The translations under genes were made by a program, and so were the position numbers. A stretch of DNA of 64,000 nucleotides, taken from positions 14,399,035 through 14,463,034 of the forward strand of contig NC_064772.1 of NCBI RefSeq assembly GCF_011397635.1. Reading direction: 5' to 3'. Position 1 is the first letter of the stretch. Each line of letters starts with the position of its first letter. The notes under the pieces were generated by a model. It ran no database searches. It had not been told where the DNA came from and was given only the letters and a program-made list of their open reading frames with translations. This DNA is from Epinephelus fuscoguttatus (Eukaryota; Chordata; Actinopteri; Perciformes; Serranidae). Positions 1 through 64,000 of the stretch are shown one piece after another.

Positions 1-1796
1 TTCTGTTTGCAACCAACAGTAAACACTTTTTGTAAAGCATGACCACGATTCTTCCCTAACCTTAATCACAAGTTTGTTATTGTGACCATGACAACAGAGG
101 TCCAAACCTCAGACCAAACCTTACTTTGCAAATTCAATTCTCAGCACTCCCACACAGTTATTTTCAATTACACAGGCTAACAAAAACCAAATGTTTTTTA
201 TTTGGCCGGATGATAATGGAATCACAAACTCTAATATGATGATATTACAGCAATACACACTCCTAATATCGATCAGTCTTAGTTCACAGTATTCCCACTT
301 GAGGGTCAGCTTTGCAGTCTAAACAGCCCCCTCCCCGACGTGCCTGTCTCCAGCATGTGAATATTTTTTGCCCTCCCAAAGGCAACAAATCCCTCACACT
401 TCATCTGCAAACCAACTTTGTGCGCTGATGACCTATTCACTCGTGTTTACTCAAGCAGATATATAGTGTTTCACTGTTGATTTTTGCCGTGCCAAGTATG
501 AAAGAGGCTGCAGCGAGGTGTTTGTGTGTGTCATTGCTGTTGGGACGTTTTCACCGCAGAGGGAAGATTTAAGTTTTATCCTCCATTTATGCTGTAACTC
601 TTTTTATCTGTCATCAGTGGTCGTTACTGCAGTATGTCTTTTAAGCCAAACTATTCTGGGCAAACTTGTACTGCATTTGTTCTGCCGCTCTTCAACTGTG
701 TTGGAAGTTCCAACACTGAGAGGAGAAGTGTGTTTAGATGATGAAGCATGTGTTTTTTGGAGTGAAATGTCTGGCAGGTGATTGATTATTTTATGGAGGA
801 TTAGAGGAAGTTGTGTAGTAGTTTGTTCTCATTTTATGCAGAGGAATTTGCAGCCTCGAGAAGTTTGTGCTCATTAAATGCAGACAGTGGTGAAAGAAAA
901 GATTTTCTCAGGACAAAAAGCTGCAGCCTGCGGTTGTTTTAAGACTTTTTCAACAAACCTGTAACAAATGCGATGAGAAATATGACTGATTTACTTCTAA
1001 GCCTTATTGGAAATTGTCTACGTGAAGGGGGAACACAGAGAGGCAAAGAATGCCAATGCTATTTTCCCCAGATTTTCTCCATCAGCTGTCCTCGCTCCTC
1101 CCCCTTCCTTTCTACCTCTCCTAGAGCCAGGAAATCTGAGCGAAAAAGCACAGAACAAGGCGGCGAAAGAAAAAGAAAACAAGTGAAAGCAGTTTAGCGA
1201 AGGAGATGGAGGAGGAGGGGAAGGGAAGGCAGTTCAGTGAGCAGATCTCATAACTCTTCTCTGATTACTGCTCGGTCTTCTCGTTCTCTGTCTCAGGGAG
1301 GAAGCGCTGGCCCTGTTGTTTTGAATGCCATTTTCTTCAACAGGGTCCCGTTTTTCACTTCTACTACAGCAGGGCGTTTGACAGGAGTTGGGAAAGACGC
1401 CACCTGGCTGAAAAACACGCACTCGCTTCCTGTAAGCTTTTTAGCTCGCGGGTGATGTTTTTACTGTGATACACCTGGGTCTCTGGGCTTTTCATGTGGC
1501 AATATGAGCACAGTTGTGGACCAGCTGAACTGACACATTGGACTTCCCCTCCCCTCCTTTTATTCTGTGGTTTGTGTCATTACGTAAGCAGGGAAGTGTC
1601 AGTTGTGGCTGAAGCTGCAATGGTACAAAAATGAGAGGAAAATTTCTCTCTGGACTGTTTTTGAAGGGGTCTTGGTTGCATAAATTTAACTAAATTACTT
1701 TTTTATATTTTAGTAAGAACTTGTGGTTTCTTTAAACACCTGGCTCATAGAAAGGAAAAAAGATTACTCCAAAGTTTGACTTCATCTTTCATACAT
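1..1796. other. Non-coding DNA, probable fbxl7 intron or upstream region
   Basis: I see no exon with splice sites and a recognisable protein. Around 1080-1240 there is a purine- and pyrimidine-rich stretch without a clear gene. Because the first fbxl7 exon visible here (16486) starts inside a codon and corresponds to the third coding exon of vertebrate FBXL7, this DNA is probably intron, but that is inference. Confidence 0.4.
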
Positions 1797-2772
1797 GGAC
1801 ATTTATTTTGGTTGTCAAGCACCAGGACCATTTTACACTGTATGTTTCACACATATCATACTAAGGTTTCTAAAGGAACTTAGTTCTGATAACATGTATA
1901 TGAACTGACCTTGTCAGGAGGTCAAGTGGATGGTGGATGGTGTGACACCAAAGTAAGGCAACTGCCAAGCTGCAGACCACTGTTTGAGACCAACAATAAA
2001 ACTAGTTGTTTTTTTTTAGCAAGCCATCACTGTGTTTCCAGCAGCAATTTTGCTACCAAACATGGGTGTGTGTTAGCAAGTTGTTGCTGAGCTTCCAGTG
2101 GTGATTGTGCCACCAAAAGTGGGTGTTTGTCGTGAGTCATTCCTGAGTTTCTTGCAGCAATTGTGCCACCAAATGTGGGTGTTTTTTTTAGCAAGCTATT
2201 ACTACCTTTCCAGCAGCGATTGTGCAGCCTAGAGTAGGTGTTTTTTAGGAAGTCATTACTGAGTTTTCAGCAGTGATGGCACCACTGAAGTGGGTGGTTT
2301 TAGCAGGTTGTTGCTTAATTTTCAGCAGCAATTGTGCAAACAAATGTGGGTGTTTTTTGCAAGGTGTTACTGCCTTTCCAGCAGTGATTATGCCACCAAA
2401 AGTGGGTGTGTTTTTAGCAAGCAGTCACTGTGTTTTCATTAGCGGTAGTGCCAGTGTAAGTGGGTGTTTTTAAGCGATTTGTTGCTGTGTTTCCAGCAGC
2501 AATTAGGCCACCGAAATTGGGGTTATTTTAGCGAATTGTTTCTGCCTCTCCATTGGCAATTGTTACACCAAAACTGGATGTTTCAAGCCAAAAATTCAAT
2601 ATTTTCCTGACCATAACCAAGTGGTATTACCGCCCAAACCTAACTATATGTTAACCAAAGCATTGTTGGAACATAAAGCTTCAACATAACGGCTACACCA
2701 TTATGTACAATGTAACATATCCATGGTTTGCAGAAATGTACAATGCCAACATTTATTCTGGCAATTGTGTTG
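1797..2772. mobile_element. MITE-like element with internal ~60-bp tandem repeats, copy 1
   Basis: Positions 1985-2580 hold about ten imperfect units of roughly 60 bp. Each contains a TTTTTAGCAAG-like block, a CCAGCAGCAATTGTGCCACC-like block and a GTGGGTGTTT-like block. The right flank (2585-2772) matches the right flanks of copies at 13586-14270 and 62300-63222. It ends in a terminal inverted repeat (GCAGAAATGTACAATGCCAA) whose complement opens the other two copies. The left end is eroded. Confidence 0.65.
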
Positions 2773-2789
2773 CATACAGAACCATCTGG

Positions 2790-5700
2790 GAAGTTGTCTT
2801 TAAAAACCAATTTGGTAAAGGGCAGGCATTTTCAAAAACTACTGGGCAGGTGTTTGGATGAACCATCTGTCTACCATGGGTTAACTTCACACACACCTAA
2901 ACCACGCTTGTAGCTGCTGGTAGCATCTGAAAAGTAGCAGAGGAAAAGTTTGATACTATTAAATAAGCGTATTTCCTCTAATTTCAAGAAATGTCAAGAT
3001 TAATCAGGTTTTTGCAAATTCACTTTGCCTGACGTGGCTTTTTTCCACATTAAAAGTTGCTAAAGAGAACAGCAACATTCTTCCTGTGACAAATCCTGAG
3101 GGACTAAAATGAACTTGCTCCATGAAGTGGCTGTCCAGACCTGTGATATGTAGCTAGTGATGACGTTCATGCACAATGGCATCTTCATTCTGTTCATAAA
3201 CAATAATAAATATAGTGGAAGACCAATCGCAACCACACATAGTGCTTTAAAAACTCTTTCTTAGCTGATAAACAGAGATTTTATGAAGACTTTTCTCGCT
3301 CACTGCAGGCTCTTCTTCCATGTGAGACAAAATAACTTCTCTCTGGAGTTAAAATGAACCCTTCTTCATCAAGAGTTTAAAACCACAAAAGTTCCAGCAC
3401 TTCCCTTGTTCTGTTGCTTCAACCACATGAGATCATTACATTTGCTCCTCATCACAACCAAATCAACCGTTCAGGCCAGCGCTCGCTTTTCCATTCCTGT
3501 CTGATGTGCACTTCTTCTTGGTGTTTTGCTGCGTGTAGCCAACGTTACCCCTCCTCAGTCATTTAACATGACTGTCACTCTACACTCTAACCCTCCTCAC
3601 TCACTGCTGCCAGAAAGGATAAACCGTACAGATATGCATTTCATGCACATGATTCTGTGCAAAAAAACCTCATCTTTGACATCCTGATTTAACAACCTGT
3701 AAAAAAATGACATCATCTTCAATTTCAGTGATTTTCCAAAGGCCAGATCAGTTTAGCCTGATGCCAAATTGCTCTTGGAGTCTGAACTGTCATCTGCATT
3801 CTGGAAAATGTGTGCTGTGCGATGAATGGACACACACAAATGTTCATTTTTGTAACTTTGAGGATATCACTCCTTTAAATTTGGCTATAAGATATCTGTG
3901 CGTCTGCTGTCCTCCTCAGCTTAGGATTTATAAAGTGATGAGGCCAGAGTGTGGAGACGTTTGTGTCTTTTGAACTGACAGAAGGGCTTTAAGAGGCGGA
4001 AAACTCCCCTGAGGAAATTAGTCGTGTTGTGGGGAAAGAGTGTAATAGTTCCTGGCGCACGTATAGCCGAATCTGTAGCTGCAAAAGCTTAAAAAAAAAC
4101 CCTGAATCCTCGAGACTGAGTGAGTGTGAGAATAGCTGCAGTCCAGAAGTCGTGGAGTTATGGGGGTTGTGCAGAACTAAGGAGTCTGTTTCCTGTCCAA
4201 GTGTGCACATTGTAAAGGAACCAGCAGGCCCTATTGTCTTTCAGGTTGTCCCGTGACGTAAGACCTTCCTGTAGTGAAGGCTTTACTGATAGCCTAGCCG
4301 CCACACTGCACGGTAATATCAACTTCCATGTATTCAATAAAACCCAAGACAGACCCAGATGTTTTTTATCCTCTCAGTCGGATGTTTCCCTTTAAAAAAA
4401 ACTGGAGCACGTAACCATTTAGCACTGATAAATCAATTCTTTTCTATCAGCTGATACTTCTTTCTTTGATTTCCTGACGTCTGAGTAGAAAATGAGCATC
4501 TCTGATTCCCTCACATGCACCACACAGCCCTGTCACGAGGGGAGCACAGTGAAGCTTGCAGAGCAGGAACATGTCACAGGGCTAATGGCATTGAGGTAAT
4601 GGATTGGTCTGTTCTGCCAGATGCAGCAGTAATAATCCTGCGAGCTCCAGACAGGGTCTTAGCAGAGCTTCACAGCACTGCAAGATCCTGAAAAGAATCC
4701 CTATAGCTTTAGTTTATGACCAGACTGCGTCAAAGTCTGGATTGACCCTGCCTGTGCACTTGTCTCCGTCTCTGCTAAAGTCTGCAGACTCTTTTGCCAA
4801 TTTATCTTCCCTCTGTCTTTTCCTCTTGCCCCTATTTTCTTTTAGAGGCCCTCGAATGACTCCTGTAAATCTGTTTTTGTACGTTACTTTTGAAAAAAAA
4901 AAACAAAAAAAAGGAATTCATCAGGTTTTTGTCATTAAGGCGACATCACTCCGAACATGCAGCTGCAGCCTCTTCATCACGCAGGCATCTTGTCTTTTTG
5001 GGTGATCACTTCCATTGATTTACATTAAACTTCTGGTATCAAAGCGCGATCCAGATGTGTCTCAGAAGTGAGTTGATGTTAATGGGATCCTGCTGCGGCA
5101 CTGCTGTGGATCAGTTTAGATTTGGGTATTAGCGGCAAATGATTTCAGCCAAGTATGCCTTTCTGTGGCTATACGCACATTCAAAATGCATGAGTTTCTC
5201 TTTCATTTCACCACTGTTCCGTTGTTCTTTGTCCAGGGTAAAGACCAGATGTTCCACTGTTTCTCCTGTGATTTCCGAAAACCAACTGAATCTTCCACCA
5301 TCTGCGCTTACAGTGCCTTCAAGAGCATTTTAACAGCTGCATGGTATTTGCTCTGTTAATGATAGGTTTGCAGCGATACAGAGATATAAAACACGACACC
5401 ACACTGGTAAACTTATACAGATTCCAGCAGTAACTGAGAGGAACGAGAAAGTTTAGCCTTTAATGCTCAGAGTTTGGAGCTGCAGGTTAATGCACCCAAC
5501 AATCCTAAGTCGAGTATTAATTACTAGCTTTTGGTTGTATCAGATGATCTTTATTAGCAGATAGAGTTTGCTTAGTTGTCACGGAGATAGATCTGTTGAC
5601 GTACAATGATTTCATCGATTGCACTTCCAGGAATCCTCATGTTTGTTGGCCTTAAACTAAAGCATGTTTATTCTTGACCTTGGAGGTTGTCCTAGACTTA

Positions 5701-6180
5701 GTCCAGATGAAAGTATGAAGTATCTAGCCTCAGTATCATCATATTTCTGAGCCAAACAGGATAGACAGGTGGAACTTAAAAGTGAGAGGAATTTGATTTG
5801 ATGGTTGAAATGTGGGAGTTTCACTACAGCAAGGCCCAGAGAGTGTGCGGTCGGTGGGATAGCAGTATCCGTCAAGGAGGAAGAGAAGAAGTCAATTTAT
5901 ACTCTGTATATTGTTAAATATTGTTTAACATATTGTTAAATAGGTGCACAATATGGCCGAGGATGTGATCTAAAAATGTTATAAAGGCATTTTTCATTTC
6001 ATCTCGGCTTTAACAAACTCGAGGGACACTTCCATGCAATACAGCTGAAAGTTCTTGACAAGGCTAGTATAGTAAGTTGACCTTGAGTTTTCAAACTACT
6101 GTTTCAAAGGTCAAGAGTGAACTTTTTTGCTTCACACTAAAATTGAAAATTGAGAATAGCTATTGATAGTTTTTATTATA
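2790..6180. other. No gene seen
   Basis: Only short chance ORFs occur here. I see no conserved protein, RNA gene or clear repeat array. It contains A-runs (for example near 4895-4912). It is probably fbxl7 intron. Confidence 0.4.
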
Positions 6181-6224
6181 CAAAATTAGTTGACTTTTTA
6201 CTATAGACAGCAGCCTACAACAGA

Positions 6225-6580
6225 AGGCATTTTTGGACGAAACAGTTCTGGGGTCTCAGACATCCTGTGGGAGCTCAGAGTAGAGCTGCTGCTCCTTTTC
6301 ATCGAAAGGAGTCAGTTAAGGTGGTCCGGGCATCCGATCAGGATGCCTCCCAGGTGCCTTTTGTTAGAGGTGTTCCGGGCATGGAAGAAGCCCCGGGGTA
6401 GACCCGCACTGGAGGGATAACATATCTCATCTGGCCTGGGAACGCCTTGGGGTCCCCCAGGAGCAACTGGAAAGTGTCATTGGGAGAGGGACGCCTGGGG
6501 TACTTTTCTTGGCCTGCTGCCTCCACAACCCAGCCCTGGATAAGTGGATGAAAATGGATGGATGGAGTTCTGGGGTCCCT
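6225..6580 (+). mobile_element. 3' end of a non-LTR retrotransposon (relic)
   Basis: The plus-strand translation resembles the extreme C-terminus of a fish LINE ORF2: a LRWSGHPIRMPPR-like block, then PRGRPALEG, then after a stop a block like the GLLPPQPSPG tail. It is followed by GGATAAGTGGATGAAAATGGATGGATGGA, the (GGATGA)n-type tail common to fish LINE 3' ends. Stops interrupt the frame, so it is a dead 5'-truncated copy. I do not assign the clade. Confidence 0.6.
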
Positions 6581-6619
6581 CCAAGAGAAAGTGTCCACTG
6601 GGGTGCTCCCATGAGAACT

Positions 6620-8340
6620 ACATACAGTACTTTTTAGTTGTGACCAGCAGCTCTGTAGCTTGCTCTACAGCTGGTTGGTTTGTTGGTGGTCGGTTGGTCA
6701 GTTGGTCAGACAGTCGGTGAATCCACAGAAATTTCCCCACCCTTTGGTGGCCACAGTTTTTGCCCTAGGAGACTGAAAATCGGCATGAAGGTTGCAGCTA
6801 TTGCGAATTCAAACTTACTTGTTTGCATTTTTTTGTGTGTGTTTTAACAGGTTTTTAAAAATGGCAGTTGCCGATGCTGCAGTGGCTCATGTGTTTGACC
6901 AATCAACGGACACTAATTTTACTTGAGGTTCCTCTGGTGCTGGGAGAGTAGCTACTCTGAAATAGGAGCTAAAAATGGCATTCAAAGAACTACAATCATT
7001 TCTAGCTTTTGAGGTGTAGAAAAAGGGGAATTCCTAAAACTGTGTTCTTAGAACTATAAAAAAACTTTCTCCGGCCTTATATCAATAGTCATACTTGAAG
7101 TAGAAGTGTTGCTGTTTGTTAAGACAGTTACATTTCGAAGGTGCATATGCAGATCAGGGGTTTATCCTAAAGAGGATGAAAAAAGCTGTGATCTCAGATT
7201 TGGGGATTTCTCAGGAGTGAAAATATGCTTTCTGTACCTGATGAAATGTGTTTTTTATTTGCATACAGTAATATGCCTCACCTGGAGGTTTTTTTTGTCA
7301 TGCCTGGCAAACATTTGCATTCATACCTTTCCTGTCCTAATTCCACAGCTCTTTATTTAGCCTGTGTCTGCACAGCTGGCTCTAAACAATGTGTTTGTCT
7401 TAACTATAGAGATGAGACTGTCTAATTGCTAAGACTGTGCGTCCTTGAAAATGTCTCTTGCTAGCAAATACATCACCGCAAAGAAAAAAGGCTCACACAG
7501 CATTTAACATTTAGCTGAGGTTCTCCAGATGCTAAAAGGATATTTCATATCCAGGAGTGATTAAGTGTGAAAGTGTGAAAGAAAAGTGAATATTTCTGTC
7601 ATAACATCATTGTCAGCAACTTCAACAAAGCTTATTATGTGTACAGCATCAATGGTTAATGGTGATTGGATAAACAGTCGCCCCCCTCAGCTAGAAAACA
7701 AAGATAGATAACACCTGGACATTCTTAAAGAGACCCAGGTGCTATCTATCCCAAATCCAGTGCAACTAAGCAACAAAGCTGTCTCTGTTTAACTTTTCCC
7801 ACCAGCTGTGTGGAAGTGTGACTCTGAGAGAAAGGACGGGGGTGGAAGTACTGTAATTAGTAGCACTGTGTTTCTCCGGAGCCTGGAGCACTCTTCTGAT
7901 CAGTGACACATGTAATTACGCAATTTGGAAGTTGCTCCTGAGCCAGTGGCAGATGAGTTTTGTCTGTCCGTGCAGAATCCCATCGCACCAGCTCGGACTT
8001 GGACAACAAAGAAATGCATCCATCAAAATTAATGACTCAAGTAATGTGTCTGTGGAAAACCTGATCCTGTTCTTGATGTGGAGACTTTTGTTGAGATGCC
8101 ACAAGATTGATAATTGAATTCAGAGCTTTAACCATAAATATATAGCTTTCATCATTAAGATACTTATTCTGTAATGAAAAGATGGACCCATTTAGCAAAA
8201 AATACATTTTTCCATGGGGCTACAGGGATTAAAAACTTTTTTTAAAATTTTATTTTATTTCGATTTTTATTTTATTTTGTTTTGCTTTCTGATGTGTTTT
8301 TCAATGAAAATAATTTTTTTTAGTGTCAGTTATTTTTTTC
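6620..8340. other. No gene seen
   Basis: AT-rich DNA without recognisable coding exons. Only a GGTTGGT-type simple stretch near 6670-6720 stands out. Confidence 0.4.
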
Positions 8341-8349
8341 TTTACCCTG

Positions 8350-9075
8350 ACACTTTTTATGCCCCTGCGCCAGCAATAGCAGTAGCTGGAGGCGTTATGT
8401 TTTTGGTTGTCCATCCATCTGTCTGTATGTTCTTCCCATTCTTGTGAACTCCCTATCTCACGAACACCTTCAGGGAATTTCTTTAAATTTGGCACAAACG
8501 TCCGGGTGGACTCAAGGAAGGACTGATTAGATTTTGGTGGTTGAAGGTAACTGTGAATAAGCATTTGTTTCATTCTTGTGAACGTGATATCTCAAGTAGG
8601 CCTTTAGGGAATTTCTTCAAATTTGGCACAAACGTGCTCTTGGACCCAAGGATGAACTGGTTTGAATTAGATGGTCAAAGGTCAAGGTCACTGTGACCTC
8701 ACAAAACATGTTTTTGGCCGTAACTCAAAAATCCATACAGTAATTATGACGAAATTTCACACAAATGTCTGATAGGATCAAATGATGAAGTGATGACATT
8801 TTATATTCAAAAGGTCAAAGGTTAACTTCACTTTGGCATCATAATGTTCTGCAAAAACCCTTTTCTTTTTGGTCAATGCTCAGCGTCATAACTCAGGAAC
8901 AGAGAGGGAGGTATTTGGTCAGGAACTGAAGTGTTGACACTAATCTTGGATGTCCACCTTGAAACTGTGCTGATTGTTTAGATCTCCTGAGCTGCCAGGT
9001 GAAGATGTGTGAAGCATCCACATTTTAGAATTTGTAGGTTCTTTGCAGCAACATCCACATTTGAAGCATTGTCAG
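8350..9075. repeat. Interspersed repeat with ~115-bp internal units (copy 1)
   Basis: A motif containing GGGAATTTCTT, AAATTTGGCACAAACGT, GATGAACTG and GGTCAAGGTCACTGTGACCT recurs about twice in tandem. A second copy of the whole block lies at 35925-36480, also ending in CCTCACAAAACATGTTTTTG. This is a high-copy teleost repeat type without coding capacity and is probably a non-autonomous DNA element. Confidence 0.7.
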
Positions 9076-9079
9076 CTGT

Positions 9080-11030
9080 CATGGCTACATGAGTCTGAAC
9101 AGACATGGATGTAAACTGTAACCGCAACTTGACTGGTTCGCAGAGGCATATGACCACGAGGCGGAGTTCTAGGTTTTGTTCCTTCTTTCAGTTTCAACCC
9201 TCTGTTGCTGTTTTGGCGTGGGGAGAAGGGGTTTGAGGGGAGGGACAGTGACAGTGTGATTTACATGTAATCTGCATACTGACGAGACAATGTCTTCTGG
9301 AGCCACAGTCCTTCAAGAGTGAGAAAAGTCATTGAAAAACACATCAAGGTGCAAAAAATATCAGAACAAAGTAAAAGACATTTTACTTTCTATAGGTTTC
9401 TTTCAGTATCAGTTTCCTTTCTCAATGCCAGCTTTTTTTTTTATGCCAAAACTTACTGTCACTGTTCTAGCTCTCCATATATTTCCACTTGTTTGTATAG
9501 CTCTGGGTTGCATAGTGTGTGTTAGCCATGTTGGATAAATTCCCAATCACTAGGTATTAACTCAGGAATCCTGCAATATTTGCAGTGTAGTTGAATAAAC
9601 ATAAGAAGCCCTGGCACCGCTATTGTCATGACATATTTGGACAGGTGTGTGAAATTCGAAATAGATGAGGTGCTTATAATGACCTCAGACCATTAAATCC
9701 TTTGTATTAAGCTAAAAATACACAGGCCAAGATAAGCTACATGACCTCAAGGAAATAATCCTACACTTTTAAAGTTGAACTAATCATAGTCAGACCACCC
9801 AAGAATCTGATGCATTAAACCCAAACAGAGGTCAACCCACAGGAATGATTCAATCCCAACATGCTCCTGTAAGCTGAGCGAAATGCAGATTTGTAACACA
9901 CGATGCATTTTTGGCTGTGGCGCTCGTCGTTTTGCTCGAATGTGAGTGCGAGTGAGAATTTTAAGGCACACAAGAGAGGGGTTTTAAAGTAGCCGTGAAT
10001 CGGAGGACATGTTCCCGAGAGGGACGAGTCTGTGGATGTCATCAGAGGCGAGGCGGGAGGCGGACCGAGCCAAGGTCTGGAATACAGATCTGCAGGACAG
10101 TCGTAAGGACGGTGTCGCTGCCCAGCTGTTGGGCCCTGCACACAAATCCACATGACAGAGGCAGGATGCTGTACATTTGTCATGAAGAGGCTGAAACACG
10201 CTGTGTAGAACCTGCTGACTGTCGGTCCGGAAGAATCCATTAACTAACACAGTTCAACCATGGTTCAATCTACATGACTCAGATTAATGTTGATAAAATT
10301 ATATTGGTGTAAATATATGGGTATGACAGGGGGTGGGTGGTAGTAAAAGCAAAGGCTTATCTAACAATCATTGCTCAACATAAACTTTGAAAAGTGGCTG
10401 TTAGGTTAGCAACTAGGCATCAGCTTTTCGTTGCCAAAACTGAAAATATAGTCACCATATTTAGTCACCTTATATTTGAAGTAATTAAGATACCATGCAG
10501 TTACAAAAAATGGTTACCATGAATGCCAAATAAAGGCCAAGAATTGGTTGCCAGTTTCTCAACATGTTTGCTAATGGCAATTTGGCAACTGTATTCATTT
10601 ACAACTCTGCAAACTACTGCCTAAAAAAGTTACCACAGAGATGACTCAACACTATCAGGCAGTTTTAACAAAAGCAAACATTATAAGCTGAATATTGGCA
10701 ATATCTTTAACCAAATTATTGTCCAAATAAAACCCTGCAAATGAGGAGCTCGAACACTTTGGAAATCAAGTTCCAAAAGTCCATTTTAATCTCAGTCCTG
10801 TTTGTATTTCCACAACGTCTGAAAAAACAAGATTAGACAAACAACTTTGTTTGAGCCACAGTTTTGGCACATGGCAAAGCAACAACACCAGAGTAATTAT
10901 GGCCTCTTGAAAAGAAACTTGGATCTGCTGAGTCATATTTTGTGTGTGTGTTGATTTGTGCATGACCACATTGAAACAATCAGTAAGTTAAGTGTAGCAC
11001 CTCTCACCAGCCTTCTCTCTTTTACTCTCT
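9080..11030. other. No gene seen
   Basis: The overlapping short ORFs on both strands around 9815-10250 have no recognisable domain and no splice context. The composition is slightly richer in G+C around 10000-10250. Confidence 0.35.
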
Positions 11031-11344
11031 TTATTTATTTTTATTTATTTGATAGGGACAATGTAATATACCATTGTCCCAATGCAGAGTATGGAATTGA
11101 TGTATCGCACAGAGAGTTTATAGCTATCGTTAATTTTCAACTTTTGTCCTCAGTTGGGCTTTTACATGTAGACCTAAATGTTATTAAAAAAATATACAGT
11201 TTAAAACATCATACAACCGCAATACACTATAAACACGGAAGGCACAATAAAATGCATAGACCACAATCCACACACTACAATACACATACCACAGTACATA
11301 TACCACAATACAAACATCACAACATATCCCACAATACATCTGCT
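11030..11344. repeat. Low-complexity and repeat-tail sequence
   Basis: A TTTATTTATTT run followed by GATAGGGACAATG and its near complement CCATTGTCCC forms a short hairpin-like unit. From about 11260 to 11350 there is an (ACAATACA)-like degenerate array. The array abuts the 5' break of the Tc1 copy that follows. Confidence 0.5.
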
Positions 11345-12254
11345 ACAATAGACACACCACCTAAATGCCTTGTTGATGTCAGAGGTCAGAGGAGAATGGC
11401 CAGACTGGTTCAAGATGATAGAAAGGCAACAGTAACTCAAATAACCACTTGTTACAACCAAGGTCTGCAGAAGACCATCCCTGAACCAACAACACGTCCA
11501 ACCTTGAAGCAGATGGGCTACAGCAGCAGAAGACCACACCAGGTGCCACTCCTGTCAGCTAACAACAGGAAACTGAGGCTACAGTTCACACAGGCTCACC
11601 AAAACTGGACAATAGAAGATTGGAAAAACGTTGCCTGGTCTGATGAATCTGGATTTCTGCTGCAACATTCAGATGGTAGTGTCAGAATTTGGTGTAAACA
11701 ACATGAAAGCATGGATCCATCCTGCCTTGTATCAACGGTTCAGGCTGGTGGTGGTGGTGTAATGGTGTGGGGGATATTTTCTTGGCACACTTTGGGCCCC
11801 TTAGTACCAACTGAGCATGGTTTAAACACCACAGCCTACCTGAGTATTGTTGCTGACCGTGTCCATCCCTTTATGACCACAGTGTACCCATCTTCTGATG
11901 GCTACTTCCAGCAGGATAACGCACCATGTCACAAAGCTCAAATCATCTCAAACTGGTTTCTTGAACATGACAATGAGTTCACTGTACTCCAGTGGCCTCC
12001 ACAATCACCAGATCTCAATCCTATAGAGCACCTTTGGGATGTGGTGGAACGGGAGATTCTCATCATGGATGTGCAGTAGACAAATCTGCAGCAACTGTGT
12101 GATGCTATCATGTCAATATGGACCAAAACCTCTGAGGAATGTTTCCAGCACCTTGTTGAATCTATGCCATGAAGAATTAAGGCAGTTCTGGAGGTAAAAG
12201 GGGTCCAACCTGGTACTAGCAAGGTGACTCTAATAAAGCGGCTGGTCAGTGTAT
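11345..12254 (+). pseudogene. Tc1-like transposase, 5'-truncated with premature stops
   Basis: This is a DNA transposase of the Tc1/mariner superfamily, which cuts and pastes its own element at TA sites. The catalytic triad is visible as D in WSDESGF, D in QQDNAPCHKA and E in DLNPIEHLWD, in the order and spacing expected of a DD34E enzyme. The N-terminal helix-turn-helix region is incomplete. An in-frame TAG at 12077-12079 follows IMDVQ, and a second stop follows after LVESMP. Homology continues past both (TNLQQLCDA, then KAVLEVKG). The sequence ends at GCGGCTGGTCAGTGTATA, probably the right inverted repeat; I found no left partner. The element is dead but fairly young, since the frame is otherwise open. 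The in-frame ATG at 10958 lies in unrelated flanking repeat and is not a real start. Confidence 0.9.
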
Positions 12255-13585
12255 ATTTTCCTTTGGAACAAAGGGCAAGTTCCTGTGTTCCTTTAAAGGT
12301 TCTTAGGTTCTTGGAAAATGAAGTAAAAGGTTAAAAAAAAGAAGGTTGGAAAAAGTAAAAGGTGTAGATGAATACTAAGTACATAAGTAAAAGCCTCAAA
12401 GATTGATACAATATCTTTTGGAATAATACTCTTAACTCAACACTTCGTAAATGTTTTGTTAGGACATCTCACTGGAGAAAATTAGAGCTCTAGACTCGCC
12501 CATATTAACACATAACTATGAGTCTAACACATACTGAATGATCTTTATTTTGAAAGATGATAACACCTAATTTTTTGCCCGTTAAGCCTGCAGACTCAGA
12601 ATGCCTGCAGAATTGGACAGCTGTAAGTGACATCATACTCGTGACTACTTGAAATGCTTTTAGTGATGACTATCAGTCCGACTGAGCTCCTCGAGACTGA
12701 ACAAGATGAATTGGAGGGGTGATGAGGAGACGCAGATAGCATCAGTGAAGAGCACTCAGTGTCCCAGTGTGATGGGTCGACACCGGGAATCAGGTCCCGA
12801 CACCTCGGCTTACGGAGGCGGAGGGCTCCGTTGTCTCACGCCACGGTGATGGGATCCAGCCTCCGCTTCTCACAGCTGCGTCTTCAGACGTGGCGGGCAA
12901 TCAGCGCACATCTGTCAGGAGGGCCTCAGTGTTTACACAGGGCGAACTGTACAGTGTCAGCCTCAGCGGCAAACTCCTCAGTTGGTCACTTTGAAGCCAC
13001 AGAGTTCATCTGACGAAGAGGCCCTGCGACACATTTTTTCCCAAACATCCAAAAACATGATAACGAGATCCATGGAAACTCCTCTTCATTGATGATAAAA
13101 GCTGGTGTGGCTATGGCACCGTCATGATGAACTCTGCACTTTGTGACCCATTTTCCTGGCTTTTGTCTACTCTTCTTATTCCCACAAATGTAATGTGACA
13201 TTATGTCGTTTCCAGATACAGTGAAGATTAATGGAATGACAGCAGCAGTAAAGATGTGGTGTTGGTCTTTCAGAGTGAAACTCTTAAGAGTCATACAGCA
13301 AGAAATTCATCATACTGTAGAAAAAGGGAGGTCAGTGTTCCCATGGACAGTTGTCTCAAAGGTCCAGAATGCAATGCAGCCATGACACATTTTGGGGTTT
13401 AAAGGGGCATTACACCAATTTTAACTGGTTTAATCGGAAACTCCACTGAATACACACATCAAAGATGGTTTACAGATCTTGTGGAGTAAACCTGCATATG
13501 TGGAAAAAGTTGTTTGAAGCCTTTTGTGGCTCCAGAGAGCTTCATGAAGTCACAGATTGCCTCTAGTGATGTCACAGAAAATAGC
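12255..13585. other. No gene recognised; contains a GC-richer islet at about 12760-13020
   Basis: The stretch 12760-13020 is clearly richer in G+C and CpG than its surroundings, with short open frames on both strands. No recognisable protein or splice-bounded exon of fbxl7 was found in it. The rest is ordinary AT-rich intron-like DNA. Confidence 0.35.
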
Positions 13586-14270
13586 AGTCTAGTTGCCGTG
13601 AGAAAATGTTGGCATTGTATGTTTCTGCAAACCAGGGGTAAATTACATTTGTACATTTCAAAGAAAAAAAGGAACATAGTATATGAGCTGATTTTATCAG
13701 TGGGAGGTGGAAGGGATGGTGGATGGCGTGACACCTAAGCAAGAAGACTGCAAAGCTGTAGACCACTGAACACGGGTGTTTTTTTGAGAGATGTCACCTT
13801 GTTTCCAGTGGCGTTTGTGCCTCAGAAGCTGAGTGTTTTGTTGCAAGTTGCCGCTGCTTTTCCAGCGGCGTTTGTGCAAGGCGACAGACAAGCTCCAGAC
13901 CACTGTTGAAGACCAACAAACAACGGTCATCACTGTGCTTCCTGCAGTGTTTGTGCCACCGAACGTGGTTGTGTTTTTCAGTGAGATATCACTTTGTTTC
14001 TGGTGGTATTTGTGCCACAGAACATGGGAGTTTATTAGCAAGTGGTTGCGTTTCCAGTGGCAATTGTGCTTTAAGCCAAAACATGATCTTTTCCTAACGT
14101 TGACCAAGTGGTATTTGTGCCTAAACATAACTGTACATTTACCACAGCCTTGTTGAAACATGAAGAAACTTTCAGTTCAGCTTATCCACTTCATTATAAC
14201 ATACAAATGTAATGGGTGGGTGATTTGCAGAAATGTATAATTCCAACGTTTCTCCTGGTGATTGGGTTGG
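13586..14270. mobile_element. MITE-like element with internal ~60-bp tandem repeats, copy 2
   Basis: The left end reads GAGAAAATGTTGGCATTGTA and the right end holds TTCCAACGTTTCTCCTGGTG. These are imperfect inverted copies of each other over about 49 bp, starting CAG on the left and CAA on the right (complement). The core (13770-14060) has the same ~60-bp units as copy 1 (TTTGTGCCACCGAACGTGG and similar). The flanks GAAAATAG and GAAAAATA could be a worn 8-bp target duplication. Confidence 0.65.
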
Positions 14271-16485
14271 AAAAATATCTGGGGCGGTGTTAAGTGTTAT
14301 ATTGTGGGCAACTGGACTTGTTTGAGTTCACCTCTCATCCAAGAGGCTTCCTCAGTTCTAACGGACTGGTGCGGAGTCGCAGGCTTTAAACCGTGCATAG
14401 GTGTGAACCCTTGCAGCAAGTCAAGCAAGTCCAGTTGCTTACAATATAGCTCCTAAGATTACCGTGACCTGTATGACTTTGAATCTTCACCAACATCCGG
14501 GGCTGTGGGGTTAGAAATAAGTGAGCTCATCAAACTTCTGTAGCCCGCTCCTCAATTTCTGTTTAAGGCTAAATTAGCTTGTACTAGCATACGGCACATG
14601 AATCATGGTGATCACATTGCATTGTGGGTGATGGAGGCGCAAGTTTTGACAAGGAATAAAAAAGACAATATCTCTGGTTCTGCTGTTTCCATTTTGATTC
14701 TTTGAAATGTCCATCTTGAGTCCAACAATGTTATCAACAGCAATGCTAATGCTTTTAAGAGGAGCACAACACAGTCTCTGGAAACAGCTGTATAATGTCT
14801 TTTGTCGCTCTGAAGGCAGCTTTGACAAGTCCTGAGAAAATAACTCAAGGGTTATCTGAGTTTGAGCTTGGCTATTACAAGACAATGAGGATCTACTGAA
14901 AGGATTCTGTAGGTTGCATTACTGGAAGTTGTCCCATGGTTTTGCAGTGTGCAATGTTGAGATTTTTTCAAAATTAAAATCCCTTGTCACTTGTTATGTA
15001 CTTTAAAGACAAGTGCATTGAGTTTCCATGTGCTTTATAGATGAAATCAACTCCCTAAAAGTCTGGACATCTCAGCTTTGACTATTGCTTTTCACTCTGT
15101 CTCATGTGACTCCCCCAACTTTATGTCAGTGCAATACTAAATTGCTGGACTACCCCTTTAAGATGCTAAACCTTTTTTTTTCTTGCATGGAAACTCTCTC
15201 CTTCTCAGTCTTACTAACAGGGTCATTATTAGCTGCACTCTCCACCTCTATAAAACCCACAGATGACAGTACAGTTATTGTGTTTCATTTTAGTTGTCAA
15301 AAGTCATTCTGAGAAACGTAGGAAATTAAGAGAGCATGAGTCAGATTTAAGGAAAGTACAGCAAAAAGTGAAATGACAGTTTTTATTGCAAAGTTATTCC
15401 TGGAATACATTCAACACATTGATTATATTTTTAAAAAAGTTTCTTAGAGTGGATTTTCCCTTAATAGAAGTTGGTACAGTCCATCCACATTCAAGGGTGG
15501 AGCTAAAATTGGCCTCTTTACTGCATCTAGAAATTAGGAGATTACAGAAACTCCCAGTTTTTGCACTATTTCTTGTTGTGAATAGTATTAGACTTCATGG
15601 TTAAAGCCCGAATGCCATTTAAAACCCAGATCTTGTCAGATTTGTGAAGCCTCTATTTTACTCATGAGGGTGTTTTCACTGCCTTATCTCTGTCCACGTC
15701 AAATGAGACCAGGTCAAGCTCTAAAACCACAGTATTAGCTAAACTGTACATATCAGGGCAGAGACTGCATAAAACACAGTTTCAGATTTGTTAAACCTTT
15801 GTTCTATTTTTGAAAACAAGAAAAAAGGCTGATTTCATATTTTTTTCTCCAAAAAGATGACATTAGTCCAGGTCTTAATCAAAACCATTGTTGTGCACTG
15901 TACCTGAATATTGCTTCTACTAACCTTTTTGACCCACACACACCACAGTCTACATGTATATTTTGTCTTACACAGTATTAGATTTGAAATTGGATTTGAT
16001 TTGATTTTGAAAATGTAATTTTATTCTCTTCCTTCTTATGTATACTAATTTTATTCCTATTTCAACTTCTTTCATGTATTTGTCTTGGATTCTCACTTTA
16101 CTGCATGTTTTTTCTTTCATACATTTGGTAAAGGCATTGTTGGAGGCAGCCCAAGAGCAATGATTTTATTGCCTATGACTGCTCTACTTTAATTGTGGTG
16201 CATATGACACATAAATACTTGAAATTTGACATTAAAATACTGTAGACTTGTATAATAATTCCAGACGTGTTGTGCGTGAGGTTTTAGGTTCTGGATCTTG
16301 CAAAAATGAAAATCTGATGGGTCATAAGATGATCAACGAGATTGGAAATAAGGAATCAGAACTAAGTCAGAGCTCATATGACATATGAAGTGCATAAATA
16401 TTCTTTAGATTTACAGGTAATTTGGATTAATTTGTTGTCAGACACTAACTGCTTCCTCTCTTTTCTTGTCTGTTCTCTCCACCAG
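14271..16485. other. No gene seen; probable fbxl7 intron
   Basis: AT-rich DNA ending in a pyrimidine tract and CAG acceptor at 16483-16485. No exon is recognisable within it. Confidence 0.5.
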
Positions 16486-19400
16486 GTTTAGAATCCAGCA
16501 CTCGGACTCTGAGCACCCCCAGCCCTGGTCTTATCCTGCCATCCAAGTCCTCCTCTCTCTCCTCACCTGCTCTCTCCAGTAATGGCCATGAGACCAACTC
16601 CTCTTCCTCCTCCTCTGCCCCCGCCGAGACCGTTGCTGTGGTCCACTCTCAACCCGGCACCCACACTCGCTCCCGCCAGTCGAAAAGCCACCACCATGCC
16701 CCCATCGACCTCCTCCCCGACCACGCCCTCCTGCAGATCTTCTCCCATCTCCCCACCAATCAGCTGTGCCGCTGCGCCCGCGTATGCCGCCGCTGGTACA
16801 ACCTGGCGTGGGACCCGAGGCTGTGGAGCACTGTGCGGCTAACAGGGGAGCTGCTTCACGCTGACCGTGCCATCAGGGTCCTGACCCACCGGCTGTGCCA
16901 GGACACTCCGAACGTGTGTCTGACCCTGGAGACGGTGGTGATGAACGGCTGCAAAAGGCTCACGGACCGTGGGTTGCACATCGTGGCCCAGTGCTGCCCG
17001 GAGCTGCGTCGCCTGGAGGTTGCTGGCTGTTATAACATCTCCAATGAGGCTGTGTTTGAGGTGGTGTCCCGCTGCCCCAGCCTGGAACACCTGAACCTCT
17101 CAGGTAAAAGGAAATTCTATACCATCTGACTGGTGGTAGGCTCTCTCAGTTTTATTGCTGCTACCCGACATCACGCACATGTGTAGATTTACCTCCAAGA
17201 ATTCCTCTCCTCGATCACTCTCAGTCATTTCTACTAAAGCTGGTAAAATCATTAGAGGAGCAGGAGAAGCTCTGCCAACCTCAAGCTCCCATGTGGGAGA
17301 AGAAAGGCTTTCTTTAGCTGAAAGCAGAACTTACCTCAACGTGAGTAAGGAGAGCGGTCTGCTGCTTTCATTAAGGAAGTGACACAAATAACATTGACTT
17401 GGACAGGACTCCGGTGGCACAGCAATGTCTGCACCATTAGCACCAGGAAGTAAGCCCTTTGTTGTAAAAATAGCTTTTAAAAGAAGACCTGCGGCTTTTA
17501 TTTGAAAGGCTGAAAATAATGAAATCAAATCTTTTTTTTTTTTTTACCGTCAAGGACAGTAAAAGATCAGCCTTTGATCATTTGTTCCTGAAAATAAACC
17601 ACAGCTTTGGTTTTCTTGGAGTTGTTTGCACTCAAACATCTTCATGCTTCTTGTTGCAGGCGTACAGCCAAATACAGCAGGTTTTACTCTGGCACCCTCA
17701 AGTGGCTACTCATAACTGAGCTTTAAAGGGAAGGTTCACATTTTTTCCAAGTCTGTCTCAAAAATATATTAACAGGCACATGCGTGCATACAGTTACTAA
17801 GGTTTTGCTTCACGATTTTGGGGGGACACATATTAAGCAATCCTCCCCAAAGAAATTCTGAGTGTCAAACACATCAGTTCCTGCATTCTGGTGAATTTTT
17901 CTGCATCAAGTTATTTTGGAAATGTCACAGTACTTCCAACATAAATCATGCATAGTTGCTTCTTTCCATTTTATGGTAGACTGCAAACCTTGCTTTTGAG
18001 CTTGCATATAGCCACCACCTACTTTACCAGAGGCACTGTTGCATCTTTGTGTCTCATTATAGCAGTTTGATGAAAGATATCTGCTTCTTTTATGTTTTTA
18101 TTTAGGGGGAACACCGACATATTATAAATATTTCGGGGAAGTGTCCCCTGTGTGTCCCCCAAAGTCTATGCCTATATGTCCGTACATACATTTAAGACTC
18201 TAATCCCGCCACACAGACACTACATGTTGCATTAACATAAACTCTCCACATCTGTCACAATGCTTTGCATCAATGCACTTCTTTTATATTATTATCACTC
18301 TACATGGCACATATTCTCAAAATTGTACAGCGCATTATTTTAAAAACACAAATATTTTGCTTTTTATTGTGAATTTTTCTATTTAATTTCTGTTTATTGA
18401 CACTTGTAGTACTTGCTGTAAGTTTTCATTTATTTTATTTTACTGTGTCTATTATTGTGCTTGTGAATGGATTACAGAACAGGTCTAAGAAGCACAGGCA
18501 TGAGGGCTGAAACTGTCAGTGGGCCTCTTGGCTTTCAACTGCAAAATGGCACCCAAATAAACACCCACCAGGAAGAGACTCAAAATGACCACAAAGATGC
18601 AAAGGAACTGTAGAGAGACAAAAAAAATAACTACAGAAAATGGAAAACAACCAAAAAGGGACACAAAACAACTACAAAGTGATACAAAATCACCAAAAGA
18701 CACACAATTACCTAAAAAGAGACCCAAACAATTACAAGGAGACACAAAATAACTACAGAGTAACACGAAACTACCTCAGAGACTCAAATGACCAAAAGAA
18801 AAAGACACAAAATTCAAATCAAATCACCCAATTAAATACAAATACACACAAAGCAACCACAAGGAGACAAAAACAATAGCTGCAAAGAGACACAAAACCA
18901 CAAAAAGATGCATAAAAAGTACAAAGAAATGCAAAACCACCACAAAGCCCGTGTAGGAGAGGTGGTGGGGCCCTTTGCATGTCTCTGCCCAGGGACCCAT
19001 TGTCTCATAATTCGCCCATGGTTGTGCACCAAAACGGTGGTTCCCAACTGGTCCAGCCACAGGGTCCAGATTTCTCCGTAGTCATTAGTTTGAGGTCCCA
19101 TAATTAAATAAATTCAGTGTCATACTTGCGTTTGGCCATGTTGTTGAGCTAGTTTGCTGTCTCTTTCAGGCAGCTGTCTGTAAGTCACTCACTCTACAGC
19201 AGGAAACAGCACTTCAAAATAAAAGCTCTGTGCCAGAAACTCACCGTACTTTAAAATAAAGTGGGTTTTTTTACAAATTTAACACATATGCGAGTCACTT
19301 GCAATCCATTCAGAATGGACCCGCAACCAGCTTTTGGACCGCAACCCACCAGTTGGAAACCACTGCACTAAAACACCAGGGCAAATACCTTGTTCTGTAT

Positions 19401-20611
19401 GTGAAAATATGCACTTTAAATGTATGTCATGTGGGACCAAATGCAAATCTTTTTTATATGGAGCTAATGTCAGGATGGAGCCGTCTCTGTCAGACAAATC
19501 AAATGGATTGGAATCCTCAAATAGTGTTGTGGTGGAGAGACACAAAGACACAAAGAGGGAAGTTTGTACTAAAAAGACTGTTGCTTTGGAAAACACTCTG
19601 ACCACTAACATTTTAACTTAGGTTCAGCTAAACCATGGAATATATTTGACTGTTGATTTTTGTCTCCCATCACTGGAATGAGAAGCACACTGGGAACAAA
19701 TGTCTTAAGGGGCCAGTATCATAGACAGGAGGAATAATTACAGCAAGTAAAGTCTGTTTAATTCCTCACACAGGCCTCTGACTTTAGTTTTAAGACAGAC
19801 TGTGAACTTAACCTTAAGTAAAAACTCTCTGGAGAAATAATTAGTTGTCTGACCTCTGCTTCCTCTCCCTCCAGGCTGCTCCAAGGTCACATGTATCAGC
19901 CTTACCCAGGAGGCCTCACTCCAGCTGTCCCCTCTGCACGGCCAGCAGATCTCCATTCACTACCTGGACATGACCGATTGTTTTTCCCTTGAGGACGAGG
20001 GCTTGCGAACTATCGCCTCCCACTGCCCCCGCCTGACACATCTGTACTTGCGCCGCTGCACCAGACTGACGGATGAAGCCATGCGCCACCTGGCTCTCCA
20101 CTGCCCCTCAATAAGGGAGCTTAGTCTCAGTGACTGCCGCTTGGTGGGGGATTTTGGCCTACGTGAAGTGGCCCGCCTGGAGGGCTGCCTTCGTTACCTG
20201 AGCGTGGCCCACTGCGCCCGCATAACAGATGTGGGCATGCGCTACGTGGCTCGCTACTGCCCGAGACTGCGCTACTTAAACGCGAGGGGTTGCGAGGGAC
20301 TTACAGACCACGGCCTGAGCCACTTGGCCAGGAGCTGCCCCAAACTCAAGTCCCTGGATGTGGGTAAGTGCCCGCTTGTGTCGGACAGCGGGCTGGAGCA
20401 GCTGGCCATGTACTGCCAAGGCCTGAGGCGAGTGAGTCTCAGAGCATGCGAGAGCGTGACAGGCAGAGGACTCAAAGCTCTGGCAGCCAACTGCTGCGAG
20501 CTGCAGCTTCTCAACGTGCAGGACTGTGAGGTGTCGCCAGAGGCTCTGCGGTTTGTTAGACGCCACTGCCGGCGCTGCATCATCGAGCACACAAACCCCG
20601 CTTTCTACTGA
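16486..20611 (+). CDS. fbxl7: F-box and leucine-rich repeat protein 7 (two 3' coding exons)
   Basis: FBXL7 is the substrate-recognition subunit of an SCF (SKP1-CUL1-F-box) E3 ubiquitin ligase. Coding exons are 16486-17103 (acceptor CACCAG, donor CAG/GTAAAAG) and 19875-20611 (acceptor CCTCCAG, stop TGA). The first exon encodes a Ser-rich linker with RTLSTPSP, then the F-box (about 16704-16835: IDLLPDHALLQIF, LPTNQLCRCARVCRRWYNLA), then the first leucine-rich repeats. The second encodes the remaining Cys-containing LRRs (repeating LRYLxxxxC-type units) and the characteristic C-terminal IEHTNPAFY. Both exons agree nearly residue by residue with vertebrate FBXL7. The coding parts are much richer in G+C than the intron. 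The upstream coding exons (N-terminus) are not in this window as far as I can see. The intron holds repeats. Confidence 0.97.
17812..18165. mobile_element. Possible short non-autonomous DNA element in fbxl7 intron
   Basis: The left block GATTTTGGGGGGACACA is roughly mirrored by the right block GTGTGTCCCCCAAAGTC in inverted orientation, about 340 bp apart, with no coding capacity between. Target duplications are not clear. Confidence 0.4.
18570..18960. repeat. Minisatellite of ~21-24-bp units in fbxl7 intron
   Basis: A degenerate array of AGAGACACAAAACAACTACAA-like units (ACACAAAAC, ACTACAAAG, GAGACAC blocks) repeats about 15 times. The array is followed by sequence up to about 19390, including CAACCCACCAGTTGGAAACC, that looks like part of a larger interspersed repeat. 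Confidence 0.75.
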
Positions 20612-21300
20612 GACGGGTAGCTCTTGGACTGGTCCTCTGACGAGTGGATGTTCTAATATTCCTGGTATGGAGTTGGCAGAGTTCAGCGGCCGATGTGTCA
20701 GAACTGGTTGAAAACTGGTGTGCAATACTGGCCAGAATTTGTCTCTTCAAATCCGCTTGGTGGCTGTCGATGCTGAAAATACATCCATAGACTGTATTTA
20801 ACATATTTATCTGTAAAAAGGCAGAGAAGCACAGTATGTCAGTATATTACATCTTTCAACATCACACTTTGCAATGTAACAACATGCTACAACACAGAGC
20901 ACTGGGTACAGTTACCATTTAGAAGCATTGTAACATATTTAACTTCAACACCTTACAGCCCTGAAACATAACCATTATCATACATTACTGCATCTATTTA
21001 TAAACAGCAAGTATCTTCAGACTAAACCACTACGAATGTAGCAACGAAGCAGCAACTAAAGCAGATGTGGTGATTTTTAAAGTACTCTCAGTTTCACTTT
21101 CTTTGTGTTGCATATGCACTTTATGCAATTGTGCTGACAATCACTTCAGCTGAGCTCAAAGTGTCATCGTGTTTTTCATTTTCTGTAAATTAAACTATTA
21201 GCCAGAGAACTTTGTACTGCCAAATAGAAACAGACTGTTGTTGAGAATAAACAAAGAACACATTGCTGCTATAACTGTGCCAATAAACTTCTTCAAAATC
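20612..21300 (+). other. fbxl7: fbxl7 3' untranslated region with poly(A) signals
   Basis: AT-rich sequence follows the stop. AATAAA hexamers occur at 21246-21251 and 21282-21287. The second, in GTGCCAATAAACTTCTTC, is the better placed candidate. The exact cleavage site cannot be read from the sequence. Confidence 0.55.
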
Positions 21301-22200
21301 CGCCTCCACAACTGTGAGTGTTTTACTCAACTTCATTAGAGCCTTAAAGGATTTAAGCCTGCACATGTCTGTGGGTCGTTAAGGTAACTGAAAAATATCC
21401 AGGAATACCATATATGGATGTTTTAGGACTGAAGTGTGAGGGGCTCAAAGGGCAGTGCTTCCTGCTTTTAGGTTATTGGCTGGATTACACCTGTTTGTAA
21501 TCTGGTGGATGCACCTGTCTGTCCACCACAAAGATATCATCTACATAGATACTGTATATACTCTGCAATTTGGGACAAAGTTGTAAGATTAAAAGTCATT
21601 TTTGCTGCAGTTGTACTTCCTGTTTATTTATCAGGCATCTGTGAACTATGGGAAACCTTCTCCTGCACCTGTTCTTTATTGCTGCGCTCCTGCAGTGTTT
21701 TTGGCTCCAGCAGGCGGGTATATGACATCACCACAACACAAAGCAAAACAAAAATAGTTCTGCACATTTAGATCATGAAATTTGTGTTGTGAAAACATTC
21801 TGTACCTCTGTGGAGGAGTATTTTGGCCTCCTGTTTGCTCGTCCACCTATGGGGCCCTTGTGGTTTCCTGTCCCCGAGCCAACTGAGCCCTGGGGTGGGG
21901 GGTTCAGGGGATTGCCACCAAAATGCATATAATGTGAGCATACACTGGATCTTGTAGACGGTTGCTGCAGAGTATGAACATGTTTGGATACAGTGCAGTG
22001 ACTTAATAGGACAAAAATATGATGATGGTTGTTGTTGTTGGAAAGGAGGATCCAAAAAATGTCCAGGAGGGTGAATGAATTTTCAAGAATCCAAAGTGAT
22101 TGGATTTCAGGAAATCCTGGGATGAATTGTAATAACTTTGGTAAGTCCTTGGAAAAGACTATGCAGGATTTTCAAATAAAAAGAAATTAAAGTGTCATAC
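21301..22200. other. Intergenic DNA, nothing recognised
   Basis: No exon or repeat family was recognised apart from scattered simple sequence. Confidence 0.35.
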
Positions 22201-22204
22201 AATA

Positions 22205-22520
22205 GTAATCCCTGTAATCACTTATGACCCAGCAGAAGTGTGTGGTGGTGTGTTTATCTGCAGAGACTCTGCCTGTGTTTCCTGATTTCTTCTTATTTTG
22301 TCATGTTCGGGACGTTCCTGGGCACAGCGTGCAGGTGGGGTAGGGACTAAGTTAGTGACTAGGTAGTGGCAGCATGTATCTGAGAGAAAGCTACGAAAAT
22401 CGTGAACACAGTGCTGATGCAAAATGCAAATATTGCAAGGCAAAACACCAAGTACACAAACTTTTATAACAAGAGTGACTCTGGGGTTGGTTTTCACTTT
22501 CACTTTCGCTGGCATTACTT
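22205..22520. repeat. Interspersed repeat shared with 40795-41045
   Basis: Shared blocks are TCTTCTTATTTT, CAGTGCT, GGCAAAACACCAAGTACAC (here) against GGCGAAACGTCAAACACGA (there), and AGTGACTCTGGGGTTGGTTTTCACTTTCACTTTCGCT against AGTGAATCTGGGGTTGGC followed by TTTTACTTTCACTTTTGCT. The two are diverged copies of one family in the same orientation. Confidence 0.55.
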
Positions 22521-22859
22521 TTTACATACCGTAACTGACAACTGACGCAAGAGTAAAAATGAAAGCCAATCCCAAATTCACTCTTGTTTTGGAACAAACT
22601 GTTGTTTCTTGAATTTTGCCTCACTGTATTTGCCTTTTTTTATTGGCACTGTCTGGCAATTTTCAATAACTTACTCTTGGATGCATGCTTCATGAAGTCC
22701 AAACCACACCTGTGCGCTGTTATTGGCTATGGTTTACCAATCAGAAAAGAATAAAGACAGAGGACAGAGTATTTGCAGACAAATACACCAGCACACAATT
22801 CTAGTGAGTCATAAGTGATGATAGAGAGGGATTACTTTTGTATAGAATAGAATACAATA

Positions 22860-23900
22860 GAATATATCTTTGTGTCCACCAGGGATAGAAATCAAATAGT
22901 CAGTAAAAAGTCATTACATGACACCTAACACATTAAAACAGATCATTGTCTTTCTGTGGTTTAAATGTCATCAGTCATTTCTGCAAAGAGTTGGCTCAAG
23001 GGCTTTTGTGGCTTGCCACCTATTTTACTTGCCATTGTCACAATCCTACGGAGTTCATTCTTGGATGTACAATTAAGATGACTGTACTAGGCAGGGAGGT
23101 GCAAAGTTAAGACACTCACATTCATTCATTTTCTGTAACTGCTTATCCTCTTGGGGGTCATGGGGATACACCCTGGACAGGTCACCAGACTATCACAGGA
23201 CTTACACATAGAGACAGACAACCATTCACACCTATGGGCAATTGAGAGTCACCAATAAACCTGTATGTCTTTGGACTGTGGGAGGAAGCTGGAGTACCCA
23301 GAGAAAACCCACGCTGACACTGGAAGAACATACAAACTCCACACAGAAGGGCTCCCCCACCCTGGGTTCAAACCTGGAACCTTCTTGCTGTGAGGCGACA
23401 GTGCTAGCCACTGCCCCGCTGTACAGATAGGCACACAAATTCTAAAATCTGCTGACTAACACTGAGGCCACTGAGTATCCTAAGAAGTGAGCATCTCTTG
23501 AAATTATAATCAGTAAATAAAAAAATATACTCAGTGTTTCCAGAGAGCTCGCATGGGAGTCCAGAACCGTACCGAGATATTTAAAATTTTCCACAGTTTC
23601 AACACGTTGGCCATCAAGTGAAACTGGCTCCGTCTTCAGATCTTGTTTTGTGGAAATAATCAATGCTTCAGTCTGGGCCACATTATTTTCTAACTTGCTG
23701 ATGCAACACCATGTTTGCAGGGCCAGAGTGTAGGCCAGGTATGCAACTTGACCCGATGGGTCTGTTTTCTGTAAAAGGCCAACTAAGGCCATGTCATCAG
23801 TATATTTGAACAATCTGAAATTTTCCCATTGATCATAAATTTCTAAGTAAACAGAGAGAATAGCACAGAGAAAAGAACACATCCTTGTGGGCAGCTTGGG
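22860..23900 (-). mobile_element. Non-LTR retrotransposon relic (reverse transcriptase fragment)
   Basis: On the minus strand, 23900-23440 encodes a decayed reverse transcriptase: FKYTDDMALVG corresponds to the catalytic YADD box (Ala replaced by Thr), followed by LQTWC, ALIISTKQD and VENFKYLGTVLDSH, a motif run typical of fish LINE polymerases. The C-terminal continuation lies at 23100-22860 (a degenerate HPRMNSVG-like block). The two parts are separated by a SINE-like insertion. Stops and frameshifts show that it is dead. Confidence 0.75.
23105..23437 (-). mobile_element. SINE-like repeat with tRNA-like head
   Basis: On the minus strand the head carries AGTGGCTAGCACTGTCGCCT and a B-box-like GGTTTGAACCC. 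The body contains the complement of CTTTGGACTGTGGGAGGAAG and the tail the complement of CTTATCCTCTTGGGGGTCAT. The same element lies at 34855-35152 and 47230-47515 (minus) and at 57262-57540 (plus). This copy has inserted into the LINE relic. Confidence 0.7.
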
Positions 23901-24942
23901 CTCACAGTGAGCATGTCTGACACAGACTCTGTGGATGGCAGATTAGAAAGTCTCTAACCCTCCCCAGAGAACTAACCCTGTATTAATGTTAAGACTGATG
24001 AGCCTTTTCAGGAGGATATGTGTCTTCACTCAGATCAACAGTTTTTTAAGTTGTGGCGTCACATGTGCAGGCCTATGCTAGCCTCAGTTCCCCTAGCTTC
24101 TGCAACTCAGTACAATCTCTCTTCAATATTTCTTCAAACAATAAAGCATCTTCTTGTGGTTTACTTCCAATAATGTGATACAACTAAATCCACATCAGCA
24201 GTTGCTTTTGCAATTGAAATAACTAATTTAAATTTTCAAAAATTTCAGCTCAGCCCTTGAAAAGTTATTAGCTAGGTAGGCTACTTATGTCATTGCAACA
24301 AGGTTTTGTTCATATCTATAAAATTCACCCACACATTCTTCTCGTGTAATTTTCCCAATTTTTTGAGTTGTAATTTTCTGTCCTGCTGTTATTACAGACA
24401 TGTCTGAACTAGCTGCGATCACTCAACATTCCAATGGACCCACCCTTTTTGGAGTTTATGGAAAATTTGAGAGATTGGAAAAGTCCCTGTTTCACTTCAA
24501 ATCTCGACACTTTCAAAACTAACAGCATTCACACCATTAGCCTCAGTTGTAGGCATAGTACTATTTAGCAAACATTAGCATGCTAACACTCTAAACTAAG
24601 CTAATAAACATGGAGAACTTTAACATCAGCTTATTAGCATTTAGCTCAGAGCACCACTGTGTCTTGTTTGAATGACTCCGTGTCTCTTGAGGAGTCTTCA
24701 GCACCTGTGGAGGAAGTCTGGAAAACTTCCCCTGTGAAGTATCCATCAGTAGAAAGGTCAAGGGGACTGACATGTGGACAGACCCACTGGGACTGCGTCT
24801 AGAGACAAATTACCAGTTAGTACTTGTGCAAGCGTACATATGACTCAGCCAAATAGGCAACTGTGGAAAATATGGTTGCAGCAAGGAGTGAATAACTGTA
24901 ATGAAGAGACACCAGGAAATGTTTGTTTGTTGTGTTGTCCAG
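23901..24942. other. Intergenic DNA, nothing coding
   Basis: AT-rich DNA. Near 24580 there is AACATTAGCATGCTAACAC, a palindrome-like block seen in many fish repeats. Confidence 0.35.
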
Positions 24943-25439
24943 GGTGATGGTGTGGATCCATGGGGGAGTCCTGGTGTCAGGGGGGGCCTGCCAGTATGAT
25001 GGTTCACCCCTGGCAGCCTATCAGAACGTGGCTGTGGTTGTCAGTCGGGATCGTCTCGGTATTTTGGGATTCCTAAGGTCTGTATCAGACTGAAACATAT
25101 TGGATGTGTTAGGTTTAATGTCCAGCAGCTTAAGAGCTTGTTTAAAAATGGATGGGTGGATTACTACAGTTTATGGAACATAAAAAGAAACATTTATTAA
25201 AGGATTATACACATGTACAAATCCTCTGTAGGTTTGTAACACTTTTTTTGGTAACAATTGGATTGTAACAATTTTTCAGAGTGTAATAAAGCATTTAATA
25301 ACACTTTGTACCCACATACAAATCCTCTGTATGTGCTCATTCATTTCTTACATATTCCATATCTTATTCTTTATCTCATATGTTTGTGCAGTTTATCAGA
25401 TAAACTTGTCACTTACATTCACACACAATCCTCATTTTC

Positions 25440-26095
25440 ATGTATAAAGCGCTACATTTTATATATTTTATTTATATTCTGTTCATTACATTTCATCTTG
25501 TCTTCCATCTTAATTGCCACTTTATCTCATCTTCTATTTATTCTTATCTATTTTTCTTTTATCTTATTTTATTTTTCATTTTGTTATGTTTATTTTTTTA
25601 TCTCATTGTATCTTCAATATTTATCTATTTAATCTTTATTTGTATCTGATTTGATTTTACTTTTAATTATTATGTTTTTTCTTATTTTATCTCAATTATT
25701 TTACCTCAATTTTTATCTATTTTATCTTTATTTTCAATTAGTCTGTCTTTATTGTTATCTTCTTTTTTATCTTATTTATTATATTTTATATTTTTATCTA
25801 TTTTATCTTTATTTCTGTCTACTTTATCTTTATTCTTATCTTTTTTTGTATTTTTTTATCTATTCTCTATCTTATTTTAGTTTGGTTTTTATATTATTTT
25901 ATATTTGTTTTTACCTTTATTTATTTTCATTTTTTCTGTTATCTGTATTTTTTTTATCTATTTTATCCTGTTTGTATTTTTTGTATACTTATCTTTATTT
26001 TATTTTTTAATTGTCTTTATTTTTATTATCTTTCATTTTTATTTTTTAATCTTATTTTGTCTATATTCTTATTTTACTTCATAGTTATTATCCTA
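25440..26095. repeat. Pyrimidine-rich TTTTATCT-type low-complexity tract
   Basis: About 650 bp of the plus strand is almost only T, A and C, built from TTTTATCTATTTTATCTTTATT-like units with little G. The long open frames across it are artefacts of composition and translate into Leu/Phe/Tyr-rich strings. Confidence 0.9.
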
Positions 26096-26854
26096 TTATC
26101 CTTCTTGCAACTTGTGCTTTTATTTCTGAACTGACACATTCTCTTACCCAGTATATTTCATGATACCACTGTTGTTTACTGTTAACCTACATATGACTAA
26201 AGTAAAAGTGAACTTAATAATACATTTGCTTACATATGATTACACATATGTTATTCCATGTTATGGATGATTTATTAACTATTTATGCACCTGATATGGA
26301 TGTTCCATATTAATTAACACTTAGCTATATCCATTCATCTGTTTACAACTACACTGGTGTTTTATAAACTTTTCATTCATACAGTAAACTGCTTATAAAT
26401 GCAAAATAGTGGGGATTAAATTAAAAGTTATGTATACCAATATGGGGCCTCATTATACTGTCTAGTATCTCTATTAGTTTTTCTTTTTTGTTGTTTTTGG
26501 ATATCTGGTGGGTTTGATTACAGGTTTTCATTTTTCAAGGGAGCTGAAGTGTCTTCAATCGGCCAGTAGAGGTCCCTGCAGGTCTGAGACTTCTCAGTGG
26601 TGCTGATACTATCAAAGTGATAGTGGTTTGATAGTGTGTTGGTGTGGTGTAATGCTGTGAACATTTACATGAATTTGCACCACATGCGTATTGATAGTAT
26701 CAGTCTTTGGGGTCATTTTCAATTATAGTGTATTACTGTTTGTGCCTGAATCTCTGATCATCTTTGCTTTACTGGACTGCCACTGCATGTGATTAACTCT
26801 TAGGATCTCCTGGATGGGATGAGGGTATGAAGAGGGAAGATGTGCCATTCAACA

Positions 26855-27035
26855 CACATACACATTCATTTTTCTTTTTGGTCTTTATTGGACAGGACGG
26901 ATTAAGTGTGAACGGGGGAGAGAGAGGGGATGACATGCCTCAAATGGCCGCATGCTGGAATCGAACCCTTGGTCCTTGCAGCAAGAACATTGCCTTTGTA
27001 CATGGGACGCTCCCTCTACCCACTACACATTCATT
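26855..27035 (-). mobile_element. tRNA-derived SINE-like repeat
   Basis: On the minus strand this starts with a tRNA-like head (GGTAGAGGGAGCGTCCCATG), has a B-box-like GGTTCGATTCC and ends in a pyrimidine/purine tail (complement of TTTTTGGTCTTTATTGGACA). This is a common teleost SINE pattern. It has inserted within the carboxylesterase relic. Confidence 0.7.
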
Positions 27036-27964
27036 TTTCATATTTTTCTTACTCTCATGATAAATAAACAAGAAACAAGACAAGTACGTATCTTAAAACA
27101 TTCATAAATATACTCTAAAAATAAATGTTCCGATATATTACTTCATATATATATTATTTCTTCTGTGCCCACAACCTTTATGTCTCCTCCCTGACAGGCC
27201 TCCAGTGCAAATGTACTAATACTGACTGAATACCTGCAACACGATGACTCTCTGGAGAATGTACGGGACACTTTCACAAAGATACTGGCAACATGGTGCT
27301 CATTCTTCCTGTTCATTAAGAGTCCGAATACCACAGAGGTGTTTTACGAGTCACAACTTGACATGCATTTTAATTCTCCCTGAAAGATGCGGGTGTGCCC
27401 CTGTATGTCTACGAATTTCAGCATCTACCTGTGGTGCACAGCGGGAAAAGACCCACTTCTGTCAAAGCAGAACACTATGACTACATGTTTTCTTCTTGTG
27501 TTTTCCTCTTGCACCAGGCACAGTGTGGTTACAGGTACTTGAAACAGAAAGATCCTCATTCACATTGCACCTTTGATGAAGTCTATAGTGTTTGAGCAGT
27601 GCAATAATTGATATATCCCTGAGCAACCTCACTATGGCTTACATAGCAAACTCTGCACACAATGAGTAGAGTGTTTAATTTCACTCTTTGCTGCTTTTCT
27701 CTTCTTGGGAAGTGTTTATACTGAAGGGTCCCATTTCTATTCCACAGGCTGTTAAAGTGTCTTTTTGTGTGTTTGCCTCTTTGGTCGCCTGATGGACCCA
27801 CACTACCTGAGGCAGAACCTGCAGCAGACAGCCAGCCGCTGACTGACACATCAGAGCTTACTTCCTGGATGTTCTCCAACTGAATAACTAGCAGAGTCCC
27901 ACGGTGCGAATGACGAGACGTGCAACATACACTATCACACAAACAGCAAGGAGGTCGTTGAATT

Positions 27965-30614
27965 TCACTTTTTGTTATCAAGCGTGTAGCGTCTTTGTAG
28001 CTGGATGTGGCGCTGGTTAATCTGGCAGACCTCCCAGTTTGAGGCTCGATTTGGGCAGGTGCATTCAAGTGCAGACTCCTTTGGACGAGTTTGAGCCACC
28101 TGGGAAAACAGGAATACTATAAGTCTTCATGCCTTTATTCTTATATTTACTGGAGTGAATGTGGCAGAATACAAGCACATAAACTCCAGCTGCACTGGAC
28201 GTACCTGAGATTTGAGGGCATGTAGCTCACTGTGAACTTTCCTAAACTTCTTCTCTTGTTCCAGATACTTCTCCTTGAGCTTCTCCCTGTCTCTGCGCTC
28301 CTTCAGAAAGTCCTCCTTGTAGACTTCAGCCTAAAAATGGACGACAAGGAAACATGAGATAAGGATTCAAATAAGCAAGTGCATTACAGGATTAGTTTGA
28401 CAGTGTGATAAATATCCTTATTCACTTTGTTGTAGAGAGTTAAATGAGAAAAATGATACCACTTTAATGTCTGTATGCTAATTACAGCAGCCAGTTAGCT
28501 TAGCTTAGCTTAGCTTAGCTTAGCTTAGCTTAGCTTAGCTTAGCTTAGCATAAAGACTGAAAACAAAGGGAAACTGATGGCCTGGCTGCATCCAAAGGTA
28601 AAAGGGGGGGGGGGGGGGGAGGGTAAAAACACACTTATGGTTTGACAGGGGGTTATGTGCCGCAGTTTTTCTTGGGGAGCAGTTGCCTTAAGTTTTTATA
28701 CAGATTACATCAATTATTGAGCTTTAGAGGTGGTGGTAAAAAGAGCCAGGTGAGCTGTTTCCCCATCTAATACCTAATTTACCAAGGTTATATCTGATGG
28801 GGGACCGAACAAAGCTGCCAAATTCATCAAAATATGACCTTTTTGTGATAAATGTAGGGCTCGCCACAGCTGCGTGAGTGATGCTCAGATTCTGGACAAG
28901 TCCATCACCTCCAGATTTTGTAAATTGTAAAGAATCTATGTGAGAAATTGTGTCATGTTGAAAGCTTTAAGAGGTCATGGGCAGGCTTTTTTGTCTGTAA
29001 TATGTCTGCTGAAGTGTAATGATGTGGTGTTTAGTTTGTTCCGCTGTGGTTGCTAAATTACTATTACAGATATAAGAATGCGTAGCTTCTGTGGAAATGT
29101 TGAGTTCCAATAACAGTACTGTCGGTTTGTTCAGATTTGACCGAAGAGATAAGTAAAAAAAATTTCAGACCCTGTGAGAATGGTATCACCATATTCTCCC
29201 TTATATATCAGTAGTATGTGGTGTATGAACAAAGCATACCTGATGTTTCCAGACATCCTGTAGTGTTTCACTGCTCGTCTTCTGAAGCGCCTCCTCTAAA
29301 GCCTGCACACACACATTAAAGCATCTATGACTCCACTGTTGCAGGGAGCAAACACATAAAATGGCCTTCTAATATCCATTTCATTTTGGGACTGACCTTG
29401 TTCAGTCGTCTGATCTCCTCGTGCTGGTGCTGCCCTCTTCGGGTCAAAGTGCTGTTCTGTGCTCGCAGCTCTTCTGCTTCCATCTCTGCTTTTAGTAACT
29501 CATCTCCAGTCTAAGGATCAAATCATTGTCCACATTTTAACATCTTGAATCCATTTAAAAGCCTTGAATTGAATCTGGAATTAGAATAAATGCTGAATTT
29601 ACCAGTTTGTTCTCTTTGTGTTTGATTTTCTTGTTTAATATAGCGTTCCTTTCACTTTCTTCACAAATGTCTTTAAAGTGATCGTGTTGCAGTGATTCTT
29701 TCAAATCTCGGACCTGACGGTAAAGAAAAGGACACATGAAGCACTGAAGTGACATATAGGAGAAGTAATTAAACAGGCCTACTAGAGTTTGTGCCATTCT
29801 TACCTTCTGTTTGTAGTACTGCACCATGGTTCGGTACTCTTTTGCCCATTTCTCATTAATAGAAAGAAGCTGAGTGAAAAAGAGAACATGAATCTTTTAG
29901 GTACTGAAAGGTACATGTGTGTTTGGGGATGAATATAAATCTCAGTTCTGAAATGCACTCACCTCCTGCCTTTGCTCCTCCAAGATAAGGATCTGTGCTT
30001 TCAGTCTGACGTCACTGCTGCTGGCAGCTTCTGACTAAAGTAAATATGAGAGGGAAAAAAAGAGGAAGTGTTAAAATGTGGCAGACGGTGCGTCCATCTG
30101 TGACTGCATGGGCAATTATGACTGTGTCCACGGACTTCCCTTGACACATTTTTGGAAGTTTTGCTGAGCAGTGTTTCCAGTAACATTAACAATACGGTCA
30201 TTCCTCTGTGGTTAGGGAATCAGACGGATCTTCCAGTGTTGCAACTGTTAATATTACCTGAGTGTCTTCCAGCAGGCTGTCAGGGTGGTTGACTGCATCT
30301 GTGTGAGGTTCTTCTCCAGTGGCAGGGTCCGCCACACAAACGTCATACCTGAAAACACTGAAACACATAAACAGAAATGAGAATGTGACATTTTTTTAGT
30401 CTTTTATCAAAGCCAGCAGTGGTGAGATGTCACTAAAGACACTCTCATGCACTGTATATGTACAATTTTCAGATGCTTGTACTGCACGCAGTGATAAAAT
30501 CTGATGAAAGTGATGTGATGTGCCTCACCTGTCTATGTTGGGCAGTGACGGATACAGTCTGTGGGTCAGTCTGTTGTCTGTGGTCTGTGATCTCTCTGCA
30601 GGTGACCTGTCCAT
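27965..30614 (-). CDS. TNFAIP3-interacting protein (TNIP1/TNIP3-type, ABIN family)
   Basis: ABIN proteins are cytosolic coiled-coil adaptors that bind linear/K63 ubiquitin and A20 and restrain NF-kB signalling. Coding exons in transcription order are 30614-30529, 30357-30258, 30034-29963, 29869-29804, 29713-29603, 29510-29397, 29302-29240, 28330-28205 and 28099-27965. All have GT-AG borders and they sum to 873 nt (290 residues). The ATG at 30614 is the first in frame, in MDRSPAERS. Residues 87-108 (LLSINEKWAKEYRTM) match the ABIN homology domain 1 pattern LLEVNKQW..; residues about 177-188 (IRRLNKALEEAL) are a family block. Residues 205-230 (EVYKEDFLKERRDREKL) are the UBAN ubiquitin-binding motif (EDFxxERxDRE). 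The C-terminus is short, with ECTCP and VCQ cysteines, and no proline-rich tail is seen. Length and ending fit TNIP3 better than TNIP1, but orthology is open. Confidence 0.9.
28440..28625. repeat. TTAGC pentanucleotide microsatellite and G-run in a TNIP intron
   Basis: The unit TTAGC/TAGCT is repeated about eleven times at 28495-28550 and flanked by ACAGCAGCCAGTTAGCTTAGC. A run of 16 G follows at 28604-28619. The flanking sequence (GCTAACTGGCTGCTG in complement) recurs at 61018-61080, so the microsatellite grew inside an interspersed repeat. Confidence 0.85.
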
Positions 30615-31906
30615 TGCGTTTCCATGTAGTGACTGTTCAAACACAGAAGAGGACATACATTATAAATAACAGCCATTATAATATTGTTAACTTCTAACAT
30701 TCATATGGTATGTATTAATCAGAGAAAAGTATCCCTGCAAGGTATTTTAAGTCCTATTGATATTAAGATTGGTTTTATCCTAAAATTTTATTTTTTGTTT
30801 TTAATATGAAATACTATATATAGGCTACCAAAAAAAAAAAGACCATTAACAAAGGAACAAACCAAAGACCTAAAGACAAAAGACAAATATAATATCAAAA
30901 TAAATGAAAAAAGATCAATAAAATTATTATTATTAGTAGTAGTAGTAGTAGTAGTAATAACAATAATAATTATAATAATATACAGTTTTTAATAAATGAA
31001 AATCAATAAAGAATAAATAAATTACATTATATATTAAAATATAGGAAATAAAAAATTAAATGAATTAATGTAGGCACTGTCAAAAAATTAATAATCATTA
31101 TAAAATCCTTATTTCTAAAGTCTCTTTGTAGATCACAGTAAGTCATACTGAGGTGGTCTGGTGGTCTAGAGGAGTTACGAACCACAATGTTCCCAGTTCT
31201 TGTCGGGACCTTTGTCTTGTCACTTCCTTTAATTTCTAATAAATGCATAAAATGCCCCCAAAATAATGTAAACATTTGGGATAATTATGCTAAGTTTGAT
31301 GGTCATTTATGTAATTATTTATCAACAAAAAATGGCAAATATTCACTGATTCAGCCTCCTCAAATGTGAGGATCTGGTGCTTATATTATATATCACAGTA
31401 AATTTAATGCATAAAAAAGCAGATTGAAGATGTCACCTCCATCTCTTGACACTTGTGGTGTTTTTAGTCATTTAAAAAATAATAATTGATTGATTCATGA
31501 TGAATTAAAATCATCATTTGTTGCCTGACATTATCTCCATAGCACATTTTGGAGATGCTGTGCTGATGATGCGAAGATAGTGTGCAGAAAATTGCGCCTC
31601 GTGACAGCTGACTCAAAACCTCCACGGGGGATGTAAATGATCTCCACACAGTCACGCGAGCACCTAAACGCAGGCTGCACGTGGAGCTCTAAAACAACTT
31701 ACTTCTTTATACACAATAAACAGACACGAGGAAGAAGGAGAATGAAGTAGGGCACAGACATGATATGTTAGCGCAGTTCAGAGACTGAGCAGGATTCTCA
31801 AAACATAACAAATTTTTTTTAAGTAACGTCCTTTTTTAAAAAAAATTTTACAGAGACGAACATAAAACAACGAGGCTGATGATAAAATAAAATTAAAATC
31901 TCTCAC

Positions 31907-32130
31907 CATATTATTGTTTCCTTGGGTCCTCGACTTGCGCCGATCCCTCAACAGCTGGATGTGAAGCAGCCACACACCCCGTACGTTCTCTTAAAGCCTC
32001 CTGAGGATCCCGTGTGACGTCTGAAAACCAGCCTTGTCCAATCAGCTGCCGGGATTCCCTCGCGCGGCCGGTGCAGGGCAGAGCCGCTGACGGACTTTGT
32101 TGAAGAAAGGAAAGTACAAGCAGCTGATCA
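31907..32130 (-). promoter_or_regulatory. Candidate TNIP first exon and promoter
   Basis: A donor-like ATG/GTGAGAG at 31907-31900 (minus) follows a moderately GC-rich stretch that could be a 5' leader exon (31907 to about 31990). Upstream, 31990-32130 is the most CpG-rich DNA for several kilobases (CGCGCGGCCGGTGCAGG). It has a CCAAT box near 32038, a TGACGT half-CRE near 32015 and GGGATTCCC at 32051-32059, which fits an NF-kB decamer core. ABIN genes are known NF-kB targets. The transcription start is not proven. Confidence 0.45.
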
Positions 32131-32508
32131 GCAGCTCGAGCGGTAATTATTGATGAGTTTTTGGTACGGATCGATGACTAAGGGAAAAATCTGACGCTAC
32201 ACTGCAAGAAATTACACACAGCAGGGAGCTCAAGTTTTGTTATCATTTTTAAAAACATTTTCATTTGTTTGACGTTTCCTGATAGCATTTTGTTTTCTTT
32301 ATTTTGCTGTTGTAAAGGGAGACTCGCTTTTTACCTGCCATCAGTGCAACAAAAGAATAAATATTTTTATCAATTAAAAAATACATACAAAAATACATAA
32401 TTTCCCCCAAAATAGCAAAGAAAGACAAGAGACAAAATAATAATAATAAAATAAGTTTAAATTTAATTTATTTTTATCAAATAAAATTCAATACCCCATG
32501 ACTAAATA

Positions 32509-32513
<5 letters not shown>

Positions 32514-32566
<53 letters not shown>
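32514..32566. repeat. AT dinucleotide microsatellite
   Basis: A pure (TA)n run of 53 bases. Confidence 0.98.
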
Positions 32567-32570
<4 letters not shown>

Positions 32571-32599
32571 AAACATTTTAAATAACTATTAAATCCTCC

Positions 32600-33940
32600 A
32601 TTAGTATAGGGGTCTGTAGGAGAATATTTAATAGAATAGAATAATTAATAAAATAGAATAGAATTCCTTCTCTATTTTTTCCATGTATTTCCTGATATTT
32701 ATTTAGCCTATGGGTTTGTATATTTTTACATAAATCATTATCAACAACCCAAAAATTTTAATTAAAAATACAAAAGATAACTTAAAAATACAAATAATAA
32801 GTCTACTAGTAGGGGTCTATATTTTTTAATATTTTAATGACAGAAAAATAATCACAATTTTGTTGCTACTTCAAAATACTTTCAAAATATAGCCTACGTA
32901 AAATAATATTGTGTAAAAATTTCAACTCTTGTCAGTCAAGTAAAACTAACATAAAGAAGGTTTTTACAATAAATATAAAAACCCAGTCAGGTGTATGGCC
33001 TAGTCTACTTTTGTTTTTCCTCATGTTGGAGGTGGAAACGTCGTCATTTTTTACAGTGGACATCCTGTGTAAAGTTCTCAGTGTACTCAGCGTGTTTTCT
33101 TCCTGGATGGGTGTGTGAAGCTCACACACTTAAAAGCCGGAACACATTTTTAAAAGACATTATTAACAAGATGAAACTGTCCCCAAAAACCACAGAAGAA
33201 ACCTAACGTGCTGCGGCTTGTAGGAAAATCACACATCTCGCTGGTTTATGGTGTTGCTTAATGTGTTGAGTCAGAGCGGACGTGTTTCAGGGAAGGAGGA
33301 GAGGGGAAAACACGCCGCCGCTCCTCCTCCTCCTCCACTAACCGGCACTGAGTGCAGGGGAGGCGACCCATGGGTGCTCCTTTATTCTTTCTAGAAACTT
33401 GTGTTATTGGATGTCTAATTTGCATATGTCTTCACGTACAGAACTGTAAGACCCTTTTCTCTTGGGTTAAAAAAAGAACCTACAGCCAAAGTGAAAATAC
33501 AGAGTTCCCCTTGTGAGACTTTTCACATCAAAATGACATATTTAATTACTCTTTACAGTTTTTGTGGATTTTTTTTTTTTTTGTGAAGTGGGAGCTTCCA
33601 CCTGCATTAATTTTAGCAGATGCTGGGAAGGTTTCAGCAGGGTATCGTGGGATATCCCACTTCACCAAGAGAGTTTCTTTTAAAGTACAAAATTAAAGAA
33701 TCCTTCCCTTTGAGGATGTTTTTATATGTTGGTGAAAACCAAGACAGCTGATTGCCAGGAAGGTGTCTTCAGCTGCGAATCATTGCCCTTATTTAACTGA
33801 GAAAACAGGCTATTATTTATTTAAAGTCATCTACAGAGTTAAAAATGCTCTGTCTGAGTGGTTGATATAATTTATGATGTTTGTCTTTCAAGAAAATCTG
33901 CTGTCACTGAGAAGTATACTGTGTGGCTTAAAGTAGGCTA
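32600..33940. other. No gene recognised
   Basis: AT-rich DNA with one GC-richer patch at about 33270-33370 (CGCCGCCGCTCCTCCTCCTC). No exon could be tied to that patch. Confidence 0.35.
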
Positions 33941-33944
33941 CAAT

Positions 33945-34498
33945 CCTGCCAACACATTCTCACTCCAACCTCGTCACATATCAACGTTTGGTCATGGACC
34001 TACAATGTATAAGGTACCCTGGGTGCATTGGTTGTTGACATTCTGGGACATCGTGTCAAGTTCTGCCTACATGCATTGTCTTCTTTCAAGATAGACGTCT
34101 GTTTTCACAGGAAATTTACCGTTTAAATACTGTCTCTTTCAAAATAAAAGCACTACATCAGTACAACAACTCAAATTTACATTTTTTCTCCTCCAACAAG
34201 TAACACATGTGGTTGGGTTTAGGAAAAAAGAACATGGTTTTGCTTTAGAAATCTTATGGGACACCAACACTGCTCTCCTGAGTGAAAGTCGGTGTTTGTT
34301 GGACCCATCCACCCCACTCGGACTTTTGCCATCTTAACTTTCGTTATCGCCTAGTGCCGTTAAACTATAACCGGCCACGTTTCATGCCGACATTAAAAGA
34401 CAGCTCTTTTCGTCAGTGTCTGAAACCCGCAAGTCACTGCCCAAACGCCAGATTTCGACAACTTCAGAGTGAGACTGGGTTGATCCTGCCTACATAGC
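33945..34498. mobile_element. Non-autonomous DNA transposon, copy 1
   Basis: The left end CACATTCTCACTCCAACCTC is imperfectly inverted at the right end CAGAGTGAGACTGGGTTG. The interior (ACATATCAACGTTTGGTCAT, AGGAAATTTACCGTTTA, GTTGGGTTTAGGAAAAAAGA) is shared with 34690-35560. There is no transposase. Confidence 0.65.
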
Positions 34499-34689
34499 CT
34501 ACGTTTGTGTAGCCCACTCATGGGAGGATACAGTTTTACTGATATAGCCTCTTTGTATATTTTTTAGGTCTGTTTGTACATAGTTAAGGAAACTCTTAAT
34601 GGATGAAGGTCTCATTTCTTAAAGATTATGGTAATTTGCTTTCTTGCTGAGAGTGATAGAAGATTTTTATGATAGATACAAAGCTATAC

Positions 34690-35560
34690 ACATTCTCACT
34701 CCGACCTCGTCACATATCGAGGTTTGGTCATGGACTTTCCACGTCCAGATATAACGTGCAAAGTACCCTGAGTGTGTCAGCCTCAGCCTGTTACATGCAT
34801 CATCTTTCAAAGTACACTTCCATTTTCACAAGAAATTTACCGTGTACATAGATTCATTCATTTTCTACGTATTCCTTAGTGGGTCATGGGGACACTGGAC
34901 AAGTCACCAGACTATCACAGAGCTGACACATAGAGATAGACCAACAATTCACACTCACATTCACACCTACGGCCAATTTAGAGTCACCAGCTAACCTGCA
35001 TGTCTTTGGACTGTGGGAAGAAACCAGCGTACCCAAAGAAAACCCCATGCTAGGAGAACATGCAGGCTCCACACTGGGGGAGGCCCCAGGCTTTGAATCC
35101 CACACCAAGAACCAGGAACCCTCTTGTTGTTAGATGACAATGCTGACCACTGCACCAACGTGTGCAGTGTTAACATACAGTCTCTTTCAAGATAAATGCA
35201 CAAGGTTGGTACAACAATGTGAACTGAGACAAATTTAGGCAACAAAGCACATGGTGTTTAGGAAAAAACAACAGGGTTTGGCTTAATAATCGTATGGGAC
35301 ACGAACACGCCTCTCTCTGGTGAAAGTCAATGTTTGCTGAACTCATCCACCAACCTTACCTCCCTCTCCATTTGGGCTTTCACCACCTTAACTTTCGTCT
35401 TGTCCTGCTGCATTTCCCCCGATGCTGCCAAGCACCGTTAAAATATAATGGTGACCAGCTGTGTATCATGCTGACATTAAAGGATGGCATTTTTCGTTAG
35501 TGTCTGATGCTGCAAGTCACTTCTCAACGACTTTGGAGTGAGATTGGGTGGAAAGCTAAT
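34690..35560. mobile_element. Non-autonomous DNA transposon, copy 2, split by a SINE-like insertion
   Basis: This is the same family as 33945-34498. Its left part ends at AGAAATTTACCGTGTACATA (about 34850). The homology resumes at TTAACATACAGTCTCTTTCA (about 35168) and runs to TTGGAGTGAGATTGGGTGG. The intervening ~300 bp is the minus-strand SINE-like repeat. Confidence 0.7.
34855..35152 (-). mobile_element. SINE-like repeat nested in a DNA transposon
   Basis: It shares CCAGACTATCACAG, CACACTCACATTCACACCTA and ACCTGCATGTCTTTGGACTG with the copy at 47230-47515. It interrupts a transposon whose intact form lies next to it. Confidence 0.7.
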
Positions 35561-35924
35561 TACCAGAAGAAGTAACTTAGCACAAAGTCGGAGAGAAGGG
35601 AGAAACTGTTAAACTGTGTTCACGGCGAGCAACACAGCAAAAAGTCATTTTCCATTTGAACCTGATGGCCTACTTTTGTTGCAGTGGACGGGCATGACAA
35701 AATACAAATTAAAGCTTAGCTGGCCTCAACTTTTTCAGCACTTGTGTCAGTTATGTGGTGAAGCATCAGCCAATCATATGTTTTTGTTTTTAGCTGTGTC
35801 ACTATGTCATTTAGCTTAGTTAGCTGACGCTGTGCTGGCTTTATGTGGATTGTGGTGCGATGGACTAGCGAAATGAGTTGTTAAAATGGGCGTCAGACAT
35901 TGAACAAAAGCCTTTTATTTTCAT

Positions 35925-36480
35925 CTGTTCATCCCATTCTCTTAAATATGATATCTCCTATATATTCCTTCAGGGAATTGCTTCAAATTTGATGCAATTG
36001 TCCATTAAAGGCCATGGTCACTGTGACCTCATCTGTCCCATTCTCATGAATGCCATATCTCAAGAACACATTCAAGGAATTTCTTCAAATTTGGCACAAA
36101 TGTCCACTCTGAGTCAAGCATGAACTGTTTGAAATTTTGTGGTCAAAGGTCAAAATCACTGTGACCCTGCATCTGTCTTATTGTTGTAAATGTGATATGT
36201 TAAGAAGGCCTTGAGGGAGTTTCCTCGAATCTGGCACAAACATCCACTTGGACTAAAGAATGAACTGATTAGAATTTTGTGGTTGAAGGTCAAGGTCACT
36301 GTGACCTCACAAAACATGTTTTTGGCCATAACACAAGAATTCATACACTTATTGTGACAAAATTTCACACAAATATCTAATAGGATAAAATGATGAAGTG
36401 ATGACATTTTTTTATTCAAAATGTGTAAGCTCATCTTGACAAGTTCAAAGAGTCATAAAACCTAGACCCAACACTGTACC
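35925..36480. repeat. Interspersed repeat with ~115-bp internal units (copy 2)
   Basis: This has the same family motifs as 8350-9075: AATTTCTTCAAATTTGGCAC, GGTCAAGGTCACTGTGACCT and CACAAAACATGTTTTTGGCC. Three to four partial units are visible. Confidence 0.7.
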
Positions 36481-37890
36481 TAAAGTTCCACACTTACAAA
36501 GGATATAAAGTGAGATTCGAAATTTACTCCTTGATCACATGACAGACAAAACTCTGAATTGTTGTAACTTCTTTTCAAAGATGGCTGTCCAAGCTAAAGC
36601 ACCAGATAACAGTTTAATTTCACTCTAAGTCACACTCCAGTTATAGATGAATATGTGGAAGTGTAAAAAAAAATGACCTAAGATGTTTCACTGTAGCCAC
36701 ATTAACATCAGAGCTATATTAAGACTAGCAGCAGTGTAGTGTTGGTGGCAGCGGCAGTGACTAAAACAGTGACGGCGTTTACCGACATTATAGTACTTGT
36801 CCCAGTACCCCATGTTGTGGTTTTACAGAGGGGGCCTTTCTTCATGTGACACCTGTGCAGTGTGTTCCCAGCACCGACAGCAGCCTGTTTACGGTACGTG
36901 TGACACAGCACCAAGTCACTAGAAAGGAAAGAGGAGGTGATCAGTGTGCTCGATGAGCCTCCTTCTTCCTGCCACAACAATCTCACTCTTAGAGATTCAC
37001 ACTCTAAGTTCCTGTGTGTGTCATGGTGCGCACGCCTTCGGGTCACACACAGAACAGATAAGACATCTTGTGGCCTACACCCACAAATATAAAACCAAAA
37101 GCAGGTGACATTTTTTATGAGCACTTTCTATTCTGTTCAGTGGTTTTAGTGGTTTTATATATTTGCATATACCTTTGTCTAACCTTAGGTTCCAGTTTCA
37201 CCTGAATCAAAAAGGAAAGAAAAATGATAAAGCACACATATTAAATGTCAGGGAAAGAAAAGTATTTTTCATAAGTAATTCAAGAAGTGTGTGGTTTGAC
37301 ATCAGTGAATTGAAAATAACATTAACTAAGTAGGTACTATAATTTTTTAGGATTACCTTTTATGTCTTGTGTCTTTTTGTTACTGTAAAACACATCACTG
37401 ACTTTTTTTGTTACTTAAATCAAACCAGACACACCAAACAACTCTGCATTTATTTTTGTCTAGATGATTTATTTGACACTCAATATTTATACATTTCAAA
37501 ACTGTCAGACAGCTGCATGACATGTTTTTTTGCTCACCAAAACTGCTGCCTCAAGACCATTTCACCCAATCAGCATTAAGTCTTACAACACAAATTTAAC
37601 TACTTGCTACATGCTAACATTTTATTTTATTAAATGTATCTTACATTTTGCTACCAAATAAGAAGTGAAATCATAAGTAGAACACAATCTGATAGCAGGA
37701 CAGGTATTTCAGCAGAAATCAGGAATCACATTTAAAAAGAAATGAGAGTCAGATCCAGAGCCTTTTTTTTAAACAAAAGCTAAACATATGATAAATGTAC
37801 TGATTGATTATTATAAAGACAGTTTAAATCAGATAGTTCATTAATCTAAAGGCACAAGAAGAATTTAATCGGTAAAACATTTCATAGCAC
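36481..37890. other. No gene recognised
   Basis: The minus-strand open frame at 36714-37124 has no recognisable domain. The sequence just before 37892 is the 3' flank of the CD38-like array. No convincing poly(A) signal could be assigned. Confidence 0.35.
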
Positions 37891-39699
37891 TCTAGTGAAT
37901 GAGCAACGAGTGAAAAGAAACCAAAATGAACAGATATTTTAACAGCTGCTCCTTGTTGTATCTCATCGTGTTTGACATGTTCAACAGACAAGCTTCACAG
38001 TCGGTACTTTTGTCAGAGATGCAGGCCTTGATCCGAGAACTGCACCGGGAGACAAAATAACAGTAGGTTAATTCAGTGTGTCACATGAACATACAGTGTG
38101 TGCATATAGAATTGTCTAGCCTGTCACCTGCATGGTCAAGTTCTTGTTAAGTTTAAGCAACTAAAACTGCTTGGTCATGGTTAGGAAAACCTTGTCATCA
38201 TGGCTTTGAGAAACTGGTACTGACTGAAGTCAAATGCTGTTACCCAGATCATCTACCCTAAAATCCAGATCATTGACTAGGAAAAACATAATCAGAGGTT
38301 TGCAGAGGATGCTGTCACTGTCTCCTTCTCTTGCTCATGCTGTACTTACCAGGGTACGTCCCTACAAGTAAAATTTATTCCTTCAGGCAGTATGGTCCGT
38401 ATGCTCTGTACATTTGCTGAGTCACAATTTGACCTAAGTTGGAGAAATGCAGAAAAAGGGAAAGAAAGCTTTGCTCAGATTTGCCCAGTTTGTCTTTCTG
38501 CTTTGTAGCAAACCAAAGCAACCACTGAGCAAGAATTTGACATCCTTTTATCTTTTTAACATTACATTCACTGAACAGGGATGGCACATTATCACATGCG
38601 CAGAAAAATGACAATGATGTATACAATGTATAATTAAAAACAATAAAAAGACAATTGTACACTTACTTTTTTCCAGCAATCAGAATGACTTTCATGTTCT
38701 TAACTTTAGAGGGATTTAGGTTAGGTATCTCAATGCTTCCAAATGTGCTGCCAGCAAAAATAAATGAACAGAATTTAGGATTACATCAAGTCATTTTAAC
38801 AGTGTTTTTACACAAAGCAGCATTCACGTTCATAAGTAACGGGTTCCTTTTGCAATATTCATCAACACGTTGTGTGTCATGAAATAATGGTGGCAAAACA
38901 AGTTAATACGTTTGGATAGATATAAATAAAACACTCATCTGAAAGAATAAAACTTTTTTTTTTTTCGCAAACAAGAATGGCATTACATTATGCTGTACTT
39001 TACATTTATTCCAACTGACTTTCATCTTCATCAGCCTTCATCTTGTCTCAGCCTGATCCCAATTTAAGACCTTTAAATGGTGTTTTTTTGTTCTCTCACT
39101 GCAGTAATCTGTACTTGCATGAAATAATCAGTAGCTCAAGGAATAGGATATTCATATCCAGAACAATAAAAAATATCACTGTCCTTATCTTACTGTAGAT
39201 AAAAACTTTTATCCCTGCACTTGATCTTTATTATAGAGCTGTGTTGATTGCACTTGCTGTTGGTGCCCAGATTATATAACAGGACAGAAGAAGGACATTA
39301 ATACCAAGTAAAACTGACTGAATGCACAGAGGATGCACTTTTCTGGCCAATAAGCACTGCTTCCCCTCCTCCTTAGAATATTGCAATGTTGTGATTGCAA
39401 AAATTAATGCAAATTCAACCTTGTATTTGGCTGTGAAGATGCAGACGTGCAACACTAACGTCTGACATTTACCAACAAAAATTACTGCTAAAGACTGAGC
39501 AATGCAGTTCCCTGGTGTTAAAATGCATGCAGTGTTGTGGTAGAACACAAATGAAAGTCCAGATGAAACGCCCAGACAGCAGACAATACAAATCACCATG
39601 ACAGAGGCTGTTGCATCCACGTCCACTGCATGTGCTGTAATATTCAAGGTGAGTTAGATGAAATATGCATGGTTAGTGGCAATGTTAGTGTAGTATAAA

Positions 39700-39800
39700 T
39701 CACAAAGTGACCGAGGCATGCTTGCCTGATTGTGTGTCAAACTGTGTGTGTGCATGCATGCATGTGTGCGTACATGTGCACTTGCGTTCATGTGTGTGAG
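39700..39800. repeat. TG/CATG-rich simple repeat
   Basis: GTGTGTGTGCATGCATGCAT and neighbouring alternating purine-pyrimidine sequence, inside intron 5 of copy A. Confidence 0.7.
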
Positions 39801-40794
39801 AGAAATTTAAAAAATAATAATTTAGGCATAAACAGTCTCGATTAAAATGTTTAAACATGGTGTGCAAGCTATATTCAGCCCCCTGGTAAGGGTATTTAGA
39901 ATGCTCAGAACAGCCAGGTTTATACTCAGTGGAACAAGTTGCCTTTGGTCTTTCATGGTTGTTTTTTAATTGCTTAAATATTTTTGCAAGCATAACTGTG
40001 AATAAAGATGGACAACATGACAGCTCCCAGAATGTGAAGCCAAATCATCTCAATCACCCCCTTGTGACTGGCTGCAGTATATATCATAAACCTTGCCCCT
40101 ACATGTTAGCAAATGGGACGTGAGCCAAACTAGAGTAGCTAAAAAGGTCATGTCCAATAAAATTTTCCCAAAGATGGTGTCCATCATTTTTGTAGTTCTT
40201 ATCATGCTGATGTATGTTCAAGAGTTCAGTGTTTAAAAGTGTGCTACCAATCTGTGGCGCTGCTTGTGATTGGTTGGACATCAAGAACTCAATACTGCAG
40301 AGATTACTACTGTTGTTTTCTGAATATTTTGGCATCATTTTTGTACAGTGGGAGGGAGTGGAGATGCATCTTCCATCTTTATAAACAGTCATTGGGTTGA
40401 ACAAACAGTTGACAGAGGAAGTATCGTGCTCACCTTGTGTTCTTAAACTGTTCATCACAAGATCCATTTAGCATTACTATGACTTCTTCACAAGCATAAC
40501 TTGCAAACTACAGACATGAAGACATAATTGTAAAGACATTATATTCTTAGTCCAAAGGTCCAACATTTCTCAGGCATGTGTAGCCTGATTTTTATACAAT
40601 ATATTGTATAAAATTTTGTAGTAATGGTTCCAAAGTAATCTGAAAATTGCGTCCCTGGCAACTAAAGTATGATTAACATTTTTATGGTTAAGTTTAGGCA
40701 TTTTTAAACACTTTGTTTACGTATATTATACAGGATTTTCCCTAAATCAACTATGTATATACTCCTACAGAATAATCCCTCTCAGTCATCACGG

Positions 40795-41045
40795 AGACAC
40801 TGCCTTCTGCCTGTATTTTCTTACTATCTTCTTATTTTCTGTGCTCGGGATGTCTATTGGCATGTACCCCCACAGTGCTCAGATGAGGCTGGGGCTTTAT
40901 AAAAAGGTAGTGACCAGGTGCCAGACAGTAAGCAATAGGCATCCCAGAGACAAAGTGCAGAGAAAAACGCAAATACAGCGAGGCGAAACGTCAAACACGA
41001 GTGAATCTGGGGTTGGCTTTTACTTTCACTTTTGCTAGTGAGCAT
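40795..41045. repeat. Interspersed repeat shared with 22205-22520
   Basis: The shared blocks are described at 22205-22520. This copy lies in intron 4 of CD38-like copy A. Confidence 0.55.
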
Positions 41046-41394
41046 GGTTACAAACAGAAAAAATCCTGCATAGTATATTTTTATGGTTAGGGAGAGATTG
41101 TGGTTTTGCTTAAAGTGAAAACAGACGAGTAAACGTTGACTGCACCAAAAATAAGTAGTGGTTAAACTTAGCTTGTATATTCTGTTACGATCAAGGAGTT
41201 GCTAAGCACACAGATGGTTTAATATTTGAAGATGCCACCAAGTAAAGTTAGGTAAACTGTAGTTGCTGAGATTGGTGGAAAACAGAAAGCGGTTGGGTTA
41301 TCTTTGCAACAGTGCCAGCAGCGCCTACAATTATAATGTGGCCTACCACTTGAAAATACTAGGGGGCAAAAAGTTAAAAAGTTGTCTGCTTCCA

Positions 41395-42540
41395 CTTTAG
41401 ATATTAAAAAGTCAGTGCTTTCCACCTCATGTTGACGAAAACTACCAGGAAAATTTTTCATCAATGACCATTTTTCAATGACGAAAACCTGTCAAAAAAA
41501 TTTGCTAAAAAAAAGATATTGATAATTAAAACTAAGATGAAATCTATGTTCCATCAACGTAAGAAAAATGTTAGTGGTGGATTATCTGACTTTGAAAGCC
41601 AAAAATGGCTGTATCCTTAATTATCTTCAGAAGCCACACGAACGTCTAGTCTGCGCAAGGATGTTTCACTAACCAGCAAAAACACTCACACTGGAGCTGC
41701 GTTAGCTGTTGGTGCGAGTTGGGAGCTATAATTCAGCAGTAAATCATCAGCAGTGTGTGTCTGACTGTAGATGGTGGAAGTGTTAAACAGATTTTTGGAG
41801 TTTGTTAGTTACAGCACAGGGGTCCACTCAGATCCGGACTGTCTCAGGAAGGTTTATGGTTTGATGCTGGAGAGGCAGATAAGAGGCTCAGTTATCTGTG
41901 AGTATAGCTGTGCTGTAAGTAAACAGTCTAACCCCAGATCAGTTTTCTGTGACAGCTGAAAGGTTAGTTCCAATCACCAACTCTGTGAGACATGAGTTGA
42001 AACCTCAAAACTATCATGTTGCAGATTAAAAAGAATTCAGGCTTTAATGGAGTTATTTCTTTGCTTCTCAACAGTGAGATCGATAAGTCAGAGTTTACAA
42101 TTAACCTGGGTACAAATCATAGTTGTCTCAGATTAGTTATTTGTTTTCGAGAACATAAATAGAGAAATGTTGAATCAGGTTTTTTTTCTTTAACCTGTCA
42201 AATACTGCTGAAGAAATGACAGTTTGTAAGTGTGCAGAAATTATTTGTTGTTGTAGAAAACAATGTCTAAGTGATCTTTTTTTATACAACCTGTCACCTT
42301 CATTTTTGATACCTGAATTAGCCTAACTGTTTACGGATAAAAAACATATAGAAAACATAATGACTAAAAGTAATGACTAAAACGTTTTGAATTTTTGTTG
42401 TCTATAACTATACTAAAACTAAATAAAGGATAAAAATGACTAAAAATGTGACAATAACTACTAAGCATTTTTGTCTCAAGACTAAAACTAAATTAAAAAT
42501 AGCTGTCAAAATTAAAACTGGTTTTATGTCAGTGTTCACC
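41395..42540. repeat. Diverged interspersed repeat (GACGAAAAC / ACTAAAACTAAA type)
   Basis: It begins near TTGACGAAAACTACC and ends with blocks of AATGACTAAAA and GACTAAAACTAAATT, typical of a widespread fish repeat. It lies in intron 4 of copy A. Borders are approximate. Confidence 0.4.
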
Positions 42541-43904
42541 TTTCTTTTGTAAACAAGGAAAACTTAACCAAGTGTTTCGGAGGCCTCAACCTAGCAACAC
42601 TTGTGATAAACGTTGGTTCTGTTTGTTTCTTTTTTACTCTTTTTACCTCTTTGTTATCCTTTTGGGATGTAGGCTAAACATATTTTTGATCTCAGGGTAC
42701 AGGCTGTTATTCATTATCAAATCTGTCTTGCTGGGAACTTGCTTTAGCAGAGGCACTTCTCCCGAATGAGGTGACAGGGTTGGTCTCACATTCATTGCGT
42801 CCTGGGCATGGATAACAGTATGTTTCTAGAATAAAACACATACACACAGAGAATATATTCACAAACGGCAGAAGGAGATACAGTACACAACACATACTAA
42901 ACAAAACACTGAACTGAACTAATTGGGACCCACTGGTGAAGTGGTCTGTTCTACAACATCTGTGACGTCTTACCATTGCTGTTTTCCTTTCCACACCATC
43001 TCCTGTTATTCAAGAAACGTCCCAACCAAGTGTCCTCCAGGGTGTAACAACCTTTATTCTTAGTTTACTTGTGGACCAGATATTTTGTATTGCTCCAGAG
43101 CATTGTCTTACCAAAACAATTGAAATCACATAGTTAAATGTGTAATTCTGCACTACAGAAGAAGTCTGCTCTGATTAGAAACAGTGCAAGAAATGACTGA
43201 TGTTTACCTTTTCACATGAATGATTGAAAGTGTAGTGGCTCATGAACTCATCATAGTCACTTTCCGTAACGTTACATTTGTCCTTCCCTTTGTAGGCTCT
43301 TTCAAAGAGAGACCACGTCTGTTGACAGCTGATTCTAATAAAAAAGGGAAAGAACATATTAATTGAAATGTAAATCAGACTTATTTTGCCACATACTGTT
43401 TACTGTAGGTGTAAAGATAAAGTTTGACATCTCGAACATTATCTACAAGTTATTGGTACCACCCACAGTTTGTCAAGCAAACAAAATATCAGCACACAGT
43501 TTCATCAGATAATGACCAATGATTTTTATCAGGTAAACAGAATTTAAATAAACTTTACACAGTACAAAGTCTTACTTTTGGTTGCCTTTCTCACATCTTT
43601 TCAGGAAACATTTGCGGAATCGTTTTGTTATAGGGCCCTGAAAAACATCATTACAATTTGTTAGCAAAACACTGCAAATAAAAATGATGCCTACTGTCCA
43701 CTGCCAGGACATGATAGAAGTGCAGATCTCTTTGTCTGAAAGGTTTGAGGAGGTTGAGAGTTGTTATTGAAGATCTCACACTCACTGTGCGGATGTAAGT
43801 CCCTGCTTATTGCTACTATAAATGTAGAGCTGTCCAAAGTTCATGAAGTAGCCATCAAGGTTTTAATGGCTTCATAAAGCCATAACAAACATGAAAAGTG
43901 TCCT

Positions 43905-44492
43905 GTAAAACAGGCTCCAGGGGTTTTTCTGAATTAGATCTGCACTCCTGAGCTCTGCAGACAGACAAATAACATGCAGTCATCATAGTGTGTGAGGACA
44001 GAAACTTAAATGTGGTCACATCCTCTCGCACAAACATGTTGTTCTTCTGCAGTAAATTCTTTACAGCAAGTTCCAAAAACAACAGACGCATTTCAGCCGT
44101 AAGCGTACGCTGATTTTTGCTCTGCTGCCTAGATTAAAAGATCTTTAAAAGGACATTTGTGAGTGCTGGCCTCCTTTGATAATTCTTAGTTTTTTTGTGG
44201 CCGTATACCTCATTCATTTTTTTCTATTTGAGTGTGCTCACGTGTTTGCTCTTAAAGAGGTGAAATGCACAAAGGATACACACCAGGACCAATTTTCCAA
44301 GTGTACGTTTGTCTTTTGCCCCAATATTACTCACTGTGGAAGACCATACAGAACATGTATGTTCTAATCACTTTCAAAACAAACAAAATGAAAAATAGTG
44401 TTGCAGAAGTCATGTACACTATATAAGGAGAAAATCTTACACAATGTGTTCCTGTGTTAACAGACCAACAACGAGGCTTCTCATTCTAGGGG
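43905..44492 (-). pseudogene. Relic of a fifth CD38-like copy (E)
   Basis: At about 43965-43905 the minus strand has an acceptor CTGCAG and then AGCTCAGGAGTGCAGATCTA, matching the start of the last exon of copy D (AACTCAGATTCAGGAGTGCG), but the terminal cysteines are lost. At about 44492-44437 it encodes RSLVVGLLTQEHIV followed by donor GTAAGATT, matching the end of exon 6 in D (KSLNVVLVTQKSAV and GTAAGATT). The intron DNA between also resembles D (GACAAATAACATGCAGTCA). No other exons of this copy were found. Confidence 0.65.
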
Positions 44493-44574
44493 ACTTGAAA
44501 CCAACTACTATGTATATAAAGCAAGCCTACTGAAATTAACTGAAGCCGAGCACCACCGCTTTCAGAGGCCTAAC

Positions 44575-44797
44575 CTAGCAACACTTGTGATAAACCTTGG
44601 TTCTGTTTGTTTGTAACAGTATGTTTCTAGAATAAAACACATACACACAGAACATATTCACAAACGGCAGGAGATACAGTACACAACACATACTAAACAA
44701 AACACTAAACTGAACTAATTGGGACCCACTGGTGAAGTGGTCTGTTCTACAACATCTGTGATGTCTTAACACCACTGTTTTCCTTTCCACTCCGAGG
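44575..44797 (-). repeat. Partial duplicate of copy A exon 3/4 region without exon 4
   Basis: It matches 42585-43000 nearly base for base (GGGACCCACTGGTGAAGTGG, CTGTTCTACAACATCTGTGA, CCTAGCAACACTTGTGATAA). About 195 bp containing exon 4 is missing, and exon 3 is cut after its first ~25 bases, with a damaged donor (GTCTTAACACC against GTCTTACCATT). Confidence 0.75.
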
Positions 44798-44829
44798 CAG
44801 GCTAACTGACATGTAACATCCGCCATGTG

Positions 44830-45412
44830 AGATGGACTGACACAAAGGGGAAAGTGTGCTGTGGTCTGACGAGTCCCTCATGGTCGTCATGTCCTCCAGG
44901 CTAAAGAAGAAAAGGACCATCCAGATTGTTACCAGCACAGAATTCAAAAGCCAGCATCTGTGATGGTATGGAGGTGTGACCATGGCATCATGGCTAACTT
45001 GCATATCTTTGAAGGCTCCATTAATGCTGAAAGGCACATGTATGTTTTGGAGCAACATATGCTGCCACCCCGGACGTCCCAGCTTATTCCGGCAAGACAA
45101 TGAGACACATTCTGCACGTGTGACGACAGCCTGGTTTCGTAGTAAAAGAGTGCGGGTGCGACACTGGCCTGTCTGCAGTTCAGAGCTCTCCCATTAAAAA
45201 TGTGTGGTGCATTATGAAGTGTAAAATACAGCAGTGGAGACACCAGACTGTGGAGTGACTGAAGTCATATATCAAGAAAGAATGGGAAAGAATTTCACTT
45301 CAAAACTTCCAACAATTAGTGTCCCCATTTTTGTTAAAAGAAAAGGTTATTCCTGTATGCAACTGAATATAGGTTAGAAAAGGACTTTTTTGGAATTGGG
45401 TTTGTACGTTTT
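44830..45412 (+). mobile_element. Tc1/mariner-type transposon relic
   Basis: The plus strand carries fragments of a transposase: WSDES near 44865, INAERYMYVLEQHML-like near 45030, FQQDNETHSA-like near 45100, then WPVCSSELSHIKN-like (SPDLSPIEN position). It ends in TTTTTTGGAATTGGGTTTGTA, the end sequence of a fish Tc1 family. Several frameshifts are present. A related fragment lies at 52688-53660. Confidence 0.7.
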
Positions 45413-45764
45413 ACAGCACAAAGATAACTTCATGTTATATTTTGACATTTTATTTAAAACGTATTTCAGGTTTTGCCACAAAATAAGAAGTCAGATCATC
45501 AATTGAACATAATCTGATAGCAGAAGAACAAAAAACAAGAACAAGAACAAAGAAAGAGTAAGAACCAAAACTTTTTCATACAAGTCACATAGACATAGGT
45601 TAAATGTACTTTATAAATCAGTACATATTAAAAAGACATTAGATGTTGTAGTTCAAACAGGTCAATGTGTAGGAAGGAATTTAATCTGCCAAACATTTAA
45701 TAGCACTCTAATGAGTTTACAAGGACTGAAAAGAAGTTAAAACTCAATTTTAGTTTAGACACCT

Positions 45765-48697
45765 TCACCAGCAGGCTCCACAGGCATTGTTTTCTTTAAT
45801 GCACTTCCGTATGTGAGATCTACGATGAAATAAAATAACATGAAGTTTACTGCGTGAAGAAGCAAACATACATGTAGAGGTGACTGTGTTGTGACAACAG
45901 TAGCATGGTGCAATGTCACTCATTATTTCTGTGATTGAAAAAGTCTGAACTTACCGAGTCACTTCCTTGCAACTATAAAGAATTCCTTTTTGAGCCAGCT
46001 CGTTCTTTAGATTCTGTAGAGATTCATTTTCATTGCACTTTTTCCTGATAAAAGAAATGTAGAGAGGATACGACAAAACAATTGTTTTATTGTTAATGTT
46101 TCCCAGTTTGTATTGTTAAAGAACCACTGCAGAATAATGTATTCTTTTATTCCTTGTTTACACAAAAGTGACAACCACATAGAAATATAATGTGTCTATA
46201 AAGCAGAAAATCTTACACATTTTCCTTGTCAGTGAGCAGAACAATACTGAGGCGCGTCACCTTTGGGTAGAAGAGTCTCTTTACCTCAATGCTTGCAAAA
46301 ATACTAAGAGCAAAAGCGAGAGAGGAATGTTAGGATTACAGAACAGCTTCATTGGAGTTCTTACATAAAGCAGCGTTCAAATGTATAAGTAAAAGCCTGA
46401 GTAGTTTTTGGCACAGAGAAAGGACTCATATAGGATGTATTTACTTAAATTCTTCAAAGGCCTGTTTGTGGAAGATAAGGTACCAAACATCACACTACAA
46501 CACACTAACACACAGTGAAAATACTGTATCTCTTAACCTTAAAATTCTTTTGAGTTTAACCCCACTGTTTCATTTAAAATCCAGTGTGCTGCAGTACATA
46601 ATCATAACAATAAAACTGTTCATATACTTTCTGACTACAATATTCTGGTACTTAATCTGTGCAAAAGGTTTGTGTTGATTCTTGTCAAAGTGTTGTATAC
46701 AACATAACGTTAGAGAAACGTTGTACAATTTTTTTTGTCATCATTAACTTTTTAGAAAGCTGTTAATAAAACACAGAGTGTCGTGCTGCCTACCTGTTAG
46801 GATTGTATGGTGTTTTCAGGCCACCATTCAGCATTGCTGTTACTTCACCACTTGCATATGCTGCAAACTACAGACATAAGAATATGATGGTTAAGTCGTA
46901 AAGAAATATGTTTCTCAACTTGTGTTTATGTTTAAACAGGTCCACCTTTACTGTACTTTCAGACAGATAGATACGGACAAAAGCCAAAAAGGGCGTGCGG
47001 CAAAAATATTTGACAATTTCTAATCACAGTCAGCCTTGCACCTCACCATCTGTGTTGCCAATTTCCTGTCTCTAAAATGTTTGTAAGACGTTTCTCCCAT
47101 CAAGTCTGTTTTTGTAGATTACAGGAATTGATGAACACCTCTTTCAGGATTTGTTTTGTGGGTACGCAGTGTTTATAAATGAAACTCCAGGTCTCAATTG
47201 TAAAAGAAATTGTTGATATTACTGGGACTTCATTCATTCTCCATAACCACTTATCCTGTTAGGGGTCACAGTGGGACTGGAGCCTATCCCAGCTGACACT
47301 TGGCATAGAGGCAGGGTACACCCTGGACAGGTCGCCAGACTATCGCAGGGCTGACACATAGAGACAAACAACCATTCACACTCACATTCACACCTACGGA
47401 CAATTTAGAGTCACCAATTAACCTGCATGTCTTTGGACTGTGGGAGGAAGCTGGAGTACTTGGAGAAAACCCACACTGACATGAGAACATGCAAACTCCA
47501 CACAGAAGGGCTCCCCCCACCATGCCGCCTCATTGGGACTTAATATACAGTTGCAGTGGATGTTAGTGTTAAGATACTGCACAGGGATTGTTCCTGACAC
47601 TATGGTGAAACTAGTGATTTCCTGTTGAGCACTTACCCTGGCAGAGGCATTTTTCCAGAATGAAATAACAGGATTGTTGTTCTTCATGAGTTCACAGAAC
47701 ACAGAAAATGTCTCTGAAAAGGACACAGAGAACATGTTTAGAAATGTTACTGTTGAAGCTTCAGTCTACTTCTGTGTGAGAGTTTTCAGACTCCGGACTT
47801 CTCAAACACTTCATTCATCTAACTGTGACTGATATCACAATATATTCCCATTTTTCAGAAGGATATAAAGCAAACATAAACTATTAAGTTACAAATGTGG
47901 TTAAATGACTGCTGCCAACCCTGTATCTGTATCTTTGCTGTATTCCTTGCCTGTGAGTTGCTAAGTCTTATAGCTTACTGAACCGAACTGATCATTTATG
48001 TAAGGTTATCTGTTGCTTAGCTCCTGACAGATCTCACCCTTGCTGCCTTTCAGTCCACACCACTTCTGACCATCCATTACAAATCCCAACAGAGTGTCCT
48101 CCAGGGTGATAAAACAGTCTCGCTTCTTTGTGAAGTCATGGACCAGCGCTTTGGTGTCACTCCAGAGCATCGTCTAACCCAAAAAAAAGTTGATATTACA
48201 TCATTACCAGTACTTTTGCATTGTGGATCTGAGGCAAATCTGCTTTGGTCAATGTGTGACACAGACAGTCATGTGATCATAGAAGTTTACTTTGTTGCTT
48301 GAATGTGTGAAGGGGATCTTTTCAAAGAGTGGATTATAGTTTTGCTCAGAGAAGCTAAATGGCTCCTTATCGACATAGGCTCCTTCAAAGGTATCCAGTG
48401 TATCTTTACAGCTGAAAAACAAATACAAGCACTTAGTACTTTATTGAGGACACACGTCCCTATTGTTTCTCGCAATTGCACAAATAATGTTCTGTTCACA
48501 ATAAGAACGTTTATTCAAAGGGAAACAACTTTTATTATCAGTACAGAGTCTGACCTGTGGTTGTGCTGCGGGAACTCCTCACACCTCCTCATGAATGTTT
48601 TCCTGAACTGGACTGTTTGAGGAATAAACAGCACCAGCAGAGACACCACCACTCCGACCCCAAGGACTCCAACACCAACGGCCACGACACGTTTCAT
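45765..48697 (-). CDS. ADP-ribosyl cyclase (CD38-like) copy B, two disulfides missing
   Basis: A likely type II membrane NAD glycohydrolase/cyclase. Exons are 48697-48555, 48411-48291, 48173-48038, 47713-47637, 46867-46794, 46303-46217, 46044-45955 and 45819-45765 (783 nt, 260 residues, no stop, GT-AG throughout). The N-terminus MKRVV leads into about 21 hydrophobic residues, a signal anchor as in CD38, then RRCEEF. Catalytic positions kept are W in TMLW, E in TLEDTLLG, W in SFW and E in FASIE. In exon 2, DPC of other copies is EPF and SCNK is SSNK. In exon 5, AC is AS. In exon 4 the Cys before NNP is replaced. By human numbering the lost residues are C99, C119, C180 and C201, two whole disulfide pairs. 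The product ends CGACW. A SINE-like repeat sits in intron 4. Confidence 0.9.
47230..47515 (-). mobile_element. SINE-like repeat in intron of copy B
   Basis: This is the same family as 34855-35152, with CCTGGACAGGTCGCCAGACT, CTTTGGACTGTGGGAGGAAG and CCACACAGAAGGGCTCCCCC. The tRNA-like head is missing. Confidence 0.7.
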
Positions 48698-49139
48698 TTC
48701 AAATCCTTGTCTATAAAATCAAAGCTCTGACGAAGTTTTGATCTCACAGAGTTGTTTATGTCAGAGTGCTTATCACTGGCCAGTGGTCAAAGGTTGTGCT
48801 AATAAGGCTTTGCTATTAATAGCCTGAGATAGATAGTTTCGGGTTGTCAAACTCATTTTAGTTCAGGGGCCACATACAGCCCAATTTGAACCTATAAATA
48901 GCAACGTTCAAATTGTTCCCTTTTTTTAGTGTAAAGAAGTCCAAGTACATTCTGAAAATCTTCATCCATTTACAAAACAAATGATGAACAGCCCTCGATA
49001 TCCTAAGAAAAATATAAACAAATTCAACAGTATGTCATAGTTTTTCCACATTCTGTCAGTCTACTACTCACTTTCATTGCATGTGCATTTTTTCCATAGC
49101 TTTTCATAATCCCACTGAAGTGGAAGCTGTTGGAGAAGC

Positions 49140-49540
49140 AGGTTAAGTCATCCCCTGCCTGACAAACCATTTACAACTTTAACGTTTTGGCTGTGCCTTA
49201 GCAGCAGGGTTCCACCCATATTGTTCCAAGATAAAAGTCTGATACAGGGTTTTTTTGTACTCCATATGTACTGCATATGACCTTGGAAAGTACTTATTGT
49301 TATTTCAGAAAACTGTATTCTGGTTGGGGTGGAAAAATCTCTGAGGCAGTATTTTATCTGCTCACTGTTTAAATTCCTGCTGAAACCTCTTGGCCTTCGC
49401 ATCTGCATCAACATTAGGTGTACAAAGTCGTGTAGAGGGCTGTATTGGACCCTTTGGCGGACCCTTCCAGCATCTGGTCCATATGTTCGACACCTCATAG
49501 ATAGATGGATTGATGGATGGATGGATGGATAGATAGTTGT
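49140..49540. repeat. Unclassified repeat ending in a GATG/GATA microsatellite
   Basis: From 49499 to 49538 there is a GATGGATGGATGG and GATAGATAG run. The preceding ~350 bp has open frames on both strands but nothing I can name. The arrangement resembles a LINE 3' end. Confidence 0.45.
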
Positions 49541-50104
49541 ATGCTCAGTTCTTCTAAAACATTCATTTTCACTTTAAAAAAACCCAAAGCAATATTAAAC
49601 ACCTCTTTCTACTAATAGCACGCCCAGAGCTTGCCTGGGCATTTACGTCCACTTGAGCAGAGTTTAAATGTGCCTACTACTTAGCCCCGCATGAAACTGT
49701 TTGTACTGATGTGTTTCAAATCATCATTATGTTATGATTGCATGTGTTTGGAAAGTACCGAACATATGACTTGGTAAATTACTCTTGGATTATACTGGAT
49801 GAGTTGAGTAAACAAATGGTTTGATAAAGTTCTGCTGTTGTTAAACGTGGTCAAAGTGTACTTCAGTTCTTGAGGAGTGTTCACCTTTTTTAGATTCAGA
49901 TTCAGCTAAAGTAGAGCCATGTGAGAAAAATACAGTTTTCTTCACCAATTCAATGCATAGAGGTGAGTAATTGATGAACAAATGGTCATTTTGCGTATGA
50001 AGTATCCCGTTAAGCTCTTTATACATTTAACAATGTAATATCAACTTTTTGGGGCAAGACAATGCTCTGGAGTCAAAAAACAAAGGATCTTGTCCATGTT
50101 TTCA

Positions 50105-50597
50105 CTAAATACAGATTGTTTTATTCATTTATTTATTTTATTTAAAACTTCGGGACACAAATTGAGGGACGCCCTCATTTTCAGTGGTGCCGAGGTACAT
50201 ACAACATACACAACTTAAAACAAGGAATGAGGGAAAGCTGAATAGACTGCAGGACAAAGAAATCCTTCATGAAAACCTACTGCAGAGCACTCAGGACCTC
50301 AGACTGGACCGAAGGACAGCGACCCTTGGCACACAGCCCAGAGAAAGCAGGAGTGGTTTAGGGATGATGTGGGAGTAGCCGCACCAGAGCCCTGACTTAA
50401 ACCCTATCTCTGGAGAGACCTGGAAATGGCTGCTCACTGACAGTCATATCTAAAAAAAATTGTCACCTTGTCATCATGGTGTATTGAGTGGAGATTGATG
50501 AGAACGAATTTAAAGAATTAACGCTTAAGGCTGCAACATCACAAAATGTGAAAAAAGTGAAGGTGTCTAAATACTTCCTGAATGCCCTGTACATGTT
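50105..50597 (+). mobile_element. Tc1-like transposon relic (second family)
   Basis: It ends in AAAAAAGTGAAGGTGTCTAAATACTTCCTGAATGCCCTGT, the well-known end of a fish Tc1 family. Upstream are fragments reading KEILHENLLQ and CACCAGAGCCCTGACTTAAACCC (SPDLNP box). The first ~120 bp is a TTTATT-type flank. Confidence 0.7.
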
Positions 50598-51002
50598 TGT
50601 TTTCTTGTTTTAAATAAAACCAGACAAACAATTCTGTAACACAGCTGTATGATCTGTTCTTTTGCTCACCAAACCTGTTATCTCAAGATCACTTCACACA
50701 GTCATTAGATTTTACAACACAAAGATATAACACATTTCCTTTTAACATTTTATTTTAAAAATACTTCAGGTTTGGCCAACAAATAGGAAGTGAGATCACT
50801 TTTCCACCCTACAGCCCAAATTACCAGAAGTTGAATGTCTTGTTTTTTTGTTTTTTTTTTTTAAATAAATCAGAAAATGTTCCCCTAAATCAGAAACTTT
50901 ATCAGTGAATACAAAATGATTGTACTAATTACGTAAAAAGAAAGACAATCTTCAATCAGATATTTTAACTACTTTCTGTTGTGTCTTGTAATGTTTGACA
51001 TC

Positions 51003-53063
51003 TTATTTTAACACCTTTGAAAAACAGGCTCCACAGGCTGCGTTTGTGCTGGGGGCACACTCCTCAATCTGGGATCTACATAGGGAAAAAATTACAGGAA
51101 GTTAATCTACTGTGTCACAAAAACATTCAGTACATGTTGGCCATGTATCTGGGAATGATCAGACCTGATAACTGCATCCTTAAATTAATAGTCTCAAAAT
51201 ATATGGGTACATTTTTTTTGTTTCAGAGCTGAAAACACTAGAATAGAATAAAACTTATTTGAGTATAAAAAAGAAAACAAATATTCCATATTTACTAGGA
51301 AAAACAAACAGAGGTTTCTGTCAGAGTTTAAATAAATGACCAGTTTTTCCAGTCAGGAATCTCCTTCTCTCTCACATGCTGGACTTACTTCATTACTTCC
51401 CTGCAAGTGTAACCAATATTTCGATCCAGTTTGCCCCGTAAGTCCTGTAAACTCTGCGTGGTACAATCTGACCTAAATTGGTGAAACATTGGTAAAAAGT
51501 AATCTTCAGCAAAAATTAAAACAGAATTTAGTAGGATTATATTTTTTAAAAAATCACTTTAATATGGTGTTTTTTTATGAAGCAGTATTAAAGTTCAGAG
51601 GAAAATTGTTCATTTTGTAATAAAGATCAACATTTATCGGCTTCACGTGTTGTGTGTCATGAGATCATTAATTACCACATGGCAAACAAGTTAAGAGGTT
51701 AGGACAGCTAAAATTAAAACACTCAAAACAAAATATTTTTATGTGTGTTTCTTTAAATGTAAATGAGAGACCTACATTTGGATCCCTCTTCTACTATTAG
51801 GCAATTTTATACCCAAACACTGAAAGTGTCACTGAGGACATCTAGAAGAGTCATTAAAGCATCTATGTATATAAAAGTCAGACACAGTAGTCACTGCATA
51901 TTGAAATCCAAATAAAACAGTGGTGTTAAATCAGTAACACATATTTTTCTTTTGTCATACATAAGTGTTCATTAAATGCTCATGGTAATGTTGACAGGGG
52001 AAGTGTAGAGCTCACCTTTTGGGATCAAACGGTTCTTTTTCCGATCCACTTAGCATAACTGTGACTTCTCCACAGGCATGCTCTGCAAACTAGAGACATG
52101 AAGACAGGATGTAAAGACATGTATGTAATTTATTTGGATTACAGGTTCACCACAGTGAGAGAAATAATGACAAGAGAAGAAAAAATAGATAGAAAAATAA
52201 AACACAAAGCAACATTGTGAGTGAGTAATAGGGCAACACTTGTAGTAACGTCTTCAAAGAAAATGTTCATAATAAATGTTTTGTTTTTTTTTAATTCTCC
52301 ATTCTTCATGTTTTATATTTTCCCAGAGTGATACCTGCTCCTGGCAGGTTACATTTAAGCATCTTTGAGCACTTCAAGGAGAGACCTTTTAGTAAAACGC
52401 TTCTTAATAATAATAATACATTAGATTTATATAGCGCTTTTCAGGACACTCAAAGACGCTTTACAAAGAGCAACAACAGAAATCAAGCTTGATCCCACAA
52501 CTGTTGTATTTATTGACAAAACTAGTGATGTCTTGTTTATCGGGCACTTGCTGCAGCAGACGCTCTGTACCAGAATGAGAGAACTGGGTTGTTCTCACAG
52601 CCATCAAACCCCGGGCAGCTGGTAGTGCATGTTTCTAGAACAACACACACAGGTTCAAACAGACTTTATTTTTTGCCATTTCAATGTCCAACTCCAATTG
52701 CAAAAACACATTGGGACACTGTGTAAAATGTAAATAGAAACAGAATGCAATGATTTGCAAATTGTTTTCAACCCGTACTCAGTTTAATACAGTAATAATA
52801 CAACATTTGATGTTCAAACTGACAAGGTTCACTATTTTATTTGTAAATATACACTCATTCTGAATTTGATTCCTGCAGCACATCTCAAAAAAGTTGGGAC
52901 AGGAGCAACAAGACTGGGAAGGTTGTGAAAAGCTCAAAAAACACCTGTTTGGAAGATTTCACATGTAAACGGCTTAACTGGTATGATTGGGTATGAAAGG
53001 GGCGTCCTCAAAAAGCTCATAAGCAAGGACAGTGTGAGAGAAAAAAGAGGAAAAGGACTGATA

Positions 53064-53118
<55 letters not shown>

Positions 53119-54443
53119 GCCCATGGCATCATGGGTAACTTGAACATTTGTGAAGGCCAGTCCTCAAGGAAGTGTTGCAGGTTTTAAAGCTAATTTTCAT
53201 AGTGGCCAATCAGTGGTACTGCAATTTCCAGGGTCCATCACATTATGCCCTGAAACCCAAAAAGACTTTTTCCCATTGACTTCAGTTGGGATTGAGACAC
53301 CTATAAATCAGTGGATACATTTTTTTGAGCACCACAATCCCCGTGAAATAACTCACCTGATAACATTTTGAAAGTCTAGAGGAGCTGCAAGATTAGATCA
53401 TTTTATCAAAGCACTGAACCACCACTAAGCAGCTTTCACAGAAATGAATGGGGCCCCGCTGCTAATGCTGTATCCAGTTCTCCAAATACAACTATGGTGA
53501 AGGCACCATGAATCCTGAAAGGTACATGTAGGTTTTGGAGCAACATATGCTGCCATCCAGATGATGTCTTTTTCAGGGACTTTCCTGCTTATTCCAGCAA
53601 GACAATGAGACACATTCTGCACATGTTTCAACAAGGTGGCTTCTTAGTAAGAGAGTAATCATCACTTACTAAGAACTAATTGAGATTCATTGATGATGTT
53701 TTTTTTTTTTTTGTCCAGCATCTAATGAGTCTTACCATTACTGCCTTTCCTTCCACACCATGTCTTGTTATTCAGGATGCATCCCAATAGAGTGTCTTCC
53801 AGGGTGAAACAATCTTTAATCTTTCGTGTGTACTTGTGGACCAGATGCTTTGTTTTGCTCCAGAGCATTGTCTAACCAAAAACAGTGGATATCACATAGT
53901 TAATTATGTCTAAGATGTGAAGTGTGCTCTGAAGAGATAATGTGCAAGAGCCTATTTACTTTGTTACATGAATGTCTGAGGGGGACTTCAGCCATTAAGG
54001 GGTCATAGGCTTCCACAGGAACATTACATGCTGGCCTCCCTACATAGGCTTGTTCAAAGACAGTAAATATATGTTGACAGTAGTCTTCCCATTTCTCACT
54101 TATTGAAACAAGCAAATAATTGGTATCAACTAAAGTTCGTCAAACACAAACAGGTTTCAGGGTAAAAGTCTAATTCAATTTACATATGCCGAACATAAAA
54201 GGTGTGCAAAGACTGACAGAATGAAAATCATCACAAAGTTCAAAGTACTTACTTGTGGTTTCCCCCCATGAACTTCTGACATCTGTTTATGAATTGTGCA
54301 GAGAATTTTTGTGCAGAGAATTTTTGTCTTTGACAGCGCAGCGCTCCCAATAAAGCCACAACAACAATCACTATGATGCCAGCAGCAATTAGGTATAGGA
54401 TCCAATTTCTCTTGTTAAGAGTGTAACACTCTTTGTACTCTAC
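51003..54443 (-). CDS. ADP-ribosyl cyclase (CD38-like) copy C, catalytic-Glu exon deleted
   Basis: Exons are 54443-54253 (5' limit uncertain), 54098-53960, 53871-53736, 52634-52552, 52089-52016, 51472-51389 and 51075-51003. No exon 6 exists between 52016 and 51472, although the DNA flanking it in A and B is present. Exon 5 (phase 2) joins exon 7 (phase 1) as AG/G, and the frame stays open to a TAA after CGACFSKVLK. The hydrophobic anchor ILYLIAAGIIVIVVVALL is followed by a short duplicated stalk (KFSAQ twice). Exon 2 begins after a weak acceptor (TTCAATAAG). Exon 4 uses a GC donor (GCAAGT). Kept residues are W in TMLW, E in TLED and W in SFW. The catalytic Glu segment is lost. No in-frame ATG is visible in the first exon before a TGA, so the start may lie in a further exon or be lost. 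It could be expressed as a non-enzymatic protein or be a young pseudogene. Confidence 0.75.
52405..52490. repeat. Short interspersed repeat fragment
   Basis: AATAATAATAATACATTAGATTTATATAGCGCTTTTCAGGACACTCAAAGACGCTTTACA is a very common animal repeat type (TTTATATAGCGCTTTTC and GCTTTACA blocks). It lies in intron 4 of copy C. Confidence 0.7.
52688..53660. mobile_element. Tc1/mariner-type transposon relic, broken
   Basis: It begins near CCAATTGCAAAAACACATTG, CAGAATGCAATGATTTGCAA and CTCAAAAAAGTTGGGACAGG, the 5' half of a fish Tc1 family. The part 53510-53640 (GGTTTTGGAGCAACATATGC, CAGCAAGACAATGAGACACA) matches 45040-45110 in the relic at 44830-45412. A TG microsatellite has expanded inside. 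Confidence 0.65.
53065..53116. repeat. TG dinucleotide microsatellite
   Basis: A pure (TG)26 run inside the transposon relic. Confidence 0.98.
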
Positions 54444-55481
54444 CTGCCGTTGGTCCTCTTTTTGTCATCCGGCTCTAGTGCTTTGCTGTCTGTATTGTAT
54501 TTGTTCTAAGTCCACAGATCGTCCATATTGTATTGCCATGAGTGCTATTGTCTTCAAGTTACATTATAAAGTCCCAAATATTTGAAGAAGCTGAGATGTG
54601 TTATTGAAGATCTCACACTCACTGTGTGGATGAGAGCAGTTCCTTTTTGCTGATAACAGAGGAGCTGTTTAAAGGTCATGTATTATAAAAGTGCTATAAA
54701 ACTTTTACAATTAACAATAACAATTAACAGTTTAGTTTCACATTCGATGTTACAGGGCTCTACTTATTATGATAAAGATTTATATGGCTGTTATATAGCC
54801 ATGCTATGTTAAAACAAATATCATATGCAAGTGTGACCAGACAGTATTTAAGATCAATGCAGTGAGCACTATTGGTGCTTTTACAAAATATATACCCAAT
54901 TCAATTTCTGATCAATAATCACCAGTAAAGTGGATATAATGACAAGGTCAGTAAAGGCAAATAATAGAACAGCTAGATCAGACAACACTTATGATATTAC
55001 CATATTCAAAAAATGTAGATGATATCTAGCCTCATCGTGATATCAATATAATATTGATACATGGCTCAGTACTGGTTTTGTGTGATTCATGTAGATGTGT
55101 TTTTTTGTTACATCAAAATGATTTCACAGGCAACCATCTTCACACGATAGAATCCACAGACAATTTCCCAGCCTCATATTTCAACATTTTATTTAAAAAC
55201 ATTACAAATTCTGCCACCAGGTGGGAGTGAGATCGTCTGTTCAATGTGATTAGATAGCAGCATTGGTATTTCACCCTATAGTACATGGCACTGGTACCAC
55301 AGCTCTAAGCTTCCCCGTCACACCCAGAACCTTTTCACTACAGAACACAAAGGTGCATTATCATGTTGTAAAAATGTATCAGTGACATTTATATAAAAAC
55401 ATTTCACATCAAGTCAAACTGGCCCACAGGTACAAAAGGAATGGACTGCATAACAAAACATTATTCAATTTACAAAGACTT

Positions 55482-58400
55482 TCACCAGCAGGCCCTACAG
55501 GCTATGTCTGGGTTGGAGCCGCACTCCTGAATCTGAGTTCTGCAGTTGGAGACAAACAACATGCAGTCAACATAAGACAGAAACATACATGTGATGGCAT
55601 CCCCTTACTCAGACATGATGTACTTACTCAGCCACTTCCTTGCAGCTATATTTAATTCCTTCAGCCAGCTCTTTCTGTAAATCCTTTAAAGATGCATTTG
55701 TGCAGTTTGTCCTGAAGAGGAAGCAGAAAACACAACTTTAGAATCGTTCTCAGTAATTTTTCCTCAGGAACTTTCTCAGTATGAGTTTGGCTTTCTGCAT
55801 ATTTGTGTTTTATTTGTGTTTCTATGGAAGAACATTCACACATTCACAGTTGACAAAAAAGGACAAACATGATGCAGAAGTCTTGTAAATAAGGAGATAA
55901 TCTTACACAGCGCTCTTCTGTGTGACCAGAACAACATTCAGGCTTTTCACTGTGGAAGGTTGGAACCTCTTCACTTCGATGCTTGCAAAAATACTGACAG
56001 CACAAATAGAAGAGAAGAATTTACTCAGCTAAAAAGTTCATGTACAGGATTTAGCAAGTGATATAAAAGAATTAAATCTGACAGATGCTTCTTGCACATA
56101 CTTATCAACATTTTGACATTTTATTTAAAGGCTTAATTATTGAACATGAACTAACACTGCACTTTTATTTTATCTTTGTATTTTGCGGTGCACAGCATTC
56201 TGTTGTAAATTACTCCTAAAATGTTTACTAAAGGACGTGTGATAATCTCACAGATTTATTCTCTTGTTGCAGTAATGTTAACGGAAAGGGATCAGGGAAC
56301 AAAATGCCAAAGAAATCTGCACATCTAAATAACTCAAAGCAGAAACATGATTATTTAAAAGATTGTTGGTAATATATACCTAATCCACAAAATCAATAAT
56401 GTAGGAATGTGAAGGCATTAAAAAATTATGTTGTTGGTGTTTGCTAAATGAGCATCTAAAACATCAGTCACCTAAAACTAATATAAGCCCAGAATGTAAA
56501 ATACTTTTATTATGCTTTGTATTTTTTACAGAGCAAATCGCAGAATTTAAAACACAGTTTCAGAGCTAGAATTGCAGTTGGTCCGGTGCACTCAGTATCC
56601 TCACAGTCTTCGTAATGACTTAATAGTTGACTGAGTTTGCTTTTGGGGTGGTCTGACATAACTTTGGCTTTAGGAGATCATAGTGTTTATTTTGTACAAT
56701 TTCTGATGTTTTATTGACTCAACAATGAATAGAGAAATGATGTGAACCCATTTTTTCCAGTGTGATGAAAAAAAGATCCTGTAAGTCATTATAATGAGAA
56801 ACTTTCTTGTAATAATGACTTATTATCTCAAATAATACTAAGTCATTATTTCAAGACACTAACTTGTTATCTTGAGAAAGTTTCTCTTTTTTGAGATTCA
56901 AAATAATAACTTTGAGATATTAACTAATTTTGAAAAAGTCTCTTATTATTTTGAGATATTAAGTCATTATTTTTGAGAGCATCTAATTATTTTAAGATAC
57001 TAAGTAATTTTGTTGCAAAAGATTCTCACTATTTTTATATACTGAGTAATTTATTCGAGATATTAACTCATTATTTTGAAACACTTCTCATTATTTTGAG
57101 ATAAGTACTGCAAGTTGTCATTTTGAGAAAGTTTCTCATTATTTAAAGATATTAATTTATTATTTTGAGAGTTTCATAATGACATACTGGACCATTTTTT
57201 CATCATGCTAGCAGAAATGGGCTTCCATACATAGGAATTAATCTACACATTAACTGACAGCAGCATGGTGGCGCATTGGTTAGCATTATTGCCTCACAGC
57301 AAGAGGGTTGCTGGTTCAAACTCATGGTTTGGAGCTCTTCTGTGTGGAGTTCGCCCCTGTGTCAGTGTGGGATTTCTGCGGGTGCTCCAGTTTCCTCTCA
57401 CAGTCCAAAGACACTGACTCTAAACTGGCCGTAGGGCTGTAGGTGTGAATGTGAGCGTGAATGGTGACTGATTGTCTGTCTCTATGTGTCAACCCTGTGA
57501 TAGTCCAGTGACCTGTCCAGGGTTTCTTCTGCTCTGCTTCTCACTTAAGTCACGAAAGATGTGCAGTGCAGCTCACCTTTTAGGATGGAATGGTGTATTG
57601 ATGGAGCCGTTTAACATTGCTGAGACATCACCACAGGCAGCATCTGCAAACTACAGACGTGAAGAAAAGTCAGTGCAGCAGCTGCACCTAGAAGAATTAA
57701 TCTCACCAGGTGAACAAACACACACTGAAAGCTGCAAAATAGTCAATGTTGATGTTACACTAAAATATGGGATGGATCCAGAATCTCTTTTTGTGAGGTA
57801 GATACCGAGTCTTTATCAGGAAGTATGAAGCTGAATACAAAATATCAGTGTGAGGCACCTTTATTCCACTTTTGGAAATGTGATACAAGGGTCACATATA
57901 CTGTCAAAATGTTTCTGTTTCTGTTTTCACAATCACTACAGTGATAATTCCATGAAAACACTTCTTCTACTTAGCTATGATCCACCCTGAGTTGACCGAG
58001 TGTTTCCAAGGCGGTATTCAAAAATCTAGGTGTAGACAAAACAACAAAACATGTACTGCCTTGAAAAACTTGTTAAGAGGACTTTCCCATGAAACGTAAT
58101 GTTATAATAACTAGGTGAACAGCAACACATTCCAAGCATGACAACACCTCCAGAGACTTCACCACCCAGTTGTGTAGTTGACGCCACTAGTTGGGGTTGT
58201 GTGCAGCAGTCTTGGCCACTATGTTTAATTTTCTTTAATGTATTCTTCAATGTATTGTTGCACTACAACATTCTCTGTTAGCTTATCAGCAGCTGTAAAT
58301 GTTGTTCCTGTTAGGTGTGGTCACAGGTGCACCAGAGCACACTGTCAGGCAGTCCAACTCACTGACATAATGCTTTCCAGTTCCTCTTTTAAACATATCA

Positions 58401-61400
58401 GTTTGACTGTGAACACATGTGTATGCAGCTTTATTTAATGCTGACTGTGTGTCACATAAGCAGTTTCATTTTTAACAATTGGATCAAATATAGAAGTCAT
58501 TAAACACTGAATATAATTGTTAGCAAAAGGCTATTTTTTTTTTAAATAAAATGTATAATTACAGTCATATTATTCTTAAACTTGCGACAACTAATTGACT
58601 GACTGTCATGTGTTGCTGCACAGCTTTCTGAGAAGAAAAAAATTGTCTCCCCTGCACTCCCTGGACTTTCTAAGGTGACGTGAGGTCAGATATTCCTTTG
58701 TATCACAGCCACTGTGAAGCTGCTACACTTTCTTAAGGATGCCAGCAGCAGCTAACATGCATCTGTATGCTATTTTAACCTTGTGTGTTTTAATTCTGTG
58801 TCAGGCTTCAATTTTATGCATAACACTTTGTTCTACATGCTGTTTATGGTTTGTTTTGTGTGTCTGCATGTCGGTAATTAATACTGCATTGAATCTCTGT
58901 GGCTTTGTTTTGGTTTGGTGAATATGTGGTATGTGTCGGTAGTTCCTTGGCAGAATAAAATGCAGAGAACCAAACAAGGCTCCTCTGAATGTGTGGGTTG
59001 CGACTGTTCGCTCAGGAGAGAGCTACACAATGTGGCTCCATGGAGACCGACACAAAGCCTCATTGATGAAGAACCAGGCTGACTGACCTTTTTCTCTTCT
59101 CCTCTCCATCATCATCACTTATACGCAGGAGAGATTTCACCTTATGCTTCACATATGTGTTATTTTACCCCCTGCTTGATCCCTCAACTGTCGTGTTTTT
59201 GGCAAAACTAGTGAATTCTTGCTGAACTTACCGCAGTTGACACTCTGTTCCAGAATGAGCGAACAGTGTTGTTCTCACAGTCTGTCCATCCTGGGCAGCC
59301 GGTAGTGAATGTTTCTGGAAGAACACACACAGAGTCAAAACTTTCTCCATTTCAGTGATAAGAATTTGCTTTGCTGAGCTGCTCACATAGAACAAAGCAG
59401 AAATCTCAGGACAGCACATACTCACACTGAGACAGTAAATAAGTGATAAACAACTTAAACAGAACAGTCAAACAACTACAACTTAATGCATAAAAAGAAT
59501 ATGTTAATGAAACACGCGTTAAATGGTCAGCACTGTGTACATATGATCACAATATCCTGTGGATGAGTATCATAATAACACCTCTGACGCACTGGAAGTT
59601 AAAAGTCCAGTGTGTTGGATTTATGGGCATCTATTGGCAGAAATGGTATATAATATTTATTACTATTTACTGTTTTTGTCACCTTATTATGAGCCATTTA
59701 TATCTACATACGGATTTCTGACCAATGGGCCAAAGCTGGCCCGAGATAGGGTGCCAGGTGGCTCACTGACTATTTTCTAATTCACAATCAAAATATAAAT
59801 ATGGATTCACACTTGGGATTTTTTTGCACTTTCAATGTAGATAAAGTGCATAAAAAAAAAACATCAAATGGAGATTTTTTAAGGACCAGGGGAGGATTCC
59901 CTGACAGAGGTTCGGGCTAGACCCTGAATAACCTAAAATCCTAGAAACACCCCTGTGTACACCTGACTTGCACAGGGCTGCTGCAACTGGATTTGCCTCT
60001 TGGCAAAGATGAGTGAGAGCAGCAAATGTTGAAAGGTTGAAAATAGGGATGCATGATACTGGATTTTTTGCCGATATCCGATATGCTGACATATAACAAC
60101 TCATTTGGCAAATAACCAATACTGATACTGATATATCCATTCTTTTTCCCACCTAATTTTAGTAATCATCAAGTATTCTCTGTAGTGGAATTTACATCAT
60201 ATAAAGCATGCATATGTTTATCGTGATGGCCCACCAGCAGATGGAGACATGAAATATAATACTCTTTATGTATGTAATATTCATTCATTGTGCAAAGTAA
60301 GAAAAAGCATGTTGGCCGATTCTCATAGTACATTTCAAAGCGAATATTAGACAGTTTTGATGATGTGCCATCCCTAGTTGAAAACAGATGATTAATTTAC
60401 TGATTAATATCATTAATGTTTATCAACTGGCCCCTGGCCTCCCGCCATATTGCAAAAGTGGCCACCAGGCAAAAACAGTTGAGTATCCCTGTCCTTCATG
60501 CTTGGCAGATGGGAAAAGTATCTGTTTTGCAACCTCACCACTAGATGCCACTAAATCCCACACACCGGACCTTTAAAAAAATACTTTAACATTTTAGAAA
60601 ATGCACTGATTGACTTTCTAGCCTGGTCCCAGCCCTAAAAAGCCTGCCATGTATAATTAACATTAGATCATGGCCAATCCCGTCGACGTGTTTGGAGATT
60701 TATATAATCAATAAAGTTACACGGCTGTACCTTGTGCACAGCATTTTTACTTTATCTTGTCAGAGCTGACCATTGGAACAGTTTATGTAACATTGCCAAC
60801 TCATTATTAAGTGTGTTGTCATTTAACAACTAGTCTGCCAACAGCAAAGCTAACATGTCTACCAGCACCTCAAAAGCTCACTAATTAATGAGTTATGTCT
60901 TGTTTGTTCAGTCCGCCCAAAACTGGAGTAGAAAGAGCACGCTGTGATTTTAAGACAGAGACTCCAAGAAGTCACTTTGCCTGGCCAAGCTAGCCAGGCT
61001 ACCTGTTTCCAGTCTCTGTGCGGAGCTAAGCTAACTGGCTGCTGATGGTAGCTTAATATTTAGCATACAGACATGAGATTGGTATTGATCTCTCATCTAA
61101 CTCTCTGCAAGAAAGCAAATGTGTATTTTCCAGAAGAAGGGAGGGAATTCAAAAGATGCTCTTGAGAGGAAATATGTTGGATTTTTTTTTTTTTAAATCT
61201 TACATCAAATTTTCTGTAGGCTAAAGTTGTTTAGCAAAGGGATGGTAGCTCCTGGGTGATGATTTCTGATGACATTTCTTGAGCTGTTACTGCAAAGGTT
61301 ATCATGCTCTCAATACAAGCATAATAACACTGCATCATTTCTTTCTGTGTTATGTAAACTCCATGTGAAAAGTTTGATGGGTGCTTGGGGCAGTTTGGGA

Positions 61401-62104
61401 ATCGGTGCAAGGTCTCTGAGACTCATAATGGGCTTTAAAAAAGCTTGACATGACTTGCCATGCTTTAACATGATACTCTCTACAACACAAATGACACCTC
61501 TGGCATTTGACACCGGCATGTATACCCATGTACTTAGGTCGCAACACACGCAAAGGGCATGAGAAGTCTTTTACTTAAATAAAGCTGTCATCACAAATCA
61601 CTGAAAACATGTTTTTAGATGTAAAATAAGGTACTTCACATTCAGAGTTAAAAGGCTGATGCTCTTTTAATCTATTTTGTGGATAACAAACTAAACTGAG
61701 TTTAACTTAACCCAGTTATGAGGTTATCATGAAGAGTCTTACCACTGCTGCCCTCCTTCCCACACCAGGTCAGACCATCCACCACATTTCCCATCAGAGT
61801 GTCCTCCACAGTGATAAAACAATCTTTCTTCTCAGTAAAGTCATGGACCACATGCTTTGTTTTGCTCCAGAACATCATCTAAACCCCAAAACACAGTTGT
61901 TAAATGTATGATTCTGCATTATAAAAGAGTGGCTAATGTGCAAACAGGCACAAAGTGTTGTGATGAGTGGTGTTTACTCTGTTGCAGGCAGGTTTCAAAG
62001 GGGCTGCAGCAATGAAGGGGTCATAGGCTTCTGGTGGAACTTTACAAGGGTCCCGTCCTACATAGGCTTCTTCAAATGCACCCCAGACCTTTTCACAGTC
62101 GTAT
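55482..62104 (-). CDS. cd38: ADP-ribosyl cyclase / cyclic ADP-ribose hydrolase (CD38-like) copy D, exon 1 not found
   Basis: Exons are 62104-61978, 61878-61743, 59314-59232, 57650-57577, 55993-55907, 55711-55628 and 55539-55482. All are GT-AG, with the same phases as copies A-C and no stop before the TGA after CRACW. Enzyme features present are YDCEKVWGAFEEAY with DPC and PACNR, W in MMFW, E in TVEDTLMG, WCG, CPGWTDC, W in SFWNR, FADAACGD, E in FASIE, and the terminal cysteine pairs. By human CD38 numbering this covers W125, E146, W189 and E226 and the cysteines C99, C119, C160, C173, C180 and C201. It is the only copy here that keeps them all, so it is the best candidate for a working NADase/cyclase. 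The N-terminal exon with the membrane anchor was not found up to position 64000. It probably lies beyond the window. Introns are longer than in the other copies because of repeats. Confidence 0.9.
56780..57185. repeat. Minisatellite of ~35-45-bp units (TTTTGAGATATTAAG type)
   Basis: Degenerate repeats of TAAGTCATTATTTTGAGA and AAGTTTCTCATTATTTTGAG occur about ten times. The array lies in intron 5 of copy D, between exon 6 and exon 5 on the plus-strand map. Confidence 0.85.
57262..57540 (+). mobile_element. SINE-like repeat with tRNA-like head
   Basis: Head AGCATGGTGGCGCATTGGTTAGC, B-box-like GGTTCAAACTC, then TCACAGTCCAAAGACA and GTCTGTCTCTATGTGTCAAC. This is the plus-strand member of the family at 23105, 34855 and 47230. 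It lies just outside exon 5 of copy D. Confidence 0.75.
58000..59200. other. Intron 4 of copy D, nothing coding
   Basis: The short ORFs here lack recognisable domains or exon context. Confidence 0.5.
60036..60384. mobile_element. hAT-like MITE with perfect 8-bp target duplication
   Basis: The element 60044-60376 begins TAGGGATGCA and ends TGCCATCCCTA, forming short inverted repeats. It is flanked on both sides by GTTGAAAA (60036-60043 and 60377-60384). An 8-bp duplication with such ends fits the hAT superfamily. The inside, with CCGATATCCGATATG and CCAATACTGATACTGATATA, is non-coding. It lies in intron 3 of copy D. Confidence 0.85.
61010..61140. repeat. Interspersed repeat fragment related to 28440-28600
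   Basis: GAGCTAAGCTAACTGGCTGCTG followed by GTAGCTTAATATTTAGCATACAGACATGAGA is the inverse of the flank of the TTAGC microsatellite at 28495-28550. Confidence 0.6.
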
Positions 62105-62299
62105 CTGAAAAACAAGTGACAGTGCTGCTTAGTGATCAGCTTCACTCTGCTGAAAAAGCTGAACTTCAGGAACAAACATGATGCAGACTGTGTGTAAATC
62201 AGTTCATTTTCTATATTCACTGACATACTTGTTATATTGTGTTTGAAACATGAACATAGAGAAATTATTTATCTAAGAAAATAGCTTCATGGTTGAGAA

Positions 62300-63222
62300 C
62301 AGCCCAGTTGTCAGAAGAAAATGTTGGCATTGTACGTTTCTGTTCACTACAGATGTCACATTTATGCTTTTCCTATGTATCACATCAACGCTTCTAAAGT
62401 GAAGCAGTGTATGAGCTGACTTTGTCATCAGGAGGTGGAGGGGCAACCAAACATGGGTGTTCTCAAGTGACCCGCTTTTGAATTTCTAGCAGCTTTTGTG
62501 CCACCAAACTTGGGTGTTTTTTAGTGACCTGTGGTTGCCTTTTGTGGGGCTTTTGTGCAATCAAACATGGGAGTTCTTTACTGATTCCTCAGTTTATTTC
62601 AAGAGGCTTCTGTGAAACAAAACATGGGTGTTTTTAGTAACTCTTCAGTGCATTTTAGATCACTTTTATGCAACCAAACACGGGTGTTTTGAATGACCCA
62701 CAGCTGCATTTGCAGCAGCTTTTGTGAAACCAAACAAGCATGTATTTTAGAGACCTCAGGCTGCGTTTCCAACTATTGTACAACCCAACATGGGTGTTTT
62801 CATGCGATATGCGGCTGCGTTTTCAGTTTTTACATTGGTGCAACCAAACGTGGGTGTTTTTTTATTAACTCCTCAGTTAATGGCTTTTGTGCAACCAGAC
62901 ATGGGTGTATTTTAGTGGCCTGTCAGTGCATGTCCAGGGGTGTGTGCAACCAAACAAGTTTTTTTTTAGGGCCCTTCAGTTACATTTCCAGCAACATTTG
63001 TGCCAACAACTATTGATGCTTTAAGCCACAATATAATCTTTTCCCAACCATAATGAATGTTTTTTTTGTACTGACACATAACCACACATTAATCACAGCA
63101 TTGTTGAAATGTAAAAGAAAACATAAAGTTTCAAAGTACCCATTACATAATAATGTACAATGCAATATAGCCATGGTTTGCAGGAAGGTACAGTGCCAAC
63201 TTTTATTCTGGAGATTGGGTTG
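62300..63222. mobile_element. MITE-like element with internal ~60-bp tandem repeats, copy 3
   Basis: The left end CAGCCCAGTTG...GAAAATGTTGGCATTGTACG is mirrored by the right end GTACAGTGCCAACTTTTATTCTGG...GATTGGGTTG in inverted orientation. The core (62450-63000) holds about nine units of GTGCAACCAAACATGGGTGTTTT type. The right subterminal region (GCTTTAAGCCACAATATAAT, ATTAATCACAGCATTGTTGA) matches copies 1 and 2. Confidence 0.7.
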
Positions 63223-64000
63223 TTGAATAACAGTTAGTCTGGTATCAGTATCAGTTAATCAGTCAATATTGGCTTAACTGTGTACATAATACAGACAAAT
63301 ATTATTATAGCTTGTGGAGCAGCCTCATCCAGATTGGTGCAGGGAGTTACATATTTTTAAGATTTGTAAGAAAGGCAAACCTAAAAAAAAACTGCATCAT
63401 GTTTGAAAAGCACCTTACACAGTTTGTCCAATTTATATTTCCAGTTATTATTGGCTTAATTACAGCAAGTAAGACAAACTACAGATAAGTTAGAAACTGC
63501 ATCGTCATTACACTGCATGTGCAAAGGACAGACAGGCTACCACAAGAAGAAAACCAGTCATGTAATCATTGACCAGAGTCCAAAGCAGACCAGTGCTTTT
63601 GGGCTGAACTCCAACTTTAGCATTTAATTTACTTTCTGTCTTTCCGGATAGCACTCATTTTTATTACACACCTCCCTGTTTGCTTGATACAAATGCAAAT
63701 CACTGGTACTGTACATGCCATGACAGCTGGAGCGTGCAAACAGACATGCACACACTCTGCCTCCCATTCATGATATCACTGTTTCTGCATTATAATGTGT
63801 TCGTTTAGTAAGTTAACCACTAATACAGCAGTCCTGCCATAATAAGATGTTGATTCAACTGTGTGATCATATTGCGTTACACAAAGAGGCGTTTTATTTA
63901 GCCTATCCTTGGTTATAGGCTATAAACCGGATGGACATAGAAACACCTGTCAGGATGAAGCAATACAACACCACAGACTACATCCTCCAAAATGACCATA
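63223..64000. other. No exon recognised; upstream flank or intron 1 of copy D
   Basis: I looked on the minus strand for an exon encoding a hydrophobic anchor followed by an RC-type motif and a phase-2 donor, as in copies A-C, and did not find one. Confidence 0.4.

Follow-up and report, generated by a model that had tools for sequence, protein, structure and literature searches.

A CD38-like tandem copy of Epinephelus fuscoguttatus that lacks the exon for the catalytic glutamate is probably a recently disabled duplicate

Copy C of a tandem cluster of CD38-like genes in the fish Epinephelus fuscoguttatus has lost exon 6, the exon that carries the catalytic glutamate, and is probably a recently disabled tandem duplicate of cd38 in a cluster where birth and death of genes are fast. 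In immune cells, CD38 breaks down NAD and produces calcium messengers; it also has a receptor role. A genomic copy without the catalytic exon would be a natural test of the receptor role of CD38 standing alone. On present evidence, the locus offers a good snapshot of how tandem duplicates die and diverge.

The CD38-like cluster and the ancestry of copy C

The window, the whole stretch of 64,000 nucleotides that we analysed, contains on its minus strand a tandem cluster of CD38-like genes (PF02267). The copies, A to E, were modelled exon by exon, with exon 1 of D and all of E placed on extended coordinates. There are five of them, not the four counted in the initial annotation, since the fifth (E) lies beyond the window.

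37963..43712, minus strand: copy A, eight exons; the reading of exon 8 runs on below 37963
43065-43067, minus strand: stop codon TAA in exon 3 of copy A
42761-42763, minus strand: Gly in copy A instead of the active-site Trp (Trp189 position)
45765..48697, minus strand: copy B, eight exons, open frame of 260 aa
51003-54539, minus strand: copy C, seven exons, exon 6 absent
55482..64000 (part in the window), minus strand: copy D, eight exons, 275 aa; exon 1 at extended 64195-64373
69486-77643 (extended coordinates), minus strand: copy E, exons 2-8 open, exon 6 present, more diverged

Copy D is enzyme-like, B has altered cysteines, A and C are broken, E is more diverged, and a relic is also present. 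D matches human CD38 at 1.7e-46 (with a query one residue off the final D model) and PF02267 at 273.1 bits. C, the other copy tested against this profile, scores 191.5 bits (cut-off 25), its best stretch covering profile positions 2-164 of 241. The eight-exon layout of A, B and D is that of human CD38, whereas C has seven exons, without exon 6 and without an in-frame start. Copy A had been treated as intact, but it has both the TAA in exon 3 and the Gly at the Trp189 position. A frameshift suspected at the exon 4/5 junction of B was dismissed, the frame of B being open with the correct donor. Exon 1 of E was not found with a hydrophobicity filter applied up to extended coordinate 104000.

Between A and B, at 43948-44793, lies a relic with stretches that match the exon 6-8 region of D at 70-74% and, beside them, a 93% copy of part of the exon 3-4 region of A. 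A stray fragment of exon 6 (~44440-44499) is found between these two copies. Since A itself is broken and a relic lies between A and B, copies do die at this locus.

C appears to share its most recent ancestry with A, judging from codon models and shared introns. Of three topologies compared under the codon models, the best pairs A with C as sisters and leads the runner-up by 11.8 lnL. The two copies share introns, and both have an unusual GC donor after exon 4 (42743 in A, 52552 in C), where B, D and E have GT.

Exon 6 is missing from copy C

All features of the C gene model are on the minus strand.

54253..54539, minus strand: exon 1, modelled from the AUG at 54539; TM-like segment ILYLIAAGIIVIVVVALLG after the TGA
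54465..54467, minus strand: TGA in the frame of the TM segment, 24 codons past the sole upstream in-frame AUG in 54253-54700
53960..54098, minus strand: exon 2, acceptor AATAAG
53736..53871, minus strand: exon 3, Trp125 equivalent and TLEDTL; Asn at the Asp155 position
52552..52634, minus strand: exon 4, Trp189 equivalent kept; GC donor, also in A
52016..52089, minus strand: exon 5
51473..52015, minus strand: single intron between exons 5 and 7, without exon 6; break at 51506/51507
51389..51472, minus strand: exon 7
51003..51075, minus strand: exon 8, ending at the stop TAA at 51003-51005

The 12 modelled splice sites, whose boundaries were picked to fit, are GT-AG with one GC-AG. For exon 2, the acceptor is the one of two AGs weighed by eye that keeps the frame; compared with A, D and E, it is 12 nt farther from the first cysteine codon, on the upstream side. 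Exon 1 contains a perfect 15-bp tandem duplication at 54294-54323, in frame (KFSAQKFSAQ).

Exons 5 (52016-52089) and 7 (51389-51472) of C are intact, as initially described, with canonical donor and acceptor sites, and the interval of 543 bases between them holds no exon 6. In an anchored alignment with A, 318 bases of A (38434-38751), made up of intron 6, the 81-nt exon and GCAG, face 34 bases of C (51473-51506); by the lengths from coordinates, C is 284 bp shorter in this region than A, its closest copy. The initial annotation had recognised intron DNA just upstream of the exon 6 position, and homology between A and C indeed extends across the last part of intron 5 as far as TTTTTGCTG, 4 nt short of exon 6 in A. 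The junction is a clean single break, and the acceptor AG of exon 6 is also missing from C. A profile HMM of exon 6, built from A, B, D, E and human CD38, gave 49-53 bits on the fish exons of A, B, D and E (its own training sequences) and at best only -1.7 bits in the six frames of C from 50500 to 55160. A moved or decayed exon 6 in C was sought with this HMM and with single-exon tblastn, and nothing rose above chance. The anchored alignment and the HMM null together confirm that the exon is missing, and the window contains no N. Because exon 6 is present in B, D and E, the loss is derived in C.

In A, B, D and E, exon 6 starts and finishes in phase 2, and exons 5 and 7 of C do join in frame, as had been proposed. 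The in-frame junction is automatic, however, because the exon is phase-symmetric (2-2), and survival of the frame is thus uninformative on selection. The loss had been put at about 27 residues including the catalytic base. The equivalent of Glu226, encoded in exon six of human CD38 (PMC9033130), is gone from C together with this exon, but the figure of 27 residues holds only for A (29 in B and D, 31 in E). "Base" is also too simple a label for the catalytic residue that was lost, since in bovine CD38 this glutamate is described as forming a covalent intermediate (PMC3329556).

It is scarcely credible that C is still an active enzyme that draws its exon 6 from another place in the locus or, by trans-splicing, from a neighbour. 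We found no point in support of this explanation; the six frames of 50500-55160 contain no match to exon 6, and the sole stray exon 6 seen is the fragment at ~44440-44499. Alternatively, the missing exon, the TGA or both could be a feature of one haplotype or of the assembly, with an intact C in other individuals. One assembled haplotype was looked at, and tandem copies are prone to structural variation. We nevertheless consider this quite improbable, given a genome of 1.05 Gb in 26 contigs, a window free of N, the clean single break at the junction and an identity among A-D of 55-62% over aligned codons, which makes the copies too different to collapse easily.

Active-site residues and cysteines of copy C

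In an alignment with human CD38, C retains the TLEDTL signature and both active-site tryptophans (TLEDTL, MLWSK and SFWYR), and with them the equivalents of Trp125, Glu146 and Trp189, the human numbers being in part counted from TLEDTL. At the position of the active-site Asp (Asp155 in human and Asp147 in bovine CD38), which was located by counting from TLEDTL, B and D have Asp, whereas C, A and E have Asn. C also has all 11 of the human cysteines in the aligned piece, human Cys296 lying beyond that piece. Five residues are given for the active site of bovine CD38 (PMC3329556); C keeps three of them, the two it is without being Glu226 and Asp155.

No usable start found for the membrane-anchored frame of copy C

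A type II membrane protein would need its own start, and in A, B and D an AUG is located at or before the TM-like segment in the same exon. C has the TM-like segment but, in 54253-54700, no such start. This stretch contains seven AUGs; five are out of frame (1 to 41 codons), and the other two share the frame of the TM segment. The AUG at 54539 runs into the TGA after 24 codons, and the one at 54269 lies past the TM segment and would yield a 201-residue product without it. No usable AUG for the TM frame, free of an intervening TGA, is found in 54253-54700, and there is no CUG, GUG or ACG among the 20 codons between the TGA and the TM segment. The anchored alignment of exon 1 of A and C is too weak to equate the AUG at 54539 with that of A.

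An upstream coding exon could supply C with an AUG, and we view this as possible but unlikely. Upstream of exon 1, A and C have a stretch in common (76% identity over 102 columns) that comes to within ~30 bp of the AUG of A, and a separate first coding exon in C would therefore not be expected.

C has two of the properties of an unprocessed pseudogene: tandem duplication as DNA with the introns kept, seen in the intron homology with A, and disabling lesions, namely the deletion of exon 6 and a start frame blocked by the TGA.

Selection on copy C and the age of its open frame

If C encodes a working protein, purifying selection might be visible in comparison with the other copies. We fitted codon models, in our own implementation, to 259 columns (at least 3 of the 5 sequences, D present), with the stop of A masked and C counted from after its TGA; synonymous change is large, which makes the dN/dS estimates rough. 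With A and C free, dN/dS was 1.04 on A, 0.72 on C and 0.36 elsewhere, and fixing C at 1 (A free) cost 0.37 lnL. With C alone free, dN/dS was 0.90, and fixing it at 1 cost 0.03 lnL. The profile for C, read off a grid, spans ~0.37-1.7 within 1.92 lnL. The comparison with the other copies thus does not show purifying selection on C, the value of 0.72 (~0.37-1.7) being indistinguishable from 1. Freeing C from the background gained 1.4 lnL (A not free) or 1.7 lnL (A free), neither significant, so ordinary constraint is not rejected either.

Pairwise dN/dS was 0.74 (NG86) or 0.93 (YN00) between A and C and 0.45 (NG86) between C and D. Identity between A and C was 75.4% in exons and 81.3% in introns by BLAST segments, a measure that flatters introns because it counts alignable intron only. 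A neutrality test of exon against intron identity was set aside: global alignments with cheap gaps gave shuffled controls that were nearly as high for many introns. The A-C introns that stood above shuffled controls were intron 2, intron 7 and part of intron 5.

Past the TGA, and leaving exon 6 aside, C reads open for 265 codons without a stop or a frameshift. In a neutral simulation of 4000 copies, 0.2% were stop-free at 0.6 substitutions per codon and 0.05% at 0.8, the range of the fitted branch length of C. At 0.1 substitutions per codon, 27% were stop-free, so that a recent death of C is compatible with the open frame. Given that the seven exons are open and that cysteines and active-site residues are kept, long neutral drift of C would not be expected, and C appears, from its sequence, to have been protein-coding for most of its history. 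The pattern in A, whose modelled length contains one stop, is largely similar. Either A and C both died recently, or C works with a start that is unseen.

Explanations for copy C

The history of C probably proceeded as follows. C shares its most recent ancestry with A, and the alignment shows that, since the two parted, a deletion in the C lineage (284 bp net relative to A) has taken out exon 6 along with its acceptor and the greater part of intron 6. Splicing is then predicted to join exon 5 to exon 7 in frame, the exon being phase-symmetric, and the product would be without the catalytic glutamate and the neighbouring loop. With no AUG found for the membrane-anchored frame, C most likely gives no surface protein. 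The remaining open frame would be the remnant of a gene that was protein-coding until recently.

C had initially been read as a working non-enzymatic paralogue. This reading is possible but weaker than that of a recently disabled duplicate, because the in-frame junction is automatic, no usable AUG was found and dN/dS is not distinguishable from 1. In its fuller form, C would be a working CD38-like membrane protein without enzymatic activity (a receptor, a decoy or a partner of D) whose start lies in an unrecognised 5' exon. We lean against it, while granting it some plausibility. The other seven exons are open, the 11 aligned cysteines and the splice sites are kept, and the venom glands of a snake make an NADase transcript in which exon 6 is skipped in frame and all six disulfides are encoded (PMC6368836). 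However, 54253-54700 offers no usable AUG and contains the in-frame TGA, the upstream stretch shared with A would make a separate first coding exon unexpected, and the dN/dS of C is not shown to be below 1.

An exon-6-less CD38 thus has a precedent, as described in the source on the snake. The transcript is from an NAD glycohydrolase gene of Protobothrops mucrosquamatus, skips exon 6 in frame and has a function not known to its authors (PMC6368836). Like C, it has lost the same exon in frame, keeps the conserved cysteines and is without the catalytic glutamate (PMC6368836). The snake transcript, however, arises by alternative splicing from a gene whose eight exons are intact, whereas in C the exon is gone from the DNA and the full-length form is impossible (PMC6368836 for the snake). 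C is also unlike the snake gene in that there is no usable AUG in the stretch examined. We speculate that C could be a genomically fixed exon-6-less CD38, catalytically dead with its cysteines intact, that serves as decoy or receptor beside an active D and starts in an unrecognised exon, although this is unlikely. If true, the same exon-6-less protein would have been reached in two lineages, by splicing in the snake and by deletion in the fish.

Tandem CD38-like genes on one fish chromosome, similar to the cluster here, have been reported (PMC8669677). In the parts consulted, that paper makes no mention of an exon-6-less copy, and the word "pseudogene" has 0 occurrences in it. We found no exon-6-less fish cd38 in print in searches of one open-access library.

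Other observations in the cluster and the window

Copy B has lost all four cysteines that align with human C99, C119, C180 and C201, while its catalytic residues are kept. In CD38 these cysteines presumably form the disulfide pairs C99-C180 and C119-C201. Hydrolysis of cADPR is reported to require Cys119 and Cys201, and two conserved cysteines are noted as missing from a zebrafish CD38-like protein (PMC9033130). Because the cysteines lost from B include these two, copy B might be biased towards cyclase activity.

Elsewhere in the window, at 19970-20611, there is an open frame of 213 aa with leucine-rich, F-box-like repeats that resembles FBXL7 by eye.
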